Source of the DNA: Maribellus sediminis
GTDB lineage: Bacteria > Bacteroidota > Bacteroidia > Bacteroidales > Prolixibacteraceae
DNA: 64,000 nucleotides
Reading direction: 5' to 3'
Assembly: GCF_011799805.1 (NCBI RefSeq)
Contig: NZ_WXUB01000002.1
Coordinates: 124,001-188,000, forward strand
In this document: positions 1 through 64,000 of the stretch, piece after piece
How the letters are laid out: each line of letters begins with the position of its first letter
How positions within the stretch are numbered: the stretch's first letter is position 1
The notes under the pieces: model-generated
What the model was told of the DNA's origin: nothing
Database searches by the model: none
What the model saw: only the letters and a program-made list of their open reading frames with translations
Position numbers and translations under genes: made by a program

Positions 1-46
1 AATATTGCAGAATATCCGGGGTCAGTGAAAAAAATAAACCAATAGA

Positions 47-637
47 ATGAAGGATTGGCGTCAAACCTGGCTTAAATTCAAAGGAGGTGATATGGATGCA
101 TTTCATCGTATCTATGTGGCTTATTTCGACAAGCTTTACGCCTATGGTTCCAAACTCACAAACGAACATTCAGTTCTGGAGGATAGCATTCAGGAACTTT
201 TCTTGCAGTTATACACCCGAAGAAGCCATTTGAGGGAAGACGTTAATCTGGAATATTACCTGTTAAAATCCTTAAAACTTACCATTTACCAGCGTCTGCG
301 CAGAAAAGAGCGCATTATTCCTTCCGGTTTGGCGAATGAAGATCACGAAAGCAGCCTCTTTAAGTTTAAAATTGAAAACGCGGATGAACAGACTGACAAA
401 GAAGGAAACGATGAATTGCTGCAGGCCCTTAGTGGTCTCGATCCCAAACAACGCGAATTGCTATATTTGAAATTCTACAACAGTTTGTCATACAAGGAGA
501 TTGGTGATATTTTGGGAATTAATCCCGACTCGGCCAAAAAGCAGGTTTACCGGATCATCAAGAAACTAAAACACAATTTCAGGGGATTTTCTATCGAATT
601 ATTCTTGTATGTTGTGCAGCATGTAAAAAAAAGCTAA
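47..637 (+). CDS. ECF-type RNA polymerase sigma factor
   Basis: A 196-residue sigma-70 family protein of the extracytoplasmic function type. Region 2 lies at about residues 15-85 and region 4, a helix-turn-helix around LSYKEIGDILGINPDSAKKQ, at about residues 125-175. No region 3 or regulatory extension is seen, which fits the family. It stands 58 bp before a FecR-type anti-sigma factor and then a SusC transporter with an STN domain, the usual trans-envelope signalling trio of Bacteroidota. Inference: released from FecR when SusC binds its glycan, it transcribes susCD. An in-frame ATG at 92 follows a strong Shine-Dalgarno-like stretch (80-91), but starting there would cut the first residues of region 2, so the ATG at 47 is preferred. 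Confidence 0.93.
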   Translation: MKDWRQTWLKFKGGDMDAFHRIYVAYFDKLYAYGSKLTNEHSVLEDSIQELFLQLYTRRSHLREDVNLEYYLLKSLKLTIYQRLRRKERIIPSGLANEDHESSLFKFKIENADEQTDKEGNDELLQALSGLDPKQRELLYLKFYNSLSYKEIGDILGINPDSAKKQVYRIIKKLKHNFRGFSIELFLYVVQHVKKS

Positions 638-694
638 GAAGCTGTCCACTTTTTACTTCCCCATTCAATTATATACAAACGCCATCAGCGAAAA

Positions 695-1882
695 ATGACA
701 AAATTGGAAAGATATATAGAAGATAAACGCTTTGTAAAATGGGTGTTTCTGCCCGATACAGAAGTGAAACACTACTACGCCAAGTACTTTCGGAAGCATC
801 CTGAAGAAAAGGAGGAAATGGTAAAATTGCGCGATCAACTCCGCTGCCTCGAATTCTCGAACAAATCGTATGCGACCGAACTGCCTGAAAATATTTTCAG
901 AAAAATACAGGCTGATATTATTGAACTCGAATCAAGCAAAAAATCACAGATCAGAATCCTGTCAGTATTAAAATATGCAGCCATAGCTGTATTGCTTTTG
1001 TCTACCGGATTTTTTGCCAACTTCTTTGCGGGTGGAAATAGTAGCGGTCATCAGTTTTCAGAGGATCTGCTACTGATAGGAACCATGGTTGAGCCCAGGC
1101 TTTACCTGTCGGACGGAAGTAGTGTGATCGTTCCCGGGCCTGACTACGAAGTCAGTTATGCTCAGGCTAACAAAATAATTGTTGGGCACGATACCATTGA
1201 GGTAAACCGACTGAAAAAGAATGACCGGGGAAAAGATGCCCTTGTTGTTTCTTATGGCAGAAAAGTAAAGTTGGTGTTGCCCGACCACAGCGAGGTGTGG
1301 GTGAATTCTGGTAGCCGTCTCATTTTTTCACACAACTTCGAATCTAAAATACGTGAAGTTTTTCTTTCGGGAGAGGGGTATTTCGATGTGGAAAAAAATC
1401 CTGAGCAACCATTTTACGTGCGCACAACTGCTATGGCAGTAAAAGTGTTGGGTACCGAATTTAATGTGTCGGCTTATCCTGAAAATGAGACCATTGAAGC
1501 GGTTTTGGAAAAAGGCAGCGTTCAGATTGAAGAGAATGACCGGATGTGGTTTGGTAAAAAAGCGGTACTTGTTCCCAACCAAAGAGCATCTTTCGATAAG
1601 CAAACCCACGAAATTAAAATAGCAGAAGTTGAACACGAAAATTATACCCTTTGGAAAGAGGGGCTGGTTACCATCGACGATGAAACACTCGACGATGTTT
1701 TCGGAAAAATTGAACGGTATTTCAATATAGATATCAAGATTGCGGACAGGGAAAAAATTGATATGCAGATCTCCGGGAAACTCGACTTTAATGTCGGGCG
1801 CGAACGGGTATTTGAATACATAGAGAAACTTACTGATGGTAAGTTCACTGAAATCGGACCTGCTAAATACAAGTTTGAATGA
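695..1882 (+). CDS. FecR family anti-sigma factor
   Basis: A 395-residue inner-membrane regulator. The N-terminal cytoplasmic part (about 1-88) should hold the sigma factor; one membrane segment follows at about residues 88-112 (KYAAIAVLLLSTGFFANFF). The periplasmic FecR domain is at about 185-300 (VLPDHSEVWVNSGSRL, GEGYFDVEKNPEQPF, VLGTEFNVSAY), and the C-terminal DUF4974/STN-like domain at about 315-395 (LDDVFGKIERYFNIDI). This is the normal domain order for Bacteroidota anti-sigma factors that read the STN domain of a partner SusC. It is placed between the sigma factor and SusC, so these three are inferred to form one signalling chain. Confidence 0.93.
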   Translation: MTKLERYIEDKRFVKWVFLPDTEVKHYYAKYFRKHPEEKEEMVKLRDQLRCLEFSNKSYATELPENIFRKIQADIIELESSKKSQIRILSVLKYAAIAVLLLSTGFFANFFAGGNSSGHQFSEDLLLIGTMVEPRLYLSDGSSVIVPGPDYEVSYAQANKIIVGHDTIEVNRLKKNDRGKDALVVSYGRKVKLVLPDHSEVWVNSGSRLIFSHNFESKIREVFLSGEGYFDVEKNPEQPFYVRTTAMAVKVLGTEFNVSAYPENETIEAVLEKGSVQIEENDRMWFGKKAVLVPNQRASFDKQTHEIKIAEVEHENYTLWKEGLVTIDDETLDDVFGKIERYFNIDIKIADREKIDMQISGKLDFNVGRERVFEYIEKLTDGKFTEIGPAKYKFE

Positions 1883-1973
1883 AAAGAAGCCGGGAAATGG
1901 TGGCTCATCTCCCGGCTGAAATTAGTTACATATTAAACCTATTTACATTTAATAATTACTAACAATCAAATGT

Positions 1974-4900
1974 ATGAAAAATGAACTAAAAACTATCTTC
2001 TCGGAAACGGGAAGGCTAAAACAATTGTGGAGAATCATGAAACTAACAGTACTCGTGTCTCTGTTTTTTGTGGTATCGGTTGCAGCCAAAACCACGTATT
2101 CGCAGGCTACCAAATTAAGCCTGAATCTAACTAACAAGACTGTCAAAGAAGTGTTTAAGCAAGTAGAGGAACAAAGTGAATTTGTTTTCCTTTACAAAAC
2201 GAACGAAGTTAACGAGAACCGCCTGGTTTCCGTAAACGTTGAAAATGCCCGGATTAACGACATCATGGATGATGTTCTTGAAGGGCAAAATCTCGATTAT
2301 TTTATTCTCGACCGGCAGGTGATCATCCGTGAGAAAGTAGAAGCTAATAACCCGGAGACCGTATCGATCAATATGCCACAGGAAAAAGTGGTAAGTGGAA
2401 CGGTAACGGATGCATATGGCAGTCCTTTACCTGGGGCTACCATTGTTGTTAAGGGAACTACTTCTGGAGTTTTGTCCGGCCCCGACGGAAAATTTACCAT
2501 CGAAGGTGTGAGTGCCTCTGATGTGCTTGTTTTTTCATTTGTAGGTATGGTAACCAGCGAGATGCCTGTTGGCGGACAAACAACAATTAATGTACAGCTT
2601 CAGGAAGATGTTATTGGTCTGGAAGAAGTGGTAGCCATTGGTTATGGTACCATGAAAAAAAGCGACCTGACCGGTTCTGTGGTTCAGGTGAAATCGGAAG
2701 ACCTTGCAAGTGTTTCAACTTCAAACCCGATTGAAGCTTTACAGGGACGTGCATCGGGTGTGGCCGTTGTTAATGCAGATGCTTCACCGGGTAGTACACC
2801 TACCATCAGAATTCGTGGTGTTGGTTCTATCAGTGCCGGCAACGAGCCTTTGATTGTAGTTGATGGATTTCCACTGGTTAATAGTAATCTGAACGATATT
2901 AGTACAAACGACATTGCATCGATGGAAGTGCTAAAAGATGCTTCGTCAGCAGCTATTTATGGTTCACGTGGTGCTAACGGCGTAATTCTTATTACCACTA
3001 AGAAAGGTGCAAAAGGAATGAACGATCTTGAAGTAAAAGCTTCCTATGGAGTTTCTACTCCGGCCAGAGTTCCTGAGATGTTGGGACGTGATGAGTTTAT
3101 TACCTTTATCAATGAAGCATATACTTATTCTTCAGGTAACCCGGTTTATTCAAATTCGAATCCGGCCCCGGCATACGATACTGACTGGCAGGATGAGATC
3201 ATCAAAAATTCTTCAGCAACACAGGATTATTCGATAATATTCCGTGGAGGTAAAGACAAAACAACCTATATGATCTCCGGAAATATTTACGACCAGGAAG
3301 GAATGCTGGAAGCGTCAGGTTTTAATAAATATACCCTTCGTACCAATCTCGATCACGAATTCAGATCTTGGTTAACCATCGGTACGCATCTTCAGGTTGG
3401 GCGCACGCAACGTGATGTTCGTGAGAATGCCACCGGAAATATTTTCCGTTATGGCTGGCCAACTTTGCCCGTTAAAAATGAAGATGGAAGCTGGTATTAT
3501 GCCACTGAAGATCCATCGATCAGTTCTTATTTCGAAGGTACATGGAATCCTGTTTCAGAGGCTTCTGAAGTGACCAATACATTGTCGACCGACAGGATTC
3601 TTGGAGATGTGTATGCTGTTTTCAAACCGATTGAAAACCTTACCTTCAAAACAAACTTCGGTGTTGATATTGCCAACCAGAAAAACTATCAGTATTATTC
3701 TTCGTTATCAACTGCCGGAATTGGTTCGGGAAGTACTGGTGTTGGCCAGCAAAGCTATTTCAGAAAAACAAGTCAGTTGACTGAAAATATTCTGACTTAT
3801 TCAAATACCTGGGATAAACATCGCTTAACGGCCACCGGCGTTTATTCGTGGCAGGAATATGTATATGAAAGTTTAACAGCCAGCGGATCGGGATTCGAGA
3901 ATGATGCAACCGGGGCAAACGATATGTCTTATGCCAGCCAGGAAAGTATTACAATTGGTTCTGATAAATATTCAAACCGCCTGATTTCTTGGACCGCAAG
4001 GATGTCGTATACCTATGCTGATAAATACCTGGTAACTGCAACCGGAAGATACGACGGTTCTTCACGTTTCGGTGAAAACAACAAGTGGGGATTTTTCCCG
4101 TCGCTGGGATTGGGTTGGAAAGTCGACCAGGAAGCATTTATGCAGGATGCCGACGCGATCTCAAATTTAAAATTAAGAGCCAGTTATGGTGTGACCGGTA
4201 ACCAGGAAATTGGAAACTACAGATCACTATCTTCCTTGAATCCCTCTTATTATGTATTTGATGGTGTGCCGCTGTTAGGCTTTGTAGAAACCATTGGAAA
4301 TCCCGACTTAAAATGGGAACGTAATATTCAATATAACCTTGGAGTTGATTTGAGTTTATGGGGACGTTTGGATTTGAATTTCGACTATTATCAGCGTCGA
4401 ACATCCGACTTGCTGTATAATGTTCCAATTCCAACAACATCGGGTTACAACAGTATGCTTAAAAATATTGGTGAAGTTAAAAACGTTGGTTTTGAATTCA
4501 ATGCGCATGCAAGAATAATCGATACGGAACTGAAATGGGATGTAAGTGCAAACTTGTCGACTAATAAAAACGAAGTTGTTGAGCTGTATGGCGATGTTGA
4601 AGAAATCAACCTTGGATCTTCAACAGCTGGTATCGCACGCTATTTAAAAGTTGGTGAACCTGTAAACAGCCTGTGGGCACGTGAATCGGCCGGAATTATT
4701 ACAACACAGGAACAACTGGATGCCTACCGCGAAATTCGTTCTTCGGCTCAGTTTGGCGAAGAAATGTACGTTGATCATATCGACGATAAAAGCATAAATA
4801 GTGAAGATTATATCAATATCGGATCAACCGAGCCTGATTTCTTCTACGGTATTTCTACTAATCTGTCGTTCAAAAATTTCACACTTGATATTTACGGACA

Positions 4901-5306
4901 AGGAGCTACCGGGATTTCTGCCCAGGAAAATAACTCTACTGGATATTTGCTTTATGGTGAAAATCAGATACAAAACCGGAATTATCTTCCAACAAAATAT
5001 GCGTATGATAAAATGTGGAGTGAAAGTAATCCTTCAGGTACTTTCCCAAGAGCGGGAGCTCAGGAGATCTACTTGTCAGACCGGACCAACGGAAACTGGA
5101 AGTACTTTGTTTTGAAAAATATAAAATTAGGATACGACCTTTCTTCTCTGATCGACAATGCAAGCTGGGTAAAAGAGTTAAACTTCTATGTTAATGCTCA
5201 GAATTATTTTACAACTGCTAATCACAGAGGATATAATCCTGAGACGGGATACACAAACTATCCTTATGCAAAAACAATGTTGTTCGGAATCAGTGCTAAA
5301 TTTTAA
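1974..5306 (+). CDS. SusC/RagA-family TonB-dependent outer membrane transporter with STN domain
   Basis: A 1110-residue outer-membrane glycan importer. A long N-terminal leader with a hydrophobic segment (MKLTVLVSLFFVVSVAAKT) is followed by an STN domain (about 45-118, LTNKTVKEVFKQVEEQSEFV), a carboxypeptidase-regulatory-like domain (about 136-205, GTVTDAYGSPLPGATIVVKG), a plug (about 215-340, with GEEVVAIGYGT-like and IRIRGVGSISAGNEPLIVVDG motifs) and a beta barrel ending in an aromatic residue (ISAKF). The STN domain marks it as a signalling transporter that talks to the upstream FecR protein. SusD follows, as expected for a paired importer. The glycan cannot be read from this sequence; neighbouring enzymes suggest a rhamnose-containing pectic glycan. 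Confidence 0.96.
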   Translation: MKNELKTIFSETGRLKQLWRIMKLTVLVSLFFVVSVAAKTTYSQATKLSLNLTNKTVKEVFKQVEEQSEFVFLYKTNEVNENRLVSVNVENARINDIMDDVLEGQNLDYFILDRQVIIREKVEANNPETVSINMPQEKVVSGTVTDAYGSPLPGATIVVKGTTSGVLSGPDGKFTIEGVSASDVLVFSFVGMVTSEMPVGGQTTINVQLQEDVIGLEEVVAIGYGTMKKSDLTGSVVQVKSEDLASVSTSNPIEALQGRASGVAVVNADASPGSTPTIRIRGVGSISAGNEPLIVVDGFPLVNSNLNDISTNDIASMEVLKDASSAAIYGSRGANGVILITTKKGAKGMNDLEVKASYGVSTPARVPEMLGRDEFITFINEAYTYSSGNPVYSNSNPAPAYDTDWQDEIIKNSSATQDYSIIFRGGKDKTTYMISGNIYDQEGMLEASGFNKYTLRTNLDHEFRSWLTIGTHLQVGRTQRDVRENATGNIFRYGWPTLPVKNEDGSWYYATEDPSISSYFEGTWNPVSEASEVTNTLSTDRILGDVYAVFKPIENLTFKTNFGVDIANQKNYQYYSSLSTAGIGSGSTGVGQQSYFRKTSQLTENILTYSNTWDKHRLTATGVYSWQEYVYESLTASGSGFENDATGANDMSYASQESITIGSDKYSNRLISWTARMSYTYADKYLVTATGRYDGSSRFGENNKWGFFPSLGLGWKVDQEAFMQDADAISNLKLRASYGVTGNQEIGNYRSLSSLNPSYYVFDGVPLLGFVETIGNPDLKWERNIQYNLGVDLSLWGRLDLNFDYYQRRTSDLLYNVPIPTTSGYNSMLKNIGEVKNVGFEFNAHARIIDTELKWDVSANLSTNKNEVVELYGDVEEINLGSSTAGIARYLKVGEPVNSLWARESAGIITTQEQLDAYREIRSSAQFGEEMYVDHIDDKSINSEDYINIGSTEPDFFYGISTNLSFKNFTLDIYGQGATGISAQENNSTGYLLYGENQIQNRNYLPTKYAYDKMWSESNPSGTFPRAGAQEIYLSDRTNGNWKYFVLKNIKLGYDLSSLIDNASWVKELNFYVNAQNYFTTANHRGYNPETGYTNYPYAKTMLFGISAKF

Positions 5307-5414
5307 ACTTAAAAAACTATGAAACGAGCGAATGGTGATTTTATCAAAAAGAATGATGGATTTATTTTAAGCGAGTTACATGAGTTACCGTTGAAAACTA
5401 AAAAAAATAAACGA

Positions 5415-6992
5415 ATGAAATTCATTAAATATATAATACTGAGTTGTACAGTTCTGATCTTTTCACAATGTACAGACTTAACGGAGGTGCCTTATACGTT
5501 TTTATCGCCAAATAACTATTACAACAATGCTGATGAGCTCGGTACAGCTCTAACAGGTGTTTACGATGGGTACCGCGATGCTTTTGATGGTTATAACAAG
5601 TACGTTATGTACCTTGAAGTTTTAACTGAGTTTGGTTCGCCCGCCTATGCAAAAGATAACATGCATCTTTGGAACGTATGGAGCGATATGAACAACGCCG
5701 ATAAAATGGTAATTACCAATTGGGATAATGCATATGATGTGATTAACCGGGCAAACCTGGTTATCGGTCGTGGCGAAGATGTTGAAATGGATGAAACGCT
5801 GAAAGCAAGATTCTTTGCAGAGGCGCGTTTTATCAGAGCAGCTACCTATTTTAATTTGGTTCGCCTGTGGGGCGGAGTACCAATTCCAGAAACATACACC
5901 GAAGGTCTTGAAGGCCTCGAGATTCCAAGAGAATCGTTTGACGCAACTTACGAATACATCATCAAAGATTTGGAGTATTGTATTCAGAATTTACCCAAAA
6001 AATCGGAATATGACGCAACAGATATCTGGAGAGCATCAAAAGGCGCCGCTCAGTCGCTTCTTGGTGACGTTTACCTTACCTATGCCGATATGAGTGGGGA
6101 TGCGACGTATTACGCAAAATCAAGAGATGTTTTAAGTGATGTGATTAGTTCAGGTGAATATGAGTTGGAGCCGGATTTTAAAGATTTATGGTTTTGGTGG
6201 AATACAAACAATAAAAATGGGATTGAATCGGTTTTTGAACTTCAGTTTGCAAACCTAAGCGGCCAGCACAATAATAACCATGTAATGTTTGGTGTAAATA
6301 TCACCGAATATACTTTGGGTTGTTATATGTATCGCCGCTTCCATCCATCAATCCAGCATTACCTCACTTACAGCGATACCGATGCACGAAAAGAAGGTAC
6401 CTTCCTTACCAAATTCAATACTACAGAAAAAGGAAATCCAAGTCATATTCTGGATACTTTGGTGTGGCTTCCCGAAGACAAAGGTTTTTACCCGGGAACT
6501 CGTGGATGGAAAAGTGCCGGCCCTGGTAACGTTAAGTTTTACGACCGAACTCCTGAATCTGCAACCTTGAAAAGGCCTCAGGCTCAGATGTATGTAATTC
6601 GTTATGCCGATGTGTTGCTGAACTATGCTGAAGCTGAAAATCACGTAAACGGAGGTCCGAATGCAGCTGCTTATGATGCCATTAATGCGGTGCGCAACCG
6701 GGCTAATCTCGACGATCTTCCCACAGGATTGTCACAACAGGAATTTGCGGATGCTATCTTCCGTGAACAAGGCTGGGAATTGGTTGGTGAGGCCAAGTTG
6801 TATTACGATGAAATTCGTACCGATCGTATTGGAGAGAATGTGAAAAAACACGTACAGTATGGTAACGACGAGGGGATTTATATGTATGTGGAAACTCCTC
6901 TGGAAATGATTCCTTCGAAAGACTTCTTATTTAAAATTCCACAGTACGATTTTGATTCAAATCCGGCACTGGTACAAAACCCGGATAACTAG
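5415..6992 (+). CDS. SusD/RagB-family outer membrane glycan-binding lipoprotein
   Basis: About 525 residues, the surface lid partner of the SusC encoded just upstream. The ATG at 5415 is chosen because it begins a clean lipoprotein signal peptide (MKFIKYIILSCTVLIFSQC, lipid-bearing Cys near residue 19); an in-frame ATG at 5319 would add 32 charged residues before it. SusD hallmarks include the N-terminal NYYNNADELGTALTGVY region, the TPR-like stretch ARFIRAATYFNLVRLWGGVP, and the C-terminal RYADVLLNYAEAENH and FREQGWELVGE motifs. A rho-independent terminator follows 34 bases after the stop, so sigma/FecR/SusC/SusD look like one regulatory unit apart from the downstream enzymes. Confidence 0.95.
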   Translation: MKFIKYIILSCTVLIFSQCTDLTEVPYTFLSPNNYYNNADELGTALTGVYDGYRDAFDGYNKYVMYLEVLTEFGSPAYAKDNMHLWNVWSDMNNADKMVITNWDNAYDVINRANLVIGRGEDVEMDETLKARFFAEARFIRAATYFNLVRLWGGVPIPETYTEGLEGLEIPRESFDATYEYIIKDLEYCIQNLPKKSEYDATDIWRASKGAAQSLLGDVYLTYADMSGDATYYAKSRDVLSDVISSGEYELEPDFKDLWFWWNTNNKNGIESVFELQFANLSGQHNNNHVMFGVNITEYTLGCYMYRRFHPSIQHYLTYSDTDARKEGTFLTKFNTTEKGNPSHILDTLVWLPEDKGFYPGTRGWKSAGPGNVKFYDRTPESATLKRPQAQMYVIRYADVLLNYAEAENHVNGGPNAAAYDAINAVRNRANLDDLPTGLSQQEFADAIFREQGWELVGEAKLYYDEIRTDRIGENVKKHVQYGNDEGIYMYVETPLEMIPSKDFLFKIPQYDFDSNPALVQNPDN

Positions 6993-7025
6993 TGAAATTG
7001 TGACCGATTTTAGTTCATAGTTTAG

Positions 7026-7060
7026 ATGGGGGACAGTCAGTTTGGTTGTCTCCCATTTTT
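7026..7060 (+). terminator. Rho-independent terminator after susD
   Basis: A hairpin with arms ATGGGGGACA and TGTCTCCCAT (one G-T wobble) around a short loop is followed directly by a run of five T. It lies 34 bases past the susD stop and separates the SusCD unit from the LacI-controlled genes. Confidence 0.8.
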
Positions 7061-7173
7061 GCAAGAGAACGTTCTTGTTTAAACTTTGTAAGCCTAAAAT
7101 ACACACTGCTTATTTCTAGTGTATATGCAAAATATCGCCAAATAATTCAAGGGTTTGATATTTAGTGGTATTG

Positions 7174-7189
7174 AATAAAACGTTTGCAT
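7174..7189. promoter_or_regulatory. Possible distal LacI-type operator
   Basis: Read on the minus strand this is ATGCAAACGTTTTATT, a weaker match to the 16-base sequence ATGTAAACGTTnnCAT seen at four other places near the LacI regulator gene. Its centre is 68 bp from the stronger operator at 7242, so the two could act as a looped pair. It is the weakest of the five matches. Confidence 0.4.
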
Positions 7190-7241
7190 ATTTTGTGTTT
7201 TCTAATTTATCAAACTACTTGAATAATAAGAACAATAAACC

Positions 7242-7257
7242 ATGTAAACGTTAACAT
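7242..7257. promoter_or_regulatory. LacI-type operator before the 43-kb gene run
   Basis: The sequence ATGTAAACGTTAACAT is a near-palindrome with the central CG typical of LacI/GalR-family sites. The same pattern occurs at 60441, 60640 (inverted) and 61736 around the lacI-family gene. It sits immediately upstream of the -7 element at 7265, covering the -33 region, a position suited to repression. Confidence 0.7.
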
Positions 7258-7264
7258 TTTTTTA

Positions 7265-7272
7265 TACATTTG
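7265..7272 (+). promoter_or_regulatory. Bacteroidota -7 promoter element
   Basis: TACATTTG matches the Bacteroidota consensus TAnnTTTG exactly. It lies 22 bases before the ATG at 7294, giving a very short leader, and is preceded by the operator at 7242-7257. It is the best promoter candidate for the long plus-strand gene run. The rest of the 301-base gap (6993-7293) holds only the terminator, the operators and a short palindrome at 7066-7075. Confidence 0.6.
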
Positions 7273-7293
7273 TAATCCTAAATTTTGTGAACT

Positions 7294-10026
7294 ATGATTT
7301 TTCGAGCGCTAAATCTTTGCCGTTTTTCAGTAGTCCTTTTATCTGTTTCAGTTTTGCTTATTTCATGTAGTAAGCCCAAAACTGTTATCCTTGTTTCCGC
7401 CAACTCAAATGTTCGCACACAGTTTGGGGTCGAACGGTTGTCGGAGACGCTTAAAGATGCTGGCTTTAATGTAATTTTAGGCGAAGCAAAAACCGCAGAT
7501 ACAGAAAGTCATAAAATCATAATCGGTAAAGCCGACGATGCTGCCGTCTCAGGTTTGGATTGGATTGGAGAGCCAAATGTAACAAAGGAAGGTTTTCATA
7601 TTCAGTCGAACCAAAATACGATAGTAATTTCCGGAGCTGATGAAAGCGGAACTTTGTATGGCTGTATCGAATTATCGGATCGAATTAAAAAAGAAGGCGA
7701 ATTACCAACTTCTATTGATTTTTCCGATCAACCTGAAATGGTGTTGCGAGGTACTTGCATTGGCTTACAAAAAACCGAGTACCTGCCGGGCTATCACGTT
7801 TACGAATACCCGTACACTCCTGAAAATTTCCCTTGGTTTTATGATAAGGAACAGTGGATTGAATACCTCGATATGATAGTGGAGAACCGCTATAATTCAC
7901 TATATCTGTGGAACGGTCATCCTTTTGCATCGCTGGTTAAACTCGACGATTATCCCTACGCAGTGGAGGTGGATGACGAAACCTTCAAACTGAATGAAGA
8001 AATGTTTGGTTTCTTAACTGAAGAGGCCAACAAACGTGGTATTTGGGTGATTCAGATGTTCTATAATATCATCGTTTCAAAACCTTTTGCCGAACATAAC
8101 AACATTAAGACACAAGACCGTGGCCGACCGATCATTCCGTTGATTGCCGACTATACTCAAAAATCGGTAGCTGCATTTATCGAGAAATATCCGAATGTAG
8201 GTTTGCTGGTTTGCCTGGGAGAAGCCATGAATACCATCGACGACGATGTAGAGTGGTTCACAAAAACAATCCTTCCGGGTGTGCAGGACGGGCTCGAAAA
8301 TCTTGGTGTCACCGAAGAGCCTCCGATAGTTTTGCGTGCTCACGACACCGACGCTGAACAGGTGATGAAAGCAGCGCTGCCCATTTACAAGAACCTTTAC
8401 ACGATGTCGAAATACAACGGCGAGTCGCTGACTACTTACGAACCGCGTGATTCCTGGGAAAGCATTCCACGCAGTTTGAGTGAACTTGGATCGGTACACA
8501 TTGCCAATGTTCATATTCTTGCCAATCTTGAGCCTTTTCGTTATGGTTCACCCGATTTTATTCAGAAAAGTACGCAGGCCATGCACGATATTCAGGGCGC
8601 CAACGGACTGCATCTTTATCCGCAAGCTTCTTACTGGGATTGGCCATACTCAGCAGATAAAACTGAGCCTAGGTTAAGAGAAATGGAACGCGACTGGATC
8701 TGGTACCAAGCCTGGGCACGCTACGCCTGGAACTGTCGCCGCGATCGCGCTGAAGAAATTGATTTCTGGACGGAGCAGTTGGGTGATTTCTACGGATGCG
8801 GTGATTATGGCAAAGACATTCTTGCTGCATACGAGCAAACGGGAGAAATCGCACCGAAGCTGTTACGACGATTTGGAATCTCGGATGGTAACCGCCAAAC
8901 CTTGTTGCTCGGTATGTTTATGAGCCAACTCGTGAACCCCACAAAATGGCATGTTTACCAGAACTTTTATACATCGAATGGTCCCGAGGGCGAAATACTT
9001 ATCGATTATGCTCGTAAAGAGTGGAAGGGTGAAGAACATCAAGGTGAGTTGCCACCTCAGATTATTGATGAAGTGGTTGAACATGGAAAACTGGCTGTTG
9101 ATGCCATTGAAAAAGCTGCTTTACATGTAGGGCTGAACAATGAAGAGTTTGAACGATTACGCAACGATGTACATTGTTACAATGCTTTTGCCAATTTCTT
9201 CGACCAAAAAGTAAAAGCGGCCATGTTGGTGCTTCGCTACAAATATTCTAACGATGTGGCTGATTTGGAAGCTGCAGTTCCTTTTCTAGAAAAAAGCTTG
9301 GAATACTGGCAGGAACTGGTGGACTTGACTAAAGACACCTACCTGTACGCCAACAGCATGCAAACCCAGCAACGTCGCATCCCGATCACCGGCCGCGACG
9401 GTACCAATAAAACCTGGGTGGAAATGCTGCCTCATTACCAAAACGAGCTCGATAATTTTAAACGCAACATTGAAACCTTGAAAACGACCGGAGCAGGAGG
9501 TCAGGAAGTTCCTGTACTTCAGCCTGCAAATGTGAAAGTGCTGAATGCAAATGCTCAGACTTATTCGCTGCTACCCGGTCAAAAAGCATATTCCGATCAG
9601 AATACTGAAATAATTGAAGTTGCTGATGAGCTGAAACTGCTGAAAGGTGTTCAGTTCTCGGATAAAACACAGCAGGAAGAAGGAACGGTACTTCGTTTTG
9701 AAAATGACAAGCCAGTAAAAGTGGTGGTGGGATATTTCAATACCAATAGTTACACGGCGCTTCGTCCGCCAACTCTGGAAACCAATGCCACTGCTAACGA
9801 CCGCGGTCAGGCCGACATAAAAATTGCCAACGCCATGCGTTTTAATGGTTTGTATCCGGTAAATGTTTACACCTATTTATACGAACCCGGAGTGAATGAA
9901 CTTAGTCTCGGAAAAGGCCGCGTTTTGATTCTCGGATTTATTGATGGTGCTGTGGACATACCGGTTCACGATGCCGGAATTTCGGACACAAAAGACGGCG
10001 TGCCGGTTGACTGGTTATTTTATTAA
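7294..10026 (+). CDS. Lipoprotein glycosidase, alpha-glucuronidase-like (GH67/GH20-type N-terminal fold)
   Basis: A 910-residue lipoprotein (signal ending in LLISC). Residues about 30-140 look like the zincin-like alpha/beta domain that precedes GH67 and GH20 barrels (VERLSETLKDAGFNV, SGADESGTLYGCIELSDRI). The middle, about 145-500, reads as a TIM barrel (WIEYLDMIVENRYNSLYLW, HLYPQASYWDWPY), and the C-terminal third is helical then beta-rich. I cannot assign the barrel to a named GH family or point to catalytic residues with confidence. It begins the 43-kb gene run directly behind a promoter and operator, and is followed by URO-D-like genes and a hexuronate-type MFS carrier, which favours a uronic-acid-linked substrate. 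Periplasmic or outer-membrane location is likely. Confidence 0.6.
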   Translation: MIFRALNLCRFSVVLLSVSVLLISCSKPKTVILVSANSNVRTQFGVERLSETLKDAGFNVILGEAKTADTESHKIIIGKADDAAVSGLDWIGEPNVTKEGFHIQSNQNTIVISGADESGTLYGCIELSDRIKKEGELPTSIDFSDQPEMVLRGTCIGLQKTEYLPGYHVYEYPYTPENFPWFYDKEQWIEYLDMIVENRYNSLYLWNGHPFASLVKLDDYPYAVEVDDETFKLNEEMFGFLTEEANKRGIWVIQMFYNIIVSKPFAEHNNIKTQDRGRPIIPLIADYTQKSVAAFIEKYPNVGLLVCLGEAMNTIDDDVEWFTKTILPGVQDGLENLGVTEEPPIVLRAHDTDAEQVMKAALPIYKNLYTMSKYNGESLTTYEPRDSWESIPRSLSELGSVHIANVHILANLEPFRYGSPDFIQKSTQAMHDIQGANGLHLYPQASYWDWPYSADKTEPRLREMERDWIWYQAWARYAWNCRRDRAEEIDFWTEQLGDFYGCGDYGKDILAAYEQTGEIAPKLLRRFGISDGNRQTLLLGMFMSQLVNPTKWHVYQNFYTSNGPEGEILIDYARKEWKGEEHQGELPPQIIDEVVEHGKLAVDAIEKAALHVGLNNEEFERLRNDVHCYNAFANFFDQKVKAAMLVLRYKYSNDVADLEAAVPFLEKSLEYWQELVDLTKDTYLYANSMQTQQRRIPITGRDGTNKTWVEMLPHYQNELDNFKRNIETLKTTGAGGQEVPVLQPANVKVLNANAQTYSLLPGQKAYSDQNTEIIEVADELKLLKGVQFSDKTQQEEGTVLRFENDKPVKVVVGYFNTNSYTALRPPTLETNATANDRGQADIKIANAMRFNGLYPVNVYTYLYEPGVNELSLGKGRVLILGFIDGAVDIPVHDAGISDTKDGVPVDWLFY

Positions 10027-10046
10027 TCTAAAGAAATTTGAACGAG

Positions 10047-11105
10047 ATGCTGACCAACAGAAAAATGTTACCTGTCGATATTGTTTTGGCTCCCGAATGG
10101 TGGTACCACAACGAAGGACTAACCTTCGATGAGGACTTTTTTTATCATCCTGTGCGACGTGTAGAGGCAGAGCAGCAAATGGAGAAAGCTCTGTATAACA
10201 GATGGGGACAATACGGACTGGGAGCGCATCATCGCGAAGCCAGACCCGAAATCGGCGCGGTTCATCTGGCAGCCGGTTTTTTACTTTCCGAAATGTTGGG
10301 CTGCAAGGTGAATTATTCTGAAAATCATCCACCGTTGGTGATACCGGCCAACTTCGATTCGCTTGAAATTGATGTGGAGGAGCCTTTTAAAAATCCGGCT
10401 TTCAAAAAAATGATTGCATTGCTTGAGGAGCTTCGGCTTAAGTTCGGTTATCTAAGCGGCGATATTAACTGGGGCGGCATTCTCAACCTGGCACTTGATC
10501 TGAAAGGCGAAAACATTTTTATGGACATGATGATGGAGCCTGATCAGGTGAAAAAGTATTTCACGCAAATCGCTTCTGTCATCCAGCGATTTACTTCGCT
10601 TATGGAGAAGGAAACCAAATCGACCTCCATTTCAGTAAACCGGGTGGTCGGACATTTCAACGAACCAGTGTTTTTGCACTCCGAGTGTTCTCACACCATG
10701 ATCTCAGCCGAAGATTATGAAGAATACCTGCTTCCTTTCGATATTGAATGGAGTAAGCAACACCGACCCTTTGGGATTCACTACTGTGGCTCCGATCCGC
10801 ACCGAATGGCCGAAAAATTTGAGAAAATTCCAAAGCTCGACTTTCTTGACGTCGGCTGGGGAGGCGATCTTAAAGTGCTGAGAAAACATTTACCAAATAC
10901 TTTTCTGAATATTCGTTTGAGCCCGGTGGAGATCATTCATCAGTCGAAAGAAGAGATCAGGGAAACCATAACACGTCTTGTAGATGATTCGGGCAATCCC
11001 GATCTGACAGGAGTGTGTTGCATTAACATTGACGAAAAAGTAACCGATGACAAAATCGAGACGATCTTCAAAACGGTAGAAGAGTTAAGGGAGGTGCTTG
11101 TATGA
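10047..11105 (+). CDS. Uroporphyrinogen decarboxylase-fold protein (URO-D/MtaA-like), paralogue 1
   Basis: About 352 residues, soluble, no signal peptide. The ATG at 10047 is preferred to an in-frame TTG nine bases earlier. The fold is that of the URO-D superfamily, which also contains methylcobamide methyltransferases. A His-x-Cys motif (HYCG, H245 and C247) and a later Cys pair (GVCCINID, C324/C325) have the spacing used for zinc ligands in MtaA-type methyltransferases. It is therefore unlikely to be the haem enzyme. Its stop overlaps the next gene by four bases (ATGA), and the partner is another member of the family. Function is unknown; no corrinoid protein is encoded nearby. Role in methyl transfer or other C1/acid-sugar chemistry is speculation. 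Confidence 0.75.
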   Translation: MLTNRKMLPVDIVLAPEWWYHNEGLTFDEDFFYHPVRRVEAEQQMEKALYNRWGQYGLGAHHREARPEIGAVHLAAGFLLSEMLGCKVNYSENHPPLVIPANFDSLEIDVEEPFKNPAFKKMIALLEELRLKFGYLSGDINWGGILNLALDLKGENIFMDMMMEPDQVKKYFTQIASVIQRFTSLMEKETKSTSISVNRVVGHFNEPVFLHSECSHTMISAEDYEEYLLPFDIEWSKQHRPFGIHYCGSDPHRMAEKFEKIPKLDFLDVGWGGDLKVLRKHLPNTFLNIRLSPVEIIHQSKEEIRETITRLVDDSGNPDLTGVCCINIDEKVTDDKIETIFKTVEELREVLV

Positions 11106-12226
11106 AAAAATTCAACACTCAACTGGCCGATTCGCAGGCGACAGTGGTAAAGCCCATTTCTCCCGAAAACTTTAATTTCGGGGATTATGCTGAATATGCC
11201 TCGAACCTGAACCGGAGATGTTCTGCTTTCTGGCAATCTGACTCCGGTGTTGTTGTGTACCGTAGAATGCGCGTTGCAGCTTGTTTTTCGTATGGCTGTT
11301 CCGATATGCAACAGTCACTTGAATGGCAATTGGGTGCCCTCGAAAAAAGTATGCTGTTCAACGCCGACGTACCCAATTTTCTGGAGCCCTGGTACGGGCT
11401 TGGAACGATAGCAAGCGCTTTTGGCTGCGAATACAGCTGGAAGCAGGGGAATGCCCCGGTGGTTAAACCTCCTTTCAAAAATTTGGACGAGGTGCTGGAT
11501 TACCCGGTGAAAAAAGTAGCAGAAACCGCTATCGGGAAACATACATTGAACATGATCGAATATTTCATGGACAAGACAAAAGGCCAGGTTCCGGTTTCTT
11601 TCACCGATTCTCAGTCTCCGCTCAATAGCGTGGCCAATCTCCTTCCGCTTGATCAGTTTTTTGTCGAAGTATTACTCAATCCTGATAAGGTTCTCTCGCT
11701 TTTCGATCTGCTGGCCGACCTCTCAGTTGAGTTCAACAATGAACAACAGAAGTTAATCGGGGATGCTTTGGCACTTCCCGGTCATGGATTTGCATCGTCA
11801 CAAAAGTGGTCGGGAATGGGCATGAGCGACGATAACGCGATTATGATCTCGCCCGAGCAATATACCGAACTGGCTGTTCCTTCGGCTATAAAGGTCTGTG
11901 ATCCGTTTGGGGGCGTAGCTTTTCATTCCTGCGGCGACTGGTCGGGATGGATTGATGCCGTGCTGAATATCGAAGGCATAAAAATGGCAGATGGTGCCTT
12001 TTCTCTTGAAACCGATCCGGGAGCTACCAATAATTTGGAAGCCTTTCATGCCTTTGCCGGAACAGGAGTGGTGTTAAATGCAAGGATCGTAGGGGATACC
12101 GAAACCATCGAACAGCAGGTTAAACGCGTGTGGATGCCCGGAATGAAACTAGTAGTGGTTACCTATTGTGAGACACCTGAAGAGCAAACAAAAGCATACA
12201 ATCGAATTAAAGAAATTTGCAGATAG
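11102..12226 (+). CDS. Uroporphyrinogen decarboxylase-fold protein (URO-D/MtaA-like), paralogue 2
   Basis: A 374-residue cytoplasmic protein, translationally coupled to paralogue 1 through an ATGA overlap and followed at once by the MFS gene. It has the His-x-Cys motif HSCG (H275, C277) and a later Cys (VTYCETPEE, C356), again spaced like a zinc site of the methyltransferase branch of the URO-D superfamily. It is only distantly similar to paralogue 1, so the pair could form a heteromer or work on successive steps. The reaction is unknown. Its stop codon directly abuts the ATG of the carrier gene, which suggests that whatever it handles enters through that carrier. Confidence 0.72.
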   Translation: MKKFNTQLADSQATVVKPISPENFNFGDYAEYASNLNRRCSAFWQSDSGVVVYRRMRVAACFSYGCSDMQQSLEWQLGALEKSMLFNADVPNFLEPWYGLGTIASAFGCEYSWKQGNAPVVKPPFKNLDEVLDYPVKKVAETAIGKHTLNMIEYFMDKTKGQVPVSFTDSQSPLNSVANLLPLDQFFVEVLLNPDKVLSLFDLLADLSVEFNNEQQKLIGDALALPGHGFASSQKWSGMGMSDDNAIMISPEQYTELAVPSAIKVCDPFGGVAFHSCGDWSGWIDAVLNIEGIKMADGAFSLETDPGATNNLEAFHAFAGTGVVLNARIVGDTETIEQQVKRVWMPGMKLVVVTYCETPEEQTKAYNRIKEICR

Positions 12227-13501
12227 ATGATGGCAGTAAGAACAGATAAAATCGGGAATTACAGGTGGCGTATCGTCGTTTTGTTGTTCTTTGCTGCCAC
12301 AATCAATTATATCGATCGTCAAGTGTTGGGAATACTCGCTCCCGATCTGCAGAATCAGTTCAATTGGTCGGAAGCCGATTACGGTTTTATTATCATGGCC
12401 TTTCAATTGGCCTACGCCATTGGTTTACTTACCACCGGCGCCATCCTCGACCGGATTGGAACCAAACGCGGATTTTCGATAGCAATTATTGTTTGGAGTC
12501 TTGCCGGAATGCTTCATGCAGCGGCGAGAGGAGCTTTTTCTTTTGCCGTTTCCAGATTTGCACTTGGGATAGGCGAATCGGCCAATTTTCCGGCTTCTGT
12601 GAAAACTGTGGCCGAATGGTTTCCGAAAAAGGAAAGGGCATTGGCCACTGGTATTTTTAATACCGGCCCGAATCTGGGCGCAATCGTAACTCCACTCCTC
12701 ATTCCTTTCATAGCACTTAAATGGGGCTGGGAATGGGCATTTATAAGTACCGGAGCTTTGGGATTTGTCTGGCTGTTCTTTTGGTTAATAGCATACAACC
12801 GTCCGGAAGATGAAAAGAAACTAAGTGAAAAGGAAAGAGAATTCATCCTACAGGATGGAGAAGAATCTGTTCAGGAGCGCGTTTCATGGAAAGAGATTAT
12901 CCGCCATCGTCAAACTTTGGGCATCAGCCTGGCGCGTTTTGTAACTGATCCGATCTGGTGGTTTTTTCTGTATTGGCTGCCAAAATTTTTAAATACAAAT
13001 TACGGCATCGACTTAATGAACATTGGTCTGCCTCTGATTACTATTTATGTTATTTCAATGGGTGGTTCGGTGCTGGGAGGCTGGATCTTGTCGCGAATGA
13101 TCGGAAAAGGAAAAAATCCGGTTAAGGCACGTAAATTCACCATACTAATTATGGCGCTGCTAGTGGTCCCGATCTATTTTGTGTCGGGAATTTCGAATAT
13201 GTGGCTGGCTGTCTTGTTCATCTCTATGGCAGCTTTTGCACACCAAGGCTATGCGGCCAACATTTTTACCATTGTTTCCGATATTTATCCCAAAAATGCA
13301 GTCGCTTCGGTGGTCGGATTATCAGGATTTGCAGGTGCAATCGGAGGAGTTCTGTTTTCAATGGTCGTAGGACTTATCCTCGAATTTACCGGAAGTTACC
13401 ACGTGGTTTTTGCCATTGCCAGTTTGGCTTACCTGCTGTGCTGGTTGTTACTCAAAGCTTTGGTGCCGGATGATGAAACGATCAGAATTTCGGGAAAATG
13501 A
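12227..13501 (+). CDS. MFS transporter, anion:cation symporter type (ExuT-like hexuronate carrier)
   Basis: A 424-residue inner-membrane carrier with about twelve hydrophobic segments. The first helix contains FFAATINYIDRQVLGILAP, a hallmark of the ACS family that includes ExuT (hexuronates) and related acid-sugar carriers; the loop GAILDRIGTKRGF is the MFS signature between helices 2 and 3, and GIGESANFPASVKTVAEWFP is typical of the family. The ATG at 12227 directly follows the previous stop. Context with a glucuronidase-like protein suggests uptake of galacturonate, glucuronate or a related acid sugar. The exact substrate cannot be read from sequence. Confidence 0.88.
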   Translation: MMAVRTDKIGNYRWRIVVLLFFAATINYIDRQVLGILAPDLQNQFNWSEADYGFIIMAFQLAYAIGLLTTGAILDRIGTKRGFSIAIIVWSLAGMLHAAARGAFSFAVSRFALGIGESANFPASVKTVAEWFPKKERALATGIFNTGPNLGAIVTPLLIPFIALKWGWEWAFISTGALGFVWLFFWLIAYNRPEDEKKLSEKEREFILQDGEESVQERVSWKEIIRHRQTLGISLARFVTDPIWWFFLYWLPKFLNTNYGIDLMNIGLPLITIYVISMGGSVLGGWILSRMIGKGKNPVKARKFTILIMALLVVPIYFVSGISNMWLAVLFISMAAFAHQGYAANIFTIVSDIYPKNAVASVVGLSGFAGAIGGVLFSMVVGLILEFTGSYHVVFAIASLAYLLCWLLLKALVPDDETIRISGK

Positions 13502-13511
13502 AAGTAATGGA

Positions 13512-16500
13512 ATGAGAATACAAATAACAGTCATATTAGTATTGCTGGTTTTTGCCGGGTGTAGCGGGGACCAGGCATCCCGAAAAGAAATTCGTTTTAG
13601 CCAGAATCTGAATGAAAGTTGGTTTACTTCGTTTGCCGATTCTTCGGATTTTTATGCTGAATTCGAAAAAAATGAATTCAACATTACGGCATGGAATGAG
13701 GTGGATGTCCCGCACAACTGGGACGACTACGGAGGTTACCGACGCCTGCGTCACGGAAACCTACACGGAACAGCGTGGTACCGCAAAACTTTTTCGCTTG
13801 AAAATCCTGATCCCGCAAAACAGTATTTCCTGTTTTTTGAAGGCGTTGGTTCCTATGCCACCATTTGGTTAAATGGCGATTCAGTGGGCTACCATGCCGG
13901 AGGACGAACAACATTCACGCTCGACATTACTCCATTTGTAAAGCTCGATGGAGAAAACCTGTTGGCCGTTCGTGCCGATCATCCTGCAGATATTCGCGAC
14001 CTGCCGTGGGTTTGTGGTGGTTGCAGCCCCGAGTGGGGGTTTTGCGAGGGTAGTCAGCCGCTTGGAATTTTTCGTCCGGTGACTTTAATAGCCACTGATC
14101 CAGTTCGTTTGGAGCCTTTTGGTGTTCATATCTGGAATGACTCAACCATTTTGTCGGGAAAGGCTACTTTGAATCTGATTACTGAAGTCAGAAATTACGG
14201 CTCAGAAAATAAAATCATACAGCTTAAAAATATTTTAATTGATGCCGGCGGAAAACAGATCACGTCGACTGAAACTGAGATTGAGCTGGATGCGAAAAAT
14301 CAGCAAGTGATTCAGCAACAGATAGAGGACATTACGAATCCGCATCTGTGGTCGATTGAAGATCCTTATTTGTACACTGTTCGAACCGAGATCCTTCAAA
14401 ATGAAAAAGTGATCGACAGAATTGAAACGCATTACGGAATACGTTCTTTAAAGTGGGATATTTTCGGAGAAAATGCTTCCAATCGTTTTTATCTGAACGG
14501 AGAGCCAGTCTTTATCAACGGTACTGCCGAATACGAACACATGATGGGGCAGGGGCACGCTTTTTCCGACGAGCAGGTGAAAGCCCGTACCAAGCAGGTA
14601 AAAGCCATGGGATTTAATTCTTTCCGCGACGGACATCAACCGCACAACCTACGCTACCAAGAAGTTTGGGACGAAAGTGGTTTGCTGTGGTGGCCGCAAA
14701 TGACCGCGCACATTTGGTTCGATAATCCTGAATTCAGAAGAAACTTTAAAACGCTGTTAACTGACTGGATCAAGGAACGACGTAACAGTCCATCGGTTAT
14801 TTTATGGGGGCTTGAAAATGAAAGCACCCTTCCCGAAGATTTTGCCCAAGAATGCACTGATCTGATCCGAAAACTCGATCCTACAGCTTCATCCCAGCGC
14901 CTCGTAACCACCTGCAACGGAGGTACCGGTACTGACTGGAACGTAGTGCAAAACTGGTCGGGCACGTATGGTGGCAATCCTGATAATTATGCCAACGAAC
15001 TCTCGGAACAATTGCTAAATGGAGAATACGGTGCCTGGCGCAGCCTTGACCTGCACACCGAAGGCGAATTTGATCAGAACGGAATCTACAGCGAAGACCG
15101 CATGAACCTGCTGATGGAATCAAAAATCCGATTGGGAGAAGAGGCGGCTGATAAAAGTTGTGGACAGTATCACTGGCTGATGGCCTCACACGATAATCCC
15201 GGCCGCACACAAAGTGGTGAGGGGATGCGAGACATCGATCGCATTGGACCTGTGAATTACAAGGGAGCGCTCACGGTTTGGGGTGAACCGCTCGATCTGT
15301 TCTATATGTTTCGTTCGAATTACGCACCCAAAGAAAGCGAACCGATGGTTTACATTGTTTCGCATACCTGGCCGGATCGCTGGACCGAACCAGGCATAAA
15401 ATACGGCATTCGCATTTTTACCAATTGCGATGAGGTGGAGCTGTTCAACGGTGTAAAAGAAAATTCGCTGGGCAGAAAAAAACGTGGTCCGCTTGGTACA
15501 CACATCGTTTTTGATAATGTAAATGTGCAAAATAACCTGCTGTATGCCGTAGGCTATGTAGATGGAAAAACGGTTGCCGAAGATCAGGTATTACTACATC
15601 ACTTACCGGAAGATCCTGGTTTGCATAAACTGTCAGGTGAAACCTTACCGTTAACAGAAAACGGAAGGAATTATATCTACCGTGTAAACTGTGGCGGCGA
15701 TGAATATACCGATCAACAGGGAAATCTTTGGATGGCTGATGTGCATCAAACCGATCCGGGAACCTGGGGCTCGCGTTCCTGGACCGATGATTATAACGGT
15801 ATGCCCGCGTTTTACGGTAGTCAGCGACAAACGCATGATCCGATTTCCGGAACTTACGACTGGCCGTTGATACAAAGTTTTCGTTACGGGCGACACAAAC
15901 TCAGCTATAACTTTCCGCTGCCTGATGGAAAATATAAAGTTGAATTCTTTTTCACAGAGCCGTGGTATGGAACCGGTGGCGGATTGAATTGCACCAACTG
16001 GCGGGTATTTGATGTGGCTATCAACGATAAGGTGGTAATCGACGATTTAGACATTTGGGCCGAAGTTGGCCACGACCGACTGCTTAAGAAAACGGTTGAA
16101 GCTGAAATTGAAGGTGGCGAACTAAAAATTTCATTTCCGCAGGTAGAATCAGGGCAGGCAGTGATTTCCGCAATTGCCGTTTCTTCGGAAGATAAGGATA
16201 TTCAACCGGCTCCGGCAGCTTCAGGGGTGATTTCAAAATTAAATACAAAAAACAACGCTTGGTCAGCCAAAAAATGGATGGACACCGGCATCGATCAATA
16301 TTCCGATGCCAAAGGCAGGTTTGCCCAACTTGCTCCTGAATTATACGGTGCTGAATGGATTAAAACACCTTCAATTCTCAAATCTGGGGAGCAGATTCCA
16401 TCTTTCGAAATTACTGCTGAATCGGATGTTTGGATTGGAATAGATACGACGCTGAGTAATCTTCCGGACTGGCTGAACGATTGGAAACCACTGGATAAAT

Positions 16501-17045
16501 ATGTAGAGTCCACCTTCGAAGGAAGAACTGATTATCAGATTTACCAGAAACGGTTTAAGAAAAGAGCTGAAGTACAACTGAAACGCTTTGCTGAAGACGA
16601 TTTTGAAATGTACCCGATAGCAGTTTTGCCGGTGACGAATTTGGATGATCCGATCGATCTGCGGACATCAACACGTTGGGAAGCCGAGGACGGAAAACTT
16701 TATGGCAGTGCGCGTAAGGTAAATCACCTGGATAAAGTCTGTGTGATGACATCCGGCGAAACAGGAACGATTGGTCCTGAATTCGCTGTAGGTCTGGCAT
16801 CAAAATATGGTTTGGAGTTCCGCTACATCAACCTGTCGGGAAGTGAGTTAAAAGCCGATATTCAGATTCTCGCCGCTGATGGCCGTGAAATGTGGGCAGG
16901 TGAATGGACTTTCCTGCCGACTCCGAATCAATGGAAAAGCTTCCGAACCGATACGCAAACAACGATCAATGCGGGAACTTATACAATAAAAATTACGCCC
17001 AAAAGCAATGGGCCATTGTATTTGGATTGGGTAAAGGTTCAGTAA
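13512..17045 (+). CDS. GH2-family glycoside hydrolase lipoprotein with malectin-like and CBM-like modules
   Basis: About 1177 residues. The ATG at 13512 is chosen because it starts a lipoprotein signal (MRIQITVILVLLVFAGC); an upstream in-frame start would overlap the MFS gene. The GH2 sugar-binding, immunoglobulin-like and TIM-barrel domains occupy about residues 30-600. The likely acid/base is E437 (ILWGLENEST, where the usual GNE reads ENE) and the likely nucleophile E505 (NGEYGAW). A malectin-like domain follows at about 715-890 (YRVNCGGDEYTD) and a CBM6/35-like beta sandwich at about 1053-1177 (RWEAEDGKLYG, LYLDWVKVQ). Two carbohydrate-binding modules suggest action on an insoluble or complex polymer. 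Specificity within GH2 (galactosidase, glucuronidase, mannosidase) is open. Confidence 0.85.
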   Translation: MRIQITVILVLLVFAGCSGDQASRKEIRFSQNLNESWFTSFADSSDFYAEFEKNEFNITAWNEVDVPHNWDDYGGYRRLRHGNLHGTAWYRKTFSLENPDPAKQYFLFFEGVGSYATIWLNGDSVGYHAGGRTTFTLDITPFVKLDGENLLAVRADHPADIRDLPWVCGGCSPEWGFCEGSQPLGIFRPVTLIATDPVRLEPFGVHIWNDSTILSGKATLNLITEVRNYGSENKIIQLKNILIDAGGKQITSTETEIELDAKNQQVIQQQIEDITNPHLWSIEDPYLYTVRTEILQNEKVIDRIETHYGIRSLKWDIFGENASNRFYLNGEPVFINGTAEYEHMMGQGHAFSDEQVKARTKQVKAMGFNSFRDGHQPHNLRYQEVWDESGLLWWPQMTAHIWFDNPEFRRNFKTLLTDWIKERRNSPSVILWGLENESTLPEDFAQECTDLIRKLDPTASSQRLVTTCNGGTGTDWNVVQNWSGTYGGNPDNYANELSEQLLNGEYGAWRSLDLHTEGEFDQNGIYSEDRMNLLMESKIRLGEEAADKSCGQYHWLMASHDNPGRTQSGEGMRDIDRIGPVNYKGALTVWGEPLDLFYMFRSNYAPKESEPMVYIVSHTWPDRWTEPGIKYGIRIFTNCDEVELFNGVKENSLGRKKRGPLGTHIVFDNVNVQNNLLYAVGYVDGKTVAEDQVLLHHLPEDPGLHKLSGETLPLTENGRNYIYRVNCGGDEYTDQQGNLWMADVHQTDPGTWGSRSWTDDYNGMPAFYGSQRQTHDPISGTYDWPLIQSFRYGRHKLSYNFPLPDGKYKVEFFFTEPWYGTGGGLNCTNWRVFDVAINDKVVIDDLDIWAEVGHDRLLKKTVEAEIEGGELKISFPQVESGQAVISAIAVSSEDKDIQPAPAASGVISKLNTKNNAWSAKKWMDTGIDQYSDAKGRFAQLAPELYGAEWIKTPSILKSGEQIPSFEITAESDVWIGIDTTLSNLPDWLNDWKPLDKYVESTFEGRTDYQIYQKRFKKRAEVQLKRFAEDDFEMYPIAVLPVTNLDDPIDLRTSTRWEAEDGKLYGSARKVNHLDKVCVMTSGETGTIGPEFAVGLASKYGLEFRYINLSGSELKADIQILAADGREMWAGEWTFLPTPNQWKSFRTDTQTTINAGTYTIKITPKSNGPLYLDWVKVQ

Positions 17046-17073
17046 CCCCTCCAAACCTCCCCAAAGGGGAGGT
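17043..17073 (+). repeat. Intergenic palindromic repeat, copy 1 (CCTCCCC-AAA-GGGGAGG type)
   Basis: After the GH2 stop comes AACCCCTCC, three bases, then the hairpin ACCTCCCCAAAGGGGAGGT. The same unit appears in the opposite orientation at 17138-17167, inside the next gene. Short elements of this type are scattered through Bacteroidota genomes; that is from general knowledge, not tested here. Confidence 0.75.
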
Positions 17074-17112
17074 GAAAAGGAAAAAGTTTAATGAATGAAA
17101 AAAGGAGATAAA

Positions 17113-18258
17113 ATGATAAAACAGGTAAAACCATGGTTCTCCCCCTTTGGGGAAGTTAGAGGGGGTTTACTTCTTCTAACAATCGTGCTGATATCAGCCT
17201 GCTCGGGTAAAAAGGAGCTCCCAAAAACGGTTTCGCCTGAAAAAATGCAGGAAGTTTACGAGGAGGTGAAAACGCCTTTTAAATACGGTCTTGTTGTTGC
17301 TCCAACAGCTGATTCGTTAATGATCGACTGCCCAACAGTTTTTCAATACGAAGGCAGTTGGTACATGACTTATTTTTATTTCGATGGCCGTGGCTACGAG
17401 ACCTGGCTGGCTAAAAGCGGTGACCTGCTCCACTGGGAAGAGATGGGGCGCGTACTTTCATTTTCGGATTCCACCGATTGGGATGCCAACCAGAAAGCCG
17501 GTTACCCAAGTCTGCAGGACCCGACCTGGGGAGGCAGTTACGAGTTGAATCAGGTGGATGGAAAATACTGGATGCCGTATTTTGGAGGAAGTTCTACCGG
17601 TTATGAACACGGTTTGCTTTCGATCGGAATGGCTTACTCCGACCAGTCGCCGGCTATGGTGCACGAGTGGGATCGTCATGATCACCCGATTTTTAAAGCT
17701 ACTGATGCGGCTGCCCGTTGGTGGGAAAACAGTACCATCTACAAAACCTGGGTATTGCTCGACGAGAGTAAAACTACCGGGTATCCATATGTGATGTACT
17801 ACAATGCCCGTGGCGACAGTATCAATCCCGGGCGCGGTGCGGAACGCATTGGGATGGCGGTTTCTGACGACATGATCAACTGGCAGCGTTTTGGTGAGAG
17901 TCCGGTGATCAATCATCACAAGGGAATCTCAGGCGATGCCGTGATCCAGAAAATGGGCGATGTTTGGGTGATGTTCTACTTTGGTGCTTTTTGGCCCGAT
18001 CGCAAAGATCACGATGCCTTTAACCGTTTTGCCTGTTCGTACGACCTGGTGAACTGGACCGAGTGGGAAGGTGAAGATCTGATCGCTCCTTCAGAATCCT
18101 ACGACAACTGGTTTGCACATAAATCGTATGTGGTAAAACACGATGGCGTGGTGTACCATTTCTATTGCGCCGTAAACAAAGACAGTCAGCGTGGAATTGC
18201 TGTCGCAACATCGAAAGATTTAGGGAAAAGTGAATTGAGTTTTCAGCCAAAAAATTAA
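17113..18258 (+). CDS. Five-bladed beta-propeller glycosidase lipoprotein (GH43/GH117/GH130-like)
   Basis: About 381 residues. The ATG at 17113 is preferred because AAGGAG lies eight bases before it and a lipoprotein signal follows (LLLLTIVLISACSG). The body shows propeller blades: CPTVFQYEGSWYMTYFYFDG, WLAKSGDLLHWEEMG, GMAYSDQSPAM, PYVMYYNARGD, GMAVSDDMINWQRFG, DVWVMFYFGAF, VVYHFYCAVNKD. Such repeats of displayed Asp and Trp motifs are typical of GH43, GH117 and GH130 relatives; I cannot choose among them. The first twenty or so residues (PWFSPFGEVRGG) are encoded by an inverted copy of the repeat found just upstream, so the signal peptide n-region appears to come from a mobile repeat. It lies between GH2 genes of the pectin-type gene run. 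Confidence 0.8.
   Translation: MIKQVKPWFSPFGEVRGGLLLLTIVLISACSGKKELPKTVSPEKMQEVYEEVKTPFKYGLVVAPTADSLMIDCPTVFQYEGSWYMTYFYFDGRGYETWLAKSGDLLHWEEMGRVLSFSDSTDWDANQKAGYPSLQDPTWGGSYELNQVDGKYWMPYFGGSSTGYEHGLLSIGMAYSDQSPAMVHEWDRHDHPIFKATDAAARWWENSTIYKTWVLLDESKTTGYPYVMYYNARGDSINPGRGAERIGMAVSDDMINWQRFGESPVINHHKGISGDAVIQKMGDVWVMFYFGAFWPDRKDHDAFNRFACSYDLVNWTEWEGEDLIAPSESYDNWFAHKSYVVKHDGVVYHFYCAVNKDSQRGIAVATSKDLGKSELSFQPKN
17138..17167 (-). repeat. Palindromic repeat, copy 2, inside a signal-peptide coding region
   Basis: The stretch CTCCCCCTTTGGGG, AAGTTAGA, GGGGGTTT is the reverse complement of copy 1 at 17043-17073 with a few changes. It is in frame within the start of the propeller gene and encodes SPFGEVRGGL. 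The two copies flank the start codon of that gene in inverted orientation and could form a hairpin over the ribosome-binding region. Confidence 0.75.
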
Positions 18259-18290
18259 TGTTGACTGCGATAAAATATTATTCATTATAT

Positions 18291-18345
18291 CCCCGGCCCC
18301 TAAAGGGGAACCGGAAAAGTCCCCTTTAGGGGATTTAGGGGTAAC
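18291..18345. repeat. Intergenic inverted repeat (CCCCTAAAGGGG type)
   Basis: Two 13-base arms, CCCCTAAAGGGGA (18297-18309) and TCCCCTTTAGGGG (18320-18332), are exact inverted copies around a 10-base loop, followed by TTTAGGGGT. Each arm is itself palindromic. It is related in style to the repeats at 17043 and 17138. It fills the 119-base gap between two operon genes and has no T tract, so it is not a clear terminator. Confidence 0.75.
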
Positions 18346-18377
18346 GGTAACTTAATAATTGAACTAAAAATAAGACC

Positions 18378-21194
18378 ATGCTTCAAAGGCTTAAAAAACT
18401 ATATCTGATCATCATCCTTGCATTGTTTGCATTAGGAATAGCGGCACAGCAAACCGAGAAAATCTACCTCTCGGGAACTGGAAGTGACAACACTGTTGAT
18501 TGGGAATTTTTCTGCACCGGTGGTAGTAATTCAGGTGAGTGGACTACCATTCCGGTGCCATCAAACTGGGAGTTACAGGGATTTGGAAAGTACAATTACG
18601 GCCATGCCAAAGACGAGGAGCGTGGGAAAGAGTCGGGTTTGTACAAGTACGAATTTGAAGTTCCTGCAGCGTGGAAAGGAAAGCAGGTGGAAATTGTTTT
18701 CGATGGCTCGATGACCGACACTGAAGTAAAAATCAATGGTAAGTTGGCCGGTCCGATTCATCAGGGGGCATATTACCGCTTTCGTTACAACATTACTCCC
18801 TTGCTGAAATTTGGCAAACAAAACCTTTTGGAGGTAAAAGTCGACAAACATTCAGCCAACGAATCGGTGAACAAAGCCGAGCGTTATGCTGATTTCTGGA
18901 TCTTTGGTGGCATTTTCCGGCCGGTATGGCTCGAGGCAAAACCCGGTGAAAACATAAACCGTGTAGCCATCGATGCCAAAGGCGACGGTACTTTTTCGGC
19001 AGAGGTTTTTCTGAATAATATAAAAAACGCCGACCAGCTTGTGGTACAAGTTATTACTCTGGCCGGAGAACCGATTAGTGAAAATTTTTCAGTCCCGGTA
19101 AAAAATGCCGATGAAAGTGTTTTCATTAAAAGTAAAATTAACGACATAAAATCGTGGAATCCCGAATATCCGAATTTATACAAAGTCAACTTTAACCTGA
19201 TTCAGGATGGGAAGATTGTTCATCAATTTACCGAACGTTTTGGTTTCCGTACAATCGACGTGCGAAAACGTGATGGAATTTATGTAAACGGCGTCAAAAT
19301 AAAAATCAAGGGCGTAAATCGTCATACTTTCTGGCCTACAACCGGGCGTGCGTCAAGTAAAGCCCGAAGTATTGAGGATGTGTTGACGATTAAAAGCATG
19401 AACATGAACGGAGTGCGCATGGCACACTATCCGCCAGATTCGCATTTTCTTGATGTTTGCGATTCGCTGGGGCTTTTTGTGCTCGATGAACTCACCGGCT
19501 GGCACGATGCTTACGACACCGAAGTGGGTACAAAACTGGTTGAAGAAATGATCGTTCGCGATGTGAACCACCCTTCCATCATTTTGTGGGACAACGGCAA
19601 CGAGGGCGGACACAATGAAGAATTACTGCCTTTGTACGCCAAATTCGATATTCAGAAACGTGAAGTCCTTCAGCCCTGGCAAACTTTCAACGGATTTTCT
19701 ACCGAACACTACCGCAGCTACGATTACGGAACCGGTACTTTCTGGCACGGGCACGAAATTGTTCTGCCCACCGAATTTTTGCACGGAATGCACGACGGCG
19801 GACAAGGCGCCGGCCTTTACGATTACTGGGAACTTATCTGGAAAACACCCGTGGCAGCTGGCGGTTTTATTTGGGATTTTGCCGATCAGGGAGTGGTTCG
19901 TGTGGATAAAAACGGTGAATTGGATACCTACAACTCAAAAGGTGCCGATGGTATTCTGGGATCGTATCACGAACCAGAAGGCAGCTATTTTGCGATCAAG
20001 GAAATTTTGTCGCCGGTGCAACTCGAAGAACGGAACCTGACCGAAAAATTTGACGGGAAAATATACATCGAAAACCGGTACCTGTACACCAACCTGAATA
20101 CGTGCAGGTTTAGTTGGAAACTTGTGAAAGAACCTACTCCGGTAGAAACCGAAATTGAAAAAGAAGTGTCGGGAACTATTGTTTCACCCGATCTCGAACC
20201 GCGGCAAAGAGGACATATTCAGCTTGATTTACCAAAGGACTGGATGACTTACGATGTGCTTTACATCACCGCAACCGATCAGTACGGACAAAAATTGTAT
20301 ACCTGGAGTTACCCGGTTTCACTGCCTGATGATGTGGTTAGCGAATTGATTGCAGAAACGAAAGTGAATGCTGCCATTACTTTTACCGAAACTGATTCTG
20401 CGTATCAGGTGAATGCAGGAGGCATTACATTTACCATCGGAAAAACGGGTGGTTTGCTAAAAAAAGTGGAGAATGCGAATGGTGAAATTCCGTTTAACAA
20501 CGGACCGGTTATTTCTGCCGGGATAACCGATTTTAAGGAAATTTCAGCTCAAATGGTGGAAGACACGTTGACGATCACCAGTACTTTTGAAAAAGATTCG
20601 AGGATGAAAGAATTTACCTGGTCGTTTTTTTCAAGCGGTTGGGCAAAACTCAGTATCTACTATCTTGCCAAAGAATACGATGTGCCTTACGATTACATGG
20701 GCGTTAATTTTTCGTATCCCGAAAATCTGGTTGAAGGCGTAAAATGGATGGGACACGGCCCGTATCGTGTTTGGAAAAACCGCATGCAGGGGGTTGAACT
20801 GGGAGTATACCAAAAAGACTACAACACAACCTTGACTGGAATTCCTCCGGTGATTTATCCCGAATTTAAAGGATATCATTCCAATTTGTACTGGGCAAAA
20901 ATTCAAAGTAAAGACCAATCGTTTACAGTGGCCACAGGAACAGAGGATGTGTTTCTGCGACTGTTTACGCCCGATAAACCGGAAGTTGCCGATCAGCGGT
21001 TAACGCCACCATTCCCCGATGGCGATATCTCGTTTATGCAGGGCATTCCGGCAATCGGAAGCAAAACCAACGATTCGTGGAACATGGGGCCATCGGGAAA
21101 AAAGAACCAGTTTTTCGATTTTGGGCCCTACGATCATTGGCGCAAACGCTGTAAAAAGATGGAACTGTACTTCGATTTTCGTGTAAATCAATAA
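18378..21194 (+). CDS. GH2-family beta-galactosidase-like enzyme, secreted
   Basis: A 938-residue protein with a cleavable signal peptide (LIIILALFALGIAAQQ), so periplasmic rather than lipid anchored. It shows the GH2 jelly-roll at about 30-190 (VPSNWELQGFGKYNYGH, WIFGGIFRPVWLEA), an immunoglobulin-like domain, and the TIM barrel with WDNGNEGGHNEE (acid/base E409) and LPTEFLHGMHDGG (nucleophile E466), plus GGFIWDFADQGVV. The C-terminal part contains a LacZ-domain-5-like stretch (VKWMGHGPYRVWKNRMQG). The galactose-recognition features of true LacZ are only partly visible, so activity on another beta-linked sugar is possible. It lies 13 bases before the next GH2 gene. Confidence 0.86.
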   Translation: MLQRLKKLYLIIILALFALGIAAQQTEKIYLSGTGSDNTVDWEFFCTGGSNSGEWTTIPVPSNWELQGFGKYNYGHAKDEERGKESGLYKYEFEVPAAWKGKQVEIVFDGSMTDTEVKINGKLAGPIHQGAYYRFRYNITPLLKFGKQNLLEVKVDKHSANESVNKAERYADFWIFGGIFRPVWLEAKPGENINRVAIDAKGDGTFSAEVFLNNIKNADQLVVQVITLAGEPISENFSVPVKNADESVFIKSKINDIKSWNPEYPNLYKVNFNLIQDGKIVHQFTERFGFRTIDVRKRDGIYVNGVKIKIKGVNRHTFWPTTGRASSKARSIEDVLTIKSMNMNGVRMAHYPPDSHFLDVCDSLGLFVLDELTGWHDAYDTEVGTKLVEEMIVRDVNHPSIILWDNGNEGGHNEELLPLYAKFDIQKREVLQPWQTFNGFSTEHYRSYDYGTGTFWHGHEIVLPTEFLHGMHDGGQGAGLYDYWELIWKTPVAAGGFIWDFADQGVVRVDKNGELDTYNSKGADGILGSYHEPEGSYFAIKEILSPVQLEERNLTEKFDGKIYIENRYLYTNLNTCRFSWKLVKEPTPVETEIEKEVSGTIVSPDLEPRQRGHIQLDLPKDWMTYDVLYITATDQYGQKLYTWSYPVSLPDDVVSELIAETKVNAAITFTETDSAYQVNAGGITFTIGKTGGLLKKVENANGEIPFNNGPVISAGITDFKEISAQMVEDTLTITSTFEKDSRMKEFTWSFFSSGWAKLSIYYLAKEYDVPYDYMGVNFSYPENLVEGVKWMGHGPYRVWKNRMQGVELGVYQKDYNTTLTGIPPVIYPEFKGYHSNLYWAKIQSKDQSFTVATGTEDVFLRLFTPDKPEVADQRLTPPFPDGDISFMQGIPAIGSKTNDSWNMGPSGKKNQFFDFGPYDHWRKRCKKMELYFDFRVNQ

Positions 21195-21206
21195 GACAAT
21201 GAAACG

Positions 21207-23621
21207 ATGAAAAATATAAAGTGGCTGAGTTTTGCGATATTGATATCCCTGTTTTCCTGTAGCGAAAAACAGGAAACAATTCGGGAAAGGCTCGATTTCA
21301 ACGCCGCCTGGAAATTTTCGTTGGGCGACGATCCGGCCTGGCAAAATCCCGGTTTTGATGATGCCGCCTGGAGAACCTTGAACCTGCCTCACGACTGGAG
21401 CATCGAAGGTGAATTCAGCAACGATAATCCTGCCGGAACGGCCGGTGGTGCCCTGCCGACAGGAATTGGTTGGTACCGAAAATCGTTTACTGTTCCGGCT
21501 GCCGACAGCACGAAAACGATCTACATCGATTTTGATGGCGTTTACCGCAACAGCGAAGTCTGGATCAACGGAAAATACCTTGGCAAAAGGCCGTATGGCT
21601 ATACTTCGTTTCGATACAATCTCACGCCGTTTCTACATTTCGGACAGAAAGAAAATGTGCTGGCTGTGAAAGTGGACAATTCGCTGCAACCCAACTCTCG
21701 CTGGTACACCGGCTCCGGCATTTACCGTAACGTGTGGCTGGTAAAAACCGGAAAAACGCATGTCGCTCATTGGGAAATGTTTGTAACAACTCCCGAAGTT
21801 TCTTCGGAAAAAGCTACTGTTCAGGTGCAGGTTTCGCTGTTGACAGCAGCTGCGGAACAAAAGCAGGTTGAGCTAAAAACAATAATTACTAATCCTCAAG
21901 GACAGGAAGTTGCGAACAAAAAGTCTTCGTTTAAAATTCCTGCTTCGGATAATTCAGTAACACAACAATTCAAAATTCAACATCCACAGCTTTGGTCGGT
22001 GGATACACCTCAACTTTATTCGGTAAAAACCACTGTTTTTGTTGAAGGGAAACTCACTGATAATTATGAATTCAAATTTGGAATCCGCACTTTTCATTTC
22101 GATCCTGAAAAAGGATTTTTCCTGAATGGTGAGCACCTGAAAATTCACGGAGTGAACCAACATCATGATCTGGGCGCATTGGGAGCTGCATTGAATACAC
22201 GTGCCATAGAACGTCAACTCGAAATTCTGAAAAAAATGGGCTGCAATGCCATACGAACTGCCCACAATCCGCCGGCTCCCGAATTTCTTGATCTGTGCGA
22301 CAAGATGGGATTCCTGGTAATGGACGAGGCGTTTGACCAGTGGGCAAAAAAGAAAAACAAATACGATTACAACATCGATTGGGAAGCGTGGCATCGGGCT
22401 GATTTGGTAGATATGGTACTGCGCGACCGCAATCATCCTTCGGTGTTTATGTGGAGCATTGGCAACGAGATTCGCGAGCAGTTTGATAGTACCGGAACAA
22501 CGATTGCCCGTGAACTGACAGAGCTGGTAAAAAGCTTCGACAATACACGGCCGGTTACCTGCGGCCTCACCGAACAGGATCCGGAAAAGAATTACATTTA
22601 CCAGTCGGGTGCACTGGATGTGTTGAGTTTTAATTACAAACATTTGGAGTACCTCGATTTTCCAAAAAACTATCAGGGAGAAGCGATGCTGGCATCCGAA
22701 AATATGTCGGCGCTTTCAACCCGCGGGCATTACGACATGCCATCGGATGAAGATCGTTTGTGGCCACCGGCGCATGACCAGGAATTCGACGGTAATCCCG
22801 ATTATACGGTTTCGGCTTACGACCATGTTTACGCTTACTGGGGATCAACGCATGAAAACACCTGGAAAGTGGTTTCCGGGAACGACTTTGTGGCGGGCAT
22901 GTTTATTTGGTCGGGTTTCGATTTTATTGGCGAACCGGTGCCTTATGAGTGGCCTGCACGCAGTTCGTATTATGGCATCATCGACCTCTGTGGTTTCCCG
23001 AAAGATGTTTATTACCTCTACAAAAGTCTCTGGACGAATGATACGGTTCTGCACGTTTTCCCGCACTGGAACTGGCATGAAGGTCAGGAAGTGGATGTTT
23101 GGGCTTATTACAATAATGCCGATGAAGTGGAATTGTTACTGAACGGAAAATCATTGGGAAAAAAAAGTAAAGAACAAGAAAAATTCCACGTAATGTGGCG
23201 TGTAAAATACAAACCGGGAATCTTGACAGCCATTTCATACAAGGATGGTAAAAAAATACTCGAAAGGACCATAAAAACTGCGGGAGAGCCTGCAAAAATT
23301 GAATTAACTGCCGATCGCTCAACAATTACTGCCGACGGTCGTGATCTGTCCTTCATCACCGTTAAAATCCTCGATAAGGATGGCAATATGGTTCCAGATG
23401 CTGATAACCTGGTGCATTTCGATATATCAGGAGCAGGTTTTAATGCCGGTGTTGATAATGGTTACCAAGCCAGTATGGAATCCTTCAAAGCCGACCACCG
23501 AAAGGCGTTCAACGGCATGTGTTTGCTGATCGTTCAGTCGGACGGTGACAAAGGAGAAATTAAGGTAGAAGCTACTTCCGATGGTTTGGAAGCGGCTCAA
23601 TTACAAATAAACGCGAACTAA
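21207..23621 (+). CDS. GH2-family beta-galactosidase lipoprotein with DUF4982-type C-terminus
   Basis: An 804-residue lipoprotein (LSFAILISLFSC). It carries the standard GH2 start WRTLNLPHDWSIEGEF and GIGWYRKSF, the sandwich motif YTGSGIYRNVWLV, and the barrel motifs IRTAHNPPAPEFLDLCDKMG, MWSIGNEIRE (acid/base E421) and MLASENMSAL (nucleophile E498). After the barrel there is a DUF4982-like domain (HVFPHWNWHEGQEVDVWAY) and a bacterial Ig-like domain (TADGRDLSFITVKILDKDG). This arrangement is very common among Bacteroidota beta-galactosidases in polysaccharide loci. Role: removal of beta-galactose from pectin side chains is plausible but not proven. Confidence 0.9.
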   Translation: MKNIKWLSFAILISLFSCSEKQETIRERLDFNAAWKFSLGDDPAWQNPGFDDAAWRTLNLPHDWSIEGEFSNDNPAGTAGGALPTGIGWYRKSFTVPAADSTKTIYIDFDGVYRNSEVWINGKYLGKRPYGYTSFRYNLTPFLHFGQKENVLAVKVDNSLQPNSRWYTGSGIYRNVWLVKTGKTHVAHWEMFVTTPEVSSEKATVQVQVSLLTAAAEQKQVELKTIITNPQGQEVANKKSSFKIPASDNSVTQQFKIQHPQLWSVDTPQLYSVKTTVFVEGKLTDNYEFKFGIRTFHFDPEKGFFLNGEHLKIHGVNQHHDLGALGAALNTRAIERQLEILKKMGCNAIRTAHNPPAPEFLDLCDKMGFLVMDEAFDQWAKKKNKYDYNIDWEAWHRADLVDMVLRDRNHPSVFMWSIGNEIREQFDSTGTTIARELTELVKSFDNTRPVTCGLTEQDPEKNYIYQSGALDVLSFNYKHLEYLDFPKNYQGEAMLASENMSALSTRGHYDMPSDEDRLWPPAHDQEFDGNPDYTVSAYDHVYAYWGSTHENTWKVVSGNDFVAGMFIWSGFDFIGEPVPYEWPARSSYYGIIDLCGFPKDVYYLYKSLWTNDTVLHVFPHWNWHEGQEVDVWAYYNNADEVELLLNGKSLGKKSKEQEKFHVMWRVKYKPGILTAISYKDGKKILERTIKTAGEPAKIELTADRSTITADGRDLSFITVKILDKDGNMVPDADNLVHFDISGAGFNAGVDNGYQASMESFKADHRKAFNGMCLLIVQSDGDKGEIKVEATSDGLEAAQLQINAN

Positions 23622-23694
23622 TTTCAATAAAACAAACCTGGCGACGAAGCGCCCCCGTCTGAATGGTTCAGCCGGGCAGATTTGCGAGAAATAT

Positions 23695-25947
23695 ATGAAA
23701 CAAACAAATTATCAATTATACGATTTTCTGGATTTTGATCCTGCAGCACCCGATTCGGAAGGGTTATGGCGGGCCTGTCATCCGGTCGATATTGTAAAGG
23801 AAGGAACCGATGTAACGGTTTTTATTCCCTTCCAGAAACAAAATCCGGGAAATGATATTTATCCGGATCTCACTATTCCGAGGCAGTATTATTACATGAA
23901 GCTGCGTGCTTACGGCGAAAAGATCCTGCGGGTAGCCATCAGTTTTAACGGCGAATCGATGGAACATTCCCCGATGCTGCAAATGGATGCTGAACTGGAA
24001 GTTGTTCCGCTTCAGTTTGAAAAGCAAAAAGACCAGTGGATCATTTCGGATGAGAAAGGGGTGAAGCGGGCAGTGATCAATTTCAAGGAACCTGAGACCG
24101 ACCATTGGAGCGACCTGTTGCCTCCGCCCAATGAAACGCTGGATGTGACTTTTTATCCCGATGGAAAACGCGAGGTGAAGTTGAGCGCCTACGACCAGTT
24201 TTTCCCGGCACGACACGATGCACACGCGTTGGCTTTTGTTGAAAAGGACGAGAAAGTGAATCGTGCCACTGTTTCGTTTCATTCCGAGCCCGATGAGGTG
24301 TTCGTGGGAAGTGGCGAACGTTTTACCAAGCTCGATCTTTCGGGAAAAACCTTTCAGCTAAAAAACCAGGATGGCCAGGGAGTAAATAACCGCCGTACCT
24401 ATAAAAATATTCCATTTTACCTTTCGAGCCGGATGTATGGCGTATTCCTGCACACCAGTTCATACAGTAAATTTTCATTTGCCGACCATTCTACGCGGTC
24501 AGTGCAGATTCTTTGCGAACAAAAAGTGCTTGATCTTTTCCTTTTCGGTGGAGACACAGCAGAAGAAATTTTATACGGTTACAGACAAATCACCGGCTTC
24601 CCGTCGATGCCGCCGCTCTGGAGTTTTGGCACCTGGATGAGCCGCATGACCTATTTTTCGGCCGATGAAGTGGAAACGATCTGTAACCGCTTGCGAAAAG
24701 AGGATTATCCCTGCGATGTGATCCATCTCGATACCGGTTGGTTTCGTACCGACTGGTTGTGTGAATGGAAATTCAATCCTGAACGTTTTCCTGATCCAAC
24801 GGGATTTATATCAAAGTTGAGGAAAGATGGTTTCAAAGTGAGTCTATGGCAAATGCCCTATGTAGCTCGTGAAGCCGAACAACTGGAGGAAGCAACACAA
24901 AACAATTACATCTCGAAACCTAAGGAAATAAAACAGGCAGGCGGCTCTAATTTTAGCGCACTTGATTATGCCGGCACCATCGATTTCACGTATCCGAAGG
25001 CGGTGGAATGGTACAAAGGCTTATTGAAAAACCTGCTCGACATGGGCGTGGTGTGTATCAAAACCGATTTTGGTGAAGACATTCATATGGATGCCGAATA
25101 CCATTCGATGTCGCCTGAGAAACTGAATAATTTGTATGCACTTTTGTATCAGAAAGCGGCTTACGAAATCACCAAAGAAGTTACAGGTGATGGCATTGTT
25201 TGGGCACGGGCCGGCTGGGCCGGTTGCCAGCGTTACCCGTTGCACTGGGGTGGCGACGCAGCCGCTTCATGGGCAGGAATGGCAGGTTCGCTTAAAGGCG
25301 GACTGCATCTCGGATTATCAGGCTTTGCTTTCTGGAGCCACGATGTCCCCGGTTTTCACGGCGTACCCGATTTTATGAATTCGATGATCCCAAATGATCT
25401 TTATGTGCGCTGGACACAGTTTGGTGTATTCTCTTCACACATCCGCTATCACGGAACTTCAAAGCGAGAACCCTACGAATATCCTGAGATTGCAGACGTG
25501 GTGAGGAAGTGGTGGAAGCTGCGTTATGCACTCATTCCATACATTTTGAAACAAAGTGAAAAAGCAACTACAAGCGGATTGCCTGTGCTTCGTGCTTTAA
25601 TGTTCCATCATCCGGAGGATAAAATTTGCTGGCACATCGATGACCAGTATTATTTCGGAGACGATTTCCTGGTGGCTCCGGTGATGAATTCGGAAGACAA
25701 ACGCGATGTATATATCCCTGCGGGAATCTGGGTGGATTTCTTCTCGGGCAAAATTGTGGAAGGCGGAAAGTGGCTGAAAAACCTGGAAATACCATTGGAT
25801 GAAATGCCGGTTTTGGTAAAATACGGAAATGAAATTCCATTTTATCCCGGGCATGTGAACAGTACCGACGATATTGATTTTGAGAAAGTAATAAAACTGA
25901 AAATTGATAATTCCTTTACAGGAGTTTTTAATCTGGATTTAAAATAA
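23695..25947 (+). CDS. GH31-family alpha-glycosidase, alpha-xylosidase (YicI)-like, cytoplasmic
   Basis: A 750-residue enzyme with no signal peptide, unlike nearly all other hydrolases here, so it should act on imported oligosaccharides in the cytoplasm. The N-terminal beta-sandwich leads to the GH31 barrel: GSGERFTKLDLSGKTF, NIPFYLSSRMYGVFLH, PPLWSFGTWMSR, then IKTDFGED (nucleophile D458) and LHWGGDAAASW (acid/base D521), and LGLSGFAFWSHDVPGF. The motif KTDFGE and the overall length resemble E. coli YicI alpha-xylosidase, though the DTGWF loop differs. Methylated or plain xylose side chains occur in pectins, which would give it a role. The 73-base gap before it holds a GC-rich remnant ending in TTTGCGAGAAA and nothing else recognisable. 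Confidence 0.88.
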   Translation: MKQTNYQLYDFLDFDPAAPDSEGLWRACHPVDIVKEGTDVTVFIPFQKQNPGNDIYPDLTIPRQYYYMKLRAYGEKILRVAISFNGESMEHSPMLQMDAELEVVPLQFEKQKDQWIISDEKGVKRAVINFKEPETDHWSDLLPPPNETLDVTFYPDGKREVKLSAYDQFFPARHDAHALAFVEKDEKVNRATVSFHSEPDEVFVGSGERFTKLDLSGKTFQLKNQDGQGVNNRRTYKNIPFYLSSRMYGVFLHTSSYSKFSFADHSTRSVQILCEQKVLDLFLFGGDTAEEILYGYRQITGFPSMPPLWSFGTWMSRMTYFSADEVETICNRLRKEDYPCDVIHLDTGWFRTDWLCEWKFNPERFPDPTGFISKLRKDGFKVSLWQMPYVAREAEQLEEATQNNYISKPKEIKQAGGSNFSALDYAGTIDFTYPKAVEWYKGLLKNLLDMGVVCIKTDFGEDIHMDAEYHSMSPEKLNNLYALLYQKAAYEITKEVTGDGIVWARAGWAGCQRYPLHWGGDAAASWAGMAGSLKGGLHLGLSGFAFWSHDVPGFHGVPDFMNSMIPNDLYVRWTQFGVFSSHIRYHGTSKREPYEYPEIADVVRKWWKLRYALIPYILKQSEKATTSGLPVLRALMFHHPEDKICWHIDDQYYFGDDFLVAPVMNSEDKRDVYIPAGIWVDFFSGKIVEGGKWLKNLEIPLDEMPVLVKYGNEIPFYPGHVNSTDDIDFEKVIKLKIDNSFTGVFNLDLK

Positions 25948-25949
25948 TT

Positions 25950-26070
25950 CTTAGCGACTCAACGCCTTTGCGAGAAAATAAATCTCACGCAAAGCCGCAG
26001 AGACACAAAGAAATAGAATAAAATAAATACACAACAAGGAAATAACTCGGCGTCTTCGCGCCTTAGCGGT
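25950..26070. repeat. Intergenic dispersed repeat of the CGCCTTTGCGAGA / CTCACGCAAAG type
   Basis: The gap between the GH31 and URO-D-like genes holds CTTAGCGACTCAACGCCTTT, then CTCACGCAAAGCCGCAGAGA, and near the end CGGCGTCTTCGCGCCTTAGC. CTTTGCGAGA and TCTCACGCAAAG are imperfect inverted partners. Sequences of this wording (cgcaaag, cgcagag) are known as scattered intergenic repeats in many bacteria; recognition is by memory. No promoter of the TAnnTTTG type is seen in it. Confidence 0.6.
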
Positions 26071-26077
26071 AAAAGAA

Positions 26078-27142
26078 ATGAAAACCTGGAAAACAAACTG
26101 GGAAGAATCCCAAAAACGATACATCGATTGGTGGAACCAGAAAGGAATTGTGCTCACTATGTGGGAACATCTTGAAAGGGAAGGTGAACCGCGTGAAAAT
26201 ATAGCAGCCCCTGCGGCTGCAGTTGATTTGAATCAGTACTGGTTTGATCCAAAATGGCGGGCGCAGAATCTGGATTACCAGCTTTCAAGAAGCTCGTTTA
26301 AAGCTGATATTTTACCGGTCGCCAACACGCATTTGGGACCTGGTTCACTGGCGGCCTGTTTGGGAGCGGAATTGTCGGGAGGAGAAGATACCATCTGGAT
26401 CAAAGAAAACCACGCTTTTGATGGTGAGATCAAACTCGATGAAAACAATAGGTGGTGGAAGTTGCACCAGGATCTGTTGACCGAATGCAAAAAACTCTCC
26501 GCCGGAAAATATTATGTGGGCTGCCCCGATTTGATTGAAGGATTGGACACACTTGCCAGTTTACGAGGGACAGATACAGTTTTGATGGACATTATGCTTC
26601 AACCAGAAGTGTTGGAAGAACAACTGCAAAAAGTAAACGATATTTATTTTGAGGTGTTCGAACGCATTTATAACATCATTCGCGAAGGTGATGAAATGAC
26701 CTTCTGTTATTTCTCACTTTGGGCACCCGGAACGGTTTCGAAACTGCAGAGTGATATTTCGCTGATGATTTCGGAAGAAGATTTTCGTCGTTTTGCACAA
26801 CCCTATTTACGCGAGCAGGCGCAAAAAATCGATTATACCCTATACCACCTCGATGGAGTAGATGCCATGCGCCATTTGGATGCCATTCTCGAAATTGAGG
26901 AATTGAATGCCGTGCAATGGACTCCGGGCGTTGGCGAGCCGCAGGGCGGCGATCCCCGCTGGTACGATCTTTACAAAAAGATTCTGACCAGAGGAAAATC
27001 GATAATGGCCAACTGGGTAACGCTTGACGAATTGGAGCCGCTAATTGATAATGTGGGCAACCAGGGTTTGCACATCAATGTCGATTTCAAAAGCGAAAAA
27101 GATATTGAAACTGCAGTGAAAATTGTAGATAAATACAGATAG
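26078..27142 (+). CDS. Uroporphyrinogen decarboxylase-fold protein (URO-D-like), paralogue 3
   Basis: A 354-residue cytoplasmic protein beginning KTWKTNWEESQKRYIDWWNQ, a start seen in a distinct URO-D-like group. It has a deviant metal motif: where paralogues 1 and 2 have His-x-Cys, this protein has YHLDG (H257, D259), and the later ligand position falls near H332 (GLHINVDF). It may bind another metal or none. It lies five bases before an oxidoreductase gene and near a sodium:solute symporter, suggesting a small import-and-oxidation module. Function is unknown. It is not a haem biosynthesis enzyme in context: no other tetrapyrrole gene is nearby. Confidence 0.68.
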   Translation: MKTWKTNWEESQKRYIDWWNQKGIVLTMWEHLEREGEPRENIAAPAAAVDLNQYWFDPKWRAQNLDYQLSRSSFKADILPVANTHLGPGSLAACLGAELSGGEDTIWIKENHAFDGEIKLDENNRWWKLHQDLLTECKKLSAGKYYVGCPDLIEGLDTLASLRGTDTVLMDIMLQPEVLEEQLQKVNDIYFEVFERIYNIIREGDEMTFCYFSLWAPGTVSKLQSDISLMISEEDFRRFAQPYLREQAQKIDYTLYHLDGVDAMRHLDAILEIEELNAVQWTPGVGEPQGGDPRWYDLYKKILTRGKSIMANWVTLDELEPLIDNVGNQGLHINVDFKSEKDIETAVKIVDKYR

Positions 27143-27147
27143 GAAAA

Positions 27148-28209
27148 ATGAAAAAGCTGGGAATTTTAGGACTGGGAGAAGGACGAAGCACCGTTTCGGC
27201 GGCGTTGAAGAGTGAGAAAGTAGAGCTCGTAAAAATGTGCGATCTAAACAGAAGCATGTGCGAGTTGAGGGCCAAAGAATTTAATTTCCACAAGTATACA
27301 ACGGCTTACATGGATCTGCTTACCGATAAGGAGATCGATATTATTGCCATTTATACGCCCGATTTTTTGCATGCCGAACACATAAAAATGGCGCTGAAAT
27401 ACGGCAAACATGTTATCTGTACCAAACCTTTGATCGACGATCTGAAAGATGCAAAAGAACTGTTGCAATTGCAGCAGGAAAGTGGCAGGAAGGTATTTGT
27501 GGGGCAGAGTTCGCGGTTCTTCGAACCGATGAGCCGCCAGCGCAAAGACTTTGAAAAAGGATTGATTGGCGATTTGGTGACTATTGAGTCGAACTATAAT
27601 GCCGATCATCGCTGGTTTTTGGGTAAAGGCTGGTCGCTTGAAGAGCGCTTTAAATGGTTGTACGGCGGACTGAGTCACCCCGTGGATTTTGTTCGGTGGT
27701 ACCTGCCCAATATCGAAGAGGTGATGGGTTACGGAATGCTCAGCCCGAATGGCTTTGCCGGCGGACTAAAGAACGAAGATACGATGCATTTCATATATAA
27801 GGCCGATGATGGCCGTGTAGCCAGTGTGAGCGGAACTTATTCGTCACCTACTCAACCAGCCGTTCGCGAAAGTGAAATGACCTGTATTTTGCGCGGAACA
27901 GAAGGCGCCAGTCAGGGCGATTACCCGGTATTACGCTATGCCATAACCGATAAAGACGGCGAAGAGCGGATGGTTACTTTCGATCATCGCGATAAACATT
28001 ACTTCCGTTTCGAAGGCCACAGTCACCATGCCGGCGAATACCAGAATTACATCGAATATTTTGTGGATTGCCTCGGAAATGGCGAAACAGCTTACCCCGA
28101 TCTGAAGGAAGGCATCGGGACGATCGCACTGTTGAAAGCGATGGAAAGGTCGCTGGAAAGCGGAAAACCAATCAGCGTAAAAGACTTGTTAGACGATCAT
28201 AATTTATAG
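27148..28209 (+). CDS. Gfo/Idh/MocA-family NAD(P)-dependent oxidoreductase
   Basis: A 353-residue cytoplasmic enzyme. The Rossmann fold starts LGILGLGEGRSTVSAAL (Gly-rich loop GLGEG) and includes DIIAIYTPDFLHAEH and CTKPL, where the conserved Lys of the EKP motif is K93. The C-terminal alpha/beta domain has GGLSHPVDFVRWY, matching the catalytic His region of the family. Members oxidise or epimerise sugars, inositols and their derivatives. D-apiose dehydrogenase belongs to this superfamily, which is of interest given the RuBisCO-like module further on, but sequence alone does not show that activity. No signal peptide. It is followed after 26 bases by a symporter gene. Confidence 0.88.
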   Translation: MKKLGILGLGEGRSTVSAALKSEKVELVKMCDLNRSMCELRAKEFNFHKYTTAYMDLLTDKEIDIIAIYTPDFLHAEHIKMALKYGKHVICTKPLIDDLKDAKELLQLQQESGRKVFVGQSSRFFEPMSRQRKDFEKGLIGDLVTIESNYNADHRWFLGKGWSLEERFKWLYGGLSHPVDFVRWYLPNIEEVMGYGMLSPNGFAGGLKNEDTMHFIYKADDGRVASVSGTYSSPTQPAVRESEMTCILRGTEGASQGDYPVLRYAITDKDGEERMVTFDHRDKHYFRFEGHSHHAGEYQNYIEYFVDCLGNGETAYPDLKEGIGTIALLKAMERSLESGKPISVKDLLDDHNL

Positions 28210-28235
28210 CTAAAACCGGAATCAATACCAGACGT

Positions 28236-29825
28236 ATGAACAACATTTATGAATTACTAAAACCTATTGATTTTGCGGTAGTTGGAATTTACCTGCTGGT
28301 GCTGATCGGCATTGGTTACTGGGTGAGTTTTGTAAAAGCCCGCAATAAAGACGAAAACCTTTTTCTGGCCGGTCATTCACTGGGTTGGGGTAGTATTGGC
28401 TTAACCATGTGGGGAACCAATGTAGGCCCGTCAATGTTGATCGCTTCGGCAAGTATCGGTTACACCACCGGTATTGTAGCAGGTAACTTTGCCTGGTACG
28501 CCTTTGTTTTTATTCTCCTGCTGGCGGTGGTTTTTGCCCCACGTTACCTCGATGCCAAAGTACTTACACTGCCTGAATTTATGGGTAAACGTTTTGGCGA
28601 TTCAACCCGAAATATTCTGGCCTGGTACACACTCGCTACCATCCTCATTTCCTGGCTGGCACTTACGCTCTTTGCCGGTGGAATTTTAGTGGGCCAGATC
28701 CTGAATCTTCCCTTGTGGTTGTCTGTGATCATTTTGGTAATGATTGCTGCTTTTTTTACCATTGCCGGAGGATTAAAGGCAATTGCCTATACCAATGTTT
28801 TTCAGATGTTGCTGCTCATTGTCGTTTCGCTGATTTTAACTGTCGTTGGCGTCCATAAAGCAGGCGGAATCATGGCGGTTTATGAAAATACTCCAGGCGA
28901 ATTCTGGAACCTGCTTCGCCCGATGGACGATCCGAATTACCCGTGGCTGGCCATCGTTTTGGGTTACCCGATCATGGGAGTCTGGTTCTGGTGTACCGAT
29001 CAGTCGATGGTGCAGTCGGTACTGGGGGCAAAAAATCTGAAGCAGGGACAACTTGGCGCCAATTTTACCGGCTGGCTAAAAATCCTTGACGTAGCTTTAT
29101 TCATCATTCCCGGAATTGTTTGTTTCATTCTTTTTCCCGACCTGAAAGATCCCGATGAAGCGTACATGACCATGGTGACCCGCTTGTTTCCGGCAGGAAT
29201 GACCGGACTGGTTATGGCCGTTCTGATTGCTGCATTGGTTAGTACGATCGACTCGGCACTGAATTCGTTGAGTACCGTTTTCACGATGGATATTTACGTA
29301 AAAAAATACAAGCCGGAAGCCACCCAAAAACAAATCATTGCCATAGGTAGAATAGTAACTGTTTTGGGTGCCGCTCTCGCAATTCTGATGACGCTGGCCA
29401 TCGACAGTATTAAAGGACTCAATCTTTTCGATGTGTTTCAGGCCGTTCTTGGGTTTATTGCACCACCGATGTCGGTAGTGTTTTTATTTGGTGTGCTTTG
29501 GAAACGAACTACCACCAAAGCAGCCAACTTTGCGCTTTCGTTTGGTACTGTTTTCAGTATGGGAACCGGTATTTTTTATTTATGGGTTTTTCCGAATGAG
29601 CAATACGATTTCTGGCCGCATTTTCTGTTACTGTCGTTTATCATCTTTGTGATCCTGGCCGTTTTGACATGGCTGATCGTGGTAACCGATAAAAAATCGA
29701 AAGCAGAAGCAGCGAAAACCATGAGCTTTGAAAATCTGCCCAAACCGGGTAAAACAGTCTGGGCACTTTGGATAGTTCTGATTATAGTGATGATAAGTAT
29801 GTATATTGTTTTTAACGGACATTAA
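28236..29825 (+). CDS. Sodium:solute symporter (SSS/SGLT family)
   Basis: A 529-residue inner-membrane carrier with about 13 hydrophobic segments. Family motifs include the start IDFAVVGIYLLVLIGIGYWV, NLFLAGHSLGWGSIGLTMWG, the long loop PDLKDPDEAYMTMVTRLFP, and LIAALVSTIDSALNSLSTVF, the sodium-site helix 8 region of SGLT proteins. Substrate is probably a sugar or acid sugar. It follows the URO-D-like and Gfo/Idh genes closely. The 184-base gap after it contains a short direct repeat (29970-30006) but no recognised promoter or terminator. Confidence 0.93.
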   Translation: MNNIYELLKPIDFAVVGIYLLVLIGIGYWVSFVKARNKDENLFLAGHSLGWGSIGLTMWGTNVGPSMLIASASIGYTTGIVAGNFAWYAFVFILLLAVVFAPRYLDAKVLTLPEFMGKRFGDSTRNILAWYTLATILISWLALTLFAGGILVGQILNLPLWLSVIILVMIAAFFTIAGGLKAIAYTNVFQMLLLIVVSLILTVVGVHKAGGIMAVYENTPGEFWNLLRPMDDPNYPWLAIVLGYPIMGVWFWCTDQSMVQSVLGAKNLKQGQLGANFTGWLKILDVALFIIPGIVCFILFPDLKDPDEAYMTMVTRLFPAGMTGLVMAVLIAALVSTIDSALNSLSTVFTMDIYVKKYKPEATQKQIIAIGRIVTVLGAALAILMTLAIDSIKGLNLFDVFQAVLGFIAPPMSVVFLFGVLWKRTTTKAANFALSFGTVFSMGTGIFYLWVFPNEQYDFWPHFLLLSFIIFVILAVLTWLIVVTDKKSKAEAAKTMSFENLPKPGKTVWALWIVLIIVMISMYIVFNGH

Positions 29826-29969
29826 AAAAGATCTTTATATTTCAGACTTTTAGACAATTATAACGCTCTCACCAATAGGCTTTAAATATTGAATTTCAAA
29901 TAATGATAAGATTTTTACGAAATACGTACCTAGATAGTGATGAGATGACAGGAAGTGATCATTTTGATC

Positions 29970-30006
29970 GTCTCAAAGTCTAATCTTCTCATGTCTCAAA
30001 ATCTAA
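29970..30006. repeat. Short intergenic direct repeat
   Basis: GTCTCAAAGTCTAA (29970-29983) and GTCTCAAAATCTAA (29993-30006) differ by one base and are spaced 23 bases apart, ending just before the ATG at 30010. Upstream is TGATGAGATGACAGGAAGTG, in the same style. The remaining 29826-29969 is AT-rich with no clear signal. Confidence 0.55.
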
Positions 30007-30009
30007 ATA

Positions 30010-31053
30010 ATGAACCATAAAGAACGATTTTTAGCAACCATAGCCAATGCACCGGTCGACAGGCCGGCATCCTGGATGGGGTTGCCGGTTCCGGCAGCAA
30101 TTCCAGGTCTAACAAAGCATTTTGGTCTGAAAACAATGGAAGAAGTAAAAACACTTCTCGATGACGATATTTATCCGATTGAAGTACCGTATAATTATGC
30201 ACCTTCGAACCACATTGCCTGTGCTTTCGATTTTGCCAAACGCGATCATCTGGACAAACCCGATGACCGGACCTTAACAGCTCCGGGCTTTTTCGAAGAT
30301 TACGACGATCCTGCTGACGTGGATAAATTCAATTGGCCAGATCCGGCAAAGTACCTCGATAGCCAAGAAGCAAAACGAAGAGTAAAAGCAGCGGGAAGTG
30401 ATTATGCAAAAATGGGCATAATGTGGAGCGCTCATTTCCAGGATTCATGCTCGGCTTTTGGAATGGAAACCGCGTTGATAACGATGTTGATGAATCCGGA
30501 CATATATCAGGCAGTTTTGAAGAAGATTACTGATTTCTATCTGAAAGCAAATGAGATATTTTACGAAGCTACCAAAGGCCAACTGGATGCGGTTTTGTTT
30601 GGCGACGATTTTGGCAGCCAGACCGGTTTAATGCTCGATCCCGATCTCATCCGTCAATATATTTTCCCGGGTACAAAACTGTTGATCGAACAGGCAAAAA
30701 CTTACGGACTGAAAGTGATGTATCATTCCTGTGGATCGATCTTCCCCATTATTGAAGATATTTTTGACCTGGGAGCCGATATCGTTCATCCTTTGCAGGC
30801 ACGCGCTACCGATATGAGTGTGGAAAATATTCAAGCAAATTTTGCCGGTAAAGGCGCTTTTTGCGGTGGCATCGATGCCCAGTATTTAATGGTGGAAGGA
30901 AGTCCTGAGGATGTCAAAAAAAGAGTGAATGAAGTGATCGATCTTTTCCCAACCGGACTGATTGTTTCACCAAGTCACGAAGCAGTTTTACCTGATATTC
31001 CACCGGCAAATATTCAGGCGCTTTTTCAAACCGTAAAAAACAGAACTAAATGA
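30010..31053 (+). CDS. Uroporphyrinogen decarboxylase-fold protein (URO-D/MtaA-like), paralogue 4
   Basis: A 347-residue cytoplasmic protein, closest of the four to the classic URO-D layout: the start MNHKERFLATIANAPVDRP and the end SPSHEAVLPDIPPANIQALF are typical of uncharacterised URO-D-like methyltransferases. It has the His-x-Cys motif HSCG (H239, C241); the third ligand position is probably H323 in SPSHEAV instead of Cys. ATGA overlap couples it to the rhamnose mutarotase gene, and the rhamnose permease follows, so its substrate may be connected to rhamnose or a rhamnose derivative. No experimental role is known to me for this branch. Confidence 0.75.
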   Translation: MNHKERFLATIANAPVDRPASWMGLPVPAAIPGLTKHFGLKTMEEVKTLLDDDIYPIEVPYNYAPSNHIACAFDFAKRDHLDKPDDRTLTAPGFFEDYDDPADVDKFNWPDPAKYLDSQEAKRRVKAAGSDYAKMGIMWSAHFQDSCSAFGMETALITMLMNPDIYQAVLKKITDFYLKANEIFYEATKGQLDAVLFGDDFGSQTGLMLDPDLIRQYIFPGTKLLIEQAKTYGLKVMYHSCGSIFPIIEDIFDLGADIVHPLQARATDMSVENIQANFAGKGAFCGGIDAQYLMVEGSPEDVKKRVNEVIDLFPTGLIVSPSHEAVLPDIPPANIQALFQTVKNRTK

Positions 31054-31373
31054 AACGATTTGGACAAACGATATACTTGAAGCCTGAGGGAGCAGAAGAA
31101 TACATCCGGCAGCATGTAGCAGTTTGGCCGGGAGTCCTGGCCAAAATCAAGGAATGCAACATTTCTAATTATTCCATTTTTGTTCGCGACAATGTGTTGT
31201 TTGCCTATTTTGAATATGTGGGCAACGATTTCGAAGGAGACATGAAACTTATGGCTGCTCACGAAGAAATGCAACGCTGGTGGGACGTGGTAAAGCCATT
31301 GATGCAACCCATTGAAAGTGCCGGACCAAAAGAATTTTGGGCCGATATGCAGGAAATTTTTCATCTCGACTAA
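31050..31373 (+). CDS. rhaM: L-rhamnose mutarotase
   Basis: A 107-residue protein of the RhaM (RhaU) family, which interconverts alpha and beta anomers of L-rhamnose. Alignable signature: RFGQTIYLKPEGAEEYIRQH, VWPGVLAKIKECNISNYSIF, MQRWWDVVKPLMQP and MQEIFHLD, with the conserved His, Tyr and twin Trp. The length equals that of the E. coli enzyme. It starts four bases inside the stop of the URO-D-like gene and is followed by the rhamnose permease, which confirms its sugar. Confidence 0.95.
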   Translation: MKRFGQTIYLKPEGAEEYIRQHVAVWPGVLAKIKECNISNYSIFVRDNVLFAYFEYVGNDFEGDMKLMAAHEEMQRWWDVVKPLMQPIESAGPKEFWADMQEIFHLD

Positions 31374-31399
31374 CTCTAAAGTATGAACACTGAACTAAT

Positions 31400-32446
31400 A
31401 TGATCACACCAAATCCAATAATAGGGACAGGATATCACGCCATCGGAGGAATTTCGGCCTCTACTTGTTACTTACCTTTTCAGAAAATAAAAAAGTGGTC
31501 GTGGGGAACCTATTGGCTGGTGCAGGCCTTTTTTGCATGGATCGTTCTTCCGCTGGTGATCGGCTGGATCACCGTTCCCGGTTTTTTTCATATTCTGGCA
31601 ACCGCGCCGAAAAATGTGATTTGGGGGGCTTTTCTGTTGGGAGCCGTTTACGGTTTTGGCGGAATGAGTTTTGGCTTTGCGATTCGCCACATTGGCTATT
31701 CGCTTACCTATACTTTTGCGATCGGGCTTTCCGCCATCCTCGGAACCTTTGTTCCGCTGATCGTCTATGGCGGCCTTGTTGAATATTTCACTGCTCCCGG
31801 AGGCATGGTTATTTTGCTGGGAATCGTTATAGCATTACTGGGTGTTGCTCTTAGTGGGCTTGCCGGTTTCCGAAAGGAAAAAGACCTGAAAGCTCAAGCC
31901 GGTGAGAAAGTGCAGTTCAACATGAAAATTGGTTTGGTGCTAGTGATGATTGCCGGAGTTTTATCTGCGGTTTTCAATATTTCGCTCGAACACGGACAGC
32001 CTATTTCCGATATGGCCCGCGCAAACGGCGCCGGAAATTTTGAAGGAAATGCCAAATACATTGTCTCTACTTCCGGAACTTTTCTGGTGAACCTGGCGTG
32101 GTTTATAGTAGCCGGAATCCGTCAAAATACCTTAAAAGAATTTTCGCTGAAATCAGGTATCAGCGCCGGTAACTGGATGAAAAACTTTTTCTGGTCTGCG
32201 CTATCCGGAGCTTTGTGGTTCGGGCAGTTCTTTTTCTATGGATTGGGACACGTTAAAATGGGCAAATTCCAGTTTATCAGCTGGGTGCTCCACATGTCGA
32301 TGCTTATCTTCTTCAGCTACATCGTTGGAGTAATCATGAAAGAATGGCGAAACGTTTCAGGCAGGACATTCTGTACACTGATTGTCGCACTTGTAGTGCT
32401 GATCCTTTCGTTTATTGTTATAACTTATGGAAGCTCATTCCAGTAA
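31400..32446 (+). CDS. rhaT: L-rhamnose-proton symporter
   Basis: A 348-residue inner-membrane protein with about ten hydrophobic segments, in the RhaT (drug/metabolite superfamily) family: GTGYHAIGGISASTCYLPFQ, SWGTYWLVQAFFAWIVLPL, GAVYGFGGMSFGFAIRHIGY, YTFAIGLSAILGTFVPLI. It imports L-rhamnose with protons. It follows rhaM by 26 bases and precedes a LacZ-like enzyme by 12. Rhamnose isomerase, kinase and aldolase genes are absent from the window. Confidence 0.95.
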   Translation: MITPNPIIGTGYHAIGGISASTCYLPFQKIKKWSWGTYWLVQAFFAWIVLPLVIGWITVPGFFHILATAPKNVIWGAFLLGAVYGFGGMSFGFAIRHIGYSLTYTFAIGLSAILGTFVPLIVYGGLVEYFTAPGGMVILLGIVIALLGVALSGLAGFRKEKDLKAQAGEKVQFNMKIGLVLVMIAGVLSAVFNISLEHGQPISDMARANGAGNFEGNAKYIVSTSGTFLVNLAWFIVAGIRQNTLKEFSLKSGISAGNWMKNFFWSALSGALWFGQFFFYGLGHVKMGKFQFISWVLHMSMLIFFSYIVGVIMKEWRNVSGRTFCTLIVALVVLILSFIVITYGSSFQ

Positions 32447-35719
<3,273 letters not shown>

Positions 35720-35726
35720 CCAAAGC

Positions 35727-38700
35727 ATGAGGACCATAATTCCATATCTTTTTTTGTTTCTGATTCTTATCTTCAGTGGCTGTAAAAACGGACATCAAAG
35801 TCCGGAAGAATTTCAACCTTTAGGGAAGGTAGATGATGCCAAACCCTGGGTGTACTGGTTTCTGACAGACGCAAGCATTTCAAAAAAAGGAATCACTAGA
35901 GATTTGGAGGCGATGAAAGAAAACGGGATCGGTGGAGCCTTTCTATTTACCATTCGCGGAGCAGCCGAGCCTTCGTTGTACGAGCCGGTTGCCGTGCAGC
36001 TAACGCCTGAGTGGTGGGATATGATGAAGTTTGCGGTAAGCGAGGCCAACCGCTTGGGAGTAAAGCTTGGAATTCACGCCTGCGACGGATTTACAGCTGC
36101 CGGCGGTCCGTGGATCGCGCCCGAACTTTCGATGCAAAAAGTGGTATGGGCCGATACGATCGTGGTTGGAGGGCAACATTTTGAGGGGCAGCTTCCACAA
36201 CCTGAGAGAATGGAAAATTATTACGAGGATATTGCCACATTTGCCTATCCTGCTCCGGCAGGAAGTGGTGTTTCATCCTATAAACTAAAACCCACAATTA
36301 CAACGAGTATTCCCGGTAAAGACGCTTCTTTTTTAGCTAAAAAAGGAAATACCGAAAACTTTTCGAGTCGGGAAAAATGCTGGATACAGTATCAATTCGA
36401 CGAGCCTTTTGCCTGTCGTTCGATTACCCTGCAGTCGGGCTGGAATAACTACCAGGCCAATCGCCTGATCGTAGAAACAAGTAATGACGGTTCAAATTTC
36501 ACGCGTCACGGCCGACTGGAAGCATACCGTCATGGTTGGGACGATCGTGGTGTTACAGTTACACACTTGATTGAACCCGTTGACGCAAAATATTTTCGTT
36601 TTGTTTTCGATCCCGAGGGAACTGAGCCGGGTGCTGAAGATTTGGATGATGCCAAGTGGCGACCGCGTCTAAGGATTTCAGGCATTGAATTATCGGGTGA
36701 AGCAAAGATTCACCAGTACGAAGGGAAGTCAGGGGCAGTTTGGCGCATCAGTAAGTCAACTAATGAGGATTATTTGCAGGAATCGGTTTGTATTGATCCT
36801 GAAGAAATGATTGATATAAGTTACAAACTCGGAACGGATGGAAAACTGTCGTGGGATGTTCCCGAAGGCCGGTGGGTGATTCTTCGCATGGGGCACACTT
36901 CAACTGGAGCAACCAATTACATTGGCGGAGGTGGTGTTGGCCTGGAAGCCGACAAATTAAATCCGGAAGCGGTGAAAGTACAGTTCGAAAACTGGTTCGA
37001 TTCCATATACAATCACATGGGGGATTTGGCCGAAAGTACGATTGAAGAATTGTATAACGACAGCTGGGAATGCGGTAGCCAGAACTGGTCGCCGGTTTTG
37101 CTCAACGAGTTTAAACAACGTCGTGGATATGATTTAGGTCCGTACCTGCCTGCATTGGCCGGAGTTCCTCTGAGAAATACACATTTTTCGGAACAGGTTT
37201 TACACGATGTGCGCACAACAATTGCCGAAGTACTCGTGGACAATTACCACGGAACCATGAAAAAGCTGGCACACGAAAAAGGTGTTCTTTACAGTTCCGA
37301 AAGTGTGGCTCCGGTTTTTGTAAGCGATGGGATGTTGCATTTTAAAAATACAGATGCACCAACCGGCGAGTTCTGGTTTCGCAGCCCCTCGCACGATAAA
37401 CCCAACGATATTTTAGATGCCGTTTCAGGTGCCCATATTTATGGCAAGAAACTGGTGCGTGCTGAGGCCGGAACTGAAATCCGCCTCGATTGGGACGAGC
37501 ATCCCGAAATGCTAAAAACGCTTTTCGACCGTAATTTTGCGATAGGCGTCAATAAAATGATCTTTCATGTTTTTGTACACGATCCCTGGACCGATCAGTT
37601 GCCCGGAAAAACACTTGGAGTGGTGGGAACTTTTTTTCAGCCCAACCAAACCTGGTGGAAGCCCGGTAAAACATGGATTAATTACATTGAAAATTGTCAA
37701 ACTCAATTGCAGCAAGGAATTCCAGTTGCTGATATTGCCGTTTTTACCGGTGAAGAAATTCCCCGGCGGGCTGTTTTACCCGACCGACTGGTGCCTGTTC
37801 TTCCCGGAATATTTGGTAAAGAGAAAGTACGCGCGGAACAGCAGCGGCTTGAAAATGTTGGTCAGCCTTACCGCCAGTTGCCTAAAGGTGTAACTACTTT
37901 AGAAAATCTGGCCGATCCTGTCGACTGGGTAGATCCTCTAAATGGATATTCGTATGATTCCTTTAATAAGGATGCCTTGTTAAATCTGGCTTCGGTACAA
38001 GATGGAAAGATCGTATTGCCGGGCGGAGCAAGTTATTCTTTGTTTGTGGTTCCCGGCGAACGCCGGATGAATCCTAACGGAGGAATGAGCCTTGATGTTG
38101 TTCAAAAACTTTTCAGTTTGGTTAAGGACGGAGCCATGATTTATTTCCAGGAAAAGCCTGCCAAGTTCTTAGGCGCTGAAGAAGATGAGTTGGTTTTTGA
38201 AAAAGTAACAAACGAATTATTCGCGGAGGAAAATAGTACAACGATTTCGGAAAACCTGCGTAGTCATAAAATTGGAAAAGGGCAGGTTCTGATAGGTAAA
38301 TTCGATTTGCCGTCGTTTGCTCCCCTGGATATTGAAAAAGACTTTTTCGCGCTTGAAAACAAGAAACCGGCAGAAAAACTGGCATGGATTCATCGCACTG
38401 ATGGTGAAAAAGAGATTTATTTTATCGCCAATCAAAAAAACGAACGACGTGATGTTGAGCTCTCCTTCAGAGTTGATGGAAAGGTTCCGGAGTTTTATTT
38501 TCCTGTCAGTGGAGAAACAAGATCCTGCAAAGACCGCCGCATCGAAAACGGCAGAACAATAATTCCATTTCAGTTTGAAAGTAATGAATCAGTTTTTGTG
38601 CTTTTTGAAGAAGGGATTGTTGATTCTGAAGTAACGGGAGCGAAAAATAATCCGGAGTTTGTACAACAGCTAATACTGGATATCGATTGGCTGGTTGAAT

Positions 38701-39140
38701 TCGATAAAGCACTGGGAGGGCCGGAAAGTCCGGTGGCACTTCAGCAACTAAGCGACTGGAGCAAAAATAAAGACGAAAAAATAAAGTATTATTCAGGCAC
38801 GGCTGTTTACCGGAAATCGTTTGAGTGGAGCGGTAACATTGAAAATGCCTTCCTCGATGTGGGAGAAGTATACAATCTGGCTGAAGTAACGATTAATGGA
38901 ATAAACTGCGGCGTTGCATGGACGGCACCTTATCGTGTGGATATTTCAAAAGCAATTAAAGAAGGTACCAACCAACTCGAAATTGCCGTAACAAATACCT
39001 GGGCAAACCGCTTGATAGGCGATCATGAGCTGCCGGAAGAAGACCGAATTACATGGACAACCTGCGCGTATCGTTTGGAAGGAAATGAATTGTTGCCGGC
39101 CGGTATGATGGGGCCGGTGAGAATCCTTGTAGAAAAATAG
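35727..39140 (+). CDS. GH106-family alpha-L-rhamnosidase lipoprotein
   Basis: A 1137-residue lipoprotein (LFLILIFSGC). It has the GH106 start: DDAKPWVYWFLTDASISKKG, ITRDLEAMKENGIGGAFLF, the barrel segment LGIHACDGFTAAGGPWI and IEELYNDSWECGSQNWSP, and at the end a galactose-binding-like domain (FLDVGEVYNLAEVTINGINC). Length matches the family. Known members remove alpha-L-rhamnose from rhamnogalacturonan side chains, arabinogalactan or plant glycosides. The partner rhamnose carrier and mutarotase lie upstream in the same run. A discoidin-like insert (about 215-330) may bind carbohydrate. Confidence 0.88.
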   Translation: MRTIIPYLFLFLILIFSGCKNGHQSPEEFQPLGKVDDAKPWVYWFLTDASISKKGITRDLEAMKENGIGGAFLFTIRGAAEPSLYEPVAVQLTPEWWDMMKFAVSEANRLGVKLGIHACDGFTAAGGPWIAPELSMQKVVWADTIVVGGQHFEGQLPQPERMENYYEDIATFAYPAPAGSGVSSYKLKPTITTSIPGKDASFLAKKGNTENFSSREKCWIQYQFDEPFACRSITLQSGWNNYQANRLIVETSNDGSNFTRHGRLEAYRHGWDDRGVTVTHLIEPVDAKYFRFVFDPEGTEPGAEDLDDAKWRPRLRISGIELSGEAKIHQYEGKSGAVWRISKSTNEDYLQESVCIDPEEMIDISYKLGTDGKLSWDVPEGRWVILRMGHTSTGATNYIGGGGVGLEADKLNPEAVKVQFENWFDSIYNHMGDLAESTIEELYNDSWECGSQNWSPVLLNEFKQRRGYDLGPYLPALAGVPLRNTHFSEQVLHDVRTTIAEVLVDNYHGTMKKLAHEKGVLYSSESVAPVFVSDGMLHFKNTDAPTGEFWFRSPSHDKPNDILDAVSGAHIYGKKLVRAEAGTEIRLDWDEHPEMLKTLFDRNFAIGVNKMIFHVFVHDPWTDQLPGKTLGVVGTFFQPNQTWWKPGKTWINYIENCQTQLQQGIPVADIAVFTGEEIPRRAVLPDRLVPVLPGIFGKEKVRAEQQRLENVGQPYRQLPKGVTTLENLADPVDWVDPLNGYSYDSFNKDALLNLASVQDGKIVLPGGASYSLFVVPGERRMNPNGGMSLDVVQKLFSLVKDGAMIYFQEKPAKFLGAEEDELVFEKVTNELFAEENSTTISENLRSHKIGKGQVLIGKFDLPSFAPLDIEKDFFALENKKPAEKLAWIHRTDGEKEIYFIANQKNERRDVELSFRVDGKVPEFYFPVSGETRSCKDRRIENGRTIIPFQFESNESVFVLFEEGIVDSEVTGAKNNPEFVQQLILDIDWLVEFDKALGGPESPVALQQLSDWSKNKDEKIKYYSGTAVYRKSFEWSGNIENAFLDVGEVYNLAEVTINGINCGVAWTAPYRVDISKAIKEGTNQLEIAVTNTWANRLIGDHELPEEDRITWTTCAYRLEGNELLPAGMMGPVRILVEK

Positions 39141-39176
39141 AAGTAAAACGAAACATACCTGAAAAAGGAGAATAGA

Positions 39177-40625
39177 ATGAAAGTAATGAATACGGAATTA
39201 AAAAGAACAAGTGTAGCGTTTATGCTACTTGTTTTTTTGATGAGTGGATTAACTGCAAATGCCAAAGTAAAACTTCCGGCGCTTTTTGCCGACCACATGG
39301 TGTTGCAACAACAGACTAAAGTTGCTGTGTGGGGATGGAGTGAGGCAAGAGCTACGGTTGAAGTAAGTGGTTCGTGGAACAACGAAAGTGTAAGTACAAA
39401 AGCCGATAAAGACGGGAAATGGAAACTGATGCTTCAAACACCTGAAGCAGGCGGACCTTATCAATTGTCAGTTAGCGATGGAGAAGTCATAACATTAGAA
39501 AATGTAATGATCGGCGAAGTATGGATTTGTTCCGGGCAGTCGAATATGGAAATGCCTATGAAGGGTTTTCAGGGGCAACCCGTAAAAGGATCAAATATGG
39601 ACATCTTGAAGTCTGAAGATCATACTATCCGGATGATCACTGTTCCCCGTAATGCGCAAACCACACCGCAGGATAATTTTGAAGCAAAATGGAAAGAGGC
39701 GGATGCGGCGGCGGTACGAAATTTCAGCGCCACCGGTTATTATTTTGGCAAATTATTGAATGAGATGCTCGATGTTCCAATTGGTTTGATCGAGGTGAGT
39801 TGGGGCGGTTCCTGTATTCAGGCCTGGATGAGCAAAGAAACTTCTACGGCTTTCGAAGACAAGGAAATTCCGGCACCCGGCGATTCCATATTGGTTGAAA
39901 ACCGGACTCCGACCGTACTATTTAACGGCATGCTGAATCCGGTTATCGCTTATGGAATAAAAGGTTGTATCTGGTACCAAGGCGAAACCAATTACCAGGA
40001 ACCCGATCGTTACCTGGAGTTGTTTCCGAAAATGGTGAAAGAGTGGCGAAATTTATGGGGCATCGGAGACTTCCCGTTTTATTACGCCCAGATAGCACCT
40101 TTCGATTATTCGGTTTTTACTCCCGATGAACCGCTTGAAAAATACAACTCAGCTTTTTTACGTGAAGCGCAGTTAAAGGCTATGGACATCATTCCAAATA
40201 GCGGCATGGCAGTGTTGATGGATGTTGGTGAAGAAACTAATATTCACCCGATGCGGAAAAAAGAAGGAGGCGAACGATTGGCGCTCTGGGCTCTTGCAAA
40301 AACTTACGGATTTCGCGATTTTAGCTATCAAAGTCCTGGCTATTACGCGATTGAAATTAAAGGAAGCCAGGTAATCGTGTCGTTTAAAAATGTAGCGAAC
40401 GGATTAACCACTTTTGGAAAAGAACTAATGGGATTTGAGATTGCAGGCGAAAACAAGGTATTTTATCCTGCCACTGCTTTTCTGCGCTCCAAATCAGTGA
40501 TTTTATCTTCTCCGCGAGTTGAAAAACCGGTGGCTGTGCGCTACTGCTTTAAGGATTATGCTTTCGGAAACTTGTTTGCAACCGACGGTTTGCCGGTTTC
40601 ATCATTTCGTTCGGATGATTGGTAA
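39177..40625 (+). CDS. Sialate O-acetylesterase-type (SASA family) carbohydrate acetylesterase
   Basis: A 482-residue SGNH-fold esterase with a signal peptide (LLVFLMSGLTANA). The catalytic Ser is S122 in CSGQSNMEMP; KGCIWYQGETNYQEP is the oxyanion/glycan region; the Asp-His part is DVGEETNIHPMRKKEGG. N-terminal KLPALFADHMVLQQ is the standard family opening. A purine-rich Shine-Dalgarno-like stretch precedes the ATG. In pectin loci such esterases strip acetyl groups from rhamnogalacturonan or other sugars so that hydrolases can act; that role is inferred from neighbours. Confidence 0.9.
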   Translation: MKVMNTELKRTSVAFMLLVFLMSGLTANAKVKLPALFADHMVLQQQTKVAVWGWSEARATVEVSGSWNNESVSTKADKDGKWKLMLQTPEAGGPYQLSVSDGEVITLENVMIGEVWICSGQSNMEMPMKGFQGQPVKGSNMDILKSEDHTIRMITVPRNAQTTPQDNFEAKWKEADAAAVRNFSATGYYFGKLLNEMLDVPIGLIEVSWGGSCIQAWMSKETSTAFEDKEIPAPGDSILVENRTPTVLFNGMLNPVIAYGIKGCIWYQGETNYQEPDRYLELFPKMVKEWRNLWGIGDFPFYYAQIAPFDYSVFTPDEPLEKYNSAFLREAQLKAMDIIPNSGMAVLMDVGEETNIHPMRKKEGGERLALWALAKTYGFRDFSYQSPGYYAIEIKGSQVIVSFKNVANGLTTFGKELMGFEIAGENKVFYPATAFLRSKSVILSSPRVEKPVAVRYCFKDYAFGNLFATDGLPVSSFRSDDW

Positions 40626-40639
40626 TTTTAATGAATTGC

Positions 40640-42955
40640 ATGAAAAATATTCTGTACATATTATTTCTGATTATTCCCGCAGTCTCGGCTGGACAAACCT
40701 TATTACCTGAAAATTACAATGTGGTTTGGAACAGTCAGAGTACCAACTCATCGGAATCGATGCCATGTGGTGGTGGCGATATAGGCCTGAATGTTTGGGT
40801 GGAAAACGGAGATCTGCTCTTCTACATGGCACGGAGCGGCACTTTCGATGAGAACAATACCATGCCAAAGCTGGGGCGGGTGCGCATTCAGTGCGATCCC
40901 AATCCCTTTGTTGGAGCAACTTTCCGGCAAGAACTTCAGCTCGAAAAAGGAAGTGTACTGATTTCAGCCGAAAAAGAGGGAACTAAAACTCAGTTCGAAA
41001 TTTGGGTCGATGTTTTTAATCCGATTATTCATGTTGAGGTGGAAAGCGATAAGGCTATCGATTTTCAAGCTTCATACGAAAGCTGGCGGTATGAAGACCG
41101 CAAGCTCCGCAAATTTGAAAGTTTTCAGAATTCCTACAAATGGGCACTATCCGAAGGCCTGCTTACAAGAAAGGATGAAATCTATTTTGACGGGGACGCA
41201 GTACTGTTTTATCACCGAAACCAAGGAGAAACAATTTTTGATGCCACGGTAAATCAGCAAAAACTAAATTCCGTTAAAGACAGCCTTTTTAATCCGCTTG
41301 AAAAACTCACTTTTGGTGGATTGATGTGGGGCGAGAATCTTGTTCAGGGTGAAACATCCGAAGGAAAATACCAGCAAACAGCATTTAAAAGCTGGAGGCT
41401 GAAAAGTAAAAAAGCAGCTAAGAAATACCATCTGAAAATTGCCTTAAATACAGGACAATTCGATGGTGTGGATGAATGGAAAGCTGAATTGGAAAATCGT
41501 ATTCAGAAAGAGAATAAGCAAAAAAGTACACGAAAGTTGACGTTGGACTGGTGGCGGGATTACTGGCAACGAAGTTTTGTTTTAATTCAACCTGAAAATA
41601 CTGATTACAGCAATCCTTCCTGGCAAGCAGGGCGCAATTATCAGTTGTTTCGTTACATGCTGGGTTGCAATGCTTACGGGAAATATCCCACAAAGTTCAA
41701 CGGAGGATTGTTCACGGTTGATCCAATTTTCACCAACGATGAACGGCCTTTTACTCCAGATTTCAGGAATTGGGGTGGCGGTACTTTTACTGCACAGAAT
41801 CAGCGCCTAATATATTTCCCAATGTTGGCATCAGGCGATTTCGACATGATGAAACCACAACTGGACTTTTACCTGAGGATTTTAAGAAATGCTGAGCTGC
41901 GAAGCCGGTGTTACTGGGATCATGATGGTGCTTGTTTTACCGAGCAGATTGAAAATTTTGGCCTGCCAAATCCCAGTGAATACGGCTGGAAACGACCAGA
42001 AAATTACGACCCTGGAATGATGTACAACGCCTGGCTCGAATACCAGTGGGATACTTCGCTTGAAATTTGCTGGATGGTTTTGCAATTAAACAAATACCAG
42101 AGGGCAGATATTTCTGACTACTTGCCATTGATTGAAAGTTGCCTGACCTTTTTCGATGAGCATTACCAATATCTGGCGAAACAACGGGGCACAAAAGCTC
42201 TCGATGAGAACGGAGATTTGATATTGTACCCGGGATCGGCCTGCGAAACCTACAAAATGGCTTACAATGCCACTTCAACAGTTGTTGCGTTGTATAAGGT
42301 TACCGAAGGACTTCTTCAACTAGCGGAATACTATCCTCAGGAAATTGATAGCGAGAAATGGCAAGCTTTCCTGGAAAGAATTCCGCCATTTGCTTTTCGT
42401 CAGTTTGGAGATAAGGTAACCATTGCACCGGCAAAATTATGGGAGCGCATAAATAATACGGAGGCGCCGCAACTGTACCCCGTTTATCCCTGGGGGATTT
42501 ATGGAGTTGGAAAGCCGGGTTTGGACATTGCACAAAACACCTACCTCTACGATCAGGATATCATCAAATTCCAGGATCACCAAAGCTGGAAGCAGTACAA
42601 TATTTTTGCTGCCCGGCTCGGATTGACAGAAGAAGCTGTAAAATATACTTTGCTGAAAATGAAGGATTCCGGCCGTCGTTTTCCGGCATTCTGGGGACCA
42701 GGTTTCGACTGGGTGCCTGACCATAATTGGGGTGGATCGGGAATGATCGGAGTTCAGGAGATGTTACTGCAAACCAACGGCGATAAAATTTACCTTTTCC
42801 CGGCCTGGCCGAAAGAATGGAATGTGCATTTTAAATTGCATGCTCCCGGAAATACAAGTGTTGAAGCAGAATTGAAAGATGGTATGGTAAATATTATTGA
42901 TGTTCAGCCTGAAACACGGAAAACAGATATTGAAATCCTATTGAAACAAAATTAG
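40640..42955 (+). CDS. DUF5703-type secreted glycoside hydrolase-like protein
   Basis: About 771 residues. The ATG at 40640 is used because it starts a signal peptide (ILYILFLIIPAVSAGQ); an earlier TTG start overlaps the esterase gene. The N-terminal half (SESMPCGGGDIGLNVWVENG, LLFYMARSGTFDENN) matches what I recall of DUF5703. The C-terminal half (NYQLFRYMLGCNAYGKYPTK, FNGGLFTVDP, later YPVYPWGIYG and WGPGFDWVPDHNWGGSGM) looks like an (alpha/alpha)6 barrel of the GH95/GH63 kind. No activity is assigned here. The stop is one base from the RuBisCO-like gene. Confidence 0.75.
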   Translation: MKNILYILFLIIPAVSAGQTLLPENYNVVWNSQSTNSSESMPCGGGDIGLNVWVENGDLLFYMARSGTFDENNTMPKLGRVRIQCDPNPFVGATFRQELQLEKGSVLISAEKEGTKTQFEIWVDVFNPIIHVEVESDKAIDFQASYESWRYEDRKLRKFESFQNSYKWALSEGLLTRKDEIYFDGDAVLFYHRNQGETIFDATVNQQKLNSVKDSLFNPLEKLTFGGLMWGENLVQGETSEGKYQQTAFKSWRLKSKKAAKKYHLKIALNTGQFDGVDEWKAELENRIQKENKQKSTRKLTLDWWRDYWQRSFVLIQPENTDYSNPSWQAGRNYQLFRYMLGCNAYGKYPTKFNGGLFTVDPIFTNDERPFTPDFRNWGGGTFTAQNQRLIYFPMLASGDFDMMKPQLDFYLRILRNAELRSRCYWDHDGACFTEQIENFGLPNPSEYGWKRPENYDPGMMYNAWLEYQWDTSLEICWMVLQLNKYQRADISDYLPLIESCLTFFDEHYQYLAKQRGTKALDENGDLILYPGSACETYKMAYNATSTVVALYKVTEGLLQLAEYYPQEIDSEKWQAFLERIPPFAFRQFGDKVTIAPAKLWERINNTEAPQLYPVYPWGIYGVGKPGLDIAQNTYLYDQDIIKFQDHQSWKQYNIFAARLGLTEEAVKYTLLKMKDSGRRFPAFWGPGFDWVPDHNWGGSGMIGVQEMLLQTNGDKIYLFPAWPKEWNVHFKLHAPGNTSVEAELKDGMVNIIDVQPETRKTDIEILLKQN

Positions 42956-42956
42956 C

Positions 42957-44198
42957 ATGGAACGAATTATTGCGACATATTTGATTGAAACGCCACATGA
43001 TGTGGAAAAAGCTGCTGCGGTGCTGGCCGGCGAACAGTCGAGCGGAACTTTTGTGGCTGTTCCCGGCGAAACCGATGAACTAAAATCGCGGTTTGCTGCG
43101 CGAGTAGAAGAGATTAAAATTCTGGGAGATGTTACTGAACCAAGCATGCCCGGCGATGATCTGGGATTTAAAACCTATCATCGGGCAAAAGTAAAAGTGT
43201 CGTGGTCGCTCGAGAATTTTGGCTACAATATTCCGGCATTGGTCTCCACGGTTCAGGGAAATTTATACGAATTGCGCCAGTTTACAGGTTTGAAATTGGA
43301 TGACCTGGAACTGCCTGCTTCTTATGCAAAACATTTTCGGGGACCCACTTATGGCATGCGCGGAACTAAAGAGTTGGCGGGAGTGGGATCGGAACGACCA
43401 ATGATAGGAACCATCATAAAACCCAGCGTTGGACTGACTCCCGAATATACAGCCGACCTGGTAAAAACATTGGTAGAAGCCGGAATTGACTTTGTGAAAG
43501 ACGATGAGCTGATGACTTCAACGGTCAACTCGCCTTTTGAAGTTCGGCTCGAAAAAATAATGAAATTAATAAATACCTATGCCGACAAAACCGGTAAAAA
43601 AGTGATGTATGCTTTTAACATTACTGGCGATCTTGATACCATGAAAACCAACTACGAGAAGATCGTAAAAGCCGGGGGAACCTCTGCCATGCTTAGCATT
43701 AACAGTGTTGGTTGGACCGGGGTAAAAGAAGTTTGCAGTTGGGGGGAGTTATCCATTCATGGTCACCGAAACGGATGGGGAATGATCAACCGCCACCCTT
43801 TGCTGGGAATCAATTTTCCGGCATACAATAAATTATGGCGATTAGCCGGAGTGGATCAGATGCATGTAAACGGCATTCAAAATAAATTTTGGGAATCAGA
43901 CGATTCGGTGGTACGATCAATAAAATCCTGTCACAAGCCCTTTTTAAACAATGAAGCTGTTTTGCCGGTGGTTTCATCGGGGCAGTGGGGCGGACAGGCC
44001 TTTGAAACCTGGCAACGAACAAAAACCACCGATTTATTGTACATGGCCGGTGGTGGAATAATGGCACATCCTTCGGGACCTGCAGGCGGAGTGAAAGCCC
44101 TGCACCAGGCCTGGCAGGCTGCAGTTGATGGACTTTCGCTGGAACAAGCCGCGAAAAAGTTCAAGGAGTTTGGCGAATCAGTGGAAAAATTTGGGTAG
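42957..44198 (+). CDS. RuBisCO-like protein (form IV-type)
   Basis: A 413-residue cytoplasmic protein of the RuBisCO large-subunit superfamily. Matches to spinach RuBisCO numbering, judged by eye: N102 (123), K155 (175, in TIIKPSVGL), K181, D183, E184 (201, 203, 204, in VKDDEL, the carbamate and magnesium ligands), H270-R271 (294-295), H303 (327), K310 (334) and S340 (379). Lys177 is replaced by Ser and the 380 Gly by Ser, and loop 6 is different (QNKFWESDD), so it is not a CO2-fixing enzyme. Known relatives decarboxylate or split 3-oxo-isoapionate 4-phosphate in apiose catabolism (OiaX, OiaT). The acid-sugar kinase gene starts seven bases later, fitting a phosphorylate-then-cleave pathway. 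Substrate is unproven. Confidence 0.92.
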   Translation: MERIIATYLIETPHDVEKAAAVLAGEQSSGTFVAVPGETDELKSRFAARVEEIKILGDVTEPSMPGDDLGFKTYHRAKVKVSWSLENFGYNIPALVSTVQGNLYELRQFTGLKLDDLELPASYAKHFRGPTYGMRGTKELAGVGSERPMIGTIIKPSVGLTPEYTADLVKTLVEAGIDFVKDDELMTSTVNSPFEVRLEKIMKLINTYADKTGKKVMYAFNITGDLDTMKTNYEKIVKAGGTSAMLSINSVGWTGVKEVCSWGELSIHGHRNGWGMINRHPLLGINFPAYNKLWRLAGVDQMHVNGIQNKFWESDDSVVRSIKSCHKPFLNNEAVLPVVSSGQWGGQAFETWQRTKTTDLLYMAGGGIMAHPSGPAGGVKALHQAWQAAVDGLSLEQAAKKFKEFGESVEKFG

Positions 44199-44204
44199 TG
44201 AATA

Positions 44205-45596
44205 ATGGCAGAGAATAACAAGATACAACTGGCTTTTTACGGCGACGATTTTACGGGATCGACTGATGCGCTGGAGTTTTTGACCCGGGCCGGACTTAGG
44301 ACGGTTTTGTTTTTGGATAATCCAAGTTCGGAACAAATAGAACGTTTCGGAAATCCTGCAGCGATTGGTGTTGCGGGAATGACCCGCGCTATGATTCCAT
44401 TTGAAATGAAACAAGCGCTTGCAAAGGCTTTTACCGAATTGAAAAAGTTAAATCCGCGCCACGTTCATTACAAAGTGTGTTCAACTTTCGATTCATCGCC
44501 GGAAATTGGCAACATTGGAATGGCCATCGAAACCGGTCAGGAAATATTCAAAAATGATTTCACGCCGGTGTTGGTAGCGGCACCTCACCTGGGGCGTTAT
44601 TCGGCCTTTGGAAATCTGTTTGCAAGAATGGGAATTGGTAGCCAGGGAAAGATTTTCCGCCTCGACCGGCATCCTTCAATGTGTGCACACCCTGTAACGC
44701 CGGCCACTGAAAGTGATTTGCAGGTTCATTTAGGGCGCCAAACGCAGCTTCCTATCGGATTGATTGATCTTGTAGATTTGCAAAGCCCGGTCGAGGAAAT
44801 TCAGCAAAAAATTGAGCAAGAGCTTTCAACCGGCAAGCGAATTCTTTTTTTCGATGGTATATACGAATCACAAATGGCCAAAATCGGAGAAGTGCTCGAC
44901 CGGCAGGTATTTGAAGAGCGGCCACTTTTTTCGGTAGGATCATCGGGAATTGAAAAAGCCCTGGGTGATTATTGGGCTGAAGAAAATCGCTGTCAGCCGC
45001 GACAAACCTGGGATGAATTAGTAGTAAGCAGTCCGCTGATGGTGCTTTCGGGGAGTGTTTCTCCGGTAACAGCAGAGCAGATTAACCGCGCAGTGGAACA
45101 TGGATTTGAGGAAATTGCGGTTGATGCGATGAGCCTGGATGTGGATGATCCTGAATCGTTTATTAATGGATATCAGCAAAAAATCGTTTCGTGCTTTAAA
45201 AATGGGAAAAGTGTTATTTTGCACACTTCAAAAGGCCCTGATGATGTGCGTGTTAAGCAAATAAGTGAGCTGCTTAAAAGAAAAGGCTGGGACGAACAAA
45301 ACCGACGCATTGAAACTGCCAAACGCTTTGGAAAAATCCTTGGGCAATCTGCACGGAGAGCTTTGGAAGAGTTTCCGGTGAAACGCATGGTTATTGCCGG
45401 AGGCGATACATCGGGTTATGTGGCGCGTGAACTGGGCATTGAAGCCGTGGAAATGATCGCACCTGTATTTCCGGGAGCGCCGGTGTGCAGGGCTTTTGCA
45501 AGTGCCTCGCCGGTTGATGGTTTGGAAGTGAATCTGAAAGGCGGACAGGTTGGAGATGCGAATTATTTTATAAAGATTAAAAACGGGAAAATTTAA
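44205..45596 (+). CDS. Four-carbon acid sugar kinase family protein (DUF1537; OiaK/OtnK-like)
   Basis: A 463-residue cytoplasmic kinase. The N-terminal substrate domain opens with FYGDDFTGSTDALEFLTRAG; the C-terminal ATP domain has MVLSGSVSPVTAEQINRA, AGGDTSGYVARELGIEAV and LKGGQVGDANYF. The family phosphorylates acid sugars such as erythronate, threonate and 3-oxo-isoapionate. Its pairing with a RuBisCO-like protein points to the last of these or to a related branched beta-keto acid, but the steps that would make 3-oxo-isoapionate (apionate oxidoisomerase, lactonase) are not in the window. The racemase-fold gene follows after five bases. Confidence 0.9.
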   Translation: MAENNKIQLAFYGDDFTGSTDALEFLTRAGLRTVLFLDNPSSEQIERFGNPAAIGVAGMTRAMIPFEMKQALAKAFTELKKLNPRHVHYKVCSTFDSSPEIGNIGMAIETGQEIFKNDFTPVLVAAPHLGRYSAFGNLFARMGIGSQGKIFRLDRHPSMCAHPVTPATESDLQVHLGRQTQLPIGLIDLVDLQSPVEEIQQKIEQELSTGKRILFFDGIYESQMAKIGEVLDRQVFEERPLFSVGSSGIEKALGDYWAEENRCQPRQTWDELVVSSPLMVLSGSVSPVTAEQINRAVEHGFEEIAVDAMSLDVDDPESFINGYQQKIVSCFKNGKSVILHTSKGPDDVRVKQISELLKRKGWDEQNRRIETAKRFGKILGQSARRALEEFPVKRMVIAGGDTSGYVARELGIEAVEMIAPVFPGAPVCRAFASASPVDGLEVNLKGGQVGDANYFIKIKNGKI

Positions 45597-45601
45597 ATAC
45601 T

Positions 45602-46264
45602 ATGACTAAAACATTGGGATTGATACATACTTCGGCGACACTGGTTCCCGTATTTCAGGAACTGACAGATAAATACTTAGCCGGGAAAGACATCAAGGTT
45701 TTTAATATTGCAGATGATAGTCTGATCAAAAATACAATCGAACGTGGAAAACTCACACCCGATACTTCACGCAGGGTAGTGGGGCATGTTGCCTCCGCCG
45801 AAGAAGCAGGGGCCGATTATATTTTGGTTACCTGCTCTTCCATCGGACCTGCAGTGGAAATGGCTGCAAACCTTGTGAAAATACCAGTTTTGCGGGTCGA
45901 TCAACCCATGGCCGACAAAGCCGTGCAGATGGGTAAAAAGATTGGCGTGGTAGCAACCTTGTCAACAACTTTGGAACCTACAAGCGATTTGGTGCGTCGT
46001 CGTGCGATTGTTGCAGGAAAAGACATTGAGCTGACTTCAAAACTTTGCGAAGGTGCATTCGATGCGCTCATGGGAGGGAAACCGGAGATTCACGACGAAA
46101 AGGTGGCTGCTGCATTAAAAGAATTGTCGCAGGAAGTGGATGTGATCCTGTTAGCACAGGCATCGATGGCACGTGTTGTTGATCAGCTTTCGGAAGAAGA
46201 TAAAAAAGTTCCTATCATTACCAGCCCCGAATTGGCGGTTCAATACCTTGCGGAGGTGCTGTAA
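45602..46264 (+). CDS. Asp/Glu/hydantoin racemase-fold protein with a single canonical active-site cysteine
   Basis: A 220-residue cytoplasmic protein. It matches the Asp/Glu racemase superfamily (LGLIHTSATLVPVFQEL, DYILVTCSSIGPAVEMA, VGVVATLSTTLEPTSD-like, VILLAQASMARVVDQL). The first catalytic Cys is C78 (TCSS); at the place of the second (usually GC followed by T/A) the sequence reads AQAS (A185-S188), so two-base racemisation is doubtful. Single-Cys members of the fold include decarboxylases. Its stop and the next start share a base (TAATG), so it is coupled to the carrier gene. Role: possibly an epimerase, isomerase or decarboxylase acting on the acid sugar of this module. Confidence 0.82.
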   Translation: MTKTLGLIHTSATLVPVFQELTDKYLAGKDIKVFNIADDSLIKNTIERGKLTPDTSRRVVGHVASAEEAGADYILVTCSSIGPAVEMAANLVKIPVLRVDQPMADKAVQMGKKIGVVATLSTTLEPTSDLVRRRAIVAGKDIELTSKLCEGAFDALMGGKPEIHDEKVAAALKELSQEVDVILLAQASMARVVDQLSEEDKKVPIITSPELAVQYLAEVL

Positions 46265-47559
46265 TGAAACAAAAGCTTCAAAGACTTGCGCTTTGGATCG
46301 GACTGACGGCACTTGCACTGTTGCTGTTTTCGCTGGTGCTCAAATATCATCAGGCGTCACAGGTACTGGCAGTGATAGCTTCCGTAGGAATTGCGTTTGG
46401 TTTGGCATCGGTTCATTCATTCCGTTCCTACCAGTACACAGCCTGGATTATTGTAGCTATTGTTTGTGGCATGATCTATCCCTCAGCCTTTCTTCACTGG
46501 GGCAACTTCGATCTCCGCAATAAATGGATGATCATGTTCATCGTGCAGCTGGTAATGTTCGGTATGGGAACACAAATGAGTTTTCGCGATTTTACCCACA
46601 TCAAAACTATGGGCAAAGGCGTTTTTGTCGGAATTTTGAGTCAGTTTACCATTATGCCGATTGTGGGATTTACGCTCACAAAAATATTCAATTTTGAACC
46701 TGAAATTGCCGCCGGAATTATCCTGATCGGCTCCTGTTCAAGCGGACTGGCATCGAATGTGATGGTTTACCTGGCAAGAGCAAATCTTACTTTGTCGGTG
46801 ACCTTGACTTCTGTAGCCACTTTACTGGCGCCGGTTATGACGCCGTTCTGGATGAAGGTTCTGGCCGGAACCTATGTGGAGGTGAAATTCTGGGCTATGT
46901 TTGTGCAGATCATCGAGATTGTTATTGTTCCCATAGGTGCTGCCATGTTATACGACGTTTTCAAATCGGGTTCAAAAAAATGGATAAACAGGATCAATCT
47001 TGTCCTGGTCGTTTCAGTTTTGTGGTTGATGGCATTGATTTTTGGATTCTGGCCAGTACTTGAAACGCGTTTTGGAAACACCGGGATGAAGGTTTTTGAA
47101 TTGGTATCTTTTTTTGCAGGAGCCTTTATTGTCGGGAAATTGTATTACTTGGCAACCCGGTACTGGGGAAAGATCAAAGATTTTATGCCCAAACTTTCAA
47201 TGTTTGGCATCGTATATTTTACGGTGGTTACAACAGCAGCCAGCCGCGAGAATATCCTTTCCATTGGTTTGCTGATGTTGCTGGCATCGATCATGCACAA
47301 TTCACTGGGTTATACTTTTGGCTACGGAATCAGTCGTTTGCTGGGACTCGATAAAAATTCGTGCCGAACTGTGGCGCTTGAAGTCGGTCTGCAAAACGGA
47401 GGAATGGCATCGGGGCTGGCTGGGGTGATGGGCAAACTGGCAACCCTTGGACTGGCAGCTGCGGTTTTCAGCCCCTGGATGAATATTTCAGGATCTGTAC
47501 TAGGAAATTACTGGCGGAAGAAATCCGAACGATTTGAGAAAATTAATAGTCAAGAATGA
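46264..47559 (+). CDS. Bile acid:sodium symporter (BASS/SBF) family transporter
   Basis: A 431-residue inner-membrane protein with about nine or ten hydrophobic segments. Family motifs: MFIVQLVMFGMGTQMSFRDF, GILSQFTIMPIVGFTLTKIF, GIILIGSCSSGLASNVMVYL and ARANLTLSVTLTSVATLLAP, and VALEVGLQNGGMASGLAGVM. Family members carry organic acids, including pyruvate, pantoate and bile acids, with sodium. Here it closes the RuBisCO-like/kinase/racemase-fold set by overlapping coding (TAATG before, ATGA after), so an acid-sugar substrate is the simplest guess. The N-terminal extension with two extra hydrophobic segments is longer than in short BASS members. Confidence 0.87.
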   Translation: MKQKLQRLALWIGLTALALLLFSLVLKYHQASQVLAVIASVGIAFGLASVHSFRSYQYTAWIIVAIVCGMIYPSAFLHWGNFDLRNKWMIMFIVQLVMFGMGTQMSFRDFTHIKTMGKGVFVGILSQFTIMPIVGFTLTKIFNFEPEIAAGIILIGSCSSGLASNVMVYLARANLTLSVTLTSVATLLAPVMTPFWMKVLAGTYVEVKFWAMFVQIIEIVIVPIGAAMLYDVFKSGSKKWINRINLVLVVSVLWLMALIFGFWPVLETRFGNTGMKVFELVSFFAGAFIVGKLYYLATRYWGKIKDFMPKLSMFGIVYFTVVTTAASRENILSIGLLMLLASIMHNSLGYTFGYGISRLLGLDKNSCRTVALEVGLQNGGMASGLAGVMGKLATLGLAAAVFSPWMNISGSVLGNYWRKKSERFEKINSQE

Positions 47560-50351
47560 TGAAAAACGCTGTTTTAATCCATAGTGTTGTTTTGATATTT
47601 GTTCTGCTTTCCTGCCGGAGCAATGCTGATTTTCAAGTTACTGAAGCCAGTGTTAATAATGCTATCGTAGCTACAGGAGTTGATCCTTCGTCATTCTTTT
47701 TTAGCTGGAAGCTGGCTTCTTCAGAAAAAAAAGTAGTACAAACCGCTTATCAGATTCAGGTATCTGAACAAAACAACTTTGCCAATCAGGTTTGGGATTC
47801 AGGGAAGATCCGAAGCGAGAAAAGTATTTTGGTCGATTATGCAGGAATGGAACTTCACCCCGGACAAACGTATTTTTGGCGGGTAAAAACCTGGGATAAT
47901 TACGGAAATGAAACTTCGTGGAGCATGATAAAAACCTTTACTACCGGAATTTTTGCAAAAAGTGATTGGAGCGGAGCACAATGGATTGCTTACGATAAAC
48001 TGCCGGAAGAAAAGAGGATAGTTCCCGGTATTCACCTTCCCGGGAAATCATGGAGAGGGAAAGATCAGGGATCGCATAAACTGCCGCTTTTGCGCAAGGA
48101 ATTCGAAGTGAAGGAAGGACTGAAACAGGCGTTGGTTTTTGTTTCGGGAATGGGACATTACGAAATGCATTTGAATGGCGAAAAGGTGGGCGATCGCTTT
48201 CTTTCGCCCGGCTGGACCAATTACGATGAAACCATTTTGTACAATACCTTCGATTGTACCGACCTGCTAAAGACTGGTAAAAATGCGGTTGGAATACTGC
48301 TTGGGAACGGCTTTTTCATTATTCCCAACGAGCGCTACCGGAAAACCATGACAGCCTATGGAAATCCCATGATGATCATGAAACTGAAGTTGGTTTACGA
48401 GGATGGCAGTGAGGCAGAAATCGTTTCCGACGAAAGCTGGAGAACCGTTCCGGGCCCGATAACATTTTCGAGTATTTTTGGCGGCGAGAATTACGATGCC
48501 CGGCTTGAACAAGCAGGTTGGGACCAACCGGAATTTGATGAGGTGAACTGGCAGAAAGCGATTGTTGTGGAGCCGACAACTGATGAATTGCATCCCGAAA
48601 CCGATTACCCGGTGAAACTCACACAGGAACTGAAGCCACAAAAGATCACCAAAATTGAGAACTCCAATAACTCCTGGCTGTATGATTTCGGTCAAAATGC
48701 ATCGGGAATTTTTGAATTAACAGTCAAAGGAAATGCAGGAGACACAGTGGTTCTAACCCCGGCAGAACTGATTTTTGAAGACGGTAAAGTCAATCAGCGT
48801 GCTACCGGAAGGCCACACTATTACACCTATGTTTTGAAAGGAGATGGCGAAGAAGCCTGGCGTCCGCGATTCTCGTTTTACGGCTTGCGTTACATACAGG
48901 TTGATGGTGCTGTGCCTGCCTCTGAAAATGGGGAATCCAATGTGCCGGAGATTGTCAGCCTGAAAATGTTACATAATCGAAACGCTTCACCAGAAACGGG
49001 CAGTTTTCATACCTCGTTCGAGCTTTTTAATCAAATTTATACGCTTATAAAATGGGCTATAGAAAGTAACTTCCAAAGTGTGTTGACCGATTGTCCGCAC
49101 CGCGAAAAGCTGGGCTGGTTGGAACAGAGTTTCCTTATGGGCGGCAGCGTTCACTATAATTTTGATATCTACCATCTTTATTGCAAGATTGTAGACGATA
49201 TGATTGAGGCACAAACAGCGAACGGGCTGGTTCCGACCATTGCGCCTGAATATGTGCTTTTCGATTTTGCCAATGGCGATTTTCGCGATTCACCCGAATG
49301 GGGAAGTGCAGCGGTGATCCTTCCCTGGCTAATCTGCAAATGGTACGGCGATTTGGAGCCGATGAAAAAAGCCTGGCCAATGATGGAACGCTATGTGGCA
49401 TACCTGGAAAGTCGGTCTGAAAATCATATTCTTGATCATGGTTTGGGCGATTGGTACGATCTTGGGCCCGAACGTCCCGGTTTTCCGCAACTCACCCCGC
49501 GAGCACTTACCGCAACTGCCATTTATTTCTACGATGTAAAACTGATGTCGGAAATGGCTGCTTTAATTGGAAAGCAGGATGAAGTAAAGCATTTAACTGA
49601 CCTGGCTTCCGAAATAAAAAACGCATTCAACGCTACTTTTTTCAATCCGGAAACAAAGATCTATTCCACCGGAAGCCAAACGGCTATTGCCATGCCTTTG
49701 GTAGTGGGCCTGGTAAATGAAAATGATCACGATGCAGTGGTGAAGACGCTCGTTGAATCGATACAAAACTCGGGAAAAGCGCTAACTGCAGGAGATATCG
49801 GTTTAAATTACCTGGTAAAAGCTTTGCAAAATAACGGACTAGGTGAACTGCTTTTTGAAATGAATGCCCGCGACGATGTTCCGGGATATGGTTTTCAACT
49901 GAAAAAAGGAGCTACAGCGCTTACCGAATCGTGGCCCGCGCTGGAGGTGGTTTCGAACAACCACTTAATGTTGGGGCACTTAATGGAATGGTTTTACAAT
50001 GGCTTGGGAGGAATCGGTCAGACCGAAGAATCAGTGGCATATAAAGAAGTTAAGATCGAACCACAAGTAGTTGGCGGTATCGCCAAAACCAGTGCAAGTT
50101 TTGAGTCGCCTTACGGGACGATACGCTCCGTATGGCAGGATGCTGAAGCTACATTTGAACTCGATATTGAGATTCCGGTGAATACCACCGCAATTATCGT
50201 GTTACCGGCCAAGAATACGGATCAGGTTTTTGAAAGCGGAAAGTCATTATCTGACAAACCAGGTATTGAATTCATCAATCAGACTGATGGCGAAATTTTG
50301 CTTCGTACGGGTTCCGGACAATATTCTTTTGAGGTCGTAAAGAACAGATAA
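47556..50351 (+). CDS. GH78-family alpha-L-rhamnosidase lipoprotein
   Basis: A 931-residue lipoprotein (LIFVLLSC). Domain order is the family standard: fibronectin-like (PSSFFFSWKLASSEKKVVQT, QTYFWRVKTWDNYG), N-terminal sandwich (FVSGMGHYEMHLNGEKVGDR, LSPGWTNYDETILYNTFD), a second sandwich (GQNASGIFELTVKG), then the (alpha/alpha)6 catalytic barrel with LTDCPHREKLGWLEQS (candidate acid E517) and TALTESWPALEVVSNNHLML. Enzymes of this family release alpha-L-rhamnose. It overlaps the BASS gene by four bases and ends the 43-kb run. The following 251 bases hold only a hairpin for the opposite-strand operon. Confidence 0.93.
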   Translation: MMKNAVLIHSVVLIFVLLSCRSNADFQVTEASVNNAIVATGVDPSSFFFSWKLASSEKKVVQTAYQIQVSEQNNFANQVWDSGKIRSEKSILVDYAGMELHPGQTYFWRVKTWDNYGNETSWSMIKTFTTGIFAKSDWSGAQWIAYDKLPEEKRIVPGIHLPGKSWRGKDQGSHKLPLLRKEFEVKEGLKQALVFVSGMGHYEMHLNGEKVGDRFLSPGWTNYDETILYNTFDCTDLLKTGKNAVGILLGNGFFIIPNERYRKTMTAYGNPMMIMKLKLVYEDGSEAEIVSDESWRTVPGPITFSSIFGGENYDARLEQAGWDQPEFDEVNWQKAIVVEPTTDELHPETDYPVKLTQELKPQKITKIENSNNSWLYDFGQNASGIFELTVKGNAGDTVVLTPAELIFEDGKVNQRATGRPHYYTYVLKGDGEEAWRPRFSFYGLRYIQVDGAVPASENGESNVPEIVSLKMLHNRNASPETGSFHTSFELFNQIYTLIKWAIESNFQSVLTDCPHREKLGWLEQSFLMGGSVHYNFDIYHLYCKIVDDMIEAQTANGLVPTIAPEYVLFDFANGDFRDSPEWGSAAVILPWLICKWYGDLEPMKKAWPMMERYVAYLESRSENHILDHGLGDWYDLGPERPGFPQLTPRALTATAIYFYDVKLMSEMAALIGKQDEVKHLTDLASEIKNAFNATFFNPETKIYSTGSQTAIAMPLVVGLVNENDHDAVVKTLVESIQNSGKALTAGDIGLNYLVKALQNNGLGELLFEMNARDDVPGYGFQLKKGATALTESWPALEVVSNNHLMLGHLMEWFYNGLGGIGQTEESVAYKEVKIEPQVVGGIAKTSASFESPYGTIRSVWQDAEATFELDIEIPVNTTAIIVLPAKNTDQVFESGKSLSDKPGIEFINQTDGEILLRTGSGQYSFEVVKNR

Positions 50352-50541
50352 TTGCCTTATCTCAAGTACATGGTACTCGTTTCGTCGCTTGTATTACCTT
50401 GCCGTCGATGTAGTCAATTGGATCGAATGCCATTTCTACTATAATTACTTTGCAACTTATAAAAACTATTGGCACGCCATCAGGTCTGATTTTTACCTTA
50501 TTAAGAAATTGGAAGAGGGAAAAAGAAAAACAAATAAAAAA

Positions 50542-50582
50542 GGATGGCATCCGTTTCCGAATTGTCTCGACGGATGCCATCC
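50542..50582 (-). terminator. Hairpin terminator of the minus-strand operon
   Basis: Twelve-base perfect arms GGATGGCATCCG (50542-50553) and CGGATGCCATCC (50571-50582) surround a 17-base loop. Read on the minus strand it is followed by a T-rich tract, as in a rho-independent terminator for the gene ending at 50603. On the plus strand, where GH78 ends at 50351, the tract is poor in T, so it serves that side weakly. Confidence 0.8.
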
Positions 50583-50602
50583 CTTTGCCCAAATAATACA
50601 AC

Positions 50603-53323
50603 TTATTTCTTCCGGATCATTTTTCCGGTCAGCACTTCTTCGTTGGCTTTAATCCTGTAAATAAACATTCCAGTCACGTCGGATTGCGGGCTCCAGTTAA
50701 CGCTGTATTCACCTTCAAACTGATATCCTGAATACAATTTGTCTATCCAGTGCCCGTCGATTGTATACACGTCGATCTCCACTTCGCTGCTTTTGGGAAG
50801 CGAATAGGCGATGGTAGTGGAGCGGTTGAAAGGATTTGGATAGTTGGTAGCAGCAAGTCCTGTTTCCTGCTCGATCAATTCCGGTAATCCGGTTACAAAA
50901 TCGTAGGTGGCTGTGGTTACAGCCGACCACTCGTTGCCTGACTTGGTGCGTGCTGTAATGGTTACACTTGACGATAGCGGCAGTGATCCGGTGTACAATG
51001 CTGCAGAAGCTGATGTTGCAGAAGTAATCTGCTCACGTGGATCGCTGCCATCGGTTGTGTAATAGATTTCGCCCATATCCGCGCCCATGTTCAGGTTGAT
51101 TGCCGAGGGCCATTCTCCCCCTGCATGACTGAAAACCGGTGCATCCAGACTGTTCAGATAACCTTTATCTTTTAGCTGCTGTATTACGATATCCGTTCTC
51201 ACCGGGAAATAATTACTAAGCAGTTCCTCTTTTCGAGGCAGCCAGTTGTCGTTTTTTGTGTACAGTTGATTGGCAATGTTGCAATCGCCCCAACGTGCCG
51301 ATTCGCCAATAATTGGCATATCAATTTCATCAGCCAGCCTGTTGTAACGTTCAGCAACTGCTGATGGAGTCAATGCTCCGCCTTCATCCTGCATATGCCG
51401 TTTTACCCGGTCGGCAAAAAGCACTTTGAAATCTTTGTTGCCCATAAGGAACTGAATAAACCACGCCGGATTTTTGGCATCCATTTCTTCACGTACAATG
51501 TTTACTTCCGGATCGGTCATGCTGGTTTCGGCATCCCAGCATAAAAACCGGAACCCTTCTTCGTTTGAATTGCGGTTACGCATCATCACCCAGTTATTTT
51601 TGTTCCAGTCCTTATTGCCGATGTAGTAATTTAGCAACATGTAATCGATGTAGTTTTCTACTTCCAGCAGATTCTGATAGGAAGCATTCACGCTACCATC
51701 CGCATTTTTACCTTGAATTTTCTGATAATTCGAATTATCAGACAAAGCAGAGGTCATCTGACTGACCAGCGCATTAAATGCCGTAATCGTTCCTGAAGAA
51801 ACTTCCTGTTTTTCTTTGATAATATCAAAGTCTTCTTCCTTTCCTTTCAGGTACTCTTCGGCAAAGTCGTTGGTATATTCTTCGGCAACGTTGTACAATC
51901 CCCAGTATAGTCCATTAATGTAGAGGTGAGCAAAGCGCTCGTGTCCCGAAAGGTTTCCCATTTCAAGCTGGGTGGTTTTTGTCCAGGGATCCTGTAAATA
52001 CTGGGCTTTCTCGCGGCCTTCTATATGACTGCTGTAGAACGTGCTCATTAGTGCCCAGGAATAATTGTAACCGGCACGCAGTACCAGCGAGTTAAATTCG
52101 TTGGTGGCATCTTCTTCATCGAATAAATTAAAATTGAGTTTGGAAGGGCCGTACGAAGAACTGAATTTAAATTCGAAACCGTGCTTCAGACTGTTTGAAG
52201 GATTTCGGCTGTTGCCACCGTGCAGTTTTAAGCGACAATTTAGCTGGAATTCTTTGCCTGTTTTGGGGTCGTAATATTCAACCGATGTTGGACGAACCCA
52301 GTCTTTTCCGGTTGCGTTTGGTTTTCCGGTGTAAATATAAATACCGCCGGTGGTGGCATTATTAGCACTCGAAAATAAATAGTCCTTGGTGGTAACAATG
52401 CTTATTGATGGAATTGATGTGAGCGCTTCTTCCATTTGATTTTTGTAGTCCGTTCCTTCGCACACTTCCGGATCCATTTCATAATCAGGTTTGATGCTTG
52501 TTGAAGAAATGTCCATTTTCCAGTCGGCAGGATAGCCTTCAGGAAGCACCGGCTGCTTGAGTATATCTTCGATAAACCAGTAGGTGTTTGTTACAATCTC
52601 GCTGCTTTCGTCAGAATCGTTGATGACTACCGCACTTAGCGGTGTTGTTTTTTCGACATGAATTGGTGTGGAATACAACGTTCCCGTGGTTTTGTTAGGC
52701 CTTGTACCATCAAGGGTGTAATAGATCGATCCACTTACCGGGGAGGATAATGCTACATCGACTGGTGTGGTATAAAAACCTCTTTTTACGCTGAAGCTCG
52801 GTGAAAAAGGTAAACTACTCGGTACATTTTCGGCCCCGGGTGTCGGCGTCGAAAAAAAGACATATTGATTTTGGTAAAGCCCGTATGAAACATCGTTGCG
52901 TTGAGCCGGGAACATCGGACTATAGGAAAAAGAAATTGAGCTGTCCGGTTCGCAGATGGCGAGGAATTCGCCCGAACCCGAAAGCTTGAAATTGGTATGC
53001 AGGTTATTGGCCGGATCATTCCGTTTTTTTTCCGAAGCAAAAATCACCAGGTATTCATTCCTTTTTAAAACAACAGATGGAATTTTCCACTTCATGAGGT
53101 TATCAGCTTTGTCGGTCAGGAACCAGCCTTCGAGATTAATATCAGTTTCGCCGGGGTTATACAATTCAATCCAGTCGGAATAGTCGCCATCTTCATCCGC
53201 AAGCGTCATTGAATTGATGGCCATGAATTCAGAAATAATTACTTTCCCGCTTTGGGCAAAAAGGTGAGTGGTGTTCAGAATAAGGACAAGAAGAATTGCA
53301 TATTTCAATACGTTTATTTTCAT
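50603..53323 (-). CDS. CotH-type kinase-domain protein with lamin-tail domain and type IX secretion tail, copy A
   Basis: A 906-residue protein with a signal peptide (YAILLVLILNTTHLFAQ). Domains: lamin-tail (about 25-150, ISEFMAINSMTLADEDGDYS, DWIELYNPGE), chitobiase-like beta sandwich (about 165-245, SGSIYYTLDGTRPNKTTG), CotH-like region (about 310-700, CRLKLHGGNSRNPSNSLKHG, LVLRAGYNYSW, HLYINGLYWGLYNVAEEY), a second chitobiase-like domain (about 745-815, GEIYYTTDGSDPREQIT) and a type IX sorting domain (about 825-906, NYPNPFNRSTTIAY). Last gene of a minus-strand operon; terminator follows. Substrate or partner is unknown; the domain set suggests an outer-surface protein. Confidence 0.88.
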   Translation of the reverse strand: MKINVLKYAILLVLILNTTHLFAQSGKVIISEFMAINSMTLADEDGDYSDWIELYNPGETDINLEGWFLTDKADNLMKWKIPSVVLKRNEYLVIFASEKKRNDPANNLHTNFKLSGSGEFLAICEPDSSISFSYSPMFPAQRNDVSYGLYQNQYVFFSTPTPGAENVPSSLPFSPSFSVKRGFYTTPVDVALSSPVSGSIYYTLDGTRPNKTTGTLYSTPIHVEKTTPLSAVVINDSDESSEIVTNTYWFIEDILKQPVLPEGYPADWKMDISSTSIKPDYEMDPEVCEGTDYKNQMEEALTSIPSISIVTTKDYLFSSANNATTGGIYIYTGKPNATGKDWVRPTSVEYYDPKTGKEFQLNCRLKLHGGNSRNPSNSLKHGFEFKFSSSYGPSKLNFNLFDEEDATNEFNSLVLRAGYNYSWALMSTFYSSHIEGREKAQYLQDPWTKTTQLEMGNLSGHERFAHLYINGLYWGLYNVAEEYTNDFAEEYLKGKEEDFDIIKEKQEVSSGTITAFNALVSQMTSALSDNSNYQKIQGKNADGSVNASYQNLLEVENYIDYMLLNYYIGNKDWNKNNWVMMRNRNSNEEGFRFLCWDAETSMTDPEVNIVREEMDAKNPAWFIQFLMGNKDFKVLFADRVKRHMQDEGGALTPSAVAERYNRLADEIDMPIIGESARWGDCNIANQLYTKNDNWLPRKEELLSNYFPVRTDIVIQQLKDKGYLNSLDAPVFSHAGGEWPSAINLNMGADMGEIYYTTDGSDPREQITSATSASAALYTGSLPLSSSVTITARTKSGNEWSAVTTATYDFVTGLPELIEQETGLAATNYPNPFNRSTTIAYSLPKSSEVEIDVYTIDGHWIDKLYSGYQFEGEYSVNWSPQSDVTGMFIYRIKANEEVLTGKMIRKK

Positions 53324-53331
53324 TATAGCTT

Positions 53332-56067
53332 TTAGTTTCTGATTATTTTTCCGAAGTAATAGCGGTTTTCATATCTGATTTTACAAATAAAAACTCCTCT
53401 TTCGTGCGGTGGAGGTGTCCAGTTTAAGGTAGTTGCACCCTGAGGTACAGATCCTTGAAAGATAGTTTCAACCAATCGGCCATCAATAGTGTATGCATCC
53501 AGCTGAATTTCTCCCTCATGGGGCAGATTCAACTTTATAGTTGCTGAAACCGAAAAAGGATTCGGATAAATGTTAAAATCTATTCCAACAATATTTTCTA
53601 AATCGTTTGTGGCGGTAACCTTATCGAAATTGTATGTAGCTTCTGTAATTGGCGACCACTCGTTGCCCGATTTCGCTCTCGCTTTTACCGTTACGTTTGA
53701 AGCAAGGTAAACATTGGCGGAGAACAGGTTTGCTGAAGATCCAACGTTTGAGGAAATTTGTTCCCGTGGATCAGAACCATCCGTGGTAAAATAAATGTCA
53801 CCATAGTTACTTGACATTGCCAGATTTATAGCCGCCGTTTTTTCTCCGCCTTCCTCGCTAAAAATCGGCGCTTCAATGTTCGGGAACAAACCAATATCTC
53901 GAAATTGCTGAACAACGATATCGGTTCGGTAAGGGAAATAATTGTTTAGCAAAAATTCTTTTTGTATCAGCCAATGCTTGTTTCTGGTGTACAAAATTCG
54001 CTCGTTGTCAGAAGGAAATACATCTTTTCTGTAATCTCCCCAACGCGCAGTTTCAGCAATAATAGCCAAATCAATTTCATCGGCAAGTTTTGTGTATCTT
54101 TCAATACACGCTTCGGGAGTTAAAGGACCACCGTTAAAAAAGTTCTTTTGCAGATGATCGGCAAACAACACCCGAAAATCTTCATTTCCTTGCATGAGAT
54201 GATAAAACCAGCTCGGATTTTCCTCGTTGTTTTCGTCTACAATATTTGTATTCAAATTAGTTAATGAGGTTTCAGAATCCCAGGCAAAAAAACGAAATCC
54301 GACATTGTTGGTCACTCTGTTTCGGGCAGCAATCCAATTATTGTGGTCCCAGTCGACGTTTCCAATATACATATTGAATTGCATGTAACCAATCAGGTTT
54401 TCAACGTCGAGCAAGTTGTCGTAGCTTGAATTTATGCTTCCATCAGGATTTCTACCTTGTACTTTTTGGTAGTTGGTATTACTCGCCAAACCGGCTTTTG
54501 CCTGGTTGTAAAGCTTCGTCCACGAAGTCCAAAAACCATCTACCACATTTCCATGGTCACTTATCACATCGTAATCATCTTCATTCCCGCCTAAGTACGA
54601 CTCCATAAAATCGTTGGTTATTTTATCCGAAATATTATACAAGCCCCAATACAAACCATTGATGTACAGGTGAACAAACTTCTGGTGGGCAGAAACCTGG
54701 CCAATGGCCCGTTGTGTGTCTTTTGCAAAAGGATCGCGAAGAAATTGTGCATTTTTGCGCGAATTTGGCACATTGGTCATGTACGAATAATTGTATCCGG
54801 CACGAAGAACCAGCGCATTGAACTCGTCGCTTGCCGTTTCGTCATCAAAAAGTTGATAGTTTAGTTTCGAAGGACCATAAATGCTTCTGAAGGACAAGCG
54901 AAAGGAATGTTTAGCGCTGTTGTCGGGTATTCTACTGTTTCCGCCATGTAGCCGCAAACCGCAATTTACCTGAAACTGCTTTTGTGTGGCGGGGTCGTAA
55001 TATTCAACCGAAGCCGGTCGCTCCCAGTCTTTACCGGCAAATCCCTGCCCGGTATTGCCAGTGTAAATATAAATTCCACCTGTTTCCTGGTCCAGCTCGT
55101 GCGAAAATAAGTACCCGGGATTTGTAACAACAGAAAGACTAGGAATGGCTGTTAGCGCATCATCCATCAAATCTTTGTAGTTGGTACTCTTGCAAATTTC
55201 AGGATCCATTTCGTAATCGGCTGGGGCATTTTCGGACTTGAATTTTAAGGGCCCCCAGGTTGCGGGATATCCATCGGGGTTATTGGGTTGCTTCACAATA
55301 TCGTCAATAAAAAGATAGGTGTGGGAAACGATTTGACTGGCTACTCCAGTTTCGCTAATAGCCACGGCACTTAATGGGGTAGTAGTAGAAATGGGCACTG
55401 GTCCTGTGTACAATGTTCCGCTGCCGGCATCTGGCCGTATGCCGTTGGTCGTATAGTAAATTTTTGCATTCCCCACTATTGAAAGTGAGACCGAAAAAGG
55501 TGAATTGTAAAATCCTCGAGTGTGGCTAAATTGTGGTTCCCGGACCAAATCGCCTAATTCATTTTGGATACCTGGAGTGGGATGATCAAAAAATACGCTT
55601 TGCCCCTGGAAAAGCCCATAAGAAATATCCTGTTGTTGAGGTGGAAATTGCTGGCCATAAGAATGCGAAATTGTGGTTCCGTCAGCTTCAACCAAAGCCA
55701 GAAATTCGCCTGAAGCGGAAAGTTTGAAGTTAGTATGTAACGCGCTGTTTGGATCGTTACGTTTTTTTTCAGAGGCAAAAACCACTAAGTATTCGCCGGC
55801 ACCAAGAGTAATGGATGGAAAATCCCATTTCGGAAGGTTATCTGCTTTATCGGTCAGGTACCAGTTTTTCAGATTTATTGCTTCATCACCCGGATTGTAA
55901 AGTTCGATCCAGTCCGAAAAGTCCCCGTCTTCATCGGCGAGGGTAGCCGAGTTGCTTGCCATGAATTCATTGATCAAAACTTTCCTGCTTTCAGCAAAAA
56001 GATTTATAGCAACAAGAAGCATAAGACTAGTCAGCAATCCTTTACTGAACAAGAAGTTGTAATTCAT
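53332..56067 (-). CDS. CotH-type kinase-domain protein with lamin-tail domain and type IX secretion tail, copy B
   Basis: About 911 residues; the ATG at 56067 begins the signal peptide (GLLTSLMLLVAINLFAES); an upstream in-frame start would overlap the GH105 gene. It has the same domain order as copy A encoded eight bases downstream and many identical stretches (LADEDGDFSDWIELYNPGDE, LRLHGGNSRIPDNSAKHSF, LVLRAGYNYSY, HLYINGLYWGLYNISDKI, GDIYFTTDGSDPREQIS, IYPNPFSVSATIKL). The two are tandem paralogues. The CotH fold in spores is an atypical kinase; whether these phosphorylate anything is unknown. Both are under the operator found before the 60393 gene. Confidence 0.88.
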   Translation of the reverse strand: MNYNFLFSKGLLTSLMLLVAINLFAESRKVLINEFMASNSATLADEDGDFSDWIELYNPGDEAINLKNWYLTDKADNLPKWDFPSITLGAGEYLVVFASEKKRNDPNSALHTNFKLSASGEFLALVEADGTTISHSYGQQFPPQQQDISYGLFQGQSVFFDHPTPGIQNELGDLVREPQFSHTRGFYNSPFSVSLSIVGNAKIYYTTNGIRPDAGSGTLYTGPVPISTTTPLSAVAISETGVASQIVSHTYLFIDDIVKQPNNPDGYPATWGPLKFKSENAPADYEMDPEICKSTNYKDLMDDALTAIPSLSVVTNPGYLFSHELDQETGGIYIYTGNTGQGFAGKDWERPASVEYYDPATQKQFQVNCGLRLHGGNSRIPDNSAKHSFRLSFRSIYGPSKLNYQLFDDETASDEFNALVLRAGYNYSYMTNVPNSRKNAQFLRDPFAKDTQRAIGQVSAHQKFVHLYINGLYWGLYNISDKITNDFMESYLGGNEDDYDVISDHGNVVDGFWTSWTKLYNQAKAGLASNTNYQKVQGRNPDGSINSSYDNLLDVENLIGYMQFNMYIGNVDWDHNNWIAARNRVTNNVGFRFFAWDSETSLTNLNTNIVDENNEENPSWFYHLMQGNEDFRVLFADHLQKNFFNGGPLTPEACIERYTKLADEIDLAIIAETARWGDYRKDVFPSDNERILYTRNKHWLIQKEFLLNNYFPYRTDIVVQQFRDIGLFPNIEAPIFSEEGGEKTAAINLAMSSNYGDIYFTTDGSDPREQISSNVGSSANLFSANVYLASNVTVKARAKSGNEWSPITEATYNFDKVTATNDLENIVGIDFNIYPNPFSVSATIKLNLPHEGEIQLDAYTIDGRLVETIFQGSVPQGATTLNWTPPPHERGVFICKIRYENRYYFGKIIRN

Positions 56068-56075
56068 TTCCTGAT

Positions 56076-57254
56076 CTATTGGTTGAGTTCGATGGCTGCA
56101 AGTATAAAGGGAGCAACACCTTTGCAATCGTTTTTAACAATTTTTTCGCCGATGTAATAGTCGTACGAACCGTCGCGGTATGGATTTCCGCCCAGTCCGC
56201 AGCTTCCGCAAATATTGATCATGCTGGGCAGTCCGTCTTTATCGGTTATAATGAAAGTTTTTACCATATCGTCGAAAGCACTGTTTGCCACATCGAGGTA
56301 CGATTTATCGAGGTAGCCTTTTTTTGCTCCTTTGGCAAAAGCATAAATGTACATCGCCGTTCCCGATCCTTCAGGGTAATTGCCTTCATCTCCTGCCCGG
56401 TCGAGCACCTGGTACCAGACACCTGTTTTCGGATCGCGCACTTTTATTAAAGCATCGCAGGTTTCTTGCAGAATGTTAATTAATTCGTTTCGTTGTGGGT
56501 GATCTTCAGGCAGGTAGTCCAGCACATCAACGATGGCCATTACATACCAACCCATTGCACGGCTCCAAAAGTGTGGCGATTGACCGGTTTCAGGATCGGC
56601 CCATTTTTGCTCTTTACTTTCGTCCCAGGCATGGTACAACAGCCCGGTTTCCGGATCACGTGTTTTTTCGTAAACCAGCTCTATATCGTGTGTCACTACA
56701 TCAAACCACTGCGGTTGCTTGTATTCTTTGGCGTACTCTGCCAGAAAGGGAAGACCCATGTATACACCGTCGAGCCAAATCTGCCAGGGGTAAACCTGTT
56801 TGTGCCAGTAACCACCCGAGTGAGTTTTCGGGTGTTTTTCCAACTGCTCAACGAACTGCGGAATGGCCTTTTTGTAACGCTGATCGTCGGACCGTTGTGC
56901 CAGGGTGAGCAGGTTTGTCGCCGGGCGAATCAGGTCGATATTGTATTTTCCCATATCGTATCGTTCGATGTTGCCACTACTGTCGACCAGCATGTCGATG
57001 GAGGTTTTCAGGTAGGCTGAATATTTGGGATCAATTTCGCCAAGCATGTCGATGGCACCTCCTAAAAAGAACACATCGTACGACCAGCCTGCCCGCGTGC
57101 GGCCATTGTAAAATGCGAGTGTATCGTAGCGTTGCATCACTGCATCTGCCATTTTTACGCTCCACTTTTCCGGAGCCGGTTTTTGTGCCGGTTTACATGA
57201 AAAGAGTAGTACGATAAGACTTGCTATAACTATTAAGTTGACTTTTTTTATCAT
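56076..57254 (-). CDS. GH105-family unsaturated rhamnogalacturonyl/glucuronyl hydrolase lipoprotein
   Basis: About 392 residues. The ATG at 57254 is used; a TTG eighteen bases earlier overlaps the upstream gene. A lipoprotein signal (IVIASLIVLLFSC) precedes an (alpha/alpha)6 barrel. Family motifs: RAGWSYDVFFLGGAIDMLG, HKQVYPWQIWLDGVYMGLP (catalytic Asp D162), GLLYHAWDESKEQKWADPET, SPHFWSRAMGWYVMAIVDVL, YPEGSGTAMYIYAFAKGAKK. The enzymes hydrate the unsaturated uronic acid left by pectate, rhamnogalacturonan or related lyases. Its presence implies that lyase-generated oligosaccharides reach this system, though no polysaccharide lyase gene is certain in the window. Confidence 0.93.
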   Translation of the reverse strand: MIKKVNLIVIASLIVLLFSCKPAQKPAPEKWSVKMADAVMQRYDTLAFYNGRTRAGWSYDVFFLGGAIDMLGEIDPKYSAYLKTSIDMLVDSSGNIERYDMGKYNIDLIRPATNLLTLAQRSDDQRYKKAIPQFVEQLEKHPKTHSGGYWHKQVYPWQIWLDGVYMGLPFLAEYAKEYKQPQWFDVVTHDIELVYEKTRDPETGLLYHAWDESKEQKWADPETGQSPHFWSRAMGWYVMAIVDVLDYLPEDHPQRNELINILQETCDALIKVRDPKTGVWYQVLDRAGDEGNYPEGSGTAMYIYAFAKGAKKGYLDKSYLDVANSAFDDMVKTFIITDKDGLPSMINICGSCGLGGNPYRDGSYDYYIGEKIVKNDCKGVAPFILAAIELNQ

Positions 57255-57258
57255 GATG

Positions 57259-60200
57259 TTAATTGCTTTCAATGCTTGTTATTTTGGCCGATTCGATTAA
57301 GCCAAACGGAATGTTATAATATTGGTCGGTCCAAATAGGATTATCGCCATATGTTTTTCGGATGTCGTACCAGTCTTTTTTGCCCCGTCCATCGGGGAAT
57401 CCGCCGGCACCCGTAAAACTGTTGGGGCCAACTTTAACCAACTCACCTTCTTTATGATGGTGTGGCCCCAGCAGGTTTCGAAGCGAGTTAACCAGAACTA
57501 AACTGACCCGGTTTTCACCTTCGACCAGGTATTCTGTAATGTCGGTTTTAAACGGCGACCAAACCAGTGAGTCAACAGCCTGTCCGTTAATTTTCACAAC
57601 GCTTGCAATGGCTTCGCAATTGGGCAGTTCAAGAAAATAGTTTTTATTCGGTTCCAGCGGATCGATATTCACGTTTTGTGACAACTCGAAGGCTCCGGCA
57701 TAAAAAGGATAACCGGATTTGGTTAATTCGCCACTAAAACTGTCTTTTTCTTTGCCAATGCTAAACGAAGTAAACGAATAAACCGGTCTTTCCTGAAAAT
57801 CTCCGGTACCGTTTCGTTGTGTATTGTTTGTGATTTCTTCGTTGTTGCCAAATACTGCAAAATCACCAGTCAGGTAAATGCTTTCAATTTCGGTTCCGTA
57901 ACGCGATTTCGGATCGTCGCTCAAAGGTTGTGGCGCTTCAAAATTCAGCCTGAACTGAATTGAATTTTGTCCTTGTTTAAGCAATCCTGAAATATCCGAC
58001 GAGCGGAAGGTGTGATCGATATAGAAGCCTTCGTCGCTAAACGAATATTTTTCTCCGTTCACTTTAATTTCACTGAACATCCTGGGTTGTTCAACAACCA
58101 GTTTGCAGTTTGCAGGTACTGCTTCAATGTCAACTGAATAATCAAGAATCAGTTTGCCCGAATAATTTTGGTCGGCCAGCCGGTTAAAAATACCGATTAC
58201 AGGTTCAGGGTTACTGAAAACTTTACCATTTGTGGAATAGCTTGCGAAATCAAGTGTTAACGCATTTGGCGACAGGCGATGACCTGTCCAGTTATTGTCC
58301 AAAATAATGTCGTCTTTGCCCGGGTTGGGCAATTGATATGTTCCACAAATTACAGCTTCTTTACTCAAGTTGCTTGAAGTAATCCAGAAGTTAGAGGAAG
58401 CCGGCAATTCCAGCGTGAATATTTCATTTGATCCGGCTTCAAGTTTGTAGCATTTTACTGCCGATGGATCCCATAAAACAATTTCTTTGGTTAATAAAGT
58501 GCTACTCATTTTAAAACGAATGGCTCGGGTATGTGAGGTGTTGGCCAGCTGAATTAAAGTTCCGTTGGGAACGACGCGGGTTTGCACCCAAATTTTATCT
58601 GATCCATCGCCCGAAACAAGAACTTGCGGATTAACATACTTTTCTAAAGTGGTCCCAGGATTATCTTCGGATAAATCAATTATCGTATTTTTCAAGGCAT
58701 CGAGTTGCTCCCGATCCGCTTTGCCATCAACAAACTCAGGAAACCGGCCGGTGTTAAATACGAGTCCACCTTTCAATTGCAATTCTTTTATAAGATCGAT
58801 CGTACTCTGCCTGATCGAGATCATATCGGGAAGCAAAATGTGCTGATAGTTCATTTCGCCGATAACCAGGTTTTCGCCATCAACAAAAGCTGTGTCGGCC
58901 ATAATTTGTTCGTCACCAATATCGTAATCGTAATGATGCGCCTGCAGCATTTCAAGCACTTTTAACATTCCCGAAGTAAATTCACCTTCGCTGTTACTTT
59001 TGATGTATTCACTTTCCAGCGGACTAATCACCAGTAATTGAGGCTGGTATTTTCCGATGGAAGCGGCGTATGCAATGCGCCCCAGGTAATCTTCTATTTT
59101 TTTGTTGTAGTTCCAGTATGGCTGCTGGTACGAAAAAGTTGGCGGATAATCTCTTTTACGGTGGCCTTTCATACTGTATAAAGTAAGATGCGGGCAAAAG
59201 TGGTTCACGCCCAGGATACTGTGCCATCCTGCCAGCCATTTTCGGTCTTCGAAATTCATGTTCTGCCCGCTGATTCCAAACAGTTCGCTCAGCCTTTTTT
59301 GTTTTCCGAACTGGTTGGCAACGCTACTCAGATTTCGGGCTGTGATCAGTTTGTTATCGATGGACAGTCCCAGCATATCCATTCCGGGCTGCTGCATGGT
59401 GCGGTAGTGCAACATGGTGTTGGCCGCACGGTCACGTACTTTTTGAAGCACATCTTCAGCCAGGTAATGGCCGGTGTAATCCATGTTGTTGGCGGCACAA
59501 AAATCGCTTAGTTGTTTGGTATAGCTTTCTTCGAACAGGAGTGCTTTGGCCCGGTAATACTGCATCCGAACTTCACGCCAGTTATCCTTCTCTTCGTATA
59601 AAAGCGGCAGTTTGGTTTTCAGATCGTAACCGTATAATTCTTTAAACTTTTTTTCGAGCCAGGGCGAGTAGGAGAGTGTTCCCAGGTTGGGTGTATTTCG
59701 ATCGAAGTACCGGGCATGAACGTGGGGTTCATCAGAAAATATGGCGGGGGTGTAAGTGGTGATCTGTGAGCGGTATTTCTCCGAATAAGGACGGTAAGAA
59801 ACATCGATAAATGCCTGAACCGCTTCAGGATTGAACAAATCGACATAACAAGTGCCATTAAAAATATCGTAGCCAAACTGCGCGGTATACAATACATAAT
59901 TGTATAGACTGTCGCTGGCAATTATTTCAGCACCAGCGGGTAGCTTCGTTTTTTTATCAAGTTTAGCCAGGCATTTTGCCCGGTAGTCTTTGCTCATACG
60001 CGGAATAATACCACCGGCATAACCGCTCGGCCATTTGTCCTCGTCGTAAAACATGCAACGCAAACAGGATTCGTTGGCGGCGTCGACAGCGGCCTGCATC
60101 ACTTTCCACCAGTCATCGCCCAAAAAATCGGTGATCAGTCCCGAGCGACTGTGCAGGTAAAATCCACCAAATCCTGCATTTTTAAAATCTTTAATCTGCC

Positions 60201-60393
60201 AAGCTATTTCTTCCTCGGTCAGCGAATCATTAATGGAATAAAACGGGTGTGAACGGAATTCATTGATTGGATCAACAAAATAACTGTAAGGTAAGCTATT
60301 CAGCGCATTAGCATCCGGTTCTGTGTCCGATTTTACGCAACTCCAGCATAGTGGAATCAGCAGAAATACAATATATAATAAGGTTTGCCTCAT
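57259..60393 (-). CDS. Large GH106-like glycosyl hydrolase lipoprotein
   Basis: A 1044-residue lipoprotein (LLYIVFLLIPLCWSC), first gene of the minus-strand operon. The N-terminal barrel starts FRSHPFYSINDSLTEEEIAW and IKDFKNAGFGGFYLHSRSGL, FYDEDKWPSGYAGGII, like GH106 and its relatives; a beta-galactosidase-type small-domain region is seen near the end (NYFLELPNCEAIASVVKING, VSLVLVNSLRNLLGPHHH). It differs clearly from the GH106 gene at 35727, and I cannot exclude that it belongs to another rhamnogalacturonan-related family. A promoter and a LacI-type operator lie just upstream. Four bases separate it from the GH105 gene. Confidence 0.75.
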   Translation of the reverse strand: MRQTLLYIVFLLIPLCWSCVKSDTEPDANALNSLPYSYFVDPINEFRSHPFYSINDSLTEEEIAWQIKDFKNAGFGGFYLHSRSGLITDFLGDDWWKVMQAAVDAANESCLRCMFYDEDKWPSGYAGGIIPRMSKDYRAKCLAKLDKKTKLPAGAEIIASDSLYNYVLYTAQFGYDIFNGTCYVDLFNPEAVQAFIDVSYRPYSEKYRSQITTYTPAIFSDEPHVHARYFDRNTPNLGTLSYSPWLEKKFKELYGYDLKTKLPLLYEEKDNWREVRMQYYRAKALLFEESYTKQLSDFCAANNMDYTGHYLAEDVLQKVRDRAANTMLHYRTMQQPGMDMLGLSIDNKLITARNLSSVANQFGKQKRLSELFGISGQNMNFEDRKWLAGWHSILGVNHFCPHLTLYSMKGHRKRDYPPTFSYQQPYWNYNKKIEDYLGRIAYAASIGKYQPQLLVISPLESEYIKSNSEGEFTSGMLKVLEMLQAHHYDYDIGDEQIMADTAFVDGENLVIGEMNYQHILLPDMISIRQSTIDLIKELQLKGGLVFNTGRFPEFVDGKADREQLDALKNTIIDLSEDNPGTTLEKYVNPQVLVSGDGSDKIWVQTRVVPNGTLIQLANTSHTRAIRFKMSSTLLTKEIVLWDPSAVKCYKLEAGSNEIFTLELPASSNFWITSSNLSKEAVICGTYQLPNPGKDDIILDNNWTGHRLSPNALTLDFASYSTNGKVFSNPEPVIGIFNRLADQNYSGKLILDYSVDIEAVPANCKLVVEQPRMFSEIKVNGEKYSFSDEGFYIDHTFRSSDISGLLKQGQNSIQFRLNFEAPQPLSDDPKSRYGTEIESIYLTGDFAVFGNNEEITNNTQRNGTGDFQERPVYSFTSFSIGKEKDSFSGELTKSGYPFYAGAFELSQNVNIDPLEPNKNYFLELPNCEAIASVVKINGQAVDSLVWSPFKTDITEYLVEGENRVSLVLVNSLRNLLGPHHHKEGELVKVGPNSFTGAGGFPDGRGKKDWYDIRKTYGDNPIWTDQYYNIPFGLIESAKITSIESN

Positions 60394-60417
60394 TTCTTTA
60401 CCGGATTGTCAGAACCT

Positions 60418-60425
60418 CAAAATTA
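60418..60425 (-). promoter_or_regulatory. Bacteroidota -7 promoter element of the minus-strand operon
   Basis: On the minus strand this reads TAATTTTG, matching TAnnTTTG. It is 24 bases before the ATG at 60393 and lies just downstream (in minus-strand sense) of the operator at 60441-60456. The 308 bases between the divergent genes otherwise hold AT-rich sequence. Confidence 0.55.
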
Positions 60426-60440
60426 AGAAGATTTTTGATA

Positions 60441-60456
60441 ATGTAAACGTTACCAT
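60441..60456. promoter_or_regulatory. LacI-type operator before the minus-strand operon
   Basis: ATGTAAACGTTACCAT, differing from the operator at 7242 in one base. It is placed upstream of the -7 element at 60418-60425 for the operon starting at 60393, so the regulator gene next door can be expected to control that operon. Confidence 0.7.
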
Positions 60457-60630
60457 AGTTATTCTTTGTAATCTTTCAGAAAAGGCACTTCACAGAATTT
60501 TCTTTTTTAAAGAATAGTATTTTCTGAAATATATCGAAATTAACTTCAAGTTCCTTTATTACAGAGTTTTGTTTGAGAGGAAGGCATGTGCTTTCGCGAA
60601 ATATTAAAATAAAATAATGTGAATCGTTTT

Positions 60631-60638
60631 TATTTTTG
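60631..60638 (+). promoter_or_regulatory. Bacteroidota -7 promoter element of the lacI-family gene
   Basis: TATTTTTG matches TAnnTTTG. It places the transcription start at about 60643-60646, downstream of the alternative TTG at 60636, which supports the ATG at 60702 as the start of the regulator. Confidence 0.55.
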
Positions 60639-60639
60639 A

Positions 60640-60655
60640 GTGAAAACGTTTACAT
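60640..60655. promoter_or_regulatory. LacI-type operator over the lacI-family start site
   Basis: GTGAAAACGTTTACAT; its reverse complement ATGTAAACGTTTTCAC fits the shared pattern ATGTAAACGTTnnCAT except for the last base. It overlaps the expected transcription start, so the regulator would repress itself. Confidence 0.65.
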
Positions 60656-60701
60656 TAGCTGCACTGAATTGAACGGTAAAACTAAATTAAAACTTTGTCT
60701 T

Positions 60702-61697
60702 ATGGCCAGTATGGATGATGTAGCAAAACGCGCCGGGGTTTCAATAGCCACGGTTTCGCGTGTACTCAATAATAATGGCAAAGTAAACGAAGCCACCCGC
60801 GCTCGCATCCTTAAAGCAATCAAAGAACTTAAATATCAACCCAGTAGAGTTGCCAAGCGTTTGCGGTCGAAAAGTGTTTCGAGCAATTTGCTGGGTGTTC
60901 TAATTCCTGATATTCAGAATCCTTTTTATGTTGAAGTATTGGAAGGCATTGAAGAAGTAGCTTACAATAATAATTATGCGCTTATCATGTGCAATTTTGG
61001 TCAGGATGAAAAAAAGGAGAAGCTTTACCTTGAAATATTGCAGTCGGAAGCGATTGATGGTTTGATTGCGGCGCCAGCCAGCGAAGAAGATGTTCAGCTA
61101 AAAAAAATGGTAAAAGACGGTTTGCCGGTAGTTTGTGTCGATCGAGGGCTTTCCGGAATCGATGTCGACGTTGTATTGATAGATAATGAAACCGGTGCTT
61201 ACAATGCCGTGGATTTTTTGGCAAAGTCGGGTTATAAGCGAATTGCTCACATTACGGGTTTGTTATCGATTCCGTCGAGCGTTTTAAGGGAGAAAGGATA
61301 TAGAAATGCATTGATCGACAATGGCTTGCCGGTAATCGATGAGTTAATCAAAAACGGCGATTCGAAATTGCCCAGTGGAATAAAACTGTGTGAAGAACTG
61401 CTCGCATTACCCGAGCCTCCTGATGCTATTTTTACTGGTAATAACCTGATTACACTGGGCGCACTCGAAGTCATTCATAAAAAGAATTTAAGAATACCTG
61501 ATGATGTTGCCATCCTCGGATTCGATGATATGTTTTGGGCCAGCTCACTCAATCCTCCGTTAACTGCGGTGCGTCAACCGGCGCGCGAGATCGGAAGAAG
61601 AGCCGGTGAATTGTTAATCCAACGGATAAATGAGCCCGATCGCTCGAGTATTCAAATGATTTTAAATACCGAATTAATGAAACGTAGCTCGGCCTAA
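60702..61697 (+). CDS. LacI/GalR-family transcriptional regulator
   Basis: About 331 residues. The ATG at 60702 begins right before the DNA-binding domain (MASMDDVAKRAGVSIATVSR, LNNNGKVNEATRARILKAIK), with the hinge YQPSRVAKRLRSKSVSSNL; an upstream TTG at 60636 would place the start ahead of the likely promoter. The periplasmic-binding-protein-like effector domain follows (LGVLIPDIQNPFYVEVLEGI, PDDVAILGFDDMFWASSLNP, LTAVRQPAREIGRRAGELLI). The sites ATGTAAACGTTnnCAT near it and before the 43-kb run make it the likely master regulator; the effector is probably a sugar from the pectic substrate. Confidence 0.93.
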   Translation: MASMDDVAKRAGVSIATVSRVLNNNGKVNEATRARILKAIKELKYQPSRVAKRLRSKSVSSNLLGVLIPDIQNPFYVEVLEGIEEVAYNNNYALIMCNFGQDEKKEKLYLEILQSEAIDGLIAAPASEEDVQLKKMVKDGLPVVCVDRGLSGIDVDVVLIDNETGAYNAVDFLAKSGYKRIAHITGLLSIPSSVLREKGYRNALIDNGLPVIDELIKNGDSKLPSGIKLCEELLALPEPPDAIFTGNNLITLGALEVIHKKNLRIPDDVAILGFDDMFWASSLNPPLTAVRQPAREIGRRAGELLIQRINEPDRSSIQMILNTELMKRSSA

Positions 61698-61735
61698 ATG
61701 CGTAATAGTTCAGACAGAATTTTATGTCTCCAAAA

Positions 61736-61751
61736 ATGTAAACGTTATCAT
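61736..61751. promoter_or_regulatory. LacI-type operator before the beta-helix gene
   Basis: ATGTAAACGTTATCAT, one of four strong members of the shared pattern. It lies between the end of the lacI-family gene and the start at 61865, about 115 bases upstream of the latter. I see no clear TAnnTTTG element between it and the gene. Confidence 0.65.
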
Positions 61752-61864
61752 TTAGTAGGTTATTTCGCTAGTGTAATGATCTGTAATATAGGGTGATAAA
61801 AGAGAAAAACGTAAACAAATAGCAAATCAGATTAAATTTTATTGTGAAACTAAAAATTATACCT

Positions 61865-64000
61865 ATGAGAAATTCTACTTTTAAGATTCTTTTGATGGCT
61901 TGCATGGTTATCATTGCAGGCTTTGCAAATGGTCAGGCAAAACCAGAGAATTATCCTACAATCGGACAATCTTTTGTTAAAGACGCCGAGACCGCAACTG
62001 CGGTTTTTACCATCGATTTTAATACTACTGTTGTGCCCGCCAGTTCGTGGACCCAGGTAAATGATTCAACCGTTGAGTTTGATATGAAAAAAGCTCGTAC
62101 AGGTAGAGGTATTGCAGCGTGGGTTTATGCATCAGATACTGCCGGTGCTCCAACATTGAATCCGAACGAAGATTTTAAAGTAAGAGCTTCAGGACGGTTT
62201 CGTAGCAATGAAAATCCCAACCACGTAGCGAGTGTCGATTCTTTGCAGGCAATTCTTGCGAAGTGGGAAGAAGTTTATGCCGGAACTGATAAGGCTGGTG
62301 ATAACACACTCAATAACTATTCTGCCTGTGTTTTTGATGTAGATGGCGACCCAAACAACCAGGCATACGGTGTGCACCCCGGTATTTACAAAAAACTGGA
62401 TAACGAGTTTGTTTTCAGATGGGCAGGTCAGGTACTGACATCTGATTTCGAGTTTGATATGTGGACTTACGATCCGGGAAATACGGATTCAACTGCAACT
62501 TATTATTTGCGTGTTGATTTTAGTGATATCGATACAACTATTGAGAATATCTATACTACAGGAAGTGGCCTGAAACATATTAAACTTGCCGAACTAACCG
62601 GCCTTGAACTTTCTGATTTTAGCAATCAAAGCGAGGTTCATATTTTTATTGGAACCGAAGGTACGAATACAGAAATTGCAGAAGGTGTTTATGATCCTGT
62701 AGTTGTATTTGATAACATGACTGTTTCTTTTGCTGCTCCTGCATGGATTGAACCCGCAGGTGGTCAGGACGGAGGAACTTTCGGAAATGCTGATGCACCA
62801 TTTGAAGGTGTTATTGGAGAAAATACTATGGTTTCTATTCCTCTTAAATTGAAAGGTCGTGTTGCTCCGATGACAATAACCGATAAACTTTATAAAAATA
62901 ATACAGGTGATAAAATGAACAAAGTGCTAACTTTTCCTGACACTTTGGGTATAATGGCCAATGACGGTAGTGGTAACTATACGGTTGAGGTTCCTTATAC
63001 ATTTACACCTGCAGCTTTTGACATGGGAACTCAGACATGGTCAGAGCAGAAAATTACCATTGCTGCTCCTGAAATGGCTGAGGATTTTGATGTAATGTTT
63101 TCGTTTGAGGTGCTTCCGCAATCTAAAAGTTATTTTTCAAACATTGAGATAGAATCTACTGTTCGTGTTACCTATCAGGCTCATGTAGTTGGTAATGGTT
63201 CTACTATTATTGATTTAACTGGTGTTGAGGACGGGTATAGTCTTGCAGATACTCTTTCGGGGGTACCAGATAGTGCACAGGTGCTGCTCGCTCCGGGGAA
63301 AACCTATAATGTTGGCGGATATTCTTTCGATAAGTCAATGGTAATTACAAGCAGCAATCCTGATGCAGCCGATATGCCTCATATCTTTAGTGATTCAAAC
63401 TTTGATATGGTAGAAAATGCGTCTGTTGGGTATTTAGTTTTCAGAAACTTACACGTAACTGGTGAATTTGACAGTGATTATCTGATCAACATTAGTAAAC
63501 AAAGTAATATTGGTGACTTTGTAATCGAATCATGTAAAATAAAAGCTTTGCGTGGTATTGCGCGAATAAAAGATAATCCATCAACTATCGAAAATTTCAT
63601 GGTGTCGGACTGCGTAATGGACAGTATAAATAATTATGGTCTGTTAACCATGGATAAGGATGGTGGTGCAGTGAATAACATCATGATTACGAACTCAACA
63701 TTCTCGCGTTTTGTTTATTTTATTGTAAGCAGAAACAATTCTAATTCATTGGTTATTGATCACTGTACTTTATTTGAAGTTCCGGAGAAAGGTCGTCAAC
63801 TATTAAGATATAGAGGAGGAGATGGGAAAAATAATATTTTTGGAGGATTGTCAATTCAAAAATCTATCCTTGGTCACGGCTGGAACCTGAGCGGTGAAGA
63901 TGATTATGGTATTAAAGGAAAAGAAGGTCTTGTGTCGACACCCATATCCCTTAAAGACGTGTATGCAACAAGTGATTTTGCATATTCAGGAGATACTATT
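61865..64000 (+). CDS. Secreted protein with N-terminal beta domain and parallel beta-helix (pectin-lyase-like fold), 3' truncated by the window
   Basis: The reading frame is open from the ATG at 61865 to the last base (712 codons) without a stop. A signal peptide is present (ILLMACMVIIAGFANGQ). Residues about 25-300 are a Cys-poor beta-rich region of unknown family; residues from about 430 contain repeating short strands with LDD-like turns (SVGYLVFRNLHVTGEF, NIGDFVIESCKIKALRGIAR, MVSDCVMDSINNYGLLTMDK, IMITNSTFSRFVYFIVSRNN), the look of a right-handed beta-helix such as the DUF5123/DUF4957-type proteins of Bacteroidota. Catalytic pectate-lyase residues are not recognised. A LacI-type operator lies upstream, so it belongs to the same regulon. 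The rest of the gene lies beyond the window. Confidence 0.8.
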   Translation, partial: MRNSTFKILLMACMVIIAGFANGQAKPENYPTIGQSFVKDAETATAVFTIDFNTTVVPASSWTQVNDSTVEFDMKKARTGRGIAAWVYASDTAGAPTLNPNEDFKVRASGRFRSNENPNHVASVDSLQAILAKWEEVYAGTDKAGDNTLNNYSACVFDVDGDPNNQAYGVHPGIYKKLDNEFVFRWAGQVLTSDFEFDMWTYDPGNTDSTATYYLRVDFSDIDTTIENIYTTGSGLKHIKLAELTGLELSDFSNQSEVHIFIGTEGTNTEIAEGVYDPVVVFDNMTVSFAAPAWIEPAGGQDGGTFGNADAPFEGVIGENTMVSIPLKLKGRVAPMTITDKLYKNNTGDKMNKVLTFPDTLGIMANDGSGNYTVEVPYTFTPAAFDMGTQTWSEQKITIAAPEMAEDFDVMFSFEVLPQSKSYFSNIEIESTVRVTYQAHVVGNGSTIIDLTGVEDGYSLADTLSGVPDSAQVLLAPGKTYNVGGYSFDKSMVITSSNPDAADMPHIFSDSNFDMVENASVGYLVFRNLHVTGEFDSDYLINISKQSNIGDFVIESCKIKALRGIARIKDNPSTIENFMVSDCVMDSINNYGLLTMDKDGGAVNNIMITNSTFSRFVYFIVSRNNSNSLVIDHCTLFEVPEKGRQLLRYRGGDGKNNIFGGLSIQKSILGHGWNLSGEDDYGIKGKEGLVSTPISLKDVYATSDFAYSGDTI

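Follow-up and report, generated by a model that had tools for sequence, protein, structure and literature searches.

A gene for a RuBisCO-like protein (RLP) lies beside genes for an acid-sugar kinase, a racemase-fold protein and a carrier in a polysaccharide locus of Maribellus sediminis, and the question is which acid sugar these four genes serve. The locus is part of a stretch of 64,000 nucleotides (contig NZ_WXUB01000002.1, positions 124,001 to 188,000), hereafter the window. The initial annotation considered D-apiose from pectin and, as its other reading, either a new pathway variant or some other acid sugar. No plant polysaccharide is more complex than rhamnogalacturonan II (RG-II), whose degradation outside the cell is for the most part understood. 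One of its branched acid sugars is L-aceric acid (3-C-carboxy-5-deoxy-L-xylose); no description of the intracellular breakdown of freed aceric acid by bacteria was found in the open-licence literature.

Gene order and conservation of the module

The features of the window, by position, are the following.

1974..6992, + strand: SusC/SusD pair, two genes of the polysaccharide locus
7294..10026, + strand: GH138-type RG-II galacturonidase (1076 bits with BPa0997, PDB 6hzf/6hze)
27148-28209: Gfo/Idh gene, with relatives in 10/61 full-flank loci
35727..39140, + strand: GH106 rhamnosidase of the RG-II locus (ORF and Pfam)
39177..40625, + strand: SASA-type esterase of the RG-II locus (ORF and Pfam)
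40619..42955, + strand: DUF5703 protein (ORF and Pfam)
42957..44198, + strand: RLP, 413 aa (Pfam RuBisCO_large, 212.6 bits)
44205..45596, + strand: DUF1537-type acid-sugar kinase, 463 aa (Pfam SBD_N/NBD_C)
45602..46264, + strand: Asp/Glu-racemase-fold protein, 220 aa (Pfam Asp_Glu_race)
46264..47559, + strand: BASS-family carrier, 431 aa (Pfam SBF, 111 bits)
47556..50351, + strand: GH78 alpha-L-rhamnosidase, part of the same gene run (ORF and Pfam)

The four genes had been described as coupled, with gaps of seven and five bases followed by a one-base overlap. The coupling holds, with 5 bases between the kinase and racemase-fold genes and a one-base TAATG overlap before the BASS gene, but the gap between the RLP and kinase genes is 6 bases. 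The gene run extends past these four genes, as a single base separates the end of DUF5703 from the RLP gene and the BASS and GH78 genes overlap by 4 bases. The position between rhamnosidase-related genes is correct downstream (GH78) and not upstream, where DUF5703 adjoins, the SASA-type esterase comes next and the GH106 rhamnosidase lies beyond. The pectin-type character of the locus was confirmed, and the polymer is RG-II because a GH138-type gene is present, whose PDB match BPa0997 we take to be the GH138 RG-II enzyme.

The four genes were found together, in one order and on one strand, in all 8 Bacteroidota genomes with a close RLP, and 59 of the 61 named loci with full flanks contain the complete set, in three arrangements (53, 4 and 2 loci); the kinase is missing nearby in 2/61. 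Hence, the four-gene module is not a chance grouping. The two sets overlap, since at least L090 = G080, L097 = G065 and L124 = G630. Flavobacterium limi (G065) and Pedobacter sp. Leaf170 are among the bearers of the module. Neighbourhood counts refer to the 61 full-flank loci, leaving out 19 of the 80 named loci, and neighbour-family counts leave out ORFs shorter than 130 aa and use genus-level groups assigned by hand on the basis of record titles. One RLP and one racemase-fold gene overlooked by ORF calling were recovered by tblastn. In the class sample, the RLP appeared in 5/11 GH138-bearing genomes versus 0/384 others. Moreover, 82 module RLPs form one clade (support 0.861) in a tree that included every named RLP.

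The RLP, the kinase and the carrier

The best NCBIfam model for the RLP is OiaX (NF042437), with 497.6 bits, under the curated cut-off of 700, whereas the R. ruizarguesonis OiaX used as a control reached 779.9 bits. For the kinase it is OiaK (NF042436), with 417.3 bits and the same cut-off of 700; this cut-off is strict, since the R. ruizarguesonis kinase paired with the accepted OiaX likewise reaches only 477.6. The pair is therefore closest to OiaK and OiaX by best model, as had been supposed. The RLP scores 375 bits with PDB 3nwr and shows 44-47% identity to OiaX-annotated plasmid proteins (among the matches listed, 40 of 346 records).

The alignments also confirmed the active-site residues reported at first. 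K181, D183 and E184 of the RLP correspond to K201, D203 and E204, H270 to H294, H303 to H327 and K310 to K334 in RuBisCO numbering, and Lys177 is missing, with S157 at that position (3nwr has Asn there). OiaX keeps the carbamate Lys, the Asp and Glu ligands and the loop-6 Lys and has lost Lys177; the RLP carries this pattern in K181, D183, E184 and K310, with S157. A carboxylating RuBisCO was rejected on account of S157 in place of Lys177. The enolase-type form IV group, which would have opposed the first reading, does not accommodate the RLP either: enolase models score far under their cut-offs, and the MtnW-type 2,3-diketo-5-methylthiopentyl-1-phosphate enolase was discarded at 169.2 bits on NF007095 (cut-off 409).

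Regarding the carrier, its SBF score (PF01758, 111 bits) is above the Pfam gathering score of 24.3, and the best NCBIfam model is PanS, with 207.8 bits, under the cut-off of 400. The BASS carrier is proposed as the importer of the acid sugar.

Apiose, aceric acid and other RG-II acids as substrates

The closest known system is the OiaK-OiaX branch of the oxidative D-apiose pathway (3-oxo-isoapionate kinase and 3-oxo-isoapionate-4-phosphate decarboxylase), where a DUF1537 kinase gene likewise adjoins a form IV RLP gene. The module differs from it in scoring under both curated cut-offs and in having the racemase-fold gene and BASS in place of ApsD/ApnL/ApnO; neither of these two genes is listed in the incomplete gene tables of seven proteobacterial RLP loci. 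OiaT, an RLP acting on the same substrate as OiaX, is described as a 3-oxo-isoapionate-4-phosphate transcarboxylase/hydrolase (PMC6302742), and an OiaT-type reaction could equally describe the last step of the module. Records L162-L164 and L167, considered as labelled OiaT, are without such a label and were not used as OiaT.

A variant D-apiose pathway, in which the kinase and the RLP would act on 3-oxo-isoapionate with unrelated enzymes in place of ApsD, ApnL and ApnO, is improbable. RG-II contains apiose, OiaX and OiaK are the best models, and the Gfo/Idh gene at 27148-28209 might replace the dehydrogenase; weaker Gfo/Idh genes are present in 10/61 loci. However, both scores lie below their cut-offs, while the R. 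ruizarguesonis OiaX exceeds the OiaX cut-off. Moreover, blastp found ApnO, ApnL and ApsD in 0/61 full-flank loci (thresholds of 60, 60 and 120 bits), and ApnO in 0/8 module genomes, while the same query matched homologues in 3/3 control records. Furthermore, an apiose-type isomerase/kinase/transketolase set is located upstream in M. sediminis (C6:108635-113542), with AptA/AptB/AplK homologues and a FucI-like isomerase, although its AplK-like kinase is also above a glycerol-kinase cut-off. Judging from these homologues, apiose likely has another route in this genome. AptA homologues occur within 10 kb in 7/61 loci, but AptA orthologues (65% or more) in only 3/8 RLP genomes, so that a separate apiose route is not evident in the other five, which favors the variant pathway. 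Flavobacterium limi (G065) has both the RLP and an AptA homologue. Finally, apiose gives no reason for an acid importer or for the adjacent GH127 described below. D-apiose is thus not supported as the substrate, and the different acid sugar, or new variant, is the better of the two initial readings. In the Fodinibius genome (G630), a 484-aa protein adjoining BASS was tried as an apiosidase and set aside, as it had no PDB match at E 0.01.

BT1003 of Bacteroides thetaiotaomicron is described as an aceric acid hydrolase (PMC10850190, PMC5698469). GH127 proteins of this type are the commonest neighbour family after the module itself, in 31/61 loci and 23/37 genus-level groups; the runners-up are a GH130/43-like family by groups (14 loci, 12 groups) and the DUF5703 family by loci (15/61 loci, 9 groups). 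The GH127 gene is directly upstream of the module on the same strand in 18/61 loci, and it is present in 8/8 RLP genomes, always on the same contig and within 55 kb of the RLP; in 30/61 loci it was not found within 10 kb. A tree placed 40 GH127 proteins from the loci in one clade with BT1003 (support 0.972; 51 proteins), with 4qjy and four low-scoring GH127 outside. This tree omitted fragments (2/42 hits) and 2/16 class-sample proteins, and four weaker class GH127 (493-540 bits) were set apart as another type. The M. sediminis GH127 (C6:117371-119401) is inside the BT1003 clade, apart from the ordinary GH127 arabinofuranosidase, and outside the closest subclade of BT1003. An enzyme of this type would supply the sugar from outside the intracellular module.

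In the class sample, 7/12 genomes with a BT1003-type GH127 are without the RLP, so aceric acid release does not require the module. Moreover, this GH127 nearly coincides by genome with the general RG-II marker GH138 (11/12), and therefore only gene adjacency, and not co-occurrence, points to aceric acid. Considering gene association together with chemistry, the four genes are probably a dedicated L-aceric acid catabolic module, with aceric acid as the substrate of the kinase and the RLP. It is very improbable that the module instead serves Dha, Kdo or a product of uronic acid breakdown, the other RG-II acids considered. Kdo and Dha are listed, like aceric acid, among RG-II sugars (PMC12168206), but by our reckoning none of these acids would give a branched beta-keto acid by one isomerisation, and the neighbour statistics favor an aceric acid hydrolase. 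In addition, there is a distinct cassette immediately downstream of the window, with genes for an Fe-ADH, a DHDPS-family aldolase, PdxA, a DUF1537 kinase and an SSS carrier, to which Dha is better suited.

Predicted pathway and role of the racemase-fold protein

In the proposed aceric acid pathway, the BT1003-type GH127 would free aceric acid, whose anion could be imported by the BASS carrier. The racemase-fold protein may then convert the aldose to the 2-ketose by one-base proton transfer, giving the beta-keto acid HOCH2-CO-C(OH)(COOH)-CH(OH)-CH3. This ketose is the C-methyl homologue of 3-oxo-isoapionate, with CH(OH)CH3 in place of CH2OH, so that the substrate type, a branched 2-hydroxy-3-oxo acid, would be like that of OiaK-OiaX if the proposal is right. 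ApnO, ApnL and ApsD would not be needed because aceric acid already bears the branched carboxylate, which would explain their absence. The DUF1537-type kinase is proposed as the kinase of the aceric-acid ketose and, by analogy with OiaK, would phosphorylate the terminal CH2OH (C1). The RLP is proposed as the decarboxylase (or transcarboxylase/hydrolase) of the ketose 1-phosphate. Acting as OiaX, it would release CO2 and yield a 5-deoxypentulose 1-phosphate, which a rhamnulose-phosphate-type aldolase could split into DHAP and acetaldehyde; acting as OiaT, it would yield 3-phosphoglycerate and lactate.

All 8 genomes encode a class II aldolase within an ORF of 667-746 aa, and the one tested (G300) is above the cut-off as a bifunctional rhamnulose-1-phosphate aldolase. 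The dedicated RhaD model TIGR02624 was matched in 0/8 genomes at E 1e-10, and this equivalog was discarded as the downstream aldolase. The D-erythronate route (OtnI, the kinase OtnK and OtnC) shares the logic of isomerisation to a 3-oxo acid, phosphorylation of the end and decarboxylation to a ketose phosphate. However, that route handles a linear C4 acid, its isomerase OtnI is a TIM barrel and its decarboxylase OtnC is a class II aldolase-fold protein.

The racemase-fold protein scores 91.7 bits with PF01177 (Pfam gathering score 31), and its AlphaFold2 model (pLDDT 94.9) has the aspartate racemases 2dx7 and 1jfl as best fold matches (TM 0.74 and 0.77, by query length). Its description as a single-Cys protein proved accurate with respect to conservation: C78 is the sole conserved Cys across the window protein and 75 related loci, and the window protein also has an unconserved C149. 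In the alignment with 1jfl, C78 takes the position of the N-terminal catalytic Cys, but where two-Cys Asp/Glu racemases have the C-terminal catalytic Cys there is A187. R98, R133, H164 and R191 are conserved, which is atypical for the Asp/Glu/hydantoin racemase superfamily (PF01177). By elimination, this protein is proposed as the aldose-ketose isomerase of aceric acid. No aldose-ketose isomerase with a racemase fold is known to us, and a one-cysteine enzyme of this kind would, to our knowledge, be the first in the Asp/Glu-racemase superfamily. The whole scheme, with this isomerase and with decarboxylation (or transcarboxylation and cleavage) of the phosphorylated ketose by the RLP, is advanced tentatively, with a chance somewhat short of even.

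Aceric acid could also be the substrate with a sugar isomerase of the rhamnose/fucose pathway acting on it and the racemase-fold protein performing a later step, for example on C-C cleavage products. This reading is less likely than the whole scheme, and the two together make up the probability given to aceric acid. Relatives of the racemase-fold protein do turn up in other, unrelated contexts, next to FAD-dependent oxidoreductases or a 3-oxo-tetronate kinase. However, its gene is inherited with the RLP (8/8 RLP genomes versus 0/7 genomes with a BT1003-type GH127 and no RLP). The two are also the best conserved module proteins, with 65-73% identity versus 45-50% for the kinase, which suits a substrate-specific step, and among the 32 top-ranked neighbour families the only sugar isomerase seen repeatedly is a secreted one of TIM-barrel type (7/61 loci).

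If the aceric acid pathway is true, it would add a further natural reaction to the RuBisCO superfamily and possibly a new kind of sugar isomerase. It would also show that a small change in OiaK-OiaX chemistry suffices for the C-methyl homologue, and that aceric acid catabolism occurs among RG-II degraders from three or more phyla.

A distant homologue of the racemase-fold protein (29%) adjoins a 2-oxo-tetronate isomerase-like protein in Pantoea and is therefore no simple replacement of such an isomerase there. As a plain OtnI substitute in tetronate loci, the protein would misfit the Pantoea At-9b locus and would fit the Erwinia locus, which has no OtnI-type gene listed within 6 kb.

The four-gene module and its distribution

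The genes encoding the RuBisCO-like protein (RLP), a kinase, a racemase-fold protein and a BASS carrier form one coupled run on the forward strand (42957-47559), as the initial annotation proposed. ORF and Pfam analysis gave the following features:

42957-44198, +, RLP
44205-45596, +, DUF1537-type kinase
45602-46264, +, Asp/Glu-racemase-fold protein
46264-47559, +, BASS carrier

Read from the sequence, the gap between the RLP and kinase genes is 6 bases and not seven, as first counted; the gap of 5 bases between the kinase and racemase-fold genes and the one-base overlap of the last pair are as annotated. The module, on contig C6 of a 5.6 Mb genome, is part of a longer run: a DUF5703 gene ends one base 5' of the RLP gene, and a GH78 gene overlaps the BASS gene by four bases, extending the run.

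Close RLPs (67-70% identity) were found in 5 of 395 genomes of the class, and adding the phylum sample raised the total to 8 genomes; distant RLPs (at most 30% identity) account for the remaining 79 genomes matched at the phylum level. Searching named genomes returned at least 552 RLP relatives; the best 80 were used for neighbourhood work, and counts were made on the 61 of these named loci with full flanks (L090, L097 and L124 come from genomes that are also among the 8). The neighbourhood survey, which had been called for beforehand, showed that the four genes are kept in 59/61 loci and lie together, in the same order and on one strand, in 8/8 close-RLP genomes. The order RLP-kinase-racemase-BASS is found in 53 loci, the last pair is turned round in 4 and the two pairs are swapped in 2; one exception lacks the kinase and the other has none of the three partners nearby. 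The hosts are labelled as Bacteroidota, plus some Verrucomicrobiota and Planctomycetota, and Rufibacter tibetensis carries one copy on a mobilizable plasmid. The MAG L110, labelled Williamsia, carries SusC/SusD, and its label looks wrong. At L076 and L096, two secreted-looking ORFs (about 615 and 300 aa) directly follow the RLP gene in the place of the kinase.

In a FastTree phylogeny that also included 7 relatives from Proteobacteria and 4 distant RLPs, the 82 module RLPs, taken from the window, the 80 named loci and Rufibacter, were placed in one clade (support 0.861). The best NCBIfam model of the RLP is OiaX, the decarboxylase of oxidative D-apiose degradation, but its 497.6 bits lie below the cut-off of 700, which an accepted OiaX passes with 779.9. 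In alignments, the catalytic residues K181, D183, E184, H270, H303 and K310 are kept and S157 occupies the Lys177 position, in agreement with the ligand retention and Lys177 loss already noted.

Concerning the racemase-fold protein, the best folds for its predicted model (pLDDT 94.9) are aspartate racemases; C78 occupies the position of the N-terminal catalytic Cys in 1jfl, and A187 that of the second one. Across 30 sequences, including 9 from other settings, no Cys except C78 is invariant, and therefore the single cysteine characterises the whole subfamily and not just the module. For a 1,2-proton transfer, one base is required. Relatives are located beside FAD-dependent oxidoreductases and, in one case, a 2-oxo-tetronate isomerase-like protein, so the fold does other things too. 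Distant relatives occur on Erwinia and Pantoea plasmids beside a 3-oxo-tetronate kinase and an aldolase-family gene (L175:560-7934, L177:4607-8742), the Erwinia aldolase-family gene scoring over the cut-off as a 3-oxo-tetronate 4-phosphate decarboxylase.

Rhamnogalacturonan II and the GH127 neighbourhood

The description of the locus as pectin-type holds, but it is more exactly of rhamnogalacturonan II (RG-II) type, because the gene at 7294-10026 has BPa0997 as its top PDB hit (1076 bits), taken here as the GH138 galacturonidase that acts specifically on RG-II chain A, and the locus also holds SusC/SusD, GH106, GH78, several GH2 and one GH88.

When ORFs of 130 aa or more from the 61 loci were clustered all-against-all with no target named, the top family after the module itself was GH127 (31/61 loci, 23/37 genus-level groups), followed by a GH130/43-like family by groups (14 loci, 12 groups) and DUF5703 by loci (15 loci, 9 groups). 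GH127 is directly upstream of the module on the same strand in 18/61 loci. The GH127 of genome G300 has 5mqo, presumably BT1003, as its best PDB match (815 bits; next GH127, 358). A single clade of 51 tips (support 0.972) unites BT1003, 40 locus GH127s and the high-scoring members from the class sample. According to excerpts of PMC10850190 and PMC5698469, BT1003 is the aceric acid (3-C-carboxy-5-deoxy-L-xylose) hydrolase.

A BT1003-type GH127 is encoded on the same contig within 55 kb of the RLP gene in 8/8 RLP genomes. The distance does not exceed 60 bases in G630 and G080, one GH2 gene lies between in G300, and in M. sediminis GH127 is about 48 kb away, shortly before the window begins (C6:117371-119401). 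Among the 395 class genomes, 11 have GH138, 12 have a BT1003-type GH127 (counted from 760 bits upwards, with four proteins of 493-540 bits set aside) and 11 have both; the RLP occurs in 5/11 genomes with both and in 0/384 without GH138. This presence only in GH138 genomes ties the module to RG-II. The racemase-fold gene is found in 8/8 RLP genomes versus 0/7 genomes with GH127 but no RLP. It is the adjacency of GH127, not its presence alone, that ties the module to the aceric acid hydrolase.

Apiose and aceric acid as candidate substrates

Apiose had been suggested as the substrate. In seven loci on proteobacterial plasmids, the RLP is an annotated OiaX or closely related to one and is combined with a kinase (one locus has no listed kinase); the apiose-type loci among them also carry, wholly or partly, a set made up of a 6PGDH-type gene, a Gfo/Idh gene and the gene of a large hypothetical protein, presumably ApnO, ApsD and ApnL. 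Unlike the module, the seven loci have neither a racemase-fold nor a BASS gene in their gene tables, which are incomplete. ApnO and ApnL, already reported as absent, and ApsD had no ORF over threshold (60, 60 and 120 bits, respectively) in the 61 loci, 10 of which contain other Gfo/Idh genes. ApnO was found in 0/8 RLP genomes with a query that finds relatives in 3/3 control records, down to 73% identity. Furthermore, the genome has a separate apiose-type set upstream of the window, with homologues of the apiose genes that excerpts of PMC13001218 name for E. coli SE15 (AplK 38%, AptA 48%, AptB 40%):

G000:C6:108635-113542 (L143:4635-9542, flanking stretch), AplK-like kinase, FucI-like isomerase, AptA and AptB homologues

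In 7/61 loci, an AptA homologue is found no more than 10 kb from the module. As AptA orthologues at 65% or more occur in only 3/8 RLP genomes and the AplK-like kinase also scores over the glycerol kinase cut-off, it is likely, though not proven, that this set serves apiose. Apiose was set aside as the leading candidate for the module substrate on these grounds and, given the GH127 adjacency, the interpretation was moved to aceric acid.

Open-chain aceric acid is OHC-CHOH-C(OH)(COOH)-CHOH-CH3 and its 2-ketose is HOCH2-CO-C(OH)(COOH)-CHOH-CH3, one C-methyl group apart from 3-oxo-isoapionate, HOCH2-CO-C(OH)(COOH)-CH2OH, the substrate of the OiaK-OiaX pair. A single isomerisation would therefore open aceric acid to this chemistry without an oxidation step. 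Anion import, isomerisation, phosphorylation and decarboxylation would be four jobs matched by four genes. We consider that aceric acid is quite probably the substrate of the kinase and RLP. If so, the racemase-fold protein is somewhat favoured as the aceric acid isomerase; the whole reading, substrate and isomerase together, is tentative and falls a little short of an even chance.

An OiaX-like reaction would yield a 5-deoxypentulose 1-phosphate, which could be split by a class II aldolase. Such an aldolase is present in an ORF of 667-746 aa in 8/8 RLP genomes; that of G300, the one tested, scores over the cut-off as a bifunctional rhamnulose-1-phosphate aldolase, and the RhaD model TIGR02624 found nothing in the 8 genomes. 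Alternatively, an OiaT-like (transcarboxylase/hydrolase) reaction would need no aldolase. Both RLP decarboxylation and transcarboxylation/hydrolysis are mentioned in excerpts of PMC6302742. In the literature searched, from which print may differ, no joint mention of RuBisCO-like proteins and rhamnogalacturonan in Bacteroidetes was found.

Other genes in and around the locus

RLP and kinase genes are also paired on plasmids of Rhizobium sp. Pop5 (L162), Bradyrhizobium elkanii (L163) and Sulfitobacter (L167), but the genes around them differ widely: an SDR-type reductase and a KDG permease; three aldo/keto reductases, a lactonase-type gene and TRAP; and a VOC protein and TRAP, respectively. These pairs probably represent further acid-sugar pathways.

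The RG-II locus encodes three URO-D-family proteins (10038-12226, 30010-31053), the third of which also matches MtaA/CmuA-type methyltransferase models; a fourth protein without a Pfam match (26078-27142) resembles them by eye. Since 2-O-methyl sugars are present in RG-II, the URO-D-family proteins might be demethylases. A Gfo/Idh dehydrogenase and SSS carrier pair (27148-29825), with relatives near the RLP module in 10/61 and 12/61 loci and at 61-68% in G110 and G300, possibly serves another RG-II sugar. Moreover, a 1044-aa ORF (57259-60393; no Pfam match at E 0.01) adjoins GH88, and two neighbouring CotH/LTD/CHB_HEX proteins with sorting domains are encoded on the opposite strand (50603-56127).

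Just past the window end, Fe-ADH, a DHDPS-family aldolase, a PdxA-like dehydrogenase, a DUF1537 kinase and an SSS carrier form a cassette (G000:C6:189370-195246, L144:1370-7246) that might degrade the RG-II sugars Dha or Kdo; the aldolase would give pyruvate and a tetruronate, followed by reduction and a threonate route. In L118 (Verrucomicrobiota), Fe-ADH, PdxA and a DHDPS-like gene lie behind the RLP module, with a DUF1537 kinase recognised by eye. On the other flank, a 642-aa ORF (G000:C6:113568-115496, L143:9568-11496) is unusual in that a periplasmic binding domain like that of RbsB is fused to a part resembling the pectate lyase PelZ.
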